Assembly: GCA_027486585.1 (NCBI GenBank) | Contig: JAIXOU010000027.1 | Coordinates: 1 to 64,000 of the forward strand | DNA: 64,000 nucleotides | Origin: Verrucomicrobiaceae bacterium | GTDB taxonomy: Bacteria > Verrucomicrobiota > Verrucomicrobiia > Verrucomicrobiales > Verrucomicrobiaceae | Direction: 5' to 3' | In this document: positions 1 through 64,000 of the stretch, piece by piece | Position numbering within the stretch: position 1 is the first letter of the stretch | Layout: each line of letters begins with the position of its first letter | Notes under the pieces: model-generated | The model's database searches: none | What the model was told of the DNA's origin: nothing | What the model saw: only the letters and a program-made list of their open reading frames with translations | Made by a program: the position numbers and the translations under genes

Positions 1-31
1 GTCGTAGGTTCGAACCCTACCTCAGGAGCCA
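1..31 (+). tRNA. 3' end of a tRNA (T-arm, acceptor strand, CCA), truncated by window start
   Basis: gtagg-ttcgaac-cctac T-arm followed by 7-nt acceptor strand, discriminator G and CCA; isotype not determinable. Confidence 0.8.
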
Positions 32-37
32 TCAATC

Positions 38-112
<75 letters not shown>

Positions 113-153
113 TCCTCAAAGAGGATCATTCTCTTCAGCTGAGAACTGGAAAC

Positions 154-831
154 TTAAGCTGCTTCAGCAATGTAAAGCGAAGCAATACCAAAGCTTAGCC
201 GATGAGTTTTGACTGAAGCAAATCCACAAGAAAGAATCAGTTTTTCCATGTCAGAGCCAGACGGGAAACGCTCCACTGAACTGCACAGGTATTCATAAGC
301 TGCACGCTGACCAGTGATCCAACCGGCAATCCGCGGCATCACATTTTTCAAATAAAACAAATACGCAGGACGCAGCAGAGGCAGCGTCGGGATGGAAAAA
401 TCCAGCACCACGAGATGACCATGCTGCTTTAAAACTCGACGCATTTCCATCAATGCCTCAGGCCAGGAAGCCATGTTGCGCAGACCAAAAGCCACCGTCA
501 GCACATCATAGCTGGCATTTTTAAAGGGTAGCGCCATACCATCTGCAGCGACGAGTGTTTCAAAAGATCGGCTTTGAGCCTCGCGCATCATCGGCACCGA
601 AAAGTCCGCTCCTAAAATCTTCGCTTCAGGGCAGGCCTGGCGGATCGTCTGCGCTAAATCACCACTGCCAGTAGCCAGATCTAAAATCATCTGCGGCTGC
701 ATTGCGGCGACCAATCGCGCCGTTTGACGACGCCAAAGAACATCGATCCCCAGGCTGAGAACATGATTAGCTAGCACGTAACGGCTGGCGATCCCGGCAA
801 AAGCTTTTCTGACAAATCCAGCGTCCTGCAT
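154..831 (-). CDS. ubiE: UbiE/MenG-type C-methyltransferase (demethylmenaquinone methyltransferase)
   Basis: DLATGSGDLA SAM-binding motif, FGLRNM, RVLKQHGHLVVLDFS, typical of the UbiE/COQ5 family. Confidence 0.9.
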   Translation of the reverse strand: MQDAGFVRKAFAGIASRYVLANHVLSLGIDVLWRRQTARLVAAMQPQMILDLATGSGDLAQTIRQACPEAKILGADFSVPMMREAQSRSFETLVAADGMALPFKNASYDVLTVAFGLRNMASWPEALMEMRRVLKQHGHLVVLDFSIPTLPLLRPAYLFYLKNVMPRIAGWITGQRAAYEYLCSSVERFPSGSDMEKLILSCGFASVKTHRLSFGIASLYIAEAA

Positions 832-841
832 ATAGTGTAAT

Positions 842-859
842 CCCCTTGTAAAAAGGGGA
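842..859 (-). terminator. Possible hairpin/terminator downstream of tRNA-Leu
   Basis: CCCCTT-gtaaa-AAGGGG inverted repeat just 3' of the minus-strand tRNA. Confidence 0.4.
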
Positions 860-862
860 GGG

Positions 863-944
863 TGCGCTCGAGAGGACTCGAACCTCCACGATGTAAGTCA
901 CTAGAACCTGAATCTAGCGCGTCTACCAATTCCGCCACGAGCGC
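863..944 (-). tRNA. tRNA-Leu (CAG)
   Basis: Reverse complement GCGCTCGTGGCGGAATTGGTAGACGCGCTAGATTCAGGTTCTAG...GGAGGTTCGAGTCCTCTCGAGCGCA; CAG anticodon, long variable arm. Confidence 0.93.
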
Positions 945-1158
945 ATTCCCAATAACGGGGAGTTGATTGTCTACCAGCTTCAGGACTTCTCAACCAAAAA
1001 GTTGAAATAGTTCAAAGTCTCTTTTTTTGAGCTTACGACATTTTATAACAGCAGGCTGATTCATCGTTGATAAAGAAAATGAGTCAATATGCAGGTTAAT
1101 CCTGAAATATGGTGAAAACTGTTCTAAAGGAACTTTCAAACCATCGCAGATCCGAATC

Positions 1159-2544
1159 ATGTTAAAAACCGTCGCCATCGTAGGCCGCCCGAATGTGGGC
1201 AAATCAGCTCTCTTCAATCGCCTTGCCGGCATGAATATTTCCATCGTCCACGACCTCGCCGGTGTGACACGTGACCGCATCACCGCCGAGTGCAGACGCG
1301 GACCACAGGTTTTCCAGATCATGGATACAGGTGGTATCGGTGCCAATACAGAAGACGTGCTCACGGAGCAGGTTCAGGTGGAAGCCAGCATCGCTCTAGA
1401 GGTGGCTGACATGCTGCTCTTTGTGGTGGATATTTTTGAAGGCATCACAGCCATCGATCAGAGCCTGGCAGCCATCCTTCGCCGGACAAAAAAACCAGTC
1501 GTTCTTGTCTGCAATAAAGCAGACTCCGACAAGCGCCGTCTTGGGTCAGCCGACTTTGCAAAACTGGGTTTCTCTGAAATGGCCGAGGTCAGCGCCGTGC
1601 ATGGACTTGGCATCAACTATCTGGTGGACATCATTGCCGAGCGCTTGGAACTCACGAAGCAGGACGACGAAACAGAAGCGGCTGTCAAAGAAGCCAAATT
1701 TGCAGCTCGCCCCCTAAAGCTAGCCATCGTAGGCCGACCAAATGCAGGCAAATCATCGTTGGTAAATGCCATTCTTGGTCAAGAACGCGCTATCGTCAGT
1801 GAGGTGGCAGGCACTACCCGGGATAGTCTGGACATCAACTGCACCTACAACGGTAAACGCTATCAACTGATCGATACCGCCGGTATCCGCCGGCAGTCAA
1901 AGTTGGACAATGACGTCGAAGTCTTTAGCGTTCAGCGCAGTTACCAAGCCATCAAGCGTGCCGACATATGCATCCTTGTCATCGACTGCGCCGAAGGGGC
2001 CAAGATGCAGGATCGAAAGATTGCTCAGCTTATCTTGGAAGAGCGGAAACCCTGCATCCTAGTGATGAACAAGTTTGACCTTTATCACCCCAGCGCCAAA
2101 CAGAAGGATCGACTCGAAGAACTTTCCGAGAAAATGCGTCGCGAGTTTTTCTTCCTTAGCTATGCGCCGTTGATTGCCACCTCGGCCAAGAACAAGGAAA
2201 ACATTGGAAAGCTTTTTGTGCAGATTGAAGCTGTGCGCAATGGCTCCCAAACTCGTATTGGCACAGGCATCCTGAATCGCATGATGCATCAGGCCATTGA
2301 AGATACACCTGGACCTCTTGGCCGCAGCCCGCTTGCCTTCAAACTCCTTTATGTCACCCAAGTCAACGAAGCTGGAGACAGCAACGTGCCGGTTCCGCAT
2401 TTCGTGTTCTTTGCCAATCGCGCCGCTAAAATGACCGAGGGTTATCTTCGATTCCTAGAAAGCGTCATCCGTAAAGAGTGGCCTGCCCCAGGGGTGCCGT
2501 TCCGTATGAGTGTGCGTGGCAAAGAAGTCAAAAAACGTTCCTAG
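1159..2544 (+). CDS. der: GTPase Der (EngA), tandem GTPase ribosome biogenesis factor
   Basis: Two G domains: GRPNVGKSALFNRL...DTGG...NKAD and GRPNAGKSSLVNAI...DTAGIRR...NKFD, plus KH-like C-terminus. Confidence 0.97.
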   Translation: MLKTVAIVGRPNVGKSALFNRLAGMNISIVHDLAGVTRDRITAECRRGPQVFQIMDTGGIGANTEDVLTEQVQVEASIALEVADMLLFVVDIFEGITAIDQSLAAILRRTKKPVVLVCNKADSDKRRLGSADFAKLGFSEMAEVSAVHGLGINYLVDIIAERLELTKQDDETEAAVKEAKFAARPLKLAIVGRPNAGKSSLVNAILGQERAIVSEVAGTTRDSLDINCTYNGKRYQLIDTAGIRRQSKLDNDVEVFSVQRSYQAIKRADICILVIDCAEGAKMQDRKIAQLILEERKPCILVMNKFDLYHPSAKQKDRLEELSEKMRREFFFLSYAPLIATSAKNKENIGKLFVQIEAVRNGSQTRIGTGILNRMMHQAIEDTPGPLGRSPLAFKLLYVTQVNEAGDSNVPVPHFVFFANRAAKMTEGYLRFLESVIRKEWPAPGVPFRMSVRGKEVKKRS

Positions 2545-2614
2545 CATTCCCAAAGAGAGTCACTGCACAGTTGTTTCTTGCCTGCGACCCAAGCCTTGCC
2601 TCATCATTTGAAAT

Positions 2615-3319
2615 ATGTATCCAGAAATCATTAAATTACTCCAAGTACAGGAGCGTGATCAGCTCATTCGTTCCTTTGAAAAGGATCTGAAGGACATCCC
2701 GAAATATGAGGCTCTCGCGAAAGCGAAGCTGGCTGGGGATACTGCCGCCGTGGAATCAGCGACGCTAAAAACGAAAGAGATTGAGGTGAAAATCAAAGGC
2801 GTAGAACTGGACATTCAGACGCGCCAAAATAGCATCAAGCGTCTGCACGATCAGCAGTTCGAAACTCGGAAGAACGAGGAGTTCCAAGCTCTGGGAGTAG
2901 AGATCAAACGCTATGAGGCAGATGTGTCTGCCCATGAGGATAAGCAGCTCGACCTCATGGAGGAGTTGGAAAAAGCCAAGGAATCGCTCAAGGTGGCTCA
3001 GGCCAAGCTGGCCATCACACAGGGTCATGTGAACGAAGACCTCAAGGTGCTGGCTGAACGAGCTGAAAATGTCAAGGTGCGACTAGCTGCCACAAAAGCA
3101 GAGCGCGCCGTTTATGCTGAGCCGATTGACCCACCGACACTGCAACTTTACGACCGCATTTTTGTCAAAAAAGGTGACTCTGCCGTCGTGCCCCTGAATA
3201 CAGGCAACTGCACAGGCTGTCACATGAAGGTCATCAACAGCACCATCCAACAGGCCAAAGCCAGTGAAGTGATCACGCAATGTGAGAGCTGCGGACGCAT
3301 CATTTATTTTGTCGAGTGA
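2615..3319 (+). CDS. Coiled-coil protein with C4 zinc ribbon (HP0958/CdsZ-like)
   Basis: Long coiled coil, C-terminal CTGCHMKV...CESCGRIIY zinc ribbon. Confidence 0.8.
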   Translation: MYPEIIKLLQVQERDQLIRSFEKDLKDIPKYEALAKAKLAGDTAAVESATLKTKEIEVKIKGVELDIQTRQNSIKRLHDQQFETRKNEEFQALGVEIKRYEADVSAHEDKQLDLMEELEKAKESLKVAQAKLAITQGHVNEDLKVLAERAENVKVRLAATKAERAVYAEPIDPPTLQLYDRIFVKKGDSAVVPLNTGNCTGCHMKVINSTIQQAKASEVITQCESCGRIIYFVE

Positions 3320-3323
3320 TCCC

Positions 3324-6300
3324 TCAAGGCTTTGTCACACCTGTTAAAGCAAAGGTGATGCCCTCAGTCCATCCAAGAGGATAGGGAGCAAAATTAGACA
3401 CAGGTTTAAACCAAAGCGCTAGAGGCGATTGGAAGCTGCCAGCAGTCCCAGAGTCGTTAAAATCACTGCGTAGCAGCAGGCTACCCGCGTTGTCATGGAG
3501 CAGGACAGACAGCGGCAAACGCAATTGCTCATCCAGCGAGGAAGAAGCTGTAAACTTCGAACCATCACCAAGAACACCTGCCAAGGTAAATTGACCCGCT
3601 GACGTTATCCTTCCTGCCAGAGACGTCGCAGTCTGGGGATAGTCCGTGACTAGTAGTCCAGACTGAGCCAGAGCCCCCCAAGTCACATTGTAGGAACCCT
3701 TTCCTTTGAGTAGCGGAGAACTGGCTGCTAATGCAGAATGCTGGCGCGCTAGCGCAAACTCAGAGAGCGCAACAAGCCCCCCCCTACCCTGCTCTCCCAC
3801 ACTACCAAGAATGCGGCGAGTGCTTGGATTGACGGCCATCGCAAAAACCAAGTTCAGCTGGTTCAAACGTGGGATGATGAGGGCTGGCAGACGATCTTTA
3901 CCGAAGCGCGCCTGACCATTCGGATGGAGTTCGCCAGTTATGGGGAAAGAGGCAGGGCCAAGCTTCAGGTTACCCGTAAATGTACCAGCTTTCGTGAGGG
4001 TTAGTGTGATGAATCCATGGTTTTCATGTCGTTTTGCCACACTGCCCACTGAGGTAACCAAACCAGAATAATTGCCAGCATTGGCAAGATTAAAAGGGTT
4101 GGTTGAAAAGATTGCCGTGAGAGCCAGGCCTTCAGACATGGTGAAGGTCAGCGTTTTAGAAGCGACATTCAGACTTGGCCCTGTCCACCGATCCAAGAGG
4201 AAGCCCGTTTTGGATTGCGCTGTTAAGGTATAGGTCTTGCCAACTTCAAGCTGCCTCAAATCCGCTCCTGGAGTGATGGTGACTGTTCCTGAATTCAATG
4301 GCTGAGTATTCAGGGTCAATGGGCGCAGTGGATTGAAGGTGAATTGCCGAAGCACTTCATCTCCGATCAGGCCTAACTGATCGACGGCTCGAACACGAAC
4401 GATATTCAGACCTGCAACCGCCGGAATCTCGGTCGAATAGGTTCCCGTCAGACCATTCGCTGCCAGTTTTAAAATGACATCGTTAAAAGGTGCCCCATTC
4501 AGAGAAACCTGTACTTTATCGAGACCCTTATCGTCTGCCGCCGATCCTTTGAGTGTGAGCTCAGACAGAGCCACACGAGCATCAGACGAGGGGGTCGTTA
4601 AACTGACGGAGGGTGCTTTGAGATCGTTTTCCAAAATAAACACTTTGGCTTGATTCGGCAATCCAAGGGAAGCTGCACCCGTGACCGTGTCTAATTGCAC
4701 CGTGAATGATTCATTCACCTCCACTTTGGTGTCACTGATGAGACCAATATTGAGCACCTTGCTGACTTCACCATCTGCAAAAGTGATGACATCACTGAAT
4801 GGATTGAAGTCAGAGTTCTCTTTAGCGTTTCCAGACTTAGCGCTGATCCTAACGCTGGCAGGACTGCTGCGATCACCAGATCGCAAAAGGGTCACACTCA
4901 CCACACCACTATCTTCCCTACCTCGATAAGAACTGCTGCTAAATGAGAACTGACTTGCGCCTGTCGAGGCTATCGGAGTTACCAACGTAAAGCTATTGTT
5001 AGATGACACAAAATCGCCGCCACCCGATACCGTTACTTGAGTGCTGGCATAAGCAGGCGAATTCGCCGCTATCACAAAAGCCAGGGTGAGCGCTGGATAA
5101 CTGGCTCCCGTAGGCAGCGCATCATTGCGACTGGCTGAAACAGTTGCGCCACTAGACGATGCAATATTCCATCCCAAACCCGTCAATGAGGTGGCAGTCA
5201 ATCCAACAGGTAGCGCAACTGAAACAGTGACCTTACCTCCCGTGGTCAAAGTCCCTATATTGCGAACCGCGACATTGTAACTGGCCGAGGCACCCGCTGT
5301 GAAATTGCTATTGGCAACCATTGTTGCCGTCAAATCCGAAGTCTGCTTCACGTCGAAGATGGCCTCAGTAAGAGCACTCCATTCACCAGATTTCTGGGCA
5401 CGTACTTTCATTGGCACCTTGCCCGTGCCACTTAGAATCAAAGGAACGGCAACATTGGTGCGAACAAGCTGAAGTGTCGCATTAAAACTAGTGTCACTGC
5501 TATTGGCATCGGCCTGATGTACCTCTGCGGCCAAGGTATTCTCGCCAGTGATTAATAAAGCAGGGTCCAGGCTAAAGATGAAGAATGCATTCTCGTCAGG
5601 TGCGCCACCTGAAGCATAAGTATTATAGGCTGGATTACTGACAATGTTAGGCGAGCGCACAACTTCCACGCCATTCAAATACAGAATCACAGCATCATCA
5701 TACTTCACCTTGAACTCAGCTGCAGTCACAACAGCAGCATCAGGAACGGTGAACTTTATGCGGAAGTAAGTCGTGGCATTTTTCTGATCACCCGCTGTTC
5801 CAGGATCAGCATCCACAAAAGGCACTATCGTCTCCTCATCACCATCTCCATAGCCTAGCTCGCCAGGACCACTGGACCAAGAGCTATCATCATAGCTAGC
5901 GTTACGCCAAGCAGTCCCCTGATCACTACCATTGGCGAGATATTTCCAGGTTTGGTTCAGGGGTATAACAACATCTATCTCAGTACTGCTGACATAGGCT
6001 TGTGCGACAGGATTTAACCCACCACCAACCAAGCGAGGATCACTGCCATCGAGAGTGTAATAAATCGTGCCACCATTGCCAGTAAGCATCACCTCTCCAC
6101 CGCTTGGGAAACTCCCGCCATTTTGACTGAACGTCGGCGCATCAAAGCTAGGATAAAGTCCGTCAGCCCTTAATTGATCAAGCACACGACTGCCACGATT
6201 TGGCACATAATCATCAATCACATAGTTCACCGCGTTTTGCCAGTCCAAACGATTCAAAGGCGTATCAGTACCACGCTTAGCGTCTCCCCATCGCGCAGAC

Positions 6301-9300
6301 TCAGCAATGATGAATTTGTCCAACAAAGCTTTTCGATCACGCATCTTTGACTGAATTTGCTCAGCTGTTAATGCTCCTTCATTGAATAGATGCTTCTGCA
6401 CATGGTCTGCCCACAGGATCCGATACTCAGCATTGGGCCGCAGGTCATGATGCAAGTACATGGGATTATAACGCTCAACCAAAGTTGGATCACCCGCAGA
6501 AAAAGGTCCTGTACGATCTTCATCGACGTTAAAAAAAGTATGCTCGAAATCATGAGCCAAAAATTTAAAGCCGCCGGCAATGCCAAGACGATTACGCACC
6601 GCAAACCAATTATTAGCCGCACCGTCACCAAGAAAAGCAGAGGTCGCTCCATCGAGATTACCAGTCCAAAAGGTGAGCAGCATGTAATCAATCAAATTGC
6701 CAGGATCTAAAAGCACTGGATCTGCAGTCAGTGTCAAGCCATCAGCAGCTTTACCAGACATGGCAAAGTAGTTTTCATTGGTAGGAGCACTAGCATGAGC
6801 GCGAGCCTTGACTCTCAGAGCCTCCCAAGCATCCAGATTGCCATCAGTCACACCCGTGATGTAGCCCTGATCCTGCTCGCCTTTAATTGTGTCATAGTCG
6901 TCAGCATTACCACCGAGATAACTTTCTGCGTAGTTGGCCTCAGGACGTTCGTCGGTTTCATAGATCCCCCAATACTGGCCATTGAGATACAGATGATAGT
7001 AGCGACTCCTCGTATAGGGCTGCCCCATAGCTCCATGCATCTCACGAGTGCTCTCTTCACGCAGGAAAGTGTTGTTTCCATCTCCACCAAAGGACCATGA
7101 GTAATTTTGTGAAGTGCGGAGGTCGATTTTGTTAAAGCTTGGCGCACCTTCATTGCCAAACAATGGGTAGTTCAATTTAGCCGCCCCATATTCAGCGCGG
7201 AAAAACAAACGGAATGAATGTTTTGGATTATCACCACTACGGCTAAATCCACCACGCAGGCGCAGCCCGCAATTGATTTCAAACCCACCATCAGGACCAT
7301 TGTCCCCTATCATCTCAATGGATGCAGGCCGCTCCCAAGCTTCACCGCGCCCGTAAGGATTCACCCAGATACCGTTGGATTCATCGAACAAATTAGGCAA
7401 GTCTGTAACAATGGAGAGCGTCGGAATGGCTGTCAGCGCTGACTTCACTTTATCCAGACCACCGATCTCTGGATTGGTGCTATTCACGATGTCTGGGTCC
7501 ATCCCATAATCCGAAACTTGACCATTAACCGTCCCGAGTGGCCAGCCTGCGTTGGGGCGGACTCCATTGGCAGATTGGCGGACCACATCATTCAGAAAGA
7601 GATAGGTTTGCGTTAGCGACTTTGTCGGCTGGAAGCCTGCTTTATAGCCAATGGCACGCACTGTGCTGGTTTTTGAAACGGTTAATGGACGCATATATAA
7701 CGAACCATGTGTGGTTGTCGGAGTGCTACCGTCCAAGGTATATCTTATACTTGTTCCAAGTGTCGGCGAAGTGATGGCCAGTGAAATAGAAGTCGAGTAA
7801 TAACCATGTTTATGACTAAAGATAAGCGGCTGCACTTCACCTGCAAAAGCAGGCACCTCATTGACAGCTCCTGGTGTAGCTGTAATCACGCTTCCAGATG
7901 GCCGAAAAAAGAGTGTATTACCTGCTAGACCAGCCGTTGCACTCAATTCAGGCAATACGAAAAAGGATCCATCCGACTTCACATCATTCATGGCATGAAC
8001 GGCCAAAACATTGTTTCCTGTAAGCAACAAGGGAATGGAAGTTGATAAATCTAGAGTCTCACGAGTCAGAGCCTGCAAAGAGGATCGTGTCGCAGTTGCA
8101 GCGGAATCAAAAGCAGAATTTACAGGTACGTTGCGGCGGGCGACCTCGGTTCCATTCAAATAGGCCACAAAGCCGTCATTGTAGCGCATATGCAAAGTCA
8201 GACCCGTTAAGCTACTGACTCCTGTTGCCACGAATGGAAGGCGTACAAACACACTAGCGTTTTTATTGCGCATAGAAGTCTCTAGATTTGCACCTATTAA
8301 CAGAGAACTGGAATTGGATGCATTCAGTGGAGGCGTCACGACCGCAAGCCCATCGACACTGCCCACCAGTTTAAAGTCCGAGTTCCAAGCCGTGTCCGTC
8401 CCAGCTTTTGCAAAGAATTCCACACAATCTCCGCCACCGCCCTCCCACATGATAACCTCTACTGTATGTGGGCCTGCGGTGAGACTTATAGGCGGACTTA
8501 AATTATCAACTGGGCCATGATTGCTATCATCCGTCATAACGGCCACGCCATCGATCTTGATACGACCTCCATCATCTGAGTTAAGACCAAACACATAGGT
8601 GCCTGAGCTTGGAATAGTAATGATACCGGTAGCTTTCAGGGCATAGGGTTCAGCAGTGCCATTGGGCAGAGCCATGTTATCAGGATAGTTACCATCTCCA
8701 CCATCACCGACATAGTTGATCGTTGGAGCGATGACCGTAGCCTCGCTGAGAATGGAACTGTGCCCTTTTGGCAAGGCCAAAAGGGCATCACAAGTAGCAA
8801 TGCTACTCACGCCACCGAAACCCGGTTTTTCAGCAACCTGTCGCACTGTAAACCCAGGCACACCAACGCCGAACCCAAGACCCGTTTTACCGGACGACCA
8901 AGATGAATCCGAAAAATCGGGAGCAACCCAAGCGCTGCCCAGAGTTGCATTCGTGGGCACACGATATTTCACACTAGCCTTTTGGCTCAAAAGGGAGCGA
9001 CCCGTGAAATTGATCCCATAACTCTCATCATTAGCCTGTGCAGGATACATGGGAGAGAAATGATGCTCAATGGTCACGCCATCGGGACGAACCAGCGCCA
9101 GATACTCCCCGCCAGCGCTGAGGCTAAAGTTTGTATGCAAAGGCTGTGATGAAAGGGTCCGATTCTTGCCTGAGGCCCAGACTAGCAGGAATTGCTTGGC
9201 TCCCAGTGTCAGTTCAGGGAAACGCCATTTGGATAAATCAGACGAACTATCCGTCAAACACCAATTGGTAAGATCCACTTCATCAGAACCTGGGTTGTAG

Positions 9301-12300
9301 ATTTCAATCCAATCCGAAAAGTCGCCATCGACATCACTGATCGTGCTCTCATTGTTGGCCATGAATTCTGAGATCACCAATTGAAGTCGAGGATTGAACT
9401 TGGTCTTTAAGCTGACCACGCCAGATTGACCTGAACCATTGCTAACCGCCGGCTTGGAAGAAAGGAAGTGTCCAAAGCCTCGGCGATGAGCCCCTTTTTG
9501 CAGGATGACTCCCTGATAGCTAGAAGCAGGCAAACCTTCTGCAAGCTTGATGCTACCCTTATAACTTCCAGTGCTGGAAATGAACTGGAGTGTGTAGCTT
9601 GCATCATTGACTGGCACTTTCGTGATCACGTTTTTTGCACTGATCGTCATCTCTTTTTCCACAGCAACCGACAACCCACCCAGCGACAAACTGAGAACGG
9701 CATTGGCACCGACCACCTCACTGAGGTCAGGCAAAACACTTTCTCCATTAGGGACTGCATAGCGTGTTCCCAGCAGTGGCAGTATCACACCTTCAGGCCA
9801 TCCCATCGGATAGTAGTGACCATTTGTCTGCGGCTTGAACCACCGAAGATCGCTTCCACTCAAATCCGTATCAGGGCGTGTATGATCCACCTTGAGCCAG
9901 CCATTCAAAGAGCCTGCTTCCTTCTCCAAAGGAATATACAAAGGAGCTTCACTCGCTTTGCCCATTCGTGCACTTGCTGTCACAGCAGTGCCGTCGGCCA
10001 AGATTCCAGAAAGATTCATGACTCCTGACCGACTCACCTGGATTGTTCCAATCCCATCTCCTTGAGGAAATGCCGTGACTGGTAAAGCCTGCGCCTGAGC
10101 TGGCATGGCAAAAGTATAAATGGAGGCTGGCGCTGTGGTTCCGGGAGTTTTGCCATCAAAGAAATAGCGAATGGCTTTTAGCTCAGACATAGCCAGAGTG
10201 CCTGATCGCGTCTGCAAACCAAGAGTTCCGTTAATGCTTTGCGTTCCCGTAGGAGAAAGATCCAGAGACATCGTGAGGACATAAGCCGCCTGATTGATGC
10301 GAGGCACCAGCAAGGAACTAGATCTGGCATATCCAAAACGTGCGAGACCTGCATGATCAAACAGACCAAAAATCGGCAACCGAACACCGTTGAGTCTTAA
10401 CGAGCCGGAAAAACCGCCTCTGGGACTTACCGTGAGTTGTACAAAGCCATCTGTTTGATGACTGGCTGGCGTCGGCGCAACAGCACGAATCAATCCGCTG
10501 TAATCTCCAATGATCTGAGGAATAAAGGGATCAGGGACAAAGGTAGCCTTGATGGTCAAGCCTTCCGTCATTTGAAAAACAAGATAAGAACTGCCAGCTT
10601 CAGCCTCCGTCAGTGTGAGCTGAGCCGACGACCACTCTTTAAAAAGATAAGCGGACCTTGGATTGGCCACCAAGGAATAATAATTACCCACCTTTAGCAG
10701 GCCAGTGGTCGTCTTGGTCTCATTCGTGACATTGATAAAGGTGAACGTCCGCAGAACGAGATAAGAAAAGCTTCGCGTAATAATCGTCGATATATTACCA
10801 CGAAAATCGATGGCACGGACACTCAGCGTATTGGCACCAGGGACAGGTAAGATCACACGACTAAAGTTGACCCTGCCGCCTGTACCAGTTGCCAAGGTCG
10901 CATTCGCATAGGGAGCGTCGTTCAACTTCACTTCGATTCGAGCAATGCCTTTATTGTCACCGGCATTCCCACTCACGGTCACAACGCCTTCAGGCACCTC
11001 TTGATCGGCGGCGGGACTTGTCAGACTCAATGTCGGCTTCTGAACATCTGGATCCAAAATTCGAACGCGAACGGTATGGATCGCTCCCAAGGTGGCTCCG
11101 TTTGTCGGCTGACTCAGCACTACCGTGAATGTTTCATTTGGCTCAGCTCGGCTATCAGTCAATAATGGAATAATCACATTCTGGCTGACCACGTTATCAG
11201 CCAAAGTCACGCTGCTACTCACAACTGTATAATCACTGCCTGCAGTGGCCGTCTCATTGCTAGAATTAACTGAAACGCTTACCGCTCCAGTCCTCCCATT
11301 CGTTCGCCTGATCTGCAAGCTTACTGTAGGTTGCTCCTCATTCACGTTCACCTCTTGAACAGACCAAGCCAAAGATCCTGGCCCCGCCAAAGCTATGCTG
11401 CTACTGACGCTATCAGAATTGTTCAGCTGATTTAACTCACCGCCACCAGCTACAGTGACGACGTTTTGTAGCAGTGACGGGGCATTTACAGCGATGCTAA
11501 CCGTGAGGGTCAGCGGCGGATAGCTAGCCCCCGAGGCCAAAGAATCAGAGCGACTCGCGCTAACACTCGATCCTGCGCCTTGCAGAATGGTCCAGCCAGA
11601 TCCAGCCAGAGTTACGGCAGTTAAGCCATCCGGTAAGGTGTCAGTCAGACTTACAAGACCAGAAGTGTCTCCGGTCCCAGAATTTGAAACCGTGATCGTG
11701 TAGGTCGCGCCTAAATCGCCTGATTGAAAAGGACCATTTTCGACAAGATCCACCACCAGATCAGAAGTCTTTAAAACCGTATTTACCGCCGTGGCATTGC
11801 CATTATTGGACTCGTGACTTTCGGCGATGCTGTTAGCGGGATCGACCAGCGCTGACCCAACAGCAGCTGAGTAATTGCCATCGACCAGACTTCTCGCCGT
11901 AATGGTCGCAACGGCAGACATCCCGACATTGATCGCAGCACCACTCAGACTCACCACACCATTGTTTTCACTGATCAAAAATTCAGGGCTCGACCCGTTC
12001 ACATAATCAAGCCCTGCAGGCAGTGTGAATTGGGCGTTTACCCCTGTGGCATTGACGAGCCCATGATTGGCAACGGTCAGGATATAGTCAAAGGAGGCTC
12101 CAGTGAGCTGCGAGGGTGGCCCCGTCAAGGTAAGCGCCAAATCAGGAGCATCGGTCACCGTCGTCGCCAAGATTTGTGTGGACGTATTGTTGCCCTCGTC
12201 CATCTCTTTCAAAGCTAAGTCAGGATCAACCACGGCAGCCCCAGCCGTCAAATCAATCACCCCAGACGAAGACCGCGAGACTTTCACGACCAACGTTGCC

Positions 12301-13628
12301 GATGACGAGCCATTAACCGTACCGCCTGAAAAAGTCACCATACCCGCGTTATGGGCTGCCGTAAATCCAGTGCCTGAAGCCGACACAAAGATCACTCCAG
12401 GAGGTAGCGTAAATTCGGCAGAAACGCCTAATGCATTCACCAAACCTGAATTGGTTAAGGTCAACGTGTAGTCAAAAGGAGCCGTGGTAAAAACACTAGT
12501 TGGCCCACTAGCCGCAATGCTGAGATCGAATTGATTGGGAGCCAAAGCCACACCACGAAAAGCTGTATTGGCCGCAGCCGTCGCCAGCCAGGTCGGCGAT
12601 CCAACCAGCGTGCCCGTGCGTCCAGAAGCATCAACCAAACGGACCAGTTCACCTCCACCAATCGAAGAACCTCCGCCCTTTCGAGTGGCATAAAGAGTTA
12701 CACTCGTCCCGCTTACAATCGCTGTCAGTCCACGATAAGCGTCCGCACCAGCCCCGACAGAACCACGGGCTGTCCACGTGCTGCCATCAAAACTATATTT
12801 CATGAGTCCCCCGCTCGATCCATCGTCAGCCACATAGAGCGTATCAACACCAGAGATGGTTGCGTCCAGATCCAGAAGGACAAAGGCACTGGGATTGATA
12901 TTAGCGGTTGGATATCCAGGCAGTGATGAAATAATCTGCCCAGGTAACTGCGGCAGACCAGCTCCGACCGAACCTAGTCGAACCGCATTGCTGGCTGAAG
13001 AAACATAGAGCTGATTCCCAAATAAAGCAGGCTGGCGGAGATTTGTATTGGTAGCGCTCAATTGTGTTGAAGTGGTGGCACCCAGACTCCCCACAAAGCG
13101 AACTCCACTGCCACTGCCTGCAGTCCAAAATTGGCTTCCATCAGAGGAGCAAACACCTCGAAAATTGCTTCCGCTATTGGCATCAATCAGCGATGTACTG
13201 GTATCGATCATTCCTGCACCATCCACACGTCCAATCACTCGATTAATCAACGCCGAGGACGAAGAAGTCAGTGACGTGCTATTGGAAAAATCCGCATCGT
13301 AACCAGGTAGCACCAAATAGTCGCCATTCAGTGAAAGCGACATCAAACCATCCGAAGAGGCAGTACCACTAGCAATGAGACGTTTCTGCAGACCATCGAC
13401 CACTGTCGGCATGGGGATGGATTGCACGAAAGTGCCAGAAGGCGTGTATTCATCCAAGAACACCGCGTTGCCTGTATTCACGAGAGGCCCCGAGCCTGTC
13501 CCCACTCGATAAATCACCACATTGCCTGCGGTGAATGGAGCAGCGTCCAGTGGCGACTTGGCCACAAGAGTGAGACTGGTCAAAAGGAGTATCCAAAAGC
13601 GAGACATGCGAAATGAAAGCAACAGCAA
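3324..13628 (-). CDS. Giant (3434 aa) secreted multidomain protein: CARDB/DUF11-like repeats, Calx-beta, InlB-type repeats, lamin-tail, PA14-like, chitobiase C-terminal-like and CotH kinase-like domains
   Basis: Signal peptide; VISEFMANNESTISDVDGDFSDWIEIYNPG (lamin tail); YVFGLNSDDGGRIKIDG (PA14-like); YTLDGSTPTTTHGSLY (CHB_HEX_C-like); LRLRGGFSRSGDNPKHSFRLFF...FLAHDFEHTF (CotH-like); NETFTVVLSQP (Calx-beta). Confidence 0.85.
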   Translation of the reverse strand: MLLLSFRMSRFWILLLTSLTLVAKSPLDAAPFTAGNVVIYRVGTGSGPLVNTGNAVFLDEYTPSGTFVQSIPMPTVVDGLQKRLIASGTASSDGLMSLSLNGDYLVLPGYDADFSNSTSLTSSSSALINRVIGRVDGAGMIDTSTSLIDANSGSNFRGVCSSDGSQFWTAGSGSGVRFVGSLGATTSTQLSATNTNLRQPALFGNQLYVSSASNAVRLGSVGAGLPQLPGQIISSLPGYPTANINPSAFVLLDLDATISGVDTLYVADDGSSGGLMKYSFDGSTWTARGSVGAGADAYRGLTAIVSGTSVTLYATRKGGGSSIGGGELVRLVDASGRTGTLVGSPTWLATAAANTAFRGVALAPNQFDLSIAASGPTSVFTTAPFDYTLTLTNSGLVNALGVSAEFTLPPGVIFVSASGTGFTAAHNAGMVTFSGGTVNGSSSATLVVKVSRSSSGVIDLTAGAAVVDPDLALKEMDEGNNTSTQILATTVTDAPDLALTLTGPPSQLTGASFDYILTVANHGLVNATGVNAQFTLPAGLDYVNGSSPEFLISENNGVVSLSGAAINVGMSAVATITARSLVDGNYSAAVGSALVDPANSIAESHESNNGNATAVNTVLKTSDLVVDLVENGPFQSGDLGATYTITVSNSGTGDTSGLVSLTDTLPDGLTAVTLAGSGWTILQGAGSSVSASRSDSLASGASYPPLTLTVSIAVNAPSLLQNVVTVAGGGELNQLNNSDSVSSSIALAGPGSLAWSVQEVNVNEEQPTVSLQIRRTNGRTGAVSVSVNSSNETATAGSDYTVVSSSVTLADNVVSQNVIIPLLTDSRAEPNETFTVVLSQPTNGATLGAIHTVRVRILDPDVQKPTLSLTSPAADQEVPEGVVTVSGNAGDNKGIARIEVKLNDAPYANATLATGTGGRVNFSRVILPVPGANTLSVRAIDFRGNISTIITRSFSYLVLRTFTFINVTNETKTTTGLLKVGNYYSLVANPRSAYLFKEWSSAQLTLTEAEAGSSYLVFQMTEGLTIKATFVPDPFIPQIIGDYSGLIRAVAPTPASHQTDGFVQLTVSPRGGFSGSLRLNGVRLPIFGLFDHAGLARFGYARSSSLLVPRINQAAYVLTMSLDLSPTGTQSINGTLGLQTRSGTLAMSELKAIRYFFDGKTPGTTAPASIYTFAMPAQAQALPVTAFPQGDGIGTIQVSRSGVMNLSGILADGTAVTASARMGKASEAPLYIPLEKEAGSLNGWLKVDHTRPDTDLSGSDLRWFKPQTNGHYYPMGWPEGVILPLLGTRYAVPNGESVLPDLSEVVGANAVLSLSLGGLSVAVEKEMTISAKNVITKVPVNDASYTLQFISSTGSYKGSIKLAEGLPASSYQGVILQKGAHRRGFGHFLSSKPAVSNGSGQSGVVSLKTKFNPRLQLVISEFMANNESTISDVDGDFSDWIEIYNPGSDEVDLTNWCLTDSSSDLSKWRFPELTLGAKQFLLVWASGKNRTLSSQPLHTNFSLSAGGEYLALVRPDGVTIEHHFSPMYPAQANDESYGINFTGRSLLSQKASVKYRVPTNATLGSAWVAPDFSDSSWSSGKTGLGFGVGVPGFTVRQVAEKPGFGGVSSIATCDALLALPKGHSSILSEATVIAPTINYVGDGGDGNYPDNMALPNGTAEPYALKATGIITIPSSGTYVFGLNSDDGGRIKIDGVAVMTDDSNHGPVDNLSPPISLTAGPHTVEVIMWEGGGGDCVEFFAKAGTDTAWNSDFKLVGSVDGLAVVTPPLNASNSSSLLIGANLETSMRNKNASVFVRLPFVATGVSSLTGLTLHMRYNDGFVAYLNGTEVARRNVPVNSAFDSAATATRSSLQALTRETLDLSTSIPLLLTGNNVLAVHAMNDVKSDGSFFVLPELSATAGLAGNTLFFRPSGSVITATPGAVNEVPAFAGEVQPLIFSHKHGYYSTSISLAITSPTLGTSIRYTLDGSTPTTTHGSLYMRPLTVSKTSTVRAIGYKAGFQPTKSLTQTYLFLNDVVRQSANGVRPNAGWPLGTVNGQVSDYGMDPDIVNSTNPEIGGLDKVKSALTAIPTLSIVTDLPNLFDESNGIWVNPYGRGEAWERPASIEMIGDNGPDGGFEINCGLRLRGGFSRSGDNPKHSFRLFFRAEYGAAKLNYPLFGNEGAPSFNKIDLRTSQNYSWSFGGDGNNTFLREESTREMHGAMGQPYTRSRYYHLYLNGQYWGIYETDERPEANYAESYLGGNADDYDTIKGEQDQGYITGVTDGNLDAWEALRVKARAHASAPTNENYFAMSGKAADGLTLTADPVLLDPGNLIDYMLLTFWTGNLDGATSAFLGDGAANNWFAVRNRLGIAGGFKFLAHDFEHTFFNVDEDRTGPFSAGDPTLVERYNPMYLHHDLRPNAEYRILWADHVQKHLFNEGALTAEQIQSKMRDRKALLDKFIIAESARWGDAKRGTDTPLNRLDWQNAVNYVIDDYVPNRGSRVLDQLRADGLYPSFDAPTFSQNGGSFPSGGEVMLTGNGGTIYYTLDGSDPRLVGGGLNPVAQAYVSSTEIDVVIPLNQTWKYLANGSDQGTAWRNASYDDSSWSSGPGELGYGDGDEETIVPFVDADPGTAGDQKNATTYFRIKFTVPDAAVVTAAEFKVKYDDAVILYLNGVEVVRSPNIVSNPAYNTYASGGAPDENAFFIFSLDPALLITGENTLAAEVHQADANSSDTSFNATLQLVRTNVAVPLILSGTGKVPMKVRAQKSGEWSALTEAIFDVKQTSDLTATMVANSNFTAGASASYNVAVRNIGTLTTGGKVTVSVALPVGLTATSLTGLGWNIASSSGATVSASRNDALPTGASYPALTLAFVIAANSPAYASTQVTVSGGGDFVSSNNSFTLVTPIASTGASQFSFSSSSYRGREDSGVVSVTLLRSGDRSSPASVRISAKSGNAKENSDFNPFSDVITFADGEVSKVLNIGLISDTKVEVNESFTVQLDTVTGAASLGLPNQAKVFILENDLKAPSVSLTTPSSDARVALSELTLKGSAADDKGLDKVQVSLNGAPFNDVILKLAANGLTGTYSTEIPAVAGLNIVRVRAVDQLGLIGDEVLRQFTFNPLRPLTLNTQPLNSGTVTITPGADLRQLEVGKTYTLTAQSKTGFLLDRWTGPSLNVASKTLTFTMSEGLALTAIFSTNPFNLANAGNYSGLVTSVGSVAKRHENHGFITLTLTKAGTFTGNLKLGPASFPITGELHPNGQARFGKDRLPALIIPRLNQLNLVFAMAVNPSTRRILGSVGEQGRGGLVALSEFALARQHSALAASSPLLKGKGSYNVTWGALAQSGLLVTDYPQTATSLAGRITSAGQFTLAGVLGDGSKFTASSSLDEQLRLPLSVLLHDNAGSLLLRSDFNDSGTAGSFQSPLALWFKPVSNFAPYPLGWTEGITFALTGVTKP

Positions 13629-13724
13629 AATTTAAGGACCACTTTTCAGCGGATGAGTTCAATTTCATCCTTTAAAACCCAACACTAAAACGGAATTTCA
13701 AAGCCAGTTCTAGGCCCACTGAGA

Positions 13725-14573
13725 TTACAAAAGCTCCTCAACGAATTTTTTGGAGTCAAAAGATTGAAAATCCTCTACCTTTTCCCCAAGTCCGATGAAC
13801 CGAGTCGGGACTCCTAGTTCTTGCTGGATGGAGACCAAAATACCTCCTTTACCGCTGCCATCCAGCTTGGTGACAATCAATCCTGTCAACGGAATGGCCT
13901 TATGAAACTCGCGAGCTTGCTGAAGGGCATTGGACCCAGTCGTGGCATCGACCACCAAAATGACTTCATGCGGAGATGTCTCGTCTTTCCGGCCTAGGAT
14001 GCGATTGATCTTCTTCATCTCTTCCATGAGATTATGCTTCGTGTGCAGCCTACCCGCCGTATCACAAAGAAGAAATTGCGCTCCCGTTTTGCAGGCCAAA
14101 TCATACGCTTCAAAACAAACAGAAGCTGGATCGCCATTGGGCGGGCCTTTAACCATTGGAATGTTGAGGCGCTGGGACCAAACTTGGAGCTGCTCCACCG
14201 CTGCCGCACGGAAAGTATCTGCGGCTGCCAACACCACTTTGTGTCCGGAATGATGCAGCACGTGGGCAAGCTTGGCAGTGGAGGTCGTTTTTCCGACGCC
14301 GTTCACACCAATGATCAGCAGCACCTTCGGACGGCCATCCTGGAATGGTGTCAGCGCAGCGTTCGTTTCTGGAAGAATCTTCCGCACGTGGTCACGTGCC
14401 ACCTGCACGATGTCAGCACCATGCAGTTTACGTTGCTGAGCTTGCAAGTCAGTGACGATTTGTAGAGCGAGTTTGGGCCCTAAATCGCCACTGATAAGCA
14501 TTGCCTCCAACTCATCCCAATCGATGTCGGGTTTCGTGAAGCGCTGAAGAATAGATTTGAAAAAACCAGCCAT
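13725..14573 (-). CDS. ftsY: Signal recognition particle receptor FtsY
   Basis: GVNGVGKTTSTAKLA, DTFRAAAVEQL, DTAGRLHTKHNLMEE, TKLDGSGKGG SRP GTPase motifs. Confidence 0.96.
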   Translation of the reverse strand: MAGFFKSILQRFTKPDIDWDELEAMLISGDLGPKLALQIVTDLQAQQRKLHGADIVQVARDHVRKILPETNAALTPFQDGRPKVLLIIGVNGVGKTTSTAKLAHVLHHSGHKVVLAAADTFRAAAVEQLQVWSQRLNIPMVKGPPNGDPASVCFEAYDLACKTGAQFLLCDTAGRLHTKHNLMEEMKKINRILGRKDETSPHEVILVVDATTGSNALQQAREFHKAIPLTGLIVTKLDGSGKGGILVSIQQELGVPTRFIGLGEKVEDFQSFDSKKFVEELL

Positions 14574-14600
14574 TTAAAAGCAACGATACAGCGATTGATA

Positions 14601-15086
14601 TCAGGCCAAAGGCACTTCTTGAGTGTCCTCTAACTTAGAGTCAGTAGGAAGACTTGGCGTACGCTCTTTGTGAGCCCCTTTGGGTCTCAGTTGATGAGCG
14701 ATCCTATGCAGCACGCCATTGACGAAAGCCCCTGATTCATTCCCGCCTAAGTTCTTGGCGATCTCGATAGCCTCATTGATCACGACCGGTGTGGGCACCT
14801 CGGGCACATGTTGCAGTTCATAAACAGCCAGTCTTAGAATGTTACGATCCACGTTGGCGATCCGCTCAATGCGGAAATTTTCAACGATTGGCCCAATCAC
14901 GGCATCCAAATCCGTCAGGTGAGACAGCACACCACGAATCAAATTTTCTGCATAAGTGCGAACGGAAGTCTTGGCATTATGAATGCCCCAAAATGCCTCT
15001 TGTTCTTCCAGGCTATGTTCAGCATGAAGTTCATGAGCAAACAAGAACTGTACGGCGGCCTCGCGACCTTCACGGCGTCTCCCCAT
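14601..15086 (-). CDS. nusB: Transcription antitermination protein NusB
   Basis: RREGREAAVQFLFAHEL...RNILRLAVYEL...VVINEAIEIAKNLGGNESGAFVNGVL. Confidence 0.93.
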   Translation of the reverse strand: MGRRREGREAAVQFLFAHELHAEHSLEEQEAFWGIHNAKTSVRTYAENLIRGVLSHLTDLDAVIGPIVENFRIERIANVDRNILRLAVYELQHVPEVPTPVVINEAIEIAKNLGGNESGAFVNGVLHRIAHQLRPKGAHKERTPSLPTDSKLEDTQEVPLA

Positions 15087-15090
15087 AAGG

Positions 15091-15597
15091 TCAGGCGTCC
15101 TCCATGGCTGAGTTTCCAGCGAAGCTTGCGCGCATTTTGCGGAATAGCGAGATCATGTTCACCGCAGTCTGCGCAGCCTCACTTCCACGATTTTTTGATA
15201 CCCCGAGACAGCGTTCCTCAGCCTGCTCTTCAGTGCTGACCAGCAGAACTTCATGGATCAAAGGCGTAACGTGACGCACAGCCATTTGTTGCAGCGCATC
15301 AGTGACGGAAGCACCCACAAGATCAGCATGCTCAGTCGAGCCGCGGATGATCACGCCAAAAGCGATAACAGCATCTGGCTTTGTGGCCTTCATGACCAGT
15401 TCCGCACAGACGGGAATCTCAAAAGCTCCGGGCACACGATAGACTGTGATATTGGCATTTGGAGCCAGCTCTTCGAGCTCTTCACGACCTGCATCTAAGA
15501 GGCCCTGAACAAACTGAGAGTTATACAAACTGGCGACGATGGCGATGGACACGCGGTCCTGGATCGGTCTTGGGCGACTGGGGCTGTGTTGTGACAT
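15091..15597 (-). CDS. ribH: 6,7-dimethyl-8-ribityllumazine synthase
   Basis: VYRVPGAFEIPVCAEL, VIAFGVIIRGSTEHADLV, RGSEAAQTAVNMISL. Confidence 0.95.
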   Translation of the reverse strand: MSQHSPSRPRPIQDRVSIAIVASLYNSQFVQGLLDAGREELEELAPNANITVYRVPGAFEIPVCAELVMKATKPDAVIAFGVIIRGSTEHADLVGASVTDALQQMAVRHVTPLIHEVLLVSTEEQAEERCLGVSKNRGSEAAQTAVNMISLFRKMRASFAGNSAMEDA

Positions 15598-15651
15598 TGG
15601 ATGAATAGGCGTAAGGAGCCGTAGTTTTTGATGAAAGGTTAATCTTCAGAA

Positions 15652-16866
15652 TCAGAGCTTATGCCCTAGTTTCTTCTTTTTCGTTTCCAGATATTTTTTG
15701 TTGTGCTGATTCGGCACGGAAATCACAGGCACTTGCTCTACGATTTCCAATTTATGCCCTTCTAAACCGACTACTTTCCGTGGGTTATTGGTCATCAGAC
15801 GAATCTTGCGGACTCCGATGTCCGAGATAATTTGGGCACCGATACCATAATCCCGTAGATCCATGCCAAAACCAAGCTTCAGGTTGGCTTCGACTGTATC
15901 CAAGCCCTGCTCTTGCAGCTTATAAGCCATGATCTTGCCATGAAGTCCGATTCCTCGGCCCTCGTGACCGCGCATGTAAACGATGATACCACTGCCAGCT
16001 TCGGCGACCATTTTCATGGCAGCATGCAACTGACTACCACAGTCACAGCGACGAGAGGCAAAGATATCTCCCGTCAGACACTCACTATGAACTCGGACCA
16101 GCGTCGGTTTTTTGGGATCAATATTTCCCATAACAAGCGCAATGTGATGCACGCCATCCAGGCTACTTTTGTATAAGTGCAGTTTAAACACACCAAAGTC
16201 AGTGGGCATATCCACGACTTCGATCTTCTCAATCAACTTCTCACTCCGCCTGCGCCAGGCGATGAGGTCGGCAATGGAACAAATTTTCAGGCTGTGTTTC
16301 TTGGCAAATTTCCTCAATTCAGGAACACGCGCCATCGTGCCATCAGGATTCATGATCTCAATCAAGACGCCTGCCTCACGCAAACCTGCTAAGCGGCAAA
16401 GATCCACCGCAGCTTCAGTGTGCCCAGCACGACGCAAAGCGCCTCCTGGTTTGGCGACTAACGGATTGATGTGGCCCGGCTGCACAAAGTCCGCATTCGT
16501 GCTTTTCGGACTGGCCAGAAGACGAATCGTGCGAGCACGATCGGCTGAGCTAATGCCAGTCGTAATGCCTTTTGCCGCATCAACGGTCACCGTGAAGTCC
16601 GTTCGAAAAGCTTCACGATTTTCAGGAACCATGCTCTCTAGGCCTAAATTCTTGGCGATTTCTAAAGAGACAGGAACACAAAGCATACCACCACCTTCAC
16701 GTACCATGAACGTGACCATTTCTGGGGTGATTTTTTCAGCCGCACAAATCAAATCCCCCTCATTTTCACGATCTTCATCATCGGTGACGATCACCATGCG
16801 TCCTGCACGGATGTCCGCGACGATGGACTCGATAGGATCGCAGACTGGGGTCTTCTTGCTCGGCAT
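15652..16866 (-). CDS. ribBA: Bifunctional DHBP synthase / GTP cyclohydrolase II
   Basis: DDEDRENEGDLICAAE (RibB) and VRVHSECLTGDIFASRRCDCGSQL...YMRGHEGRGIGL (RibA). Confidence 0.96.
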   Translation of the reverse strand: MPSKKTPVCDPIESIVADIRAGRMVIVTDDEDRENEGDLICAAEKITPEMVTFMVREGGGMLCVPVSLEIAKNLGLESMVPENREAFRTDFTVTVDAAKGITTGISSADRARTIRLLASPKSTNADFVQPGHINPLVAKPGGALRRAGHTEAAVDLCRLAGLREAGVLIEIMNPDGTMARVPELRKFAKKHSLKICSIADLIAWRRRSEKLIEKIEVVDMPTDFGVFKLHLYKSSLDGVHHIALVMGNIDPKKPTLVRVHSECLTGDIFASRRCDCGSQLHAAMKMVAEAGSGIIVYMRGHEGRGIGLHGKIMAYKLQEQGLDTVEANLKLGFGMDLRDYGIGAQIISDIGVRKIRLMTNNPRKVVGLEGHKLEIVEQVPVISVPNQHNKKYLETKKKKLGHKL

Positions 16867-17090
16867 AAGGGGTGTGGAAAAGAGCCATGCCAGTGCCTGG
16901 ATCGGAACTGACTCGGAAATATGACTCTAATTGTGAATCGTGGCATTTCCAGTATGGATTTAGAGTTTTAAGAGCCCCCACTTACTAGACTGCTGATGGA
17001 GGCCGATTTCCGGCCTCAAAAACCGCTGCAAACGGAGTTACGGAATCAGATAGTCGGCGAGGTCCACGGCATTCACTTTACCGCGCGAAC

Positions 17091-17127
17091 CAAATAAAAA
17101 GCCCGCCGAGAATGAACTCGGCGGACT
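17091..17127 (-). terminator. Rho-independent terminator downstream of the pilin-like gene
   Basis: Minus strand GTCCGCCGAG-TTCATT-CTCGGCGGGC followed by TTTTTATTT. Confidence 0.85.
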
Positions 17128-17160
17128 TGGAACTGATAAACTCAGCGTTTCTAAATTAAA

Positions 17161-17577
17161 TTAGAAAGCGTATGGAGTTGCGGCAGTGTTGTAGATGACT
17201 TGTTGGTTGGTGGCGTCATAGCTGAGGTAAACAGCGGCCACTGGCTCTTCATCGTCGTCGATAGCGCCAACAGTGAATTTCTTGTTTTTGAAGGCACCAT
17301 CAAGTGGGGAAACGCCAGTTTCTGCAAGGTCGATGATGTTTGCACCAGTGGAGGTACCAGTGAGACCGGTAAGGGTTGCACCAGCAGCAACGGCGGCGTT
17401 CAGCACGGAAGCAACAGATTGAGCATTGCGTTGGCCAGTGGCGATACGAGCGCTGTTGTTGATCGAACCGATGTTCGGGATGGCGATAGCGGCGATGATG
17501 CCGATGATTGCGATCACGACGAGCATTTCAACAAGGCTGAAACCAGCCTTAAGGGAGTTAACTTTGATGTTTTTCAT
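17161..17577 (-). CDS. Type IV pilin / type II pseudopilin-like protein
   Basis: Prepilin site KAG^FSLVEMLVVIAIIGIIAAIAIPNI with Glu+5. Confidence 0.9.
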   Translation of the reverse strand: MKNIKVNSLKAGFSLVEMLVVIAIIGIIAAIAIPNIGSINNSARIATGQRNAQSVASVLNAAVAAGATLTGLTGTSTGANIIDLAETGVSPLDGAFKNKKFTVGAIDDDEEPVAAVYLSYDATNQQVIYNTAATPYAF

Positions 17578-17891
17578 AGTGTTTTTTGTTTTGGCTATTG
17601 GACTTTGAACTTCTGGGTCACCTCTTGATTCATGAAGCGGCTTTTGAAGTATTGTAATTATAATGATATCATATAATTATATCAAATAAAATTTTCATAT
17701 TTTTTACAAATGGGAGATATTTTATGAAATGAAGTCCTTTGGACTTGTCGTAAAGCCTATCCCGCAATCAACAAACGGTGCTGAACTGAAGTTGAAATCA
17801 CAATACCACGGCTGCTAGCCTGATCGGTTCATGGATAGGGTCGGGATTAGTAGCGAAAGCTAGTAGCTGCTTGAAGTGAGCGAATAAAACA

Positions 17892-17928
17892 AAACACCCT
17901 CAAGCCCAATTGAACTTGAGGGTGTTTA
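17892..17928 (-). terminator. Rho-independent terminator downstream of sodB
   Basis: Perfect 13-bp inverted repeat AAACACCCTCAAG / CTTGAGGGTGTTT with flanking T-rich minus strand. Confidence 0.85.
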
Positions 17929-17946
17929 CTGGAGATCTTTGAGCAA

Positions 17947-18555
17947 TTATACCTTGGCAAAGAGGTCCGCCACAGCGGTCCAGTTTACAACATTCCACCA
18001 AGCGGTGATGTAATCTGGGCGTTTGTTTTGATACTTCAGGTAATAGGCATGTTCCCAAACGTCGCAGCCCAGGATTGGGGTGCCGCTACCATCCATGAGT
18101 GGATTGTCTTGATTAGGGGTGGACGTGACTGCGACCTTACCGTCTTTCACCACGAGCCAAGCCCATCCTGAACCGAAACGAGTCGCGCCGGCTTTGGCAA
18201 AAGCTTCCTTGAAAGCATCAAAGGAACCAAAAGCAGCAGTAATGGCGTCCGCTAGGGCACCTGTAGGTGCACCGCCAGCATTCGGACCCATGATATTCCA
18301 GAAGAGACTGTGGTTAAAATGGCCGCCGCCATTGTTACGCACGGCGGGGCGAATTGCCTCAGGTACCGTATTGATGTTTTTGCAGAGATCTTCGATCGAA
18401 AGCGCTTCCAATTCCGCATTGCCTGCGATGGCATTATTCAGATTGGTGATGTAGGCATTGTGGTGGCGGCCATGATGGATCTCCATCGTAGTCGCGTCGA
18501 TATGCGGTTCAAGAGCGGCCTTGTCGTAAGGGAGGGCTGGTAGGGTATGTGCCAT
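17947..18555 (-). CDS. sodB: Superoxide dismutase (Fe/Mn family)
   Basis: [34 protein letters not shown]...[19 protein letters not shown]. Confidence 0.96.
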
Positions 18556-18760
18556 AGAGGTTTTAGTTTGGGGATTTAACAGAGTCTTTAGGTAGGCAGA
18601 GATACGCGCGACGGCAAGTGGGAGGAAGAGAGAATTTTTCTTTTCTCCAGCGCTCCGTCTCGCATCAAAAACCTGATACGAAAAAAATTACTCTGACCGA
18701 GTTAGTAGCCACCATGATGACAGCTCCGATGCGATAGACGCTGCCTAGGGTCTCCATCTC

Positions 18761-19576
18761 ATGGAAAAAGAACTTCAGCAGAATGACTCCAACCAGGCCA
18801 ATACCTCAAGTGAAAAGCCAATTCTTGGCAGGGCCCGCTTTCTGCTACAAAATCGTACCATGCTTCTGTTTCGCCCACTTTTCATGACCTTGGTTGCTCT
18901 TGGTCTCGTCTCTTGCCAGATTAGCTCCACGGGAATTGGACGCAGCACCTACGGGGATCGAGCTGGACCCAAAGGATTCAATACTGTGGTGATTGATGCT
19001 GGCCACGGAGGCAAAGATTCAGGAGCCCATGTCCGCGGCTTGATGGAAAAAACTCTGGCTCTGGACATCTCCAAGCGTTTGCGTTCAGAACTACAACCCG
19101 GCTTCAAAGTTATCATGATGCGCAGCGATGACCGCTTTATCGAGCTGGACCATCGTGCCTATCACGCCAGTCAGTACGGGAATGCCGTGCTCGTCAGCAT
19201 TCATCTCAATTATGGGCGCCGATCCACTTCAGGACCGGAGACCTTTTATTGGCGGAAAGACAGCTACGCCTTGGCAAAACGAGTGCAATTGCAGCTCAGT
19301 GCTGTGATCCCTAATGAATCCGGCAATGCAGGTCTTGTCCGACGTCGTCTTCGCCTCACTCGAAATCCAACGATTCCATGCATCCTCGTCGAGTGTGGCT
19401 ATCTGACCAATGCACGAGAGGCCGCGCGCCTCTCCACGTCCGCCTATCGCGAGCGATTGGCGGAAGCCATCGCAAGAGCAATCAGAGATCAATCCTACCG
19501 CGGAGATGCTGGCATGGGCCCACTGCCCCGCCCTATCTATGCACCGCCCAGCCGTGCTGGCGACGCCCGAGGTTGA
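18761..19576 (+). CDS. N-acetylmuramoyl-L-alanine amidase (Amidase_3), probable lipoprotein if started at 18860
   Basis: VVIDAGHGGKDSGA, SIHLNY, ILVECGYLTN; alternative start MLLFRPLFMTLVALGLVSC gives a lipobox. Confidence 0.88.
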   Translation: MEKELQQNDSNQANTSSEKPILGRARFLLQNRTMLLFRPLFMTLVALGLVSCQISSTGIGRSTYGDRAGPKGFNTVVIDAGHGGKDSGAHVRGLMEKTLALDISKRLRSELQPGFKVIMMRSDDRFIELDHRAYHASQYGNAVLVSIHLNYGRRSTSGPETFYWRKDSYALAKRVQLQLSAVIPNESGNAGLVRRRLRLTRNPTIPCILVECGYLTNAREAARLSTSAYRERLAEAIARAIRDQSYRGDAGMGPLPRPIYAPPSRAGDARG

Positions 19577-19609
19577 ACCTCCGCAATTTCAGCCCATTCT
19601 TCCCAGATC

Positions 19610-20236
19610 ATGAAACACATCCTACTGTATCTTTCCGTCTATCTGTTGAGTGCTTTGAGTCTTCAGGCACAAACCTTGGAAAAATGGACGCTCACCGATG
19701 GACGCAGCTTTGAAGGTCAGGTCAAATCTGTCACGCCAGGCATGGTCACCTTTGCCCGCGCTAGTGGACCAGATGCCCCGCTCGAAATCTCCAAACTGTC
19801 CGAAGCTAGTCAAAAACGTCTGATCGAAGTTCTGGGCCTGACACCTCCAGTCGCGCCAATCGCAGCAATCTCACCTCCCGCCCAACCAGCACCAGCCCTC
19901 ACTGCGGCACCCATGAATACCGTTGCGCGCAATCCTGGTGCCATTGATGCAACTGACATCGCTATAATCGATTCCAAGTTCGGTTTACGCAGTACCGTGA
20001 TCGGCAAAATCTCAAAGATCGCCACTCTCGGCAGCACGGGCCATAAGAAGATCAATTTCGAAAACTCGGAATTTTATCTTTTCATCAACAAGCGCGTCCT
20101 TGATGCCAATCCTGAATGGAAGCCCGAAGCCATGGCTGATAAAAGAATCCAAGTGGAAGGCGAGATCGCCAAATATCAGGATCAACTTCAGATTCAAATC
20201 TCTGCCCCGACCCAGATCAGCATTGTCGATCCCTAA
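19610..20236 (+). CDS. Secreted hypothetical protein with SHD1-like N-terminal segment
   Basis: Signal peptide; WTLTDGRSFEGQVKSVTPGMVTFARASG...LEISKLSEASQKRL resembles SHD1 domains of planctomycete/verrucomicrobial proteins. Confidence 0.6.
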   Translation: MKHILLYLSVYLLSALSLQAQTLEKWTLTDGRSFEGQVKSVTPGMVTFARASGPDAPLEISKLSEASQKRLIEVLGLTPPVAPIAAISPPAQPAPALTAAPMNTVARNPGAIDATDIAIIDSKFGLRSTVIGKISKIATLGSTGHKKINFENSEFYLFINKRVLDANPEWKPEAMADKRIQVEGEIAKYQDQLQIQISAPTQISIVDP

Positions 20237-20760
20237 TGCATCTGATCTTTCAGCAGCCTTACTGCCTCAGCATTGGAAGCGAAGGCAAAGTCAGAATAAG
20301 GCACTTCACTCAAAGACAGCAGTAAAGACTCAGAGACTTCAGATCTTTGTAGAACAATACCTTCGAAAGTCTCGATTTCAGCCAGGTAAAACAGATCCAA
20401 CGTCGGCCAAACAAAACCTTGAAAAGGATACTGATTGGGCAATGACCTAATATAACGAAAAGCCTTGGCCGGAATATTGAGTCCAACCTCTTCCAGCGTT
20501 TCTCGGCTACAAGCCTCCTCGCCCGTCTCCCCACCCTCGATCACACCGCCAGGCAGGCCGAGAAGTCCCAGCCCAGGCTGATGCGCACGACGAGTGATCA
20601 GAATTCTCCCGGAAGCATCCAGGATCAAAGCCACGGCAGCAGGAATAGGCGTGATGAAATGCCTGAATTGGCAAATTGGACAGGTGAATTCACGCTCATT
20701 GCACGCGATCAGGCCAGACGAACCACAAGCTGAACAATGCTGAAAAGGTGTCTCCATCAT
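20233..20760 (-). CDS. NUDIX hydrolase with N-terminal zinc ribbon
   Basis: CSACGSSG...CPICQF ribbon and GGVIEGGETGEEACSRETLEEVGL Nudix box. Confidence 0.9.
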   Translation of the reverse strand: MMETPFQHCSACGSSGLIACNEREFTCPICQFRHFITPIPAAVALILDASGRILITRRAHQPGLGLLGLPGGVIEGGETGEEACSRETLEEVGLNIPAKAFRYIRSLPNQYPFQGFVWPTLDLFYLAEIETFEGIVLQRSEVSESLLLSLSEVPYSDFAFASNAEAVRLLKDQMH

Positions 20761-22211
20761 TCCGACTTAGGATCTGCTTCAGGCGCTGTATCGCGGTTAT
20801 TTCCCTCTTTGATCTTAAAGCCCACATAAACGCCTGAACTGATTCCCATGAGTCCTAGAAGTTCCTTTGTAAACACAGGCATCGCATACTCAAAAATAAC
20901 GCCATTGATAAAAACGACGGATAAAACCAGTGTCCAGGCAAGCATCTGAAAGCGGTGAATGGTAATACCACTCTCGTCACTGAGTAGATCGGCGAACCAA
21001 TCTGCTATCTGAGATGGATAGGGTGTGCTCGGTGCACGCTTTGCGGCGTCCCACTGCTGCTTTTGGGAAATGATCGCTGAAAACATTGAGGTGCCACTGC
21101 TAATCCCCATCAACGCCATGGCTGTAACATTCACCCCAGCCAAACTTCCGGTAGTTGACCAAAGAAAAACAAAGGAACCAATGATGATAAAGAACCAAAT
21201 CGACATCTGTAACCTAGCCATGCTCAGCGGATGATCATGCTGATGCCAGTAGCTCCTGGAATTGAGGTCCCTGTTCAAAAGTAGTATCCCAGGATCACGT
21301 AGCACCTCTGAAGACCGGATGTTACGCACAAATAAAAATAGGCAGGCACCGATGATGCTAAAACTCGTCCAAAAAGGCCAGCGAAAAAGTGGAATGCGCA
21401 GCTGGAAAGGCTCAAAAGAATTCACCACTGTCTCATGCCCCGAAGAATTGATGTAGGCCACCTTCACATCACAGTTCACACTGGTCACAGGACTGTTTTT
21501 CAAAAGGCGCAGCCAAGCCTCATTATCCTTATTGGTTTCCCGCAGGTTAAAGGTCAGCATATACAGTGACTTGGTCGAGTCGATCAATGTGGCCACATCC
21601 GTTGGCACCAATTTACCAAACGTCTCGCCACCTAAGCGCAGGCGGAAAGCACCGCTAAGGTCTTTGAATCCACGCCTCACGATATCTCTTGATTCGGAAA
21701 TTTGCAGCGTTAGTGACGTCAACTGTGTTTGGGCCTCATTGTAGGTAAGCTGCAGACGTTGTGCCTCCAATCCCAGTTCCTTGACCTGTTCAGCAGCTGT
21801 AGCTGGATCAGCAATCCTCTTGGCTAAAACATCAAGCTTCGTCTTGGCTTCATCGACATCCAGCTTGGCCTTTGTGAGAGCAAGTTTCCCATCTTTATCA
21901 CCCTCAGAAACCTGCCGCCAAGCCTTCCAGTAGGGATCAGCAGGATCACTCACATCTGCAAGCAAACCATCCAAATTTGAGATAATCAAAAAGACGGTTG
22001 TTTCAAACCGCGCGTTTAGTAACTGCCCGGCGTGGACTGGTAAATACTGGTCATCTGCCCTCTTTTCCCCGAACATGACAATGGCGGGTTTAGCCACTGA
22101 TGGCGCTTTTTTGACGAGATCCTGTTCAGTCATCCAAACGGGCTCTTCGGCATGGATTGTAACCACAAGGGCCAGAAAGAAAATAGTAAGCCGTGCGAGA
22201 GTCGATTTCAT
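20757..22211 (-). CDS. Uncharacterised membrane protein with coiled coil and C-terminal multi-TM domain
   Basis: Signal peptide, coiled coil, several TM helices, twice-occurring LMGISSG motif; ATGA overlap with NUDIX gene. Confidence 0.7.
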   Translation of the reverse strand: MKSTLARLTIFFLALVVTIHAEEPVWMTEQDLVKKAPSVAKPAIVMFGEKRADDQYLPVHAGQLLNARFETTVFLIISNLDGLLADVSDPADPYWKAWRQVSEGDKDGKLALTKAKLDVDEAKTKLDVLAKRIADPATAAEQVKELGLEAQRLQLTYNEAQTQLTSLTLQISESRDIVRRGFKDLSGAFRLRLGGETFGKLVPTDVATLIDSTKSLYMLTFNLRETNKDNEAWLRLLKNSPVTSVNCDVKVAYINSSGHETVVNSFEPFQLRIPLFRWPFWTSFSIIGACLFLFVRNIRSSEVLRDPGILLLNRDLNSRSYWHQHDHPLSMARLQMSIWFFIIIGSFVFLWSTTGSLAGVNVTAMALMGISSGTSMFSAIISQKQQWDAAKRAPSTPYPSQIADWFADLLSDESGITIHRFQMLAWTLVLSVVFINGVIFEYAMPVFTKELLGLMGISSGVYVGFKIKEGNNRDTAPEADPKSE

Positions 22212-22397
22212 AAGGGTCCATCATTGAAAGTTTGCAGGCGCCCAATAAACGCGAACCACCTTAAGACCAGCCAAGAACTTCTGTCGAGCCAAAACGCCCG
22301 ACTAAACTCTTTTGCACAAACCCATTGCCATCCCTCCAGAAAGGAAGGCAAGACCAACGACCTCGATTTTGAGTCAATGAAGTTCGGCCACAATCCT

Positions 22398-23624
22398 TTA
22401 TTGTAAGCTGATCTGAAAATCAGTCGCAGCATTGTCCAGTAATGCCAAGGCTTCGCCGACGAGGTAGAGTGAGCCTGCAATGAGTCGTTTATCATCACCC
22501 GCTGCACTGATAGCAGAATTCAGATCAGGATACTCAGTGATGGGTAAGATGGCGATGTCTAGGCTGTCCCAAATCTCACGCAACTGAGCTGTCGGCATGG
22601 CACGGGGAGAATGAAAGGTGGTAAAGTGCCAGGCTTTGACGATGGGAGATAACGCGCTCATGACACCCGCCACATCCTTATCTTTCGCCGCAGCAAAGAT
22701 GATCTCAACGGACTCCCCAGGGAACTGCATCTCCCAGGTGGCAGCAAGGACGAAGGCGGCTTCGGGATTATGAGCACCATCTAAGATGACACGGCCATCA
22801 CGCAGAGATTGGAAGCGCCCGCGCCATTGCACGGCGTTGAGAGCCAACTCAAGCTGCACGGCAGGCAACTTGATACCGGCCTCGCGCACGGCTTCCAGTG
22901 CAAGGGCCGCATTCCAGGCTTGATGAGGTCCATCTAGCCCGAGTTCCACATCCATCAAAGGTTCATCCACGATGGAAAGGTAGGACTTCTTCGCTTTAGC
23001 GGTCGCTTTGATGACGTTCAGAGCCAAGGGGTCTTGCAGACCTGTCACGACAGTGACACCAGGCTTGATGATGCCAGCTTTTTCACCTGCAATCTTGGTC
23101 AGAGTATCCCCGAGCTGATCCATGTGATCAAAACCGATTCGAGTGATGACACTGACCTCTGGAGTGATGGCATTGGTCGCATCGAGACGACCGCCCATTC
23201 CTGTCTCAAGAATGGCCCAAGGCAGACCGCGCTGCTGAAACCAATCCAGAGCTAGGGCAAAAGCCAGTTCAAAAAACGTCGGGTGCGTTTCCCAATCGGC
23301 AACAAGAACACGTAGCTTGGCCAAGCCAGCCTCAATTTCTACATCGCTGATTTCACGTTCGTGGTCACGGATGCGTTCATTAAAGCGCACTAAATGGGGA
23401 GAGGTGAAGAGCCCAGCACTGACGCCAGCCGTCTGCATCATGGCGTGCATGAAGGCACAGGTGCTCCCTTTACCATTGGTGCCAGCGACATGAATGAACT
23501 TCATCCCCAGCCCTGGCAAGCCGAGTGCGTTCAATAACTTGGTGACATTGTCGAGGCCCAACTTGATACCGAACATCTGAGTCGTGTAGAGCCAATCCAA
23601 TTCTGGGTGAGAAGTCGCAGGCAT
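22398..23624 (-). CDS. folC: Folylpolyglutamate/dihydrofolate synthase
   Basis: HVAGTNGKGSTCAFMHAM, LFTSPHLVRFNERI, ETGMGGRLDATN, DGAHNPEA. Confidence 0.95.
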   Translation of the reverse strand: MPATSHPELDWLYTTQMFGIKLGLDNVTKLLNALGLPGLGMKFIHVAGTNGKGSTCAFMHAMMQTAGVSAGLFTSPHLVRFNERIRDHEREISDVEIEAGLAKLRVLVADWETHPTFFELAFALALDWFQQRGLPWAILETGMGGRLDATNAITPEVSVITRIGFDHMDQLGDTLTKIAGEKAGIIKPGVTVVTGLQDPLALNVIKATAKAKKSYLSIVDEPLMDVELGLDGPHQAWNAALALEAVREAGIKLPAVQLELALNAVQWRGRFQSLRDGRVILDGAHNPEAAFVLAATWEMQFPGESVEIIFAAAKDKDVAGVMSALSPIVKAWHFTTFHSPRAMPTAQLREIWDSLDIAILPITEYPDLNSAISAAGDDKRLIAGSLYLVGEALALLDNAATDFQISLQ

Positions 23625-24805
23625 TACAGGCGGATTTCCATGGCTTGAGCTGCACGGCAGGCCTTGGCTCGAGCCTCGGTCACATCATCGGCACGGGCCA
23701 ATGTCACAGCCATGCGGCGCTGACCACTGACGGTTGGCTTACCAAACAAACGCATTTGGGTATCAGGCTCGGCTAGGACCTGATCTAGAGCACCAAACTG
23801 CACCGTGCTAGACTCGCCCTCCACGAGGACCGCGCAACTGGCACTGGGGCCATGCTGGCGGATGTTAGGAATTGGCAATCCCAGAATAGCCCGCACGTGC
23901 AGCGCAAACTCGGATAAATCCTGAGAAATCAAGGTAACGAGGCCGGTATCATGCGGACGCGGAGAGACCTCACTAAAGATCACCTCATCTCCCTTGATGA
24001 ACATTTCCACGCCAAAAAGGCCACGCCCGCCGAGTGATTCAGTGATAGCACCAGCCATATGTTCGGCAGCAGCCAAGGCTGCCTCTGACATGGGGTGAGG
24101 CTGCCAGGATTCTCGGTAGTCGCCCTTGATCTGAGTATGACCGACAGGTGCACAAAAGGCCGTGCCGCCGACATGGCGGACGGTCAACATGGTGATTTCA
24201 TAGTCAAAATCGACAAATCCCTCGACGATGACCTTGCCCTTACCAGCTCGGCCACCTTCCTGCGCGTATTGCCAGGAATAAGCAATGTCAGCCTCTGACT
24301 TGACGACACTTTGACCTTTTCCGGAAGAGGACATGATCGGCTTCACCACACAAGGCATGCCGATTTGAACGATCGCTGCACGAAACTCCTCCTCAGTGCT
24401 GGCAAACACATAGGGTGAAGTTTTCAAACCAAGTTCCTCCGCAGCAAGACGGCGAATGCCCTCGCGATTCATCGTCAGTTTCGCGGCACGGGCAGTTGGC
24501 ACGATGTTGTAGCCTTCATCTTCCAGCTCGACCAAGGTATCAGTAGCGATAGCCTCAATCTCTGGAACGATGAAATTGGGCTTTTCCAAACCGATCAGGC
24601 GACGCAGCGCCTCGCCGTCCAGCATTGACACCACATGGCTGCGATGGGCCACCTGCATGGCAGGAGCGTTCGCATAACGATCCACGGCGATCACTTCACA
24701 GCCAAGGCGTTGCAGTTCGATGACGACTTCCTTACCGAGCTCGCCGGAGCCGAGCAGCATGACTTTGGTTGCGGAGGATGAAAGAGGGGTTCCAATCAGG
24801 GACAT
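23624..24805 (-). CDS. purT: Formate-dependent phosphoribosylglycinamide formyltransferase
   Basis: ATP-grasp: [19 protein letters not shown]...[14 protein letters not shown]...[13 protein letters not shown]; 1-nt TAATG overlap with folC. Confidence 0.96.
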
Positions 24806-24920
24806 AGTCTCTCTCTAGCTGGTAGGCTGAGACTCGTCAAACGCCGCCATTCAAGTTTAAGTAAGTCCGCACGTCAGCTTGCAGGACGAGACTCGTAGTG
24901 TTAGGCAATCGTTTCTTCTC

Positions 24921-26141
24921 ATGATCGACCTTTCACACCTACGCGCTGACTTCCCCATACTGCATCAGCAGGTCAATGGCCAGCCTCTCGTGTATTTCGA
25001 CAATGCAGCCTCCAGTCAAAAGCCGCGTGCAGTCATCGACAGCCTTGTGCACTACTACGAGCACGACAATGCTAATGTGCACCGTGGCCTGCACACGCTA
25101 AGCAATCGTGCCACCGATGCCTTTGAATCAGCTCGGGAAAAACTCGCTCGTTTCATCGGTGCAGCCACTCCAGAAGAAGTCATCTTCACCCGTGGCACGA
25201 CCGAAAGCATCAATCTCGTAGCCAATATCTGGGCCAGTGAATTTTTAAAGCCTGGAGACATCATTCTCTACACCGGCATGGAGCACCATAGCAATCTGGT
25301 GCCCTGGCAATTGGCAGCTAAGAGGTCGGGAGCGAGTGTGCAACACATCCCCGTACTGGAAGATGGCACCCTTGATTTAGAAAACATCAACGCATTGCTA
25401 ACTGAGCAAGTGAAGCTCTTCACCTGTGTCCACGTTTCCAACTCTCTTGGCACCATCAATCCCGTCAAAGAACTCTGCGCCAAAGCCCGAGCCCTAGGCA
25501 TCACCACTCTGATCGATGGAGCCCAAGCCGTGGGCCACATGCCCGTCAACGTGCAAGATATCGGCTGTGATTTCTACGTCTTTTCCGGCCATAAAATGTG
25601 CGCACCCACTGGTATCGGTGGACTCTATGGACGTGCAGAGGTTTTAGCCAAAATGCCACCCTGGCATGGCGGTGGCGAAATGATTGACCTCGTCACTCTC
25701 GAAACCAGCACCTACAAAGCCGCGCCTGCCCGCTTTGAAGCAGGCACCCCAGACATTGCTGGTGTCATTGGTCTAGGAGCCGCCATTGATTACCTTGAGA
25801 CGATCGGTATCGACCGCATTCATGAGCATGGTGCTGCTTTGACAAGTTATGCCATGCAACGGCTGACAGAGCTGCCAGGCATCCGTATCCTTGGCCCAGC
25901 TACAGGAGATCGGGGATCATTGACTGCCTTTCATTTGGCCTCTGCTCATCCTCATGATTTGGTCGAGTTTGCCAACACTCACGGGCTAGCCCTACGTGGC
26001 GGTCACCACTGCACTCAGCCGCTCATGAAACGCTTTCAGATTCCAGGCAGCAGCCGTGCTAGCTTCTACTTCTATAACACCACCGCCGAGATCGACCGGA
26101 TGATGGAAATCCTGCATCGCGCGGTCACTTTCTTCTCCTAA
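24921..26141 (+). CDS. sufS: SufS-type cysteine desulfurase
   Basis: YFDNAASSQKP, HRGLHTLSNRATDAFE, DGAQAVGHMPV, FSGHKMCAPTGIGGLYG, LRGGHHCTQP; ORF opens at 24879 but ATG 24921 (MIDLSHLRADFP) is more likely. Confidence 0.95.
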   Translation: MIDLSHLRADFPILHQQVNGQPLVYFDNAASSQKPRAVIDSLVHYYEHDNANVHRGLHTLSNRATDAFESAREKLARFIGAATPEEVIFTRGTTESINLVANIWASEFLKPGDIILYTGMEHHSNLVPWQLAAKRSGASVQHIPVLEDGTLDLENINALLTEQVKLFTCVHVSNSLGTINPVKELCAKARALGITTLIDGAQAVGHMPVNVQDIGCDFYVFSGHKMCAPTGIGGLYGRAEVLAKMPPWHGGGEMIDLVTLETSTYKAAPARFEAGTPDIAGVIGLGAAIDYLETIGIDRIHEHGAALTSYAMQRLTELPGIRILGPATGDRGSLTAFHLASAHPHDLVEFANTHGLALRGGHHCTQPLMKRFQIPGSSRASFYFYNTTAEIDRMMEILHRAVTFFS

Positions 26142-26599
26142 TGGCTCTCCCAGACGACCTCCGAGAACTCTACCAGCAGGTCATCCTGGACCATTCGCGG
26201 TCTCCACGCAATCAGGGCCAACTCAGCGCCGATAGCTGCGTTCATATTCATAGCGACAATCCCAGCTGCGGTGATGAGATTGATCTCTACATCTGCTTTA
26301 ACGACGACGGCAGCATCTGCGACATCAAATTTGAAGGTCAAGGTTGTGCCATCAGCCAAGCAAGCACCAGCATGATGACCGAAAAGGTCAAAGGCATCTC
26401 TAGGGAAGAACTCACTCAACTCATCCAAGACCTGCAACAAACCGTGTTAGGCCAAGGCGAAATCCGAAACCCTGAAGCACTCGGTGAGCTTCAACTCTTC
26501 GAAAGCGTGCAAAAATTCCCCCAACGCATCAAATGCGCACTTCTCGGCTGGCGGGGCTTAGAGAGCGCACTATCCAAGAACAGTCTCTCTCGGAGCTAA
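26141..26599 (+). CDS. sufU: SufU-type Fe-S cluster assembly protein
   Basis: LYQQVILDHSRSPRNQG, DNPSCGDEIDLY, GQGCAISQASTSMM, RIKCALLGWRGLESAL; adjacent to sufS. Confidence 0.92.
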   Translation: MALPDDLRELYQQVILDHSRSPRNQGQLSADSCVHIHSDNPSCGDEIDLYICFNDDGSICDIKFEGQGCAISQASTSMMTEKVKGISREELTQLIQDLQQTVLGQGEIRNPEALGELQLFESVQKFPQRIKCALLGWRGLESALSKNSLSRS

Positions 26600-26662
26600 A
26601 CAGACTTTCCAGGCGTAAGATATTGAGAGCGGTCATCGTAGCCATTTCATCCTTTCGAATTC

Positions 26663-27982
26663 ATGAAAAACTTCAATCGTCGTCAATTTCTTCACAGCCT
26701 TGGGATCTCTGCAACTGCCCTGCCCTTTCTTGCTGGATTGCCAAGTCTGACAGGAGCAGTGACGCCTCAACGCAGACAGCGCTTGATCATCATGTTTTCT
26801 CCCAATGGGACACTCCCAAACGAGTTTTGGCCGGATCAAGAGGGAGCAAATGCACAGTTTAAAAGCATCTTGAAGCCACTCGAAGCTTTCAAAGAGAAAA
26901 CCCTTATCCTTCACGGTATCGCCAATCGAGTCCGCGGAGACGGCGATAGCCACATGCGTGGCATGAGCTGCCTTCTAACGTGCGACGAGCTGCTTAAAGG
27001 CAACATCATGGGCGGTGGCGGTAATCCAGCAGGCTGGGCCAGCAACATCTCCATCGATCAAGAGATCAAAAATTTTCTTCAAAGTCGTCCAGAAACGCGC
27101 ACCCGCTTTGGCTCGCTAGAGTTCGGTGTAGCAGTACCAGACCGCGCCGATCCCTGGACACGCATGAGCTATGCCGGCGGCAATCAGCCCATCGCTCCCA
27201 TTGATGATCCACATCAGATGCTCAAAAAATTGTATGGCCAAATGCGTGATAAAGAAAGCCTAGTCAGCATCCTGGACGATGTTCGAGACGACTTAAAACG
27301 TGTCTCAGCTAAGCTTAGCTCTCGTGATAAAGCCTTGCTCGATCAACACATGACTCTCGTCCGCAGCATGGAACAAGATTTGGCCAATGCCGACAAGCCT
27401 GGAAAACTCGCCCATCCCGTGCCAAAAGTTGATCCCAGCATTGAATTAGTGAACGACAATACTCCTGAGATCAGCAGAGTGCAGATCGACCTTCTGGTCA
27501 ATAGCCTCGCCAATGACATGGCGCGCGTAGCCACCCTGCAATACATGCGCAGCGTCGGCATGGCTCAGATGCGTTGGCTTGGTGTCGAAGAAGGTCACCA
27601 CTCGCTTTCCCACGATCCTGATGACAATAAAGACAGCTATGCCAAACTTCTGAAAATCAATACCTGGTTCGCTGGCGAGTTTGCTCACTTAGCCAAGCGC
27701 CTGAGCGAAACACCTGAACCAACAGGTGACGGCAACATGCTAGACAATACATTGCTCGTCTGGACCAATGAACTCGGTAAAGGCAACAGTCACACGCTAG
27801 ACAATATCCCTTATGTCATGGTCGGGGGCGGTGCAGGCTTTAAAATGGGACGGTCTCTCAAATTTGACGAAGCTGCCCACAATCGCCTCTGGCTGGCCGT
27901 CGCCCATGCCATGGGTCACACAGAATTAAAAACATTTGGGAAAGCCGAACTCTGTGCAGGTGGTGCATTACAACTGAGCTGA
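26663..27982 (+). CDS. DUF1552 family secreted protein
   Basis: Tat-like NFNRRQFLHSLGISATALPFLAGLP; RLIIMFSPNGTLPNEFWP; HGIANRVRGDGDSHMRGMSCLLT. Confidence 0.85.
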   Translation: MKNFNRRQFLHSLGISATALPFLAGLPSLTGAVTPQRRQRLIIMFSPNGTLPNEFWPDQEGANAQFKSILKPLEAFKEKTLILHGIANRVRGDGDSHMRGMSCLLTCDELLKGNIMGGGGNPAGWASNISIDQEIKNFLQSRPETRTRFGSLEFGVAVPDRADPWTRMSYAGGNQPIAPIDDPHQMLKKLYGQMRDKESLVSILDDVRDDLKRVSAKLSSRDKALLDQHMTLVRSMEQDLANADKPGKLAHPVPKVDPSIELVNDNTPEISRVQIDLLVNSLANDMARVATLQYMRSVGMAQMRWLGVEEGHHSLSHDPDDNKDSYAKLLKINTWFAGEFAHLAKRLSETPEPTGDGNMLDNTLLVWTNELGKGNSHTLDNIPYVMVGGGAGFKMGRSLKFDEAAHNRLWLAVAHAMGHTELKTFGKAELCAGGALQLS

Positions 27983-28088
27983 TTCAGCCCGGTGTCGCCA
28001 AGCAGATTCCCCATGGTTTTGATGCGTTAGACTGGAATCTGGTGACGCCAACCTGTGAACCCGCCTTGACTCATCCGACTACCTCGCT

Positions 28089-28793
28089 TTGACTCGGTGT
28101 CCTTCATTGCCCATGGAACTGACTGCCATTGTCGAATCTCTGCTTTTCGCTACCCAAGAACCGCTGCCGCTCACGCAGATGGTTACGGCTATCAAAGATA
28201 CGGCCAAGGATATCCGCGATGCAGCGGCTGACCCTACTGAAGTGCCCGAGTGGATCGAGCCTCTGATCGGCATTGATGAATTGAATATCCGTGGTGCTAT
28301 TGACGAACTTGTGGCGCATTACGACAAAGATGGCCGAGCCTTCACCATCGTCGAACGTCCCCATGGCTGGCGACTCTGTGCCAAAAGCAGTTACTCCGAG
28401 TGGTGCCGCGCGCTTTATCCCGGGAAAAAAGTGCAGCGTCTCAGCCAGCCTGCCTTGGAAACCTTAGCAATCATCGCCTACCGGCAACCCATCACGAAAG
28501 CTGGCGTCGAAGCCGTGCGCGGCGTCAGTGTCGATGCCATGATGCAGCAACTCGTGGACCGTGGTCTGGTTAAAGTCGAAGGCCGCGCTGAGCTTCCCGG
28601 CAAACCCCTGCTCTACGGCACCACCGACGGTTTCCTAGACCATTTCGCCGTCAATAGCCTGGATGAACTACCGAATGCATCTGAACTCCGCCGTGTGAAG
28701 CTGCCGACTGCCCTCGAACAATCCAGCAGCGCGGGTACCTCAGAAACTCAGCTTTCCCTGGAACCTATGAATCTACCCGATTCCCAGGACTAA
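28089..28793 (+). CDS. scpB: Segregation and condensation protein B
   Basis: IVESLLFATQEPLP...LCAKSSYSEW...ALETLAIIAYRQPITKAGVEAVRGVSVD...GRAELPGKPLLYGTTDGFLDHF. Confidence 0.95.
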   Translation: MTRCPSLPMELTAIVESLLFATQEPLPLTQMVTAIKDTAKDIRDAAADPTEVPEWIEPLIGIDELNIRGAIDELVAHYDKDGRAFTIVERPHGWRLCAKSSYSEWCRALYPGKKVQRLSQPALETLAIIAYRQPITKAGVEAVRGVSVDAMMQQLVDRGLVKVEGRAELPGKPLLYGTTDGFLDHFAVNSLDELPNASELRRVKLPTALEQSSSAGTSETQLSLEPMNLPDSQD

Positions 28794-28844
28794 ACATCAT
28801 CCTCGAAGTCCTTTTCAGTTAACCCTTCGCGCCCCAGCTAAAGA

Positions 28845-29933
28845 ATGTCATTGGATCAAACTCGCGCTCAAATTGACGCTATCGACCAGCAGCTCATCCG
28901 CCTGCTCAACGAGCGTGCCGATTGCGTGCACCAGATCGGCGAGATCAAAAAGAAAGACGGCCTGGAAATTTACGTCCCCGGGCGAGAGGAAGCTCTGCTC
29001 AAAAAGCTCTGCCAGCTCAATGAAGCCCAACATGGCAAACTCACGGAAAAGGCCATCCGCGCCATTTTTCGCGAGATCATGAGCGCCGCGTTGGCACTGG
29101 AAAACAATCTCAAAATTGCCTTCCTCGGTCCAGCAGGCTCATGGACGCATCAAGTCGCCGTGCATAAATTCGGCAATAGCGTCGAATACGCTTCCGAGGC
29201 CAGCACAGAAGACCTTTTTGCCAGAGTCGCCTCCCGAGCCGTAGATTACGGCGTCTTGCCCATCGAGCACTCGGCTGAAGGCGCCGTGCATCATACCCTG
29301 GATCATCTGGTGGACTCGCCGCTTCAGATCTATGCCGAGATACTGTGGAAGGTTGAAACCGTCGTGATGGCGAAGGATGATGACACTGTGCCGACCGCTA
29401 TCTATGGGCATCCTCAAATGCTGGCGCCTTGCCGTGCGTGGCTCACCCAGAAATTCCCTGGCGTGAAACTCATCGAAAGCGCTTCTTCCAGCCTTGCGGC
29501 CACCCATGCCGAAGAAGAAGCAGGAGTCGCTGCAGTAGGCACGCCCCTGAGCGCCGAATTGCATGGGCTGCGTTTGATCGCCACCACTCCGCGCGAATAT
29601 TCCTCAAGAGCAAGGTTCATCATTCTCGGGCACCGCAGTGGCGATCCAAGTGGCAACGACAACAGCATGCTCATGGTGCATGCCCATGATCGTATCGGCT
29701 CACTATTAGAGGTGCTGCAAGTCTTTGCCAAACGCAGTATCAACGTCCGCCAAATCGAAAACCGCCCTGTTCCAGGTGATCTCACCGGTGAACAAGCCCG
29801 ATTCTTCCTCGAGATCAGCGGTCATCACGCGGACCCTGTACTCACAGCCACGATTGACGAACTCACGAGCCTCGGCAGCAAGGTGAAAGTGCTCGGCAGC
29901 TACCCTGCCCCGAGCTGGATCGAGGAGCGCTAA
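28845..29933 (+). CDS. pheA: Chorismate mutase / prephenate dehydratase (P-protein)
   Basis: N-terminal chorismate mutase, FLGPAGSWTHQVA, PIEHSAEGAVHHTLD, C-terminal ACT with NVRQIENRPV. Confidence 0.94.
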   Translation: MSLDQTRAQIDAIDQQLIRLLNERADCVHQIGEIKKKDGLEIYVPGREEALLKKLCQLNEAQHGKLTEKAIRAIFREIMSAALALENNLKIAFLGPAGSWTHQVAVHKFGNSVEYASEASTEDLFARVASRAVDYGVLPIEHSAEGAVHHTLDHLVDSPLQIYAEILWKVETVVMAKDDDTVPTAIYGHPQMLAPCRAWLTQKFPGVKLIESASSSLAATHAEEEAGVAAVGTPLSAELHGLRLIATTPREYSSRARFIILGHRSGDPSGNDNSMLMVHAHDRIGSLLEVLQVFAKRSINVRQIENRPVPGDLTGEQARFFLEISGHHADPVLTATIDELTSLGSKVKVLGSYPAPSWIEER

Positions 29934-29940
29934 CTCGTCT

Positions 29941-31392
29941 CTATAGCTTCTTCAACAGCCCTTGCAGTAGGTCACCCAGACCTTCGCCCTTGATCAGATT
30001 TTTCAGCAAGCGATCAATCCTAGGCCGAATCTTCGGGTCTGAGAGCGAGCCCTCAGACTCGATGTCGAAGGTCATGCGACCGCGATCATCTGATAGCGCC
30101 TTAATCACACCACGGGCGATAGATTCTCCCAGCTTGGCTTTCGACACACCTGCTTGCAACCGAGCCTGAAGTCCCGCGCCGCAGGCCAACCGTAGATCCA
30201 TATCATGCTGATTTTGCGTGCTATTGAACCAGGATTGCCCCTCAATCATCACCTCATACTCAGGAAAGGCGAAACGTGTGTCGTTGTTGAGAGTCAGGCG
30301 ATTATTCACGAAACTAGCCTGAACCACCGCAGGCTCAAGAAGGGCTCCGCCGATCTTCACAGGTGATAAATCGACCCCATACTCCATGAGCTTCTTCATT
30401 TCATTACCCGCAGCATCCCCCATCGTGATGTGACCTGCCAAAACCGAACCTTGAGCCAAAGTCAGCTTTAACATGGATGCTGGCGACCATTTCCCTGTAG
30501 CTGGATTGATCGGCACAATGTCGCTTTCTCCTGTGAGCTGTAAATTTGCCATTTCTGTAGGCCGCATCACACCGCCGACTCGAGCCATGCCAGAAACCTG
30601 AAGATGAGCACTTAAAAGAGCCCGTATCTTGTTGTGACTTGCGAGATCATTTGCATCCACATCAATGCCCGACAGACTAAAGTCCAACTTACTAACACTG
30701 ATCTGAACACTCGGATTTTTGATTGTTAAACGGCCATCTTCCAGATTTGCCGTGCTAATGGCGAAGGCATAATCAGACACTGCAGCCGAAGACGATGCAG
30801 CACTTGCCTCTGGCGCAGCAACCGGAGTCGTTTGTTGCAAGGCAATTGCCTGGGGCACCTCTTCTTCAGCCGCTGGGTTTTTAAAAAGTGCCTCTAGCGT
30901 GCTATCGCCCGCAGCCGTCTGCGTCTCCTGAACGGATGGGGAAACAATGCGTAGATTCTCAACAAACAGTCGCTTATTGAGCAGGTCATCCAGCTTCACT
31001 TCCAGCACGATTTTGGGAATCACAATCAGTGCCACGCTTTCTGCCATGGGCTCGCGTTCAGCAGGCTCTTTCAGCACCTCAGCATCGCGCGGAGCCATCT
31101 TCACATCTTTAAAAATCAGTCTCGCGGGACGCGATAGCAGACTCAGCTCCGCATCATCGATCTGCATGCGGCAATTCCACTTCTCCTCTGCCAACTTCAC
31201 CCACGTATCTGGCCCCATCTTCCGCATGATCCACCATGAGCCTATCCCCAGCCCGATGCCGAGCAGCAAGCCAAACACAACGATCAAGATCAGTGCAATG
31301 CGGAGAATTTTCTTCATACCCCGCCAGACTAGACTGCGATTGCAATCTGGCAAGGCCTGCCTAGCTAAGGGCAAAACGGTGCTAGGAGTCAT
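29941..31392 (-). CDS. AsmA-like membrane-anchored protein
   Basis: Single N-terminal TM, extended beta-rich body typical of AsmA-like proteins. Confidence 0.6.
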   Translation of the reverse strand: MTPSTVLPLARQALPDCNRSLVWRGMKKILRIALILIVVFGLLLGIGLGIGSWWIMRKMGPDTWVKLAEEKWNCRMQIDDAELSLLSRPARLIFKDVKMAPRDAEVLKEPAEREPMAESVALIVIPKIVLEVKLDDLLNKRLFVENLRIVSPSVQETQTAAGDSTLEALFKNPAAEEEVPQAIALQQTTPVAAPEASAASSSAAVSDYAFAISTANLEDGRLTIKNPSVQISVSKLDFSLSGIDVDANDLASHNKIRALLSAHLQVSGMARVGGVMRPTEMANLQLTGESDIVPINPATGKWSPASMLKLTLAQGSVLAGHITMGDAAGNEMKKLMEYGVDLSPVKIGGALLEPAVVQASFVNNRLTLNNDTRFAFPEYEVMIEGQSWFNSTQNQHDMDLRLACGAGLQARLQAGVSKAKLGESIARGVIKALSDDRGRMTFDIESEGSLSDPKIRPRIDRLLKNLIKGEGLGDLLQGLLKKL

Positions 31393-31634
31393 CGCCTGAC
31401 ATCCACAAGAGGTGGCACGTTTATTTTGGAGCGAAATCCCGGCGAGACGCTACAGTCAATCGCTATCGGATTTTTAATTGAGTTCTATTTCTGGTAGAAC
31501 CTCCTCAAGTAAATCACGAATCCTATTTTGACCCCAATGTCGGAGGTGAAGAGGCTGCGATATTCAGCTTGGTTTAAAATCGTGATGCGAATCGCTTTGC
31601 ATGGCGCAGTTCCTTTATACTCTCCGCGCCCCGC

Positions 31635-32702
31635 ATGTCTGTAAAACTTCGCCTCAACACCGCTTCCGCCACCCGTCTCGTTCTCGCCAAAGTCGGCAAT
31701 CCTCAGCGAGAAGAACCACTGCAGACGTCACGTGAGGTTTTTGATATCGCAGAGGCCGATCAGGTGGCTCTGACGGGAATCTTCTTGAAGCCCTTCAAGA
31801 ATCTCATGGCGCACCGGTTCACGCATCATTCTTCTTTGGATAAACATGAGATGAATAACTGCGCCAAAGCCCTTTTTGGCGATACCGATGATCTTTTGAA
31901 GCATGGCTGTGAGATCGCTAAGCATCTCTACTCCAAATCCAATCATCCCAACATCAAAGCGGGCGACCTTTGCATCGCTCACATCAAGGAGATTCACATT
32001 GAAGGCGAGTTGGTCCAAGGGCTTTGCATTTTGAAATCAGAAAGCGTTACGCCATTCCTCACGATCACCACCAAGGATGGCGATCTGCGCATTTCGACGG
32101 AACAGGGCATTCATCCTGAAAAGATCGACAAAGGCTGCCTGATCATCGACTACTGGGGCAGCAAAGGCTACTACGTCCTCACCTTTGACCGCAGCGGCAG
32201 CGATGCCCGGTTTTGGACACGCGACTTCCTGGGAGTCGAGGCCGTACCAGACTCAGCCTTCCTAACGAACGCCTACGCCAAGATGGCGGTCTCGTTCATT
32301 GAAGAGCAAAAGCCTGAGGAGGACACTCCACCCTGGGAGACCTGCAATACGGCTCGTCAAGCCCTCGATTACTTTGATGAGCGCGAGCGCTTTGACCTGC
32401 AAGAGTTCGAGAAAGAAGTGCTTAAAGAACCTGACATGGTGGAGCGCTTTCAGCAGCATCGCTCCCGCATGGAAGAGGAACAGGGTCAACCCTTAGAGAC
32501 CAGCTTTGAAATTTCCAAGAAAGACGTGACCAAGGCCAGAAAACGCATCAATGCCACACTCAAGCTGGATACAGGCGTCGAGATTCATGTGAAGTCCACC
32601 CTATCGACGGAAAACGATCCTATTCTAGAGCGCGGTTACGACGACAAAAAAGGCATGAAGTTCATCAAGGTTTATTTTAACAACGAACTTTCAGCGAGTT
32701 GA
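31635..32702 (+). CDS. NdpA/YejK-like 37-kDa nucleoid-associated protein
   Basis: LKPFKNLMAHRFTHHSSLDKHEMN, AHIKEIHIEGELVQGLCILKSE, FWTRDFLGVEAVPD. Confidence 0.7.
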   Translation: MSVKLRLNTASATRLVLAKVGNPQREEPLQTSREVFDIAEADQVALTGIFLKPFKNLMAHRFTHHSSLDKHEMNNCAKALFGDTDDLLKHGCEIAKHLYSKSNHPNIKAGDLCIAHIKEIHIEGELVQGLCILKSESVTPFLTITTKDGDLRISTEQGIHPEKIDKGCLIIDYWGSKGYYVLTFDRSGSDARFWTRDFLGVEAVPDSAFLTNAYAKMAVSFIEEQKPEEDTPPWETCNTARQALDYFDERERFDLQEFEKEVLKEPDMVERFQQHRSRMEEEQGQPLETSFEISKKDVTKARKRINATLKLDTGVEIHVKSTLSTENDPILERGYDDKKGMKFIKVYFNNELSAS

Positions 32703-32764
32703 TCAGCCCGAGTAGCAACTTTTTCTGGATTGATCCTGCCAACTTGAGTTAGAACCCCTTTATC

Positions 32765-33670
32765 ATGCGCTTTTGTTTTTTTTCGACCTACCTAGCAGCA
32801 ACCCTCTGCCTAACCGCGCAGAAGGGTCTGGCACAAGAACCTGAACTAAAAACCACGCTTGAGTCTGCCTACAAACGCTGGAGCATTGCCGTGGAAAACA
32901 AAAACGCCACGGCTTGGGCTGCGGCCATCACGATGTATCGCCAGGTCACGACTCGGAATCTGATCGTTAGCCAAGGATCCGCTTTCCCAAAAGCCGTCTT
33001 TGAGACAACGATCAGTCCTGCCGACACGTCAAACCTTCGTCTGCTTGAAGCCCAGGCTGTAGGTGACACAGCGCACTTGCTTTACTTTGGCAAAATCAAT
33101 GTCGGCGGTGATATGGAAGACCTTCCAGACAACCTTCTGATGCTGAAATTTTTCAAAGATAAAGGTCAATGGAAGTTTGATAGCAACAAGATCATTCACC
33201 TGCGCACACGTCCCGATCTTCTGGAAAAACTCAAACAGGGCGGCGCGCCTGATTTCCTGGACCTGCCCGAGTTTACTCCACCCGGCAAAGCGCCAACCGC
33301 GCCTACCATCTGTCCTGCGCCACAGCATATCTCAGGCGGCACGATTCAATCCATCGGCTACGAAACGGAGGTGAAGATCAATGGCTTCGATTATTACGTT
33401 AAAGATAATGTCCTCAAAGTCTTCGTCATCGGTGGGCTCAGCAATGGAGCGAATCAAATTAGCCTAAAAGCCAAAAAGATCGACGTCCCCAAGGGCTCTG
33501 ACCGCGCTTTGGAACTGGATCTTTTCACCAAGCCAAGCAAGCCAGGAGCTAATGGCCAACGCGTTTTTCATTACGAATACACGGGCTCCGGTGAACCTTC
33601 GCCAAGTCGATCCAACTGGGAACTCTCGATGCCTGCAGCAACTGAGATGAACATTGTGGTGACCGAATAA
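32765..33670 (+). CDS. Secreted hypothetical protein
   Basis: Signal peptide; full-length ORF with no recognised motif. Confidence 0.6.
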   Translation: MRFCFFSTYLAATLCLTAQKGLAQEPELKTTLESAYKRWSIAVENKNATAWAAAITMYRQVTTRNLIVSQGSAFPKAVFETTISPADTSNLRLLEAQAVGDTAHLLYFGKINVGGDMEDLPDNLLMLKFFKDKGQWKFDSNKIIHLRTRPDLLEKLKQGGAPDFLDLPEFTPPGKAPTAPTICPAPQHISGGTIQSIGYETEVKINGFDYYVKDNVLKVFVIGGLSNGANQISLKAKKIDVPKGSDRALELDLFTKPSKPGANGQRVFHYEYTGSGEPSPSRSNWELSMPAATEMNIVVTE

Positions 33671-33735
33671 TCGACTCTAAGCAGAAAGCAAAGTCCACAA
33701 TCAACGTTTGAACCTGTAGCCAAACCATCCACACC

Positions 33736-34605
33736 ATGAAAAAGCTTATCGCCCCACTGCTCACCCTCGCTTTAGCCACCAGCCTTTATTTGGCCCAAGG
33801 AGCCGACAATGCAGCACCAAAACCACTCCGCATCCTCATCGTCGCTGGCGGCTGCTGTCATGAGTATGATAAACAGCATCTAGCGCTGAAAGAGGGTATC
33901 GAATCACGCCTGAATGCCACGGTCGATGTCGCCTACAATCCAGATAAGACCACCAAGGCTACTTTTGAGATCTACAAATCCAAGGATTGGGCTAAGGACT
34001 TCGATCTTATTGTCCACGATGAATGCTCCGCCGATGTCACCGATCCAGCTTATGTTGCCAATATCCTCAATGCTCACAAGGCAGGCATCCCCGCAGTGAA
34101 TCTGCATTGCGCCATGCACAGCTACCGCTGGGGCAACTTCAAAGAACCAGTGACCGTGGGAGCCGATAATGCCGGCTGGTATGAGATGATCGGTCTCCAG
34201 TCCACTGGTCATGGCCCGAAAGAGCCGATTGATATCAGTTTCACCGCCCAAGATCACCCGATCACTAAAGGCCTGGAAAACTGGACAACGATCAACGAAG
34301 AACTCTACAACAACATCCAAATCCTGGGTGGCAAACCACTCGCTAGCGGTAAGCAGATGGTCAAACCAAAAGCCAAAAAAGGTGAGGTAGCTGACCCCAC
34401 CGCCAAAGCCACTGAAGTGAATGCCGTCGTCGCATGGACCAATGAGTATGGTCCTAACAAGACTCGCATCTTTAGTAGCACCATTGGCCATAACACCGAA
34501 ACAGTCACTGACGACCGTTATCTCAAATTGATCACCCGCGCCGTGCTCTGGTCCACCAACCACCTCAACGAAGACGGGACAGCCGCCGCTGGTTACGCTA
34601 AATAA
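33736..34605 (+). CDS. ThuA-like domain secreted protein
   Basis: ILIVAGGCCHEYDKQH, NLHCAMHSYRWG, DHPITKGLENWTTINEELYNN, VWTNEYGPNKTRIFSSTIGHN-type ending. Confidence 0.85.
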   Translation: MKKLIAPLLTLALATSLYLAQGADNAAPKPLRILIVAGGCCHEYDKQHLALKEGIESRLNATVDVAYNPDKTTKATFEIYKSKDWAKDFDLIVHDECSADVTDPAYVANILNAHKAGIPAVNLHCAMHSYRWGNFKEPVTVGADNAGWYEMIGLQSTGHGPKEPIDISFTAQDHPITKGLENWTTINEELYNNIQILGGKPLASGKQMVKPKAKKGEVADPTAKATEVNAVVAWTNEYGPNKTRIFSSTIGHNTETVTDDRYLKLITRAVLWSTNHLNEDGTAAAGYAK

Positions 34606-34665
34606 CAGAGCTATTTGGTTTTTCAGCTCAGCTTATGACCTCAACTTAAATAGTTGACTGATCAT

Positions 34666-34696
34666 CTACCATGGGTATTAAAAAACCCATGGGTAG
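34666..34696. promoter_or_regulatory. Inverted repeat spanning the tetR start codon(s)
   Basis: CTACC-ATGGGT attaaaa ACCCATGGGTAG; arms contain both candidate ATG codons. Confidence 0.5.
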
Positions 34697-35294
34697 AACA
34701 AGTGATGCGAAGGAACGTTTAATCGAAGCCGTGATCGAATTGATCTGGACCGGCAGCTATGGCAGCACGTCGGTCGATGACATCTGTGAGCGAGCAGGTG
34801 TCAAAAAAGGCAGTTTTTATCACTTTTTTGAATCAAAAACAGAGCTCGCCTTAAATGGAGTTGACCACGGCTGGACAGAACAAAAAAAGAAACTCGATCA
34901 GCTCTTCTCCCCAACCATCCCTCCACTGGAACGACTTAAAAATTGCTTTCGCCAGTGTCGGGAGGAACAGGAAGAGTTGAAAGCCAAGCACGGGCACGTA
35001 CTCGGCTGCCCAGTACATTCTTTGGGTGCTGAAATCAGCACCATTGATGATCGGCTGCGGGATAAGCTTCAACAGATCTTGGGTGAGTTCATTCTTTATT
35101 TCGAAAGTGCCATTCGAGATGCCCATGATTCTGGAATGATTGTTGCTCCCAATGCAGCCATGATGGCAAGAATCCTGTTCGCTTACAGCGAGGGACTCTT
35201 ACTCCATGCTCGGATGTGGAACGACTTGACTCACATGGATGAACTTGAAGCCGGTGCACTACTACTCTTGGGAGCCAGTGCATCAACAAACTGA
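34671..35294 (+). CDS. TetR family transcriptional regulator
   Basis: N-terminal HTH: AKERLIEAVIELIWTGSYGSTSVDDICERAGVKKGSFYHFFESKTEL; upstream of RND efflux genes; alternative start at 34689. Confidence 0.93.
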   Translation: MGIKKPMGRTSDAKERLIEAVIELIWTGSYGSTSVDDICERAGVKKGSFYHFFESKTELALNGVDHGWTEQKKKLDQLFSPTIPPLERLKNCFRQCREEQEELKAKHGHVLGCPVHSLGAEISTIDDRLRDKLQQILGEFILYFESAIRDAHDSGMIVAPNAAMMARILFAYSEGLLLHARMWNDLTHMDELEAGALLLLGASASTN

Positions 35295-35347
35295 GATCAT
35301 TTTTATTTGTTTTTCAAATTAACCAACTAGTCAACTTCACTAAATCA

Positions 35348-36508
35348 ATGAAATTTCATTTCTTCATAATACCAACGATTTTTCTCAGCGCATGCCTACC
35401 ACATGAAGGCGGAGATCATGGCGCTGGCATGCAAATGCCACCTGCCCAGGTTACATTAGCAGCGGTAGAAACCAAAGAACTCGTCGAATGGGAAGAATTC
35501 ACTGGTCGCGTAGAGCCTGTTGAAGCCGTAGAACTCAAGCCACGCGTTTCTGGGTATATCACTCAGGTCCACTTCCAATCAGGTGCGTTAGTCAATAAGG
35601 GAGATATTCTCTTCACCATCGATCAGCGTCCGTTTCAAACCAAATTACGAGCTGCCAAAGCAGAGGTTCAAAGGGCCCAAGCCAATGCGACAGCCGTAAA
35701 GCGTGAGTTTGATCGAGTTTCATCCCTGTTAGCAGCCAAAGCGATCGCTCCAGAGCAGGCCGAAATGCGTGAATCCATGAATCTTCAGGGCCAGGCAGCA
35801 CTTGAAGCAGCACGCGCGACGGAACACAGCGCCGAGATCGAGCTAGAGCACAGTGAGGTGCGAGCACCGATCAGTGGCCGCATCAGCCGAGCCATTACCA
35901 CAGCAGGAAACTACGTCACGGCAGGAACAACTCTGCTGACTACCATTGTCACTGTCGATCCCGTTTATGTTTATAGCGACATTGATGAGAATAGCCTTCT
36001 AAAGATCCAGGCATTGCAGCGTGACAAAAAAACCTTTCTTAATGAAGACGGTAAAATGCCCGTCGAATTGCAGCTATCTAATGAAACGAGCTTCATCCAT
36101 AAAGGTCATGTCGAGTCTTTTGACAATCGTTTGAATGAAGGGACAGGAAGCATCGTCCTGCGTGCCGAGTTTCCGAATAAGGAAGGCATTCTCACACCAG
36201 GTCTTTTTGCCCGCATTCGCCTGCCGATGACCGCCAAATACCCTGCCCTGCTGATCGACGAAAAAAGCATTCTCACCGATCAGGCCAACAAGTACGTTCT
36301 CGGAGTCGATGATAAAAACATCACCGTCTATAAGCCCGTCGTGATCGGGCCTAGCATCCAGGGCAAACGAATCATCCGCAGTGGCGTCAAGGCGGGTGAA
36401 AAAATCATCATCAACGGCATGGCTCGCCTGCCAATGCCAGGAATGCCAGTTACGCCGGTCGAAGGCGACGGGGCAAAGCGAGAGCCTACCGCAGCAGTCC
36501 ATCAATAA
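35348..36508 (+). CDS. RND efflux periplasmic adaptor lipoprotein
   Basis: Lipobox LSAC; PRVSGYITQVHFQSGALVNKGDILFTIDQRPFQ; operon position. Confidence 0.94.
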   Translation: MKFHFFIIPTIFLSACLPHEGGDHGAGMQMPPAQVTLAAVETKELVEWEEFTGRVEPVEAVELKPRVSGYITQVHFQSGALVNKGDILFTIDQRPFQTKLRAAKAEVQRAQANATAVKREFDRVSSLLAAKAIAPEQAEMRESMNLQGQAALEAARATEHSAEIELEHSEVRAPISGRISRAITTAGNYVTAGTTLLTTIVTVDPVYVYSDIDENSLLKIQALQRDKKTFLNEDGKMPVELQLSNETSFIHKGHVESFDNRLNEGTGSIVLRAEFPNKEGILTPGLFARIRLPMTAKYPALLIDEKSILTDQANKYVLGVDDKNITVYKPVVIGPSIQGKRIIRSGVKAGEKIIINGMARLPMPGMPVTPVEGDGAKREPTAAVHQ

Positions 36509-36541
36509 ACTGCCTGCGCAGAAATCCCCCCATTTTCTGAC

Positions 36542-39500
36542 ATGAACTTTTCCAGCTTCTTCATCACGCGCCCCATCTTTGCAGGCGTGCTGTCACTCCT
36601 GATCTTCATCCTCGGCGCGATCTCACTTTTTCAGCTGCCTATCAGCGAGTATCCAGAGGTAGCGCCACCAACGGTCATCGTGACGGCGACCTATCCGGGA
36701 GCCAATCCCAAGACTATCGCCGAGACGGTTGCTTCACCCATTGAGCAAATCATCAATGGCATTGAGAACATGCTCTACATGACGTCTCAAAGCACAGCCA
36801 ATGGCGTGATGACTCTGACGGTTACTTTCAAACTCGGCACAGACATTGATCTGGCACAGGTGCAGGTACAAAACCGCGTATCTCAGGTGCTACCAAAGCT
36901 ACCAGAAGAAGTGCGCCGTTTTGGTGTGACCACGGTCAAATCATCTCCCGACCTGACCATGGTCGTGCATCTGCTGTCACCGAACGACCGCTACGACGAA
37001 CTGTATCTGCGCAACTATGCCACGCTCAATGTGAAGGACGAGTTAGCCCGACTACCAGGAGTCGGCCAAGTCCAGCTCTTCGGTGGTGGTGAATACGCCA
37101 TGCGTATCTGGATTGATCCCGACAAAGCCGCTGCACGTGAGTTGACCGCCTCTGAAATCGTCAATGCGATCCGCGAACAAAATGTGCAGGTAGCCGCCGG
37201 GGTGATCGGTCAGCAGCCAGTCAAGGGCAACGTCCCCTTTGAACTCACCGTCAATGCCAAGGGGCGACTCGTAAGCGAAGAAGAGTTTGAGAACATCATC
37301 GTTAAAGTCGGCATCCATGGTGAAAAACTACGTCTTAAAGATGTGGCCAGGATTGAGATGGGTTCTAGCGAGTATGCACTCCGCAGCCTGCTCAATAACA
37401 AGCGCGCCGTCGGCATCCCCATCTTCCAACTACCAGGGTCCAATGCGCTCTCACTATCCAAGTCCGTCCGCGCCAAGATGGACGAGCTTAAGACCAAATT
37501 CCCCGAAGGAGTGGACTACGCCATTGCTTATGACCCCACGGTTTTCGTGGAAAAATCCATTGATGCCGTCATCCACACATTGATCGAGGCCATTCTGCTC
37601 GTGGTGCTTGTCGTTGTCATTTTCCTTCAAACATGGCGTGCCTCCATCATCCCGCTAGTCGCCGTCCCAGTGTCGCTTGTTGGCACCTTTGCCGTGATGC
37701 ATGCGCTAGGATTTTCCATCAACAATTTGTCCCTATTCGGGCTGGTGTTAGCCATCGGCATCGTCGTGGATGACGCCATCGTTGTGGTTGAAAATGTGGA
37801 ACGAAATATCCGCAATGGACTCAATCCTTTGGATGCTACAAAACAGGCCATGAAGGAAGTCACGGGCCCCATCGTGGCAACAGCTCTGGTGCTCTGTGCC
37901 GTCTTCATCCCCACGGCTTTCATCAGCGGATTAAGTGGACAGTTTTATAAACAGTTCGCGGTGACGATTGCCATCTCGACGGTCATTTCTGCCATCAACT
38001 CCCTTACCCTCAGCCCAGCATTATCGGCCCTCCTACTGAAAGATCATCACGCCAAAAAAGACCTACTTTCACGCTTCATTGACGTGCTGCTCGGTTGGTT
38101 TTTCCGTCCCTTCAATCGCTTCTTCGAGTGGTCCTCCAATTTATATGTTGGCATGGTGAAACGCATCATTCGTTTCAGCTTCATCGCCGTTTTAATCTAT
38201 GGCGGACTGGTTTGGGCTACCATGAAAGGCTTTGAAATGGTCCCCTCAGGTTTTGTTCCAGCTCAGGACAAACAATACCTCGTCGGCTTTGCTCAATTGC
38301 CCGATGGAGCCTCGCTGGACCGCACAGAAGCGGTCATGCGTCGGATGTCTGAAATTGCCTTAAAACATCCTGGAGTGAAGGACGCCATCGCCTTCCCTGG
38401 CCTCAGCATCCAAGGCTTCACCATCAGTCCGAATGCAGGCATTGTCTTTGTTGGCCTCAAAGACTTTGGTGAACGCACGACCCCAGACCTCAATGGGGGC
38501 GCTATCGCAGGCGCTCTTAACGGCGAATTTTCGACCATCCAAGATGCCATGGTTCTGATGTTCCCACCGCCGCCAGTCAATGGGATCGGAACCACGGGTG
38601 GGTTTAAGCTCATGATCGAAGACCGCGCCAATCAAGGCTATGCAGCCACCTACCAAGCCGCTCAGCAACTCGTCGGCGCGGCTTATGGCACGCAAAAGCT
38701 GGCTCAGGTTTATTCCGGCTACACGGTTAATGTACCGCAGCTCGAAGCTGACGTGGATCGCGAAAAAGCCAAGACTCAGGGTGTGCCTTTGCAAAATCTC
38801 TTCGAGACACTGCAAATCAATCTCGGCAGTCTCTACGTCAATGACTTCAACCGCTTTGGCCGAACCTATCAAGTTGTGGCCCAAGCTGAACCTGAATACC
38901 GAGATGATGCTGGCGACATCCTACGCCTAAAAACCAAGAACACCGCAGGTCAGATGGTGCCCATCGGCTCACTCGTCAAAGTGAAGGAGAGCTTCGGTCC
39001 TGACCGCGTCACGCATTACAATGGCTACCTAGCAGCCGACATTAACGGTGGCCCGCTTCCACCACTAAGTTCGGGGCAGGCCGAAGAGGTCATGTCAAAT
39101 CTCGCCAAACAGGTGCTGCCTGGCGGATTCGAGTTTGAATGGACTGATCTGACTTATCAAAAAATCATTGCCGGCAATACGGCCATGTTCATCTACCCAC
39201 TTTGCATTCTGCTCGTGTTCATGGTTCTGGCAGCACAGTTTGAAAGCCTGCGTCTGCCGCTTTCCATCATCCTCATCGTGCCGCTTTGTCTGCTCTTTGC
39301 TCTAGCTGGCGTGATGATCGTCGGTGGTGATAACAACATCTTCACCCAGATCGGCTTCATCGTGCTGATCGGACTTGCCTGCAAAAACGCCATTCTCATC
39401 GTCGAGTTTGCCAAAGAGAGACATGATCATGGCCTCAGTCCGCTTGATTCGGCTCTGGATTCCTGCCGCCTACGTTTGCGCCCCATTTTAATGACCTCCA

Positions 39501-39697
39501 TCGCCTTCATCGCAGGGGTCTATCCTCTGGTCGTCAGCACTGGAGCTGGCGCTGAAATGCGTCGGGCCATGGGAACGGCTGTATTTGCAGGAATGATCGG
39601 CGTGACCTTTCTGGGACTTTTCCTGACTCCAGTGTTTTATGTCCTCGTCATGAAGCTCGGAAAACAACCCAAACCAGTGACGACAGACCACGCATGA
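36542..39697 (+). CDS. RND multidrug efflux permease (HAE1/AcrB-like)
   Basis: FFITRPIFAGVLSLLIFILG, VLAIGIVVDDAIVVVENVERN, GLACKNAILIVEFAKE. Confidence 0.96.
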   Translation: MNFSSFFITRPIFAGVLSLLIFILGAISLFQLPISEYPEVAPPTVIVTATYPGANPKTIAETVASPIEQIINGIENMLYMTSQSTANGVMTLTVTFKLGTDIDLAQVQVQNRVSQVLPKLPEEVRRFGVTTVKSSPDLTMVVHLLSPNDRYDELYLRNYATLNVKDELARLPGVGQVQLFGGGEYAMRIWIDPDKAAARELTASEIVNAIREQNVQVAAGVIGQQPVKGNVPFELTVNAKGRLVSEEEFENIIVKVGIHGEKLRLKDVARIEMGSSEYALRSLLNNKRAVGIPIFQLPGSNALSLSKSVRAKMDELKTKFPEGVDYAIAYDPTVFVEKSIDAVIHTLIEAILLVVLVVVIFLQTWRASIIPLVAVPVSLVGTFAVMHALGFSINNLSLFGLVLAIGIVVDDAIVVVENVERNIRNGLNPLDATKQAMKEVTGPIVATALVLCAVFIPTAFISGLSGQFYKQFAVTIAISTVISAINSLTLSPALSALLLKDHHAKKDLLSRFIDVLLGWFFRPFNRFFEWSSNLYVGMVKRIIRFSFIAVLIYGGLVWATMKGFEMVPSGFVPAQDKQYLVGFAQLPDGASLDRTEAVMRRMSEIALKHPGVKDAIAFPGLSIQGFTISPNAGIVFVGLKDFGERTTPDLNGGAIAGALNGEFSTIQDAMVLMFPPPPVNGIGTTGGFKLMIEDRANQGYAATYQAAQQLVGAAYGTQKLAQVYSGYTVNVPQLEADVDREKAKTQGVPLQNLFETLQINLGSLYVNDFNRFGRTYQVVAQAEPEYRDDAGDILRLKTKNTAGQMVPIGSLVKVKESFGPDRVTHYNGYLAADINGGPLPPLSSGQAEEVMSNLAKQVLPGGFEFEWTDLTYQKIIAGNTAMFIYPLCILLVFMVLAAQFESLRLPLSIILIVPLCLLFALAGVMIVGGDNNIFTQIGFIVLIGLACKNAILIVEFAKERHDHGLSPLDSALDSCRLRLRPILMTSIAFIAGVYPLVVSTGAGAEMRRAMGTAVFAGMIGVTFLGLFLTPVFYVLVMKLGKQPKPVTTDHA

Positions 39698-41253
39698 ACT
39701 CAAGAAGCGGACTATATCCTGAACAACTAACTCACATCACCATGCGCTTCCTGTTCCTCTTCCTAACCACAAATGTCATCGCTCAAGTGGGGCCGAACTA
39801 TGAACGTCCGGCGACAGAGCTGCCAGCCAAGTTTAAGAACGTCACTTGGCGCGCGGCCACGCCATCGTCTCATTTGCCGAAAGGCGAATGGTGGAAGATT
39901 TATCACGATTCCAAACTCAATGAACTCGAATCCCGAGCGACATCAAACAATCAAGAATTGAAGGCAGCCATTGCCCGCTTTGATCAAGCACGAGCGACAG
40001 CCCGTCTGTCACGCGCAGAATTTTTTCCGAACATCAGCCTTCCCCTCACTGCTGAGCGACAGGGAACCTCGGCACAAATGCCGACCCCCTTCCCTCTCAA
40101 TGGCATTCGCTATGATGGCCCAGCCTACAATGCGCTGATGGATTTCGGCTGGGAACTGGATCTCTGGGGAAAAATCAGACGCGGAGTGGAAGCCGACAAA
40201 GCCAATGCAAACGCGGCTGCTAATGCCATTCACAATGTGCTTCTTGGCATCCAGGCAGATGTCGCCTCAAACTACTTTAAACTACGCTCTCTGGATATCG
40301 AAATGCGCCTCGTTCGTGAGGCCGTTGCCCTGCGTGGTGAAGCCCTTAAAATTGCCAAAGCTCGTGTTCTAGCAGGGGCAGGCAGCGAGCTAGAGCAAGC
40401 GCAGTCTGAAACCGAAGTCGCCAGTGCTGAGGCCGAAATCTCCTCACTCCAGTCCCAGCGTGACCAGATAGAGAACATACTCTCCACACTGCTCGGCACA
40501 AGCGCAGCAAGCTTCCGTATTACACCTCAATCAGGCTCACTAGCCAATCCGCCCAGCCTGCCAGCAGGCGTGCCCAGCGACCTACTAGAGCGCCGCCCCG
40601 ACATCTCACAAGCAGAGCGCCAACTTGCCGCTGCCACCGCCCGCATCGGTGTAGCCAAAGCACAATTTTTTCCCAGCATCAAGCTCATCGGTCGTGGAGG
40701 CTTTCAGAGTGGCGACATCGACCTTCTTTTGCATCCTGACTCCCTCATGTGGAGCGCAGGTCCGAGTGTCAGCATTCCCCTTTTTGCAGGCGGCAAAAAC
40801 CGCTTCAATCTGCAAAAGAGCAAAGCCCTGCATGATGAAGCCCTGGCTATGTATCGCCAGGCATTCCTCGGCGCCGTAGCTGATGTGGAAACCAGTCTCT
40901 CCAGCTTACGAAATCTCAGCACTCAATCAGCCGCTCAACAGCGCGCCCGCGAAAGCTCAGAACGCGCTTCCGCGTTGGCTAAGACTCGCTATGAATCGGG
41001 CACCAGTCCCTACCTCGATGTCATCGAAGCCAATCGAACCGCTCTCATCACTCAGCGTGCCACGGCGCAAATCGCAGGTCAAAAACTCGTCGCCAGCGTC
41101 TCGTTAATCAAAGCCCTTGGTGGCGGCTGGACCCAAGGCCAAACCAGCGTCATTCCAGTCGTCACACCGGATCCAGCTGCGCGTTCAATGCCTGAAAACG
41201 AAGGCAGCGGATTCATCTCAAAAGTGAAGGGTTTATTCAATCGCAAAAAGTAG
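39694..41253 (+). CDS. Outer membrane efflux protein (NodT/OprM-like)
   Basis: VGPNYERP, WWKIYHDSKLNEL, DLLERRPDISQAERQLAAATARIGVAKAQFFPSI; probable start 39742. Confidence 0.92.
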   Translation: MNSRSGLYPEQLTHITMRFLFLFLTTNVIAQVGPNYERPATELPAKFKNVTWRAATPSSHLPKGEWWKIYHDSKLNELESRATSNNQELKAAIARFDQARATARLSRAEFFPNISLPLTAERQGTSAQMPTPFPLNGIRYDGPAYNALMDFGWELDLWGKIRRGVEADKANANAAANAIHNVLLGIQADVASNYFKLRSLDIEMRLVREAVALRGEALKIAKARVLAGAGSELEQAQSETEVASAEAEISSLQSQRDQIENILSTLLGTSAASFRITPQSGSLANPPSLPAGVPSDLLERRPDISQAERQLAAATARIGVAKAQFFPSIKLIGRGGFQSGDIDLLLHPDSLMWSAGPSVSIPLFAGGKNRFNLQKSKALHDEALAMYRQAFLGAVADVETSLSSLRNLSTQSAAQQRARESSERASALAKTRYESGTSPYLDVIEANRTALITQRATAQIAGQKLVASVSLIKALGGGWTQGQTSVIPVVTPDPAARSMPENEGSGFISKVKGLFNRKK

Positions 41254-42451
41254 CGTCCCGTAGCTCCTCGACAGCCAGTAGATTCATGACGGCTTTCGGA
41301 ACAAAGCTGGCAGGCTCTACATACTCGGGGCGTTTGCTGCCATCAGAGCTGTATTCAGAGCAGTGCGCATTGCCGCCCACTGGGCCGAGAGCATCCAGTG
41401 TAGGGCCCAGTCCACAGAGATAATTCGCATCGCTAAGACCGCCTCGACGCATCGACACAGTGTGCTCACCGAGAGCAGCAGCGTGTTTTTCCCAATGCTG
41501 AAAAAGCTGATCTGTCTCTGGACCACCAGGCCAAGCCCGGGTGCGCCCAACGCATTCAATCTTGATTTCCGCACCAGCCTCCGTCAGACCTGCCAAGGCC
41601 TCTAAAGCCTGACCAGCCGAAAGCAGCACCGCAGGATCAAAGGCCCGCATTTCCAACTCAGCGACAGCCTCATGGGGCACCCTATTTAGAACAGTGCCAC
41701 CATGAACGCTGGCCACATTGAGGGTCAGGTCGCGTGAAGGATCGGTGAGCGCAGCGACGCTTGGCAGCAGCTTTGACAGCTCCACCACTGCATTGATACC
41801 AAGCGCATGATTACTCCCCGCATGAGCTGCACGACCCGTGCAGGTGATCCGATATTCAGCACGGCCTTTACGAGAAGTGACCATGTGCCAGCCCGACTCA
41901 TCCAGAGGCCCGCCTTCAAAAACCAGCACAGCACTTGCGCCCTGAGGACAGCGATCCTGAGTGCGCTCAGCAAAATCTGAACCAATCACTTCTTCAGCTG
42001 AATTAGCAGCAATAAGCCAATGGGTTGCTTCAAAAAGGACTGGATTCACCTCACGCAAAACCTGCATCATCAACCAGATCATGACTGTGCCACCTTTGTT
42101 ATCCACCGTTCCAGGTCCATAGATCCGATCCCCTTCGACCAACCATCGGAAATGATTGATGAGCTCTTCTTCAGCTGGAAAAACAGTGTCTAAATGCGTC
42201 ACCAGAACGATGGGCTTTTGATCAGCAGGTCCACGACTGAGAAACAAATGATCACCGTGCTGAGGATGCGCGGAAGGTGTCAGCTTGGCCGTGAAACCTA
42301 GGTCTTTGAAACAATCCACCGTCAGACTAGACAATGCTGCCACGCCGGCAAGATTTGTGGTGAAGCTATTGATCTCAACCATACGGCGCAACCAATCGAG
42401 AGCTTCTGGAAGATGTTTTTCAGCGCTTAATTTGAGGAGTGCGGCGTCCAT
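41237..42451 (-). CDS. M20 family metallopeptidase (carboxypeptidase G2-like)
   Basis: LVTHLDTVFP, YGPGTVDNKGGTVMIWLMM, ANSAEEVIGSDF, GRAAHAGSNHALGINAV. Confidence 0.9.
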   Translation of the reverse strand: MDAALLKLSAEKHLPEALDWLRRMVEINSFTTNLAGVAALSSLTVDCFKDLGFTAKLTPSAHPQHGDHLFLSRGPADQKPIVLVTHLDTVFPAEEELINHFRWLVEGDRIYGPGTVDNKGGTVMIWLMMQVLREVNPVLFEATHWLIAANSAEEVIGSDFAERTQDRCPQGASAVLVFEGGPLDESGWHMVTSRKGRAEYRITCTGRAAHAGSNHALGINAVVELSKLLPSVAALTDPSRDLTLNVASVHGGTVLNRVPHEAVAELEMRAFDPAVLLSAGQALEALAGLTEAGAEIKIECVGRTRAWPGGPETDQLFQHWEKHAAALGEHTVSMRRGGLSDANYLCGLGPTLDALGPVGGNAHCSEYSSDGSKRPEYVEPASFVPKAVMNLLAVEELRDATFCD

Positions 42452-42547
42452 AGAGAAGCATCCCTTCGTCTGGATGACTGTTTTTTCAAAGGATAAAGAT
42501 GCCTCTGATCTTGCTCATTGATCTTGGCCATTCCATACTCCGCCCCC

Positions 42548-45222
<2,675 letters not shown>

Positions 45223-45244
45223 TCAAGCACTTAAAATTTGTGAC

Positions 45245-46693
45245 TCAAAGCATTCCCATCCCACCACTCATGATCCAGGCCTTCAGAGTCGGAAACTGAG
45301 TCACATCCAAGTCGATGCCGCAGCCAAAGGGCGCAGCATTCACACTACGAAGATCCAAAAGCCCCTCTCGGATATCCAGAGTCGGGAAACCGCACTCATG
45401 CTGGCGGTAAAGGTCAGGGTGAGTAGCCATCACCTGACTTTGAATGCCAACAGGATACTGAATGAGTCCACGGAAATAGTGATGCCCATTTCGCTCGACA
45501 TGCGGAATACCGAGAAGGGCAACCACAGCCAGATCCTGAAGCAGCGCGACAGGACCAATATTGGCTAAATCTTCAGCACTCTGGATGAGTGGACGCCCTA
45601 TGCTGGAAGCTCGTTTTTTCAGGAGTGCCGCATTGACCAAGCTTTTAACGACACCCTTGCAGTTCTTATGACTGGTGCCGCTGTAGCCAAGTTCCAAAGC
45701 GCGCGGAAGATCATCGAAAGTGCCTTCAGATTCATCAATGATTAGCAACGGTGCGTCAGGCCAACAGGCTAACTGGGTCGCTATTTCGTCTTTCAGAGCA
45801 TGAGCACGGTGCAGCGGTTGCTCGACCATGAGCAGATTCCCCATCAGTGGTGCGAGTGAAGCATCAGCCGATAGAGTCGCGTAAAATTTCCGAAAGCTAC
45901 TCAGGTCTGTGAACTGCTCATTGCCATCCAGAGTGATTTTAAATCCGCCCTGACAGTTTTCTAAAAGCACGGTGGTGATCTCACGCAGACGCGGCTGATC
46001 GACATCGATTCGACCAGAAAGCTTGATTTTAAAATAGCGGAGTCCGTAAGCGCGGATGGACTCCTCGAGCGTGTCAGGCAAGCCATCCGCGAGAGTCGCT
46101 GTTTCTGAGGATCTCAATGGATCAGCCAGCCCCACCGTATGCCTGACAGCGACCTGATCTAGCGGCTGATCCGGGAGAGCCTCAGCAAGGCTTATCCCAC
46201 GCAATTCAGGATGGATTTGACCCAGGTCAATTTGCAGTTCATCCGCACGCAAGAAAGAATGAAGCGGGCGATTTTTCGCCCTGCATAATCCATCCAAAAC
46301 AGCGCGCTCCAGCAGGCTAACGCCCAAATTTGCCAGCTAGGAAGGCTGCGCACGCAGCGTTGCCCAGCGCGCCTGCTCTTCATAAAGCGCCAGCCACCAG
46401 CCAAAGAACGAAACAGGCACTTGAGCCGCATTTTCAGCAATGCGTGAAGCATTTTGAATCACTGCCAGCATTTCGGCTAGATCGAGTTCAAAAGGGCTGT
46501 CTGGATTTTTCGTGAACCACTTTGGTGGCAGCCCTTCACTGGCAAGTCCTCGCACGGCGACACCCTCGACCACCATGTCCACACTCACAAAGAGATGAGG
46601 CAGCGCGGTCATGCTGGCGATCCCGTATTGAAAAGGAAACCGCGTCTGCATGGGCAGCACATGAAATTGGGTGTCGAGCAGGGTAAAAGTCAC
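45245..46693 (-). pseudogene. Enolase-superfamily (muconate cycloisomerase / dipeptide epimerase-like) gene interrupted by an in-frame TAG
   Basis: ORFs 46337..46693 and 45245..46327 share one frame (46693-46327=366 nt); read-through gives ...RAQPS*LANLGVSLLERAVLDGLCR...; catalytic FKIKLSG, LDGNEQF, MVEQP, IDESEG present downstream. Confidence 0.75.
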
Positions 46694-46816
46694 TCACAGA
46701 GCATCCACAGCCAGCAGCACGCCGCAAGGACACATGGATTCAAATGAGGAAGATGGCATTCTCCCTGCGCGTCGTGGTTGCACTCGGGCTAGAGCGCGCT
46801 AGATAGACCACCCTCC

Positions 46817-47632
46817 ATGTCCGCTCCAACCAATCGAATCGACGCCCATTTTGCCAATCTCCGCGCCAGCGGAAAGCGTGCCTTTGTCGCCTACGTGGCC
46901 GCAGGTGACCCTTCTTTGGAGGCGACGATCGACATCGTATTAGGCCTGGAACGTGCCGGAGTGGACATTGTCGAGCTTGGCGTGCCTTTCTCGGATCCGC
47001 TCGCCGACGGGGTGGTCAATCAAATGGCAGCGGACCGCGCCCTCAAAGCGGGTGCCTCCACGCCTAAGGTTCTGGAAATGATCCGCCAGCTCCGCACCCG
47101 ATCTCAGATCCCGCTGGTGCTGTTCACTTACCTGAACCCCGTTTACACTTATGGCTACGAGCGCTTCCACATCGACGCAGCTGCTGCCGGTGCGGATGGC
47201 GTGCTGGTGCTAGACCTGCCGCCCGATGAAGTTGTCCAGAATCCTGAGCTCAAGCCGACGCCTGAGCTGCGCCACATCCAACTCATCGCTCCGACCTCGC
47301 CGCCAGAACGCATCGCCAGCATCGCCAAGTGCGCTGAAGGATTCATCTATTATGTCTCTCGTCTCGGCGTCACGGGTGCTCAGGTCGAAGTGGCGACTGG
47401 CATTGCTGAACAAGTGGCCGTCATCCGCGCAGCGACCGATGTCCCCGTCTGTGTCGGCTTCGGAGTCTCAAATCCCGAGCAGGCCGCGCAAGTCGCCAGC
47501 ATGGCCGATGGCGTGGTCGTCGGCAGTGCCATCGTCAAACTCATCGAGAAAAATGGCTCGGCACCTGACTTAGCCGCCCAAGTCGAAGCCTTTGTAAAAC
47601 CGCTTGTCGCTGCTGTCAAAGCTCTCCCTTAA
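46817..47632 (+). CDS. trpA: Tryptophan synthase alpha subunit
   Basis: AYVAAGDPSLEATID, ELGVPFSDPLADGVVNQMA, YYVSRLGVTGAQ, VGFGVSNPEQA. Confidence 0.96.
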   Translation: MSAPTNRIDAHFANLRASGKRAFVAYVAAGDPSLEATIDIVLGLERAGVDIVELGVPFSDPLADGVVNQMAADRALKAGASTPKVLEMIRQLRTRSQIPLVLFTYLNPVYTYGYERFHIDAAAAGADGVLVLDLPPDEVVQNPELKPTPELRHIQLIAPTSPPERIASIAKCAEGFIYYVSRLGVTGAQVEVATGIAEQVAVIRAATDVPVCVGFGVSNPEQAAQVASMADGVVVGSAIVKLIEKNGSAPDLAAQVEAFVKPLVAAVKALP

Positions 47633-47644
47633 CCCTCTCTTTCC

Positions 47645-48457
47645 ATGACCCTGAACTTCACTAAAATGAATGGCGCTGGCAATGACTTCGTCATGCTGGA
47701 TAACCGTGATCTCTCTTTAGCCCTCACCAAGGATCAGATCGAAAAACTCTGTGATCGCCATCGCGGCATCGGTGCGGACGGACTCCTCTGCGTGGAGCCA
47801 GCCACCGAGGGTGGTGACTTCAAAATGCGCTACTACAACGCTGACGGTGGCGAAGCTGAAATGTGCGGCAATGGCGCACGCTGCTTTGGTCGTTTCGTCA
47901 ATCATTTGCATGGGGATTCCCTGTCCAAAATTCGTTTCGAAACTCTGGCAGGCATGATTTCTGCCGAATTTGAAGCAGGTCAGGTGCGCATCAACATGAG
48001 TGCGCCGCATGGTCTGAAACTGGGCGAAACCCTCCCCGTGGCTGGAACCAACCTCAGCGTCCACAGCGTCAATACGGGTGTTCCTCATGCCGTGGTCTTT
48101 GTCGAGGATCTGGAAAACGTGCCTGTCCGCGAATGGGGTGCTGCTTTGCGCTACCATGAGGCCTTTAAACCCAAAGGCACCAACGCCAACTTTGCCAAAG
48201 TCCTCGCAGCCGACAGCATCGCCATCCGCACCTATGAGCGTGGTGTGGAAGATGAAACCCTTGCCTGCGGCACCGGCATGGTCGCCTGCGCCCTGATCCA
48301 TCATGAACTGACGGGTGCCGCCAGCCCCATCTCCGTGCTCGTCAAAGGCGGCGACACGCTCCGCATTGGCTTCACCGAGTCCGCTCCCCATGAATACACC
48401 GACGTGACCTTGTTTGGCCCTGCGGATTTTGTTTTCCAAGGCACCGTAAGCATCTAA
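47645..48457 (+). CDS. dapF: Diaminopimelate epimerase
   Basis: FTKMNGAGNDFVMLDNRD, YYNADGGEAEMCGNGARC, YERGVEDETLACGTGMVA. Confidence 0.97.
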   Translation: MTLNFTKMNGAGNDFVMLDNRDLSLALTKDQIEKLCDRHRGIGADGLLCVEPATEGGDFKMRYYNADGGEAEMCGNGARCFGRFVNHLHGDSLSKIRFETLAGMISAEFEAGQVRINMSAPHGLKLGETLPVAGTNLSVHSVNTGVPHAVVFVEDLENVPVREWGAALRYHEAFKPKGTNANFAKVLAADSIAIRTYERGVEDETLACGTGMVACALIHHELTGAASPISVLVKGGDTLRIGFTESAPHEYTDVTLFGPADFVFQGTVSI

Positions 48458-48472
48458 GCTCCCATTCCCTTT

Positions 48473-49351
48473 ATGTTCGCAGGAACCCACACCGCCATCG
48501 TCACCCCTTTTATCAATGGTCAACTTGATGAAGAGGCACTCAAAAAGCTCGTCGATTTCCAGTTCGACAACGGCGTCACCGGCGTTGTCCCCTGCGGCAC
48601 GACGGGCGAGTCCCCAACACTCGATTATGACGAGCATGAGCGAGTGGTCCAATTGACGGTCGAGTTTGCCAAAGGCCGTGGCGTGGTCATGGCTGGCACA
48701 GGCTCCAACAGCACCCGCGAAGCCATCGAGCTCACCCAGGAAGCCGAGGCCGCAGGCGCCACCGCTTCCCTGCAAGTGGCGCCTTATTACAACAAACCTT
48801 CCCCTGAAGGTCTTTATCAGCATTTCAAGGCCGTCGCCGATAACACCAAGCTCCCCATCATGCTCTACAGCATTCCTGGCCGCTGTGGCATCGAGATCGG
48901 CCTCGACGTCATTGTACGCCTGGCAGAGTCCTGCCCCAACATCCGCGCCATCAAGGAAGCCGGCGGCAATCCTGAGCGCGTCAGCCAGATGAAGCAGCTG
49001 CTGCCCTCCGACTTTGAAATCCTGTCTGGCGACGATGGCCTCACCCTTCCTTTCATGTCCGTGGGTGGCGTCGGCGTCGTCAGTGTGGCCTCCAACCTGA
49101 TTCCAAAACAAATCAGCGACATGGTGAACCTCGCGCTGAAAGGTGACTACACAGGGGCTCTGGGCATCCATTCGCAGTATTACCCGCTGTTTGCCGCCTT
49201 CCTGAAGCTTTCCACCAATCCCATCCCGATCAAAACCGCGATGGCACTGGCTGGGCATTGCAGCAACGAGCTGCGCCTTCCCTTGGTTCCCATGGAAGAC
49301 GCCAAGACGGCGGAGCTTCAAGCCACGCTGAAAAGCCTGGGCTTGATCTAA
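48473..49351 (+). CDS. dapA: 4-hydroxy-tetrahydrodipicolinate synthase
   Basis: GTHTAIVTPFINGQLDEEALKKLV, VVPCGTTGESPTLDYDEH, YYNKPSPEGLYQHF, IKEAGGN, SGDDGLTLPFM. Confidence 0.97.
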   Translation: MFAGTHTAIVTPFINGQLDEEALKKLVDFQFDNGVTGVVPCGTTGESPTLDYDEHERVVQLTVEFAKGRGVVMAGTGSNSTREAIELTQEAEAAGATASLQVAPYYNKPSPEGLYQHFKAVADNTKLPIMLYSIPGRCGIEIGLDVIVRLAESCPNIRAIKEAGGNPERVSQMKQLLPSDFEILSGDDGLTLPFMSVGGVGVVSVASNLIPKQISDMVNLALKGDYTGALGIHSQYYPLFAAFLKLSTNPIPIKTAMALAGHCSNELRLPLVPMEDAKTAELQATLKSLGLI

Positions 49352-49440
49352 CCTCCGAGGACCAAAGCAGTGCTTACCCGTGGAATGAGGCTTTAAACCT
49401 AGAAGCTGGGCTGTATTGCAAGATTTACTCGATTTTCAGG

Positions 49441-49497
49441 CAGAACAGGATTTTTTCAGACCTGTTAATCCTGCCTTCTTGTTAATCCTGTAACATC
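49441..49497. repeat. Inverted/direct repeat element CAGGATT...AATCCTG with tandem TGTTAATCCTG
   Basis: cagaacaggattttttcagacctgttaatcctgccttcttgttaatcctgt; two TGTTAATCCTG copies and one inverted AACAGGATT. Confidence 0.5.
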
Positions 49498-49599
49498 TGG
49501 TGCCCTATTTTGGGCACGTAAGCCCCGGGACCGAAACAATCAGCCCCATTTTACTGAGCGACTTTTTCAAGTTCGCCCTTATCATTGTGCCTTATCACC

Positions 49600-50115
49600 A
49601 TGCTCGATATCTTTTCCAATCCCCTCTACACCTTTGGCATGGGCTTCGCCCTTGGCTGTGTGTTTCTCGTCATGTCTTACGTCAATCACTGGAAGACCAA
49701 AGGCGAATTCAAACGCTACAAGACTCATCTCAGTGATAAGCTTGAGCTGGACGCCCGCCAGATGCAGGAGACCAGCAAGGATAAAACCAAGCTGGCTCAG
49801 GAGAATGAAAGCCTACGCATGCAGGTCGCGCGCCTGAATGAAAAGCCTGAAAATAAACTGCAGCGCGAGCTGGAAATCATGGCCCGCGCTGAAAAGCACA
49901 TGATCATCAATGCCCCCGGTTTTGCTCCTGCTTGGGAAATGGCCAAGTCTCAGGCACTCTCCCAGATCGAGACCGAAGAAAAAGGCCTCTCCTTCCCTCA
50001 AAAGATCTTCCGCAAACTCATCGGCCCAGGTTCCACGGGATCCACCGTCGCTTTGCCTGAAAGCGCGCTGAATGCCGCCAAAAACGGCTCTGATTCCACT
50101 AGCAACGCTGCCTAA
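49600..50115 (+). CDS. Membrane-anchored coiled-coil hypothetical protein
   Basis: N-terminal TM (TFGMGFALGCVFLVMSYV), coiled coil; ATG at 49600 inside ORF 49585..50115. Confidence 0.65.
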   Translation: MLDIFSNPLYTFGMGFALGCVFLVMSYVNHWKTKGEFKRYKTHLSDKLELDARQMQETSKDKTKLAQENESLRMQVARLNEKPENKLQRELEIMARAEKHMIINAPGFAPAWEMAKSQALSQIETEEKGLSFPQKIFRKLIGPGSTGSTVALPESALNAAKNGSDSTSNAA

Positions 50116-50116
50116 A

Positions 50117-50473
50117 ATGAGCGCCATCCGGCCAGAAAAGGTCAAGTTCATGCTGCTGGCCACCGACATGCAGCGCGCCGTCCGCTTCTACAAAAACGTC
50201 TTTGGACTCGACGAGATTTTCGTCAGCGAGTTCTGGAGCGAGCTCAGCTTTGGCAATGCCATCATCGCCTTTCATGGCGGGCACGACGGCAGCCTGAATC
50301 CCACAGGACTCAGCTTGCAATTTGAAGACGTGTTTGACGTCATGGACCTCATCGAAAAAGCCGGAGGCAAAATCCTCGACCTGCCCATGCAGAGAGAGGG
50401 TGAACCCATCCTGCTCGGACGTTACCGCGATCCCGAGGGCAATGAGGGTTTTATCACTCAATACGTCGGCTGA
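50117..50473 (+). CDS. VOC/glyoxalase family protein
   Basis: FMLLATDMQRAVRFYKNVFGL...LGRYRDPEGNEGFITQYV; ATG at 50117 inside ORF 50072..50473. Confidence 0.88.
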   Translation: MSAIRPEKVKFMLLATDMQRAVRFYKNVFGLDEIFVSEFWSELSFGNAIIAFHGGHDGSLNPTGLSLQFEDVFDVMDLIEKAGGKILDLPMQREGEPILLGRYRDPEGNEGFITQYVG

Positions 50474-50491
50474 GCCCCAACCGCCAGCTGG

Positions 50492-50818
50492 CTAGGCTCC
50501 GATGGCCAACCAGCTGAACTCCACGGCATAAACGCGAGTCGTGGACCAGGTTGAGATCAACGCCTGAAAACCCGACTCGGTGATTTGGCCGACTTTGACC
50601 GTCAGCCGGGCACTGTCATGCTGATCCACATCAAAACCCGTCAGCCCCAGATGAACCACCGGAGCTGAAGCAAACGGCGAGGCAAAGACAACATCGACGA
50701 CAAAGAAGCGACCCTCTTCCGGCAGCGTGACAGGATCAGCCAGATTCCAAGCCGGTGTCAAAACACCAGCACCGTGAGTCGCTGACAACATCTTCCAAGG
50801 GATGGGCGCAGAATACAT
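50492..50818 (-). CDS. H-type lectin domain protein
   Basis: VVDVVFASPFASAPVVHLGLTGFDVDQ...ARLTVKVGQITESGFQALISTWSTTRVYAVEFSWLAIGA resembles the H-type lectin domain; start chosen at 50818. Confidence 0.75.
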   Translation of the reverse strand: MYSAPIPWKMLSATHGAGVLTPAWNLADPVTLPEEGRFFVVDVVFASPFASAPVVHLGLTGFDVDQHDSARLTVKVGQITESGFQALISTWSTTRVYAVEFSWLAIGA

Positions 50819-50957
50819 GGTTGAAGGAACGAAGCAGCTTCTGGGCCTAGTAAGGCAAAAGCCTGCATCCACGGCCTTCACCGCCCATCATCGGTCAGGC
50901 AAGGAGACAACGTCCTAGCCATTGCAGTCGTCTTAGACACCCACCATCACCACCACC

Positions 50958-53900
50958 TCACTGTTTGTTGGTGATGGTGACCCGGCCTCCAAGGATCGGG
51001 CTATTGGACAACGTCTCGTTCACGCTGGTTGGCATCTGCGGCATGACAAAGAAACCACTCCCGTAGGCACGTTTGCCTTGTGGACTATTTGCGTCGATTC
51101 CACGGTACGGCACGATCAGCCCCTCAAAACTAACGGTCCGCGTCAGACTTTGCGGAATACCGTTTTTGGTAAAAGGATTGAGGTCTGTCAAAACAAAGCT
51201 TCCTTTGAACATACCCGTTGCCGCAGTGATGCTTAGAGTCGTCCGGGTGGCAGAAGTAGGCATCGCCAGTTTCCCATCTGCAAGAATGCTGAAGGTGATG
51301 GCTGGCTGATTGGCAGCGCCACCACCATCGAAATCAAGCTTGGCATTGTTCAGGACGAGTGGCTGCGAAACGCTGTCCAGCAGCAGTTCGCCTTTCGCCG
51401 GCGGCACGTATTGCCCCCCAGACATGCTGACGCTAACGCTATTAAAGCCCTCCTTGTAAAGACGGCTTGTGTTGACTCCGGGTGCACGGTTCCAACTGAG
51501 CAGCAAAGTTCCAGCACCATTATCCCTCGCACCGTCTGATGATTCAGCGCCGCACAAAAGCCGCCCAGCCAGGCAGCCTTTTGTAGCACTGATGTAGGCA
51601 TACAATGGGGACTGGGATTGCGAAAAACCGTATGGCTCCGAAAGAAACCCGCTGCAGGTCACCCGCTCACCATCGCCGGTTCGTCCCACCAAGTTAAAGA
51701 CACCATTAAGCCCCACGGTGAAGTTCAAATAACCTGCCGACCTCGGCACAGGATGCCCAAAAAGATCCAAGCGTTCTTCAACATCTGGGGTTAGATCGGG
51801 ATCGGCCACGAGGTTGTACATGCCATCATAGGCCGTGGCTTTGACGGTGTTGCTCCAGGGCTGCCGCCATCCTAGCATTTCCAGATCCCGAGTTTCGTGT
51901 TCCAGGTCCGAAGTTTCGTGAATAACCGTGATCTTCCCTGTTAACTGACGCGGCTTGCCAGAATCTGGAATCAGGGTGAAATCACCTTGGATATCAGGCT
52001 TGCCTTTTCGTTTCACCGTAAACCGACCGGTTGGGTCCACCGCAGCATCCGCATCGAGCACCCCAGTGAATGGGAATTTCACCCCACCTAAGGTCAATGA
52101 TCCGCTGTAGGCGGCGCTGCTCAGCACCGTTAGATCCAACCGACCATACATCTCTGGCGAATAAGGCACTGGGAAATCCTGCCAGGCTTGCAGGCTAACG
52201 ATGGCTGCGTAGGCACCTACAGTTCCCGTTCTCAATGGCGCTACCGCAATTCCGGCGGTCTCTTCATCCCTTCCCAAACTATTGATCGCGGCGATTTTCA
52301 CAAAGTAACCTTCGATCTTGGCAACCGTTGGCTTGCCTGAGATGACTCCGGTCGTGGCATTAATCTTGAGGCCGGGCGGCAGTCCTGTGGCCACATAACT
52401 AGTTGCCTCTCCACCGTTATCCAAATCCAAAGGAACCGTGAATTCATAACTCTTGCCAACCATCGCGTCGTCCAAAAGCAGAGGACGCTGAATCTTTGGC
52501 TTTAGATTAAACACCTTCACACTTGTGAGCGCCCCCCATGCGGTTCCGCCTGCAGCAGTGATCTGACACTGGTAATCCCCCTCGTCCGCATCCGTGACAC
52601 TGTCGATGGTCAATTCTCGGCTATCCCAGCCCTTATTGCGTCCATTATAGCTCACTGCTGCACCGTTCTTGTGCCAGAGGTAAGTTAGGCCATTGCCCAC
52701 TGCGGTGACCGTCAGTTTCATCACCTTGCCTTGCTGCATCGTGACCGTCTTGGAGATGATAGAGGATTCAACGACGCCAAGCTCGACCTCGTTGCTCAGG
52801 ATGCCTGTGGTATTCATTGGATTCTTAATTCTCACTTGATAGCGTCCTGCCTGAGAAGTCATCACAGCAGCGATGTCTAGGCTTCTTGAACGCGCACTGG
52901 CCACGTCCGCACCGTTCCGTCGCCACTGGTAGGTTAGGGTGGGCCGACCAAGGGCCGAAACGACAAATCCGGCAGAGTCCCCCACATTCACGATCAGGGA
53001 TTCCGGTTGCTGTTTAATCTCCGGTAGCACACGAACCAACAAGACCGCCGGGTTGCTCATTCCGCTCATCTGCGGGTTCGTAATCACCACATGGTAGTTG
53101 CCCGCCTGACTAAGAGTCGCGGAAGTCAGAATTAATTCAGGTTGGGTCGCTCCCGGGATCTCCCGGTTGTTGCGATGCCATTGATAGGTGGCGAACTCTC
53201 CACCGCTGCTCAATTGCACGGAAAAGCGTGCCTCGCTTAGCTCACTGACTTCCTGAGACTGGGGCTGCTGCGCAATCACGATGTCCTTTTCATACACCGT
53301 CACAGCTACGGTTGTTGTCGCGTTCAGGAAGCCGTCACTCGCAGTGAGGAGGATCGTTGCCGTCCCCTTCTGCCCTTCAATCGGATCTAATATGACGCTT
53401 CGGCTTGAACCCGTGCCGCTGACCGTGACCCGGCTGACCGGAAGCAAGGCTTGATTAGTGCTACTGGATGCAACCAGCGTCAGGGTAGAAACCTGAGTAT
53501 CAACATCCGCAACTGTGAAAGTTAGCGCTTCTTGCCCATCCTCAATCATGGCTTGGGTCAGTGGCCCAACGACTGTCGGTGCCTCATTGACGTTAAGAAT
53601 CGTGACTGTCAGTGCTTTCTCATAATAAAGCCCCGCGCCATCTGTGGCACGAAGTCGGACCGCATAGCTGGATTTCGTTTCATAGTCCGCAGTGGGACTG
53701 AGCCGCAAGCTGCTGCCACTAATCGTGAAACTGCCGTTGTCTACCGAACCTGAACCTGACACGAAGGAGTAGGTATGCGTGTCGCCCAAATCCACATCCG
53801 TCGGAGCCAGCGTGCCTACCACGGCATTTGTGGCATTGTTTTCAGCAAGGGCCGCTGGATTCAAGGTCACATCCGTAGGTGCGTCGGGCACAGCCTGGAC

Positions 53901-56900
53901 GGACAGGGAGAAGCTCTGCGTGGTTTCCAGAACACCATCGCTGACCGTCAGCGTAATCGTTGCAGCTCCAGATGCCTGGGCCAGTGGGCTCAAGGTCAGC
54001 GTGCGGGTGGTGCCAACCCCGGCCAGCTGGATCGCCGAATTTAGAACAAGCCCGGTAGAGCTGCTGCTGGCCGTCACAGTAAGCTGTTCGGTCGGTGTAT
54101 CCAGATCACCTATCGAGAAGGACAAGGGGCCTAGGGTGGCGTCCTCATTGATCTGCTGGCTGCTAAATGCAGAAATGGTCGGCGCATGCAGCACCGTTAG
54201 CACAGCCGTATTGGAGGTGGTGGATGCGGAACCACTACTGACCACCACGTCATAGCTTCCCGTGTCGGCCAATGTCAGTCCAAGCAGTTCTAGCGTCGGT
54301 CCCGTCGCTAGCGGCAGGTTCATGCCACTCTTCCTCCATTGGTAGGTGAGGAATCCTTGGCCAGTAGCTTGCACACCCAAGGTCACCGTGTTTCCGACCC
54401 GAGCTATCTGTGAGGAGGGATGCTGCGTAACTGTGGGTGCAGGGTTTGATTCAAATTCGTAGAGCGCCTGTACTTCTGTGGCACTGAGCGCGCGGTTGTA
54501 GATGCGAACATCGTCAAAAGCACCTGAATAGTTGGTGTTGAACGGCGCCTCCGACCATCCAAGCGTCATCTCTGAGTTAATAAGAGGAATTGGTAACGGC
54601 TGGGAGGCCGATCCTGCAGGCTGGCCATCGACAAAAAAATTCAATTGAGTGCCGTTTTTTGAGAGGGTGATCTGACGCCATCGATCGGAGGAAAAAACTA
54701 CAGAATCCGAATAGATAAAGGCTTCTCCTTCATTTGAACGACGAATGTAAAGACCGAGCTTATTCGAGTAGATACTCAATATCCACTTGTTAGTGAAACC
54801 GGATCCCTCATCTTTAGCAATAACGCCATTCACTAGCTGTCCATCTGCAGGCTTCAGAGTGTTAGATGGCTTGATCCACATCGAGATTGTAGAAGAACCT
54901 GTAAGATCAAAAATACCATTGGAGGGATTCCCGCAGAGTATCCGATTGGATGTGCCTGTGGTATTGATTACTTCACAAGCAGATTGATCAGAGCCGAATC
55001 GATCTGAAACAAAGGATACTCCTTCTGCCGTTCCAGTGTTGTTTAGGAGTCCAACATCCGAGGAAACGTTTTTCAATGGATAATAGGCTGTCAACCCCTT
55101 CCAAATTCCACTACTGACTCCGCTAAGACCAAGAGAGGCTACCTCACTCGTCACGGCCGCCACAGAATCAGTCACCTTGACCGTGTAATCCCCGATATGC
55201 CAAGGTTGGGCGGAGGCTAAGCTGAAGCTGCTCAATGTCGCCCCAGGAATATCCACACCGTCCTTCTGCCACTGGTAGGATAAGGAACCCACTCCGGTGG
55301 CCGCCACAGTCAATGTGACTGCCTGCCCCTGATTCACTGTCTGCGACTGCGGCTGGGTGGTGAACTGAACCGTGGTTTCGTTCACGTAAAGCGCCTGCAC
55401 TTCGATGGCACTAAGAGCGCGGTTGTAAATGCGCAATCCATCGACTTTGCCGAACATCGAATATAAACCTACGCTATCACCGGCACCCTTATGTTGACCA
55501 ACCCATATTGCGTTAGATTCGATTGATTGAGGAGTGTTCTCCATCGATCCTTGAAAGAGGCCATCAATGTAAATCTTGGTTATTTGTCCTTGTTTAGAAT
55601 AAGTAATGTGTTTCCAATTTGAAACATACGGAGGCCCGTCTGTTCCCAAGAAAGGACTTCCAAAAGCCCAGCCCGAATAAAACTGCCATGTAGGGTTGTT
55701 ATGGCTCACATACCTAAAATTTAGGCCACCAGACCCCTCCAAACCCGTTGAAATAAAATTGTCTACACGACCAACACCAAAGTAGCTTCCGTTGCCCGCA
55801 GGGTCTCCATAAACCCAAAGCGAAATCGAAAAATCATTGCTGGGCGAGAATCCTAACGGTGTGATAGAAAAGTGTCCATTCCCGCTGAACGAAACTGCTG
55901 ATGACAATTCGCCAAGAGGTCCAGTAGAATAGTTAATCTGTCCGCTTTGGGTTCCGTTCCGGCCAAAGGACGTTGCGTCACTCAAGTTCCCATCCAAAGA
56001 ATAATAAGCTACCATTCCCTTCCAAATTCCACTATTGACCCCACTAAGACTCAGCGCGGCTATCTCACTCTTCACCGTACCCACCGAATCTGTTACCTTC
56101 ACCGTGTAATCCCCGATGTGCCAAGGTTGGGCGGAGGCTAAGCTGAAGCTGCTCAATGTCGCCCCAGGAATATCTACACCGTCTTTTTGCCACTGGTAGG
56201 ACAATGTGCCAATGCCTGTCGCGGTCACACTCAAAGTAACAGGCTGTCCCCGAGTCACCGTCTGTGATTGTGGTTGGCCGCCAATAGGAAAAAAGGGCGG
56301 CATGCTAAGGATGTCCACGGTATTATAATAGAAAGCACCATTGTTGCGCTGGCCTGCTCCGATCAAAATGCGACCGTCCAGAAGCAAAAGCGCGTCGTGA
56401 CTTGCACGGGCAACACTCATATTTGGACAACTCACCCATGCTTGGGAAGCTGCATTGTAAACTTCGCAAGTTGATGTGCTACCTGTAAAATTATCACCAC
56501 CTGCTACGACCACGTTACCGTTGGCCAAGATCGATGCAGCATGTCCCTGCCTACTCGACGATAGACTACCAACAGTATTCCAGATATTTGTTTCTGGATC
56601 GTAAAGCTCTGAACTTGTCAGAAAGTTGCTGCTATTATTTTGCCCTCCTCCAGCAACAAGGACTTTACCGTCGTTTAATAAAACAGAGCAGTGTACGCCT
56701 CTCGCCGTATTCATAGAAGCAACTACAGTCCATGTTTGAACTGTTGGGTTGTAAACTTCAACAGTGTTGGTCATGCCTTGACCGCCACTGACCAACACAC
56801 GCCCATCGGCCAGAGTAGTCGCAGCGTGAGAATGGCGCGCGTCTCGCATAGACGCAGTCGTGCTCCACAAGCCTGTCGTCGGGTCATAAATCTCGGTAGA

Positions 56901-57536
56901 TTTTAAAATTTGTGAATTATCATATCCGCCCACTGAGAGGACTTTACCATCTTTCAGCAATACTATCTGATGAATCCAGCGACCTTGATTCAAACTGCCT
57001 GTATAAGACCATGTATTGTTTGAAGGGTTATACAAAAGACAACTGCTTAACAAAGCCCCGCCTGAGCCCAAGCCTCCCACGATTAGCACCTTTCCATCGC
57101 CCAAGGTGACAGCCTCCGAGTAGGCGCGCTTTTCCGGAAGATTTGCCGCTAAAGTCCACGAATTACTTACTGGGTTATAAATCTCGGCACTGTCAAGATA
57201 CCCAGATGCATTCACACCACCTGCGAGTATAACACGTCCATCTAGCAAACGAGAACTCGTGTGCAAACTTCTTGCCTGTGTCATGGCAGAACTCGTGGCG
57301 AAACTTTGAGCGTGAGCTGAAGGCGTCAGAGTTAATAGAATTGCAGCATAAATAGCTCCAAGGATTAATGAACTGCAGATCGTCTTAATCTCTCGCGCAG
57401 TAAACAAAGTAGTTTGATTCATAAATGCATAAGAGCGGACGGCCAATTCAAGGACAGCATCCAGGATCCATTGGCTGATCGGCTGGTTGGTTTCTTGCGG
57501 CAGAGTCATGACCATGATTTGTTCTTCAGGTGTCAA
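50958..57536 (-). CDS. Giant (2192 aa) secreted protein: seven kelch repeats, LamG-like domains, Ig-like domains, cadherin-like repeats, putative Ig domain, shared C-terminal module
   Basis: Seven DGKVLxxGG...YNPxxxxW blades; YNRALSATEVQALY (LamG end); YQWQKDGVDIPGAT (Ig); TGVISGKPTVA (putative Ig); signal peptide if started at 57422. Confidence 0.88.
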   Translation of the reverse strand: MTPEEQIMVMTLPQETNQPISQWILDAVLELAVRSYAFMNQTTLFTAREIKTICSSLILGAIYAAILLTLTPSAHAQSFATSSAMTQARSLHTSSRLLDGRVILAGGVNASGYLDSAEIYNPVSNSWTLAANLPEKRAYSEAVTLGDGKVLIVGGLGSGGALLSSCLLYNPSNNTWSYTGSLNQGRWIHQIVLLKDGKVLSVGGYDNSQILKSTEIYDPTTGLWSTTASMRDARHSHAATTLADGRVLVSGGQGMTNTVEVYNPTVQTWTVVASMNTARGVHCSVLLNDGKVLVAGGGQNNSSNFLTSSELYDPETNIWNTVGSLSSSRQGHAASILANGNVVVAGGDNFTGSTSTCEVYNAASQAWVSCPNMSVARASHDALLLLDGRILIGAGQRNNGAFYYNTVDILSMPPFFPIGGQPQSQTVTRGQPVTLSVTATGIGTLSYQWQKDGVDIPGATLSSFSLASAQPWHIGDYTVKVTDSVGTVKSEIAALSLSGVNSGIWKGMVAYYSLDGNLSDATSFGRNGTQSGQINYSTGPLGELSSAVSFSGNGHFSITPLGFSPSNDFSISLWVYGDPAGNGSYFGVGRVDNFISTGLEGSGGLNFRYVSHNNPTWQFYSGWAFGSPFLGTDGPPYVSNWKHITYSKQGQITKIYIDGLFQGSMENTPQSIESNAIWVGQHKGAGDSVGLYSMFGKVDGLRIYNRALSAIEVQALYVNETTVQFTTQPQSQTVNQGQAVTLTVAATGVGSLSYQWQKDGVDIPGATLSSFSLASAQPWHIGDYTVKVTDSVAAVTSEVASLGLSGVSSGIWKGLTAYYPLKNVSSDVGLLNNTGTAEGVSFVSDRFGSDQSACEVINTTGTSNRILCGNPSNGIFDLTGSSTISMWIKPSNTLKPADGQLVNGVIAKDEGSGFTNKWILSIYSNKLGLYIRRSNEGEAFIYSDSVVFSSDRWRQITLSKNGTQLNFFVDGQPAGSASQPLPIPLINSEMTLGWSEAPFNTNYSGAFDDVRIYNRALSATEVQALYEFESNPAPTVTQHPSSQIARVGNTVTLGVQATGQGFLTYQWRKSGMNLPLATGPTLELLGLTLADTGSYDVVVSSGSASTTSNTAVLTVLHAPTISAFSSQQINEDATLGPLSFSIGDLDTPTEQLTVTASSSSTGLVLNSAIQLAGVGTTRTLTLSPLAQASGAATITLTVSDGVLETTQSFSLSVQAVPDAPTDVTLNPAALAENNATNAVVGTLAPTDVDLGDTHTYSFVSGSGSVDNGSFTISGSSLRLSPTADYETKSSYAVRLRATDGAGLYYEKALTVTILNVNEAPTVVGPLTQAMIEDGQEALTFTVADVDTQVSTLTLVASSSTNQALLPVSRVTVSGTGSSRSVILDPIEGQKGTATILLTASDGFLNATTTVAVTVYEKDIVIAQQPQSQEVSELSEARFSVQLSSGGEFATYQWHRNNREIPGATQPELILTSATLSQAGNYHVVITNPQMSGMSNPAVLLVRVLPEIKQQPESLIVNVGDSAGFVVSALGRPTLTYQWRRNGADVASARSRSLDIAAVMTSQAGRYQVRIKNPMNTTGILSNEVELGVVESSIISKTVTMQQGKVMKLTVTAVGNGLTYLWHKNGAAVSYNGRNKGWDSRELTIDSVTDADEGDYQCQITAAGGTAWGALTSVKVFNLKPKIQRPLLLDDAMVGKSYEFTVPLDLDNGGEATSYVATGLPPGLKINATTGVISGKPTVAKIEGYFVKIAAINSLGRDEETAGIAVAPLRTGTVGAYAAIVSLQAWQDFPVPYSPEMYGRLDLTVLSSAAYSGSLTLGGVKFPFTGVLDADAAVDPTGRFTVKRKGKPDIQGDFTLIPDSGKPRQLTGKITVIHETSDLEHETRDLEMLGWRQPWSNTVKATAYDGMYNLVADPDLTPDVEERLDLFGHPVPRSAGYLNFTVGLNGVFNLVGRTGDGERVTCSGFLSEPYGFSQSQSPLYAYISATKGCLAGRLLCGAESSDGARDNGAGTLLLSWNRAPGVNTSRLYKEGFNSVSVSMSGGQYVPPAKGELLLDSVSQPLVLNNAKLDFDGGGAANQPAITFSILADGKLAMPTSATRTTLSITAATGMFKGSFVLTDLNPFTKNGIPQSLTRTVSFEGLIVPYRGIDANSPQGKRAYGSGFFVMPQMPTSVNETLSNSPILGGRVTITNKQ
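55181..56290 (-). repeat. Internal ~921-bp-period duplication within the kelch/LamG giant
   Basis: ccgtgtaatccccgat(a/g)tgccaaggttgggcggaggctaagctgaagctgctcaatgtcgccccaggaatat at 55181 and 56102, in-frame offset 921 nt. Confidence 0.85.
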
Positions 57537-57876
57537 GTCGTGAGAGATATCCAGGGCTAGGTTCTTGGAAATGCCGCACTGAGTTGGTTATTAGTCGGTT
57601 TATTTAGTCATGAGATCAATCGAGTCAAGAGACCTTGTTCATTGAATCAAAGAATCCGCCATTGCTATAAAATCACTCAAAAACAAGTGCTTCATGTGCA
57701 AAAGGAGTGCCGATTGACCCGCGAAGAACTCGACAAAGCCGCAAGTGCCATTGGAAAGCTGGCGGGTGTCGGCGTTCACCTCGACCGACAAGGGCTGGAG
57801 ACTCTCGACACGCCCCAGCCAACCTTGATTGGCAGACTGGCTGGGGGTGCGAGGCAATGCACTGACTGACCGAGCT

Positions 57877-58617
57877 TTACAGGCTCATGTGACTAACCGG
57901 ATCTGACCAGTCACTGTAACCCGTGCTGCCACCAACGGCGCGGACCTGGAACTGGTAATTGCCGCCGGGGGTGAGATTGCCAATGGGCATGGAGCGGGAG
58001 CTGGTGTGCAGGCCACCGGATTGCCAGGGGCCGAGGGCCCCGCCGGGTGCGATGAGGGCGTAGCGCACCTCATAGCACTTGGCATTGGCCACCGGTCCCA
58101 CCCGTACGATGAGCTGGCAGGTCATGCCGTTGAGGATGTCTTTGATGGACGGCTGCTCCAGCTGGGCTGAGGCGCGATTGTTACTGACGGCCTCAAAACC
58201 ACTGCTCAAGAGCTTGGCCAAATCATTGTCGTGCTTGTCCTGTACAAATCCGGCCAGCTGACGCAACCGACTGACGAGAGCCTCGCGCTTGTTGTTCTTG
58301 TCCGCCGTCTCGACAGGTCCCCCACGCAGGGACGCGGCGATGGCGAGGCTGAAAGCGGTCAAAGCCGCCTGGAGATCCGCTTTCGCCACAGGGGGATTGG
58401 CAAAAGTGGGATTGTCATAGAGCTTGGAAAGCACCGAGGTGGCAGTTTCTTCCAACGAGTGATCGGAGGCAGCGGCAAAGCCGAGGAGGACGCGGAGTTG
58501 TAACATAGGTTTCTTAGGGGTTGTCGGCAAAAAGCCGTCCCAAGTAAGGCCGCTGTCCCAGCGCAAAGGGTTGCCCTGAGCATCGGTGCCATTCCAAGTG
58601 ACGGGTATTTTAGCCAT
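57877..58617 (-). CDS. Fibronectin type III domain protein
   Basis: C-terminal FN3: CYEVRYALIAPGGALGPWQSGGLHTSSRSMPIGNLTPGGNYQFQVRAVGGSTGYSDWSDPV; start MAKIPVTWNG at 58617, the ORF's upstream extension lies in palindromic repeats. Confidence 0.8.
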   Translation of the reverse strand: MAKIPVTWNGTDAQGNPLRWDSGLTWDGFLPTTPKKPMLQLRVLLGFAAASDHSLEETATSVLSKLYDNPTFANPPVAKADLQAALTAFSLAIAASLRGGPVETADKNNKREALVSRLRQLAGFVQDKHDNDLAKLLSSGFEAVSNNRASAQLEQPSIKDILNGMTCQLIVRVGPVANAKCYEVRYALIAPGGALGPWQSGGLHTSSRSMPIGNLTPGGNYQFQVRAVGGSTGYSDWSDPVSHMSL

Positions 58618-58646
58618 GGTGTTGTTTGGGTTGTCTGGTTTGTAGG

Positions 58647-58797
58647 CACGCTCCCGTGAGCGTGAAAGGGGTCGAGGAACGTAGCCGCGCCTGCCAAGGC
58701 GTGGGGGGCGTAGCCGCCTCCGCAGAGGAGGTGGTCTGGAGTGCGCGAGGGATCGTGGCACGCTCGTTCCACGGGCTTGCGCCCGCAGCTACGGGAG
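58647..58797. repeat. Cluster of short GC-rich palindromes (REP/MITE-like)
   Basis: CACGCTC-CCGT-GAGCGTG; CGCCT-gcca-AGGCG; CCGCCTCC-gcaga-GGAGGTGG; GGGC-ttgc-GCCC; repeated (G/C)GTAGCCGC lead-in. Confidence 0.65.
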
Positions 58798-58859
58798 GGA
58801 TCATAAAGACGCCTGATTCTGAAAGGTTAAAACCCAACGAATGGGTCTTCATCAGGCAC

Positions 58860-59277
58860 GGAAAAGGTTTGGTCCGCGATGGAAAAGGTTTGGTCCGCGA
58901 TGGAAAAGGTTTTGTCCGCGATGGAAAAGGTTTAGTCCGTGACGCAAAAGGTTTAATCCGCAACGGACTTAGTTTAGTCCGTGACGCAAAAGGTTTAGTC
59001 CGCGACGGACTTAGTTTAGTCCGGTGGCGAATGACTTTGGTCCGTGATCGAATGAGTTTGGTCCGCGACGGAAATAGTTTTCTGCCAGACGAAAAGGTTT
59101 GGTCCGTCATGGAAAAGGTTAAGTCCACGGCGGAAAAGCTTTTGTCCGAAGCGGAAAAGGTTTGGTCCACGACGGACTTAGTTTTGTCCGAAACGAAAAG
59201 GTTTGGTCCGTCACGGAAAAGGTTAAGTCCGCGACGGAAAAGGTTTTGTCCGCAGCGGAAAAAGTTAAGTCCGTGGC
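58860..59277. repeat. Degenerate tandem array of about twenty 21-nt units (two are 20 nt)
   Basis: Consensus GGAAAAGGTTTGGTCCGCGAC; first two units identical, core GTCCG kept in nearly all. Confidence 0.95.
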
Positions 59278-59881
59278 TCAGAAAACCGGCTCCGGACCTC
59301 ACCAAATCAACACAGCGGCAGAAAAAACCCTTTCGCCAAGGCCAACGGCCCATTCCCGACCGGATAGAATTCAAAGGCTCTGCGAAAACAGCAGGCATCG
59401 TCCCAATCAGCGGGCTTTGATTAAGGACGAACTCAATTATCCAAGGCCTTATCTGATGATAACTCACCTGAAAAGCTCGCTCTGACTCATCAAATAACGC
59501 ATCATTACACTTACTGGCGGCGATTGATAAAACTGAACATTTCATCCTCATTTCTTATTAAATTATGAATTTTATCAAAACCTGACAAGAATTGTTTGCC
59601 CCATGTTCTTAGTCTTTGAATTATTCCATTGAACATGAGGCACTTAAATAAGTTTAAATTCAGAGTCATTTAAGCCAAACACTTATTGACCAAAACCCAA
59701 ATTATACTGGTTAGACGCGATTTGGCAGGAAAACACCCCTGAAAATGCTCCTGAATCAGGTGCGTGCACCAAACCGCTAGTCGAAAGTCTAGACCCGCTA
59801 GCCGTTGATCCACGGATAAGTTTCATTTGTGGTTTGTGAGCACGGCAGGGATAATGCTGGGGTTTCTTGACCGCCTGCACC

Positions 59882-62800
59882 ATGCCAACCAACACCTTTT
59901 TCAAAATCCTTGGCGGGCTTACCAGCTTGGTTCTGGTGATGTGGGTCACGCAAGAAGCGGTGCAGGAAATCCAGCAAGACATGCCCAAGGCATCTGCAAC
60001 CGAGGTCAATCCACGCAAACAACTTCGAAGCCTGAATTCGATCCAAAAGGTGAGAGCCAATCCTGAGGCTCAGGCGCAGGCCTGGCATGATTTAATGGCA
60101 GGTCGCCCGTTTGTCCTATCGGTGGATGGACGTGCCCAGCGCTTCACGCTTTCTTTATCGGAGCTTTATCTCACCACAGCAGCGACGGACAAACGTTTTC
60201 AAAAGCTCACTCCTCTTGCGAATGCTCAGGCACTCATCCAGGCCGCCAAGGAGCTGAATCCTGAGACGACAGGTTGGGTCATCTATCCTGAAGGGCATGA
60301 AGATGAAGTTCAATCTCGGCAAATCCTGCACAAGCGGATTCACATTCAAACCACGGACCGTGAGAGAACGGTTGCCTTGCTGAAAACCCACGGGCTCAAG
60401 CTAATCAGTGAGCCCGATTACTCGCCCGGCAGCCTCATTGTCGAACCTCTGCAAGGTGGACCCGAGGCCGCCCTCAAAGCCCTTGAACAACTGAGCGGAG
60501 ATCCTTCCATACGATCCATCGGACCGCTACTCCTGCGGCAGATGCAAAAGCACGCCACGCCGAATGATGCTCTTTTCACCTCTCAATGGCATTTGAAAAA
60601 CACAGGCCAAGGTGGTGGCAAAGTCGGCGCAGACATGAACGTCACCTCCGTCTGGGATACCTACAAAGGCCAGGGCATCAAAATCGCCATCGTCGATGAC
60701 GGGCTGCAAATTCTGCATCCAGACTTGGCCCCCAATGCCGACAGTGCGAATCATTATGACTGGAACGATTCCCCAAACGATACCAATCCCGCGCCATCGA
60801 ACTTTGCTGAGGACTTTCATGGAACTTCAGTTGGTGGTGTGGCAGCTGCTCGCGGCAATAACTCGATCGGTGTTTCGGGTGTAGCCCCTGAAGCTACGCT
60901 GGTGGGATTCAGGCTCATTTCTTCACCGACCTCCGATCAAGATGATGCGGAAGCCATGGATCGTGGAAAAGACATCATTCAGATCAAAAACAACAGCTGG
61001 GGTGCCGGCGGTTTTGCTTGGTCACTGAGGCCTGCGGGTGAGCTTATGGAAGCGGCACGTCAAAACGCGACGGAGACGGGACGTCAAGGCAAAGGCACCC
61101 TTTTTGTGTGGTCGGCAGGCAATGGCCGTGAGGAAGGACAACAAGGCCAAAAAGACGGATTTTCCAACTCCATGTTCATCCTGACGGTCGGCGCAACGAA
61201 CAATCAAGGCGCACTAACCGATTACAGTGAAACGGGGTCTCATTTGGTTGTCTGTGCACCCAGCAGTGGTGGCAGTGTGGCTATTTTCACGAGCGATCTT
61301 ACAGGTAACCAAGGTTACAATGAGAGAGGAACAGCCCAAGGTGAGGTCGCCGATCTCGACTACACCCATGACTTCGGCGGCACCTCCTCCGCTGCACCGG
61401 CGGTCTCAGGGGCTCTGGCGCTGATGCTCGAAGCCAATCCCGATTTAAACTGGCGTGATGTGAAGGAGATCCTGCTGCGCACGTCCACACAACTCTTGCC
61501 AGTCGATCCAGGCTGGATTTCCCGCGATGGTGGAGATAGCAGCTTGCCGGTCATTCGACATCATCAGTCCTTTGGGGGAGGCCAAATCGACGTGCAAGCA
61601 GCTGTGACTCTGGCTGAAACATGGACCTCTTTGGGACCCATGATTCAGGACTCTCGGACCTCGAATGCCGCCGCTACCATTCCAGATAATAACACCAAGG
61701 GCATTTCCATTGTGTTTGATTTTAGTACAACGAATCCGATGAGGGTCGAACATGCCAAGCTCAACTTAAATGTGTTTCACTCTTATCGGGGCGATCTAGA
61801 GATCAAACTCACCTCTCCTTCTGGCACGGTCAGCACACTAGCCACCAAGGAATCAGAAGATGATGGCTCCAACTACTACGACTGGAATTTTAGCAGTGTC
61901 CGACACTGGGGTGAATCCGCTAAAGGCAAATGGATCCTCACCATCAAAGATCTCGATCCCCTCACCACAGGAACCTTTGACTCAGCCAGGCTGACCCTCT
62001 ATGGAACCGACTTCACGCCGATTGCAATCACGGCACAGACCACCGCGTCCCAGTTTTTAGCCGCTGGACAGCCGCTGACTCTGGATACCACCTTAACGGG
62101 ACAGGGTACCTTCACTCATTCCTGGCTGCAAAACCTCAAACAAATCGCTACGACCAAGACGCTGCATATCCCTGAAACCAGCCTCAGCCATGCAGGGCGC
62201 TATCAGGTGAAGGTCAGCAATCTAACCGGAAGTGATACTTCAGACATGGTCTCTGTCGGCGTGGTCAATCGCACCCTTCCAGCAACGATCGTCAACTTAG
62301 CCACCAAGGCCAGCATCACAGCCCAGGCCGCAGGCGAAGGCCTCACGTACGAATGGAAACTGAATGGTCAGACGATTCCTAAAGGTGGGAAAATCTCAGG
62401 CATGGATTCCAAAACGCTCTCCATCACGAACATGCAGCCTGGAGACACGGGGCCATACACCTGCGTTGTTCGCATGTCAGGCGTTGCTGAAACGATTGAG
62501 ACGCTACCTCTAACGGTCGAACTTCGCTACAAACCCATCGTGACCCCACGAAGCCTTGATGATGGCATTGTCAGCGGTGCCGTGAACGAGCAGATTTCAG
62601 CAATCCATGGCACCACCCGATTCACCGCCACAGGATTGCCCCCTGGAGTCAGTATCAGCCCCTCCGGCCTACTGACGGGCCGCCCAGGAAGACTTGGAAT
62701 CTATAAAATCAAAATCACGGCGACCAATCTAGCTGGCTCTAGCCCACCCGTGGAATTTGAATGGGATATCCAAGACTTCCCACTCGCGGCACGAGGCACT

Positions 62801-63946
62801 TGGACGGGAATCGTGCAGCGTGATAGCGGCCTGAACACAGGTCTTGGCGGGCGCGTTAAACTCAGCATCTCCAATACAGGCACCTACACTGGAACCATCA
62901 CGTTAGGAACCAAGACCTATGCCTGGGCCAGCCGTATTGATGCCCTGCTTAACAATGCCAACCCGACAACCCCCTTCACCATTTCACGAGGCAGAGTTCT
63001 TACACCGCTGACGGGTAACATTCTTTTGAATCTCAGCACCGACAGGCTCTCTGGCACGATCTCGGATGGATCCAACACGGCGGCTTTTGAAGCGTTTCGA
63101 AATCCGTGGTCGGCAACCAACAAACCCGTTCAGGCAAGCACAGCCTTCAACGCTGCGCTGGAAGTTCCCGAAGCTCTAGCTCTCAATACAGCGTATCCGC
63201 AGGGACATGGCCATGTGAAGATGACAGTCGGCACGACAGGAATCGTGACTTGGGCTGGTAAATTGGCGGATGCCACGACCCTGACGGGAAGCTCTACACT
63301 CGGTCTACTAGGTGAGACTTCTTTTCACGCCATGCTTTATTCAAACACAGGGAGCACCCAAGGATGGAGCACGATCACTTTAGATTCAGGTCTTGTGGAT
63401 GGGACGATGGATTGGTTTAAATCCCCCCAACCTGACAAAAACACAACTCGAACCTATAAATCAGGCATCCCTTTACATACGCTCAAGGTCCGCGGCGCTA
63501 GATACCTGAGACCAGCCTCACCAGCCATGATCCTTGATCTAGATTCGCAGCCCGCAGCGGGACCTCTAACAAACAATGCCAAGCTAAGATTCACGGGACT
63601 CCCCTTATTCACGCGATTCGACCAGACTTTTAAAATCACTCAATCGCTGAGCGCAGTGATGCCCACATTGATCTTGGAAAACCCGCAGGGTGTCAGACTC
63701 AGCTTCAGCGCAACGACGGGGACTCTGAGTGGCACGTTTAGTTTCAGTGATGACGATCCCAATGACAGCACCCTTCCGTATGCCAAAATCTTGCGCATCG
63801 GATCATTCAGCGGACTGCTTGTCACCAGACCAGATCTCAATCAGGGCATCGGTTATTTTAATCTGGCAGAGTTACCCGATACCGTGGGTGAGAAAAGCAC
63901 CTCAACACCCATCATCTCGGGCAAGGCAGAACTTACAAGGCCTTAA
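59882..63946 (+). CDS. S8 subtilisin/kexin-like serine protease with P-domain, Ig-like domains and shared C-terminal module
   Basis: IAIVDDGLQILHPDL (Asp), DFHGTSVGGVAAA (His), GGTSSAAPAVSGALALMLEANP (Ser); P-domain HSYRGDLEIKLTSPSGTVSTL...GKWILTIKDLDPLTTGTFDSARLTLYG; ORF track opens at 59867, ATG at 59882. Confidence 0.92.
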   Translation: MPTNTFFKILGGLTSLVLVMWVTQEAVQEIQQDMPKASATEVNPRKQLRSLNSIQKVRANPEAQAQAWHDLMAGRPFVLSVDGRAQRFTLSLSELYLTTAATDKRFQKLTPLANAQALIQAAKELNPETTGWVIYPEGHEDEVQSRQILHKRIHIQTTDRERTVALLKTHGLKLISEPDYSPGSLIVEPLQGGPEAALKALEQLSGDPSIRSIGPLLLRQMQKHATPNDALFTSQWHLKNTGQGGGKVGADMNVTSVWDTYKGQGIKIAIVDDGLQILHPDLAPNADSANHYDWNDSPNDTNPAPSNFAEDFHGTSVGGVAAARGNNSIGVSGVAPEATLVGFRLISSPTSDQDDAEAMDRGKDIIQIKNNSWGAGGFAWSLRPAGELMEAARQNATETGRQGKGTLFVWSAGNGREEGQQGQKDGFSNSMFILTVGATNNQGALTDYSETGSHLVVCAPSSGGSVAIFTSDLTGNQGYNERGTAQGEVADLDYTHDFGGTSSAAPAVSGALALMLEANPDLNWRDVKEILLRTSTQLLPVDPGWISRDGGDSSLPVIRHHQSFGGGQIDVQAAVTLAETWTSLGPMIQDSRTSNAAATIPDNNTKGISIVFDFSTTNPMRVEHAKLNLNVFHSYRGDLEIKLTSPSGTVSTLATKESEDDGSNYYDWNFSSVRHWGESAKGKWILTIKDLDPLTTGTFDSARLTLYGTDFTPIAITAQTTASQFLAAGQPLTLDTTLTGQGTFTHSWLQNLKQIATTKTLHIPETSLSHAGRYQVKVSNLTGSDTSDMVSVGVVNRTLPATIVNLATKASITAQAAGEGLTYEWKLNGQTIPKGGKISGMDSKTLSITNMQPGDTGPYTCVVRMSGVAETIETLPLTVELRYKPIVTPRSLDDGIVSGAVNEQISAIHGTTRFTATGLPPGVSISPSGLLTGRPGRLGIYKIKITATNLAGSSPPVEFEWDIQDFPLAARGTWTGIVQRDSGLNTGLGGRVKLSISNTGTYTGTITLGTKTYAWASRIDALLNNANPTTPFTISRGRVLTPLTGNILLNLSTDRLSGTISDGSNTAAFEAFRNPWSATNKPVQASTAFNAALEVPEALALNTAYPQGHGHVKMTVGTTGIVTWAGKLADATTLTGSSTLGLLGETSFHAMLYSNTGSTQGWSTITLDSGLVDGTMDWFKSPQPDKNTTRTYKSGIPLHTLKVRGARYLRPASPAMILDLDSQPAAGPLTNNAKLRFTGLPLFTRFDQTFKITQSLSAVMPTLILENPQGVRLSFSATTGTLSGTFSFSDDDPNDSTLPYAKILRIGSFSGLLVTRPDLNQGIGYFNLAELPDTVGEKSTSTPIISGKAELTRP

Positions 63947-64000
63947 GCTGAGCCCAAGTCGCGCCCCAACCACCGGTCTGGGCACTGGCAGGCCAAGTGA
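63933..64000 (-). CDS. Possible 3' end of a minus-strand gene, truncated by window end
   Basis: Open minus frame ...TWPASAQTGGWGATWAQLKAL* ; too short to confirm. Confidence 0.3.
   Translation of the reverse strand, partial: TWPASAQTGGWGATWAQLKAL

Follow-up and report, generated by a model that had tools for sequence, protein, structure and literature searches.

A recurrent module, predicted to form three barrels, at the C-termini of large Verrucomicrobial proteins that may serve as a surface label or anchor

Main finding

We describe a module that ends dozens of large secreted proteins in one branch of the Verrucomicrobia and may address them to the cell surface or anchor them there. Our preferred reading, to which we give a probability of about 0.5, is that this C-terminal domain sorts secreted proteins of Verrucomicrobia to the surface or anchors them, and that it is composed of three calycin-like barrels and ends in a conserved strand '...PILSG.V.L'. 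We know of no account of how Verrucomicrobia place very large proteins outside the cell, and an unnamed module carried by dozens of giant proteins per genome is a handle on their export. Recognising the module would give a name to the last 370 residues of many proteins that otherwise carry only Ig-like and similar domains, and its all-or-none pattern among close relatives, including the window's genus, should make the machinery findable by gene-content comparison.

Module copies in the window

The window (the whole 64,000-nucleotide stretch of DNA analysed here) holds four copies of one module, m1 to m4, in the three giant proteins P0001, P0002 and P0003, near the positions given in the original prediction. 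All four were recovered with a profile HMM trained on copies from outside the window only (E 7e-93 to 3e-19). The full profile had zero matches at E<=10 against 700 shuffled sequences, and all-pairs BLASTP among m1-m4 gave E values from 3e-48 to 4e-6. The copies are as follows.

62786..63943, plus strand: m4, full-length, C-terminal in the subtilase P0003, aa 974-1359 (HMM E 7e-93)
50964..52226, minus strand: m3, full-length, C-terminal in P0002, aa 1771-2191 (HMM E 2e-73)
9396..10517, minus strand: m1, full-length, internal in P0001, aa 1038-1411 (HMM E 2e-54)
3336..4085, minus strand: m2, C-terminal in P0001, aa 3182-3431, lacking repeat 3 (HMM E 3e-19)

The copy originally placed at ~10520-9740 exists but is not of the short form proposed, since m1 (374 aa) extends to 9396 and includes a last third that had been noticed only in m3 and m4. 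The truncated copy is m2, whose ~250 aa cover positions 3-239 of the ~384 in the profile HMM. The C-terminal location proposed for the module applies to m2, m3 and m4 but not to m1, which is followed in P0001 by LTD, PA14 and CotH domains (Pfam).

The genes that carry these copies, as delimited from their translations and Pfam domains (and for P0001 from its hydrophobic N-terminus), are:

3324..13628, minus strand: P0001, 3434 aa, with ATG 13607 as the likelier start
50958..57536, minus strand: P0002, 2192 aa, with a kelch propeller, Ig/Laminin_G_3, cadherin-like and He_PIG domains and m3
59867..63946, plus strand: P0003, an S8 subtilase with a P-domain, Ig domains, He_PIG and m4

The signal peptide of P0002 probably starts at ATG 57422, and ATG 59882 is the likelier start of P0003. 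The Pfam domains of P0001 run in the order DUF11/CARDB, Calx-beta, Big_7, InlB-like and m1 in its first part and LTD, PA14, CotH, Calx-beta, Big_7, InlB-like and m2 in its second. To judge from its sequence, P0001 thus looks like two similar serial arrays, each consisting of Calx-beta, Big_7, InlB-like and module, with LTD/PA14/CotH between them. The tails of P0002 and P0003 (PTSVNETLSNSPILGGRVTITNKQ and DTVGEKSTSTPIISGKAELTRP), which had been observed to be alike, represent the way in which the module ends throughout the family (consensus '...tspILSG.V.L'). Around the window copies lie mainly housekeeping genes.

An unnamed family of near-terminal modules

The original view of the module as shared, beta-rich and uncharacterised was borne out. 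Scans of P0001-P0003 as whole proteins and of 27 copies singly against Pfam and NCBIfam placed no family on it, and single members had only chance-level matches in these databases (E 0.058 and 0.0098). Searches of PHROGs and of plasmids with the module returned no match, and the best match among PDB sequences was a designed barrel at E 0.097. We found no description of the module in the literature searched, which left out most subscription journals. Profile searches, which covered the window's own phylum, recovered a large family of such modules.

The first profile has ~41 matches in the window's genome, and the open frames that contain them range from 507 to 8889 aa. In 31 of the 35 proteins retrieved from this genome, no more than 30 aa separate the end of the module from the C-terminus, as against an expectation by chance of ~4% per protein (binomial tail 1e-38, the paralogues not being independent). 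The exceptions are three adjacent C115 genes, in which the module is followed by 105-454 aa (Ig-like where inspected), and one protein consisting of a signal peptide, the module and 125 aa with little else. A near-terminal module is also present in several distant relatives within the phylum (L041, L043-L046).

By our own hydrophobic-run criterion, 29 of 32 testable proteins have an N-terminal segment resembling a signal peptide, in many cases followed by an A.A-type end, and export through the Sec pathway is likely. None of the same 32 proteins has a lipobox. A C-terminal membrane helix was found in 0 of 31 proteins, the most hydropathic 19-aa stretch among the last 70 residues scoring 1.58 (cut-off 1.6). 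The passengers are unrelated to each other (subtilase with P-domain, M64 peptidase, kelch, NHL, DUF5122, CotH/LTD/PA14, Calx-beta and Ig/He_PIG), and a He_PIG or Ig domain often lies directly N-terminal of the module.

Predicted fold and conserved residues

We modelled m4 and m1 with AF2. The m4 model (pLDDT 79, pTM 0.79; alignment of 12 sequences, from the window and related loci only) has 23 strands arranged as 8+8+7 (DSSP). The m1 model (pLDDT 72, pTM 0.71) follows the same strand order, with a weak last third, so that both window models share a layout of 8+8+7-8 short strands, as would be expected of one fold. The repeats of m4, from DSSP on the AF2 model, are:

62795..63112, plus strand: repeat 1, 8 strands, with GTW on strand 1 and FR (WR in the family) ending strand 8
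63140..63502, plus strand: repeat 2, 8 strands, with PQG.G and W.K motifs
63578..63943, plus strand: repeat 3, 7 strands, with the tail PIISGKAELTRP at its end

Column conservation places G-x-F/Y/W on strand 1 of repeat 1 (G in 52/53 sequences, the aromatic residue in 51/53) and W-R at the end of strand 8 (R/K in 49/53). Repeat 2 contains G-x-Y and both W211 and K/R213 in 53/53. The most conserved residues of the module overall are G, P, W, D and the terminal PILSG. Strands have a median length of 8 residues and most of them alternate hydrophobic and polar residues, a combination that in these models is more in keeping with soluble barrels than with one that spans a membrane.

Foldseek searches against the PDB matched both models to calycin-type barrels. 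For m4 these were TbpB (E 3e-5), HphA (probability 1.00) and FABPs and the lipocalin C8gamma (0.9-0.99); for m1 they were DUF3598 (E 2e-4), TbpB, HphA, lipocalins, avidins and HpuA. The alignments extend over single barrels (~115-135 columns), with probabilities mostly >0.9 for FABPs, lipocalins and avidins. Whole-chain TM-scores are low (mostly 0.1-0.3, up to 0.34, and 0.12-0.21 to TbpB), as expected if the barrels are flexibly joined or if their overall arrangement is new. The module is thus predicted, from the models, to consist of three tandem calycin-like eight-stranded barrels. An internal threefold repeat at the sequence level was not supported: profile comparison gave only a 22-column match between repeats 1 and 3, which lends no support to a common origin of the barrels.

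Distribution across genomes

Among 30 Verrucomicrobiaceae genomes, 16 carry the module. Most of these bearers carry 14-64 copies; the counts for G292, G299 and G305 (fragmented) are 1, 1 and 3, and the remaining genomes have zero. Eight named loci, among them those of a Prosthecobacter debontii MAG, Prosthecobacter sp. and Brevifollis gellanilyticus, identify the family as Verrucomicrobiaceae. Mapped onto a tree of 29 genomes built from Der (EngA), the pattern requires at least three changes of presence or absence, a number that none of 500 shuffles reached (mean 10). Within the window's genus, four sister species (G308-G311; support 100/99) have zero copies and the other six sampled genomes have 22-64. 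No remnant of the module was detected in the four at E 1e-5, and their lack of copies is probably a loss. Absence from a whole clade with no remnant would be most simply explained by the loss of a single thing on which the copies depend, although repeated gain might produce the same pattern.

Of the 286 genomes sampled across the class, 32 have the module, as do 19 of 137 genera. Elsewhere in the phylum there are weaker relatives, many of them close to the C-terminus. The suggestion that it is lineage-specific therefore holds in outline but was drawn too narrowly.

Candidate partners

We looked among known systems for a partner whose distribution follows that of the module. Exosortase does not track it, being present in 30 of 30 genomes as against 16 of 30 for the module. 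The T9SS protein SprA/Sov (TIGR04189) had no match in the 30 genomes, with the control set silent as well. A Slam/T11SS partner, prompted by the TbpB and HphA fold matches, was rejected: PF04575 had no match in 29 of the 30 genomes, the window's included, and its one match, in G188, is weak (controls silent). A DUF3570 outer-membrane protein adjoins one syntenic module locus (L065-L068), but this family is absent from the bearers G200, G290 and G298 and present in the non-bearers G291 and G295. The genes around the G140 match contained nothing telling.

We also considered whether subtilases of non-bearers that end in 'FYRV.(I/L/T)P' are orthologous to P0003 and differ from it by a swapped C-terminus. 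Instead they belong to a lineage of their own, 57-86% identical to each other and ~41% identical to P0003, which occurs in bearers and non-bearers and also in the window's genome (L148). Related subtilases with either C-terminus thus coexist in one genome.

Sorting, binding or capping

That the module may anchor or sort proteins, as first suggested, agrees with its position near the C-terminus (31 of 35 proteins), with the signal-like N-termini (29 of 32) and with the unrelatedness of the passengers. The all-or-none distribution, with at least three changes on the Der tree, points the same way, as do the common strand layout and the matches to TbpB, HphA, FABPs, lipocalins and avidins. It is weakened by the outcome of the genome searches, which turned up neither a cognate transporter nor a processing enzyme, by the few internal copies (m1 and the three C115 genes), by the protein that is barely more than a signal peptide, the module and 125 aa, and by a length of ~370 aa, which is long for a sorting signal. 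We infer that the module is recognised and that it serves export or anchoring. In such a mechanism the N-terminal signal peptide would carry the protein through the Sec pathway into the periplasm, where the C-terminal barrels would fold; a putative outer-membrane partner would then recognise the barrels and either move the passenger across the outer membrane or keep it there. More tentatively, the partner might belong to a dedicated and hitherto overlooked system of Verrucomicrobiae for export or anchoring at the outer membrane, with a three-barrel C-terminal label on 20-60 proteins per cell, some of close to 9000 residues, that can be lost whole together with its cargo; we regard this broader proposal as possible but doubtful.

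The main rival to sorting or anchoring is a binding role, in which the barrels act as an adhesin-like domain for a small hydrophobic or glycan ligand or for the bacterium's own polysaccharide and the passengers are displayed otherwise. Lipocalins, FABPs and avidins are indeed binding folds, with many Foldseek matches >0.9 to single barrels; the Ig, He_PIG, Calx-beta and kelch domains in which the passengers are rich are typical of adhesins, and internal copies are tolerated. Nevertheless, a binding domain would need neither an extreme C-terminal position in 31 of 35 proteins nor tens of copies or zero per genome, and the top conserved residues (G, P, W, D and the terminal PILSG) look structural rather than like a cavity set, so we hold this role to be a possibility to which we do not incline. 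A stabilising cap at the C-terminal end of long repeat proteins, involved in neither sorting nor binding, seems unlikely. Ig or He_PIG arrays do precede the module in most proteins, and soluble barrels could seal the end of an array; however, short proteins (507 aa) also end in the module, and a cap leaves the concerted absence from whole species unexplained.

The type IX system exports giant proteins with C-terminal domains, and this favours a reading in which the module provides the targeting barrel for a type XI (Slam/DUF560) or type IX system too divergent for profiles to detect, as does the presence among the best Foldseek matches of TbpB, HphA and HpuA (the last for one copy), which are T11SS cargo or relatives. 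We consider this reading quite improbable given that the one PF04575 match in 30 genomes is weak and lies outside the window's genome, that SprA (TIGR04189) occurs in none of the 30 (the control set being silent too), that the proteins lack a lipobox and that TM-scores to TbpB are 0.12-0.21. The T9SS signal domain is moreover a small Ig-like beta-sandwich (PMC11285876).

Comparison with known systems

Several known C-terminal units share features with the module. The barrel of type V autotransporters is likewise a C-terminal beta-rich unit, but it spans the membrane with 12 strands, whereas the module has 23 predicted short strands, matches to soluble barrels, internal copies and no autotransporter family match in Pfam. 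The labels of the PEP-CTERM/exosortase and GlyGly-CTERM/rhombosortase systems are also C-terminal, in many copies and on unrelated exported proteins, but unlike them the module is accompanied by a C-terminal membrane helix in 0 of 31 proteins. The T9SS C-terminal domain is similarly shared by numerous Sec-exported proteins that are unrelated to one another and in some cases giant. It is a small Ig-like sandwich (PMC11285876), in contrast to the module of ~370 aa with its predicted barrels, and 0 of 27 module copies match the TIGR04183/PF18962-type domain in Pfam or NCBIfam.

Structurally, the members of the calycin superfamily (lipocalins, FABPs and avidins) and DUF3598 (2o62) are eight-stranded barrels, as is predicted for the module. 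In the calycin signature, Trp on the first strand stacks against Lys/Arg on the last (PMC2954199), and repeat 1 is calycin-like, at the level of residues only, in having G-x-aromatic on its first strand and Arg/Lys at the end of its last. It departs from calycins in that the aromatic residue is more often F/Y than W, and the module has three repeats, a C-terminal location in giant proteins and no Pfam match.

By analogy, the closest functional parallel is the type XI system, where effectors unrelated to each other are guided to a DUF560 protein of the outer membrane by an eight-stranded barrel at their C-terminus (PMC12282271, PMC8406197). In PMC8406197 and PMC12282271, T11SS cargo is described only in Proteobacteria. 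The module-bearing proteins have no lipobox; cargo and module are dissimilar in sequence, and there is no Slam/DUF560 in the window's genome. The cargo has one or two handle-barrel pairs, in contrast to three tandem barrels predicted for the module. Nevertheless, T11SS cargo such as TbpB, the hemophilin HphA and HpuA would share with the module, as predicted, a C-terminal eight-stranded barrel behind variable effector regions.

Architecture and context of module-bearing genes

The 3434-aa protein (window 3324-13628, minus strand) appears to consist of two alike domain arrays placed in tandem, end to end; the first closes with a full module and the second with a module lacking the last third. 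Elsewhere in the window's genome, open frames of 6855, 7428 and 8889 aa (contigs C82, C88 and C137) are terminated by the module. Unlike nearly all other copies, those of three adjacent large genes on contig C115 of this genome (7500-26061; loci L086 and L092) are internal and are followed by Ig-like domains. Class-level module matches interrupted by one in-frame stop each, perhaps reflecting pseudogenes or sequencing errors, were found in three compared genomes:

G315, contig C29, 12162-13163
G324, contig C32, 76519-77538
G343, contig C61, 164715-165731

The surroundings of one module gene, represented by loci L065-L068 and L101, are conserved. Upstream of it are the genes for an outer-membrane protein of the DUF3570 family and for ApbE; in three or four of the loci it is followed downstream by genes for a YceI-like protein and a type III polyketide synthase.

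A second C-terminal module

Another C-terminal module follows the pattern D.DGDG...E.WFGT...Y.IEYS.DL..W...FYRV.(I/L/T)P. Besides the matches to alignment A7, it is seen here:

last ~100 aa of proteins L136, L137, L138 and L148-L151, FYRV-type module

It forms the terminus of a different subtilase lineage and of many further proteins, and occurs in 23 of 30 Verrucomicrobiaceae, the window's genome among them.
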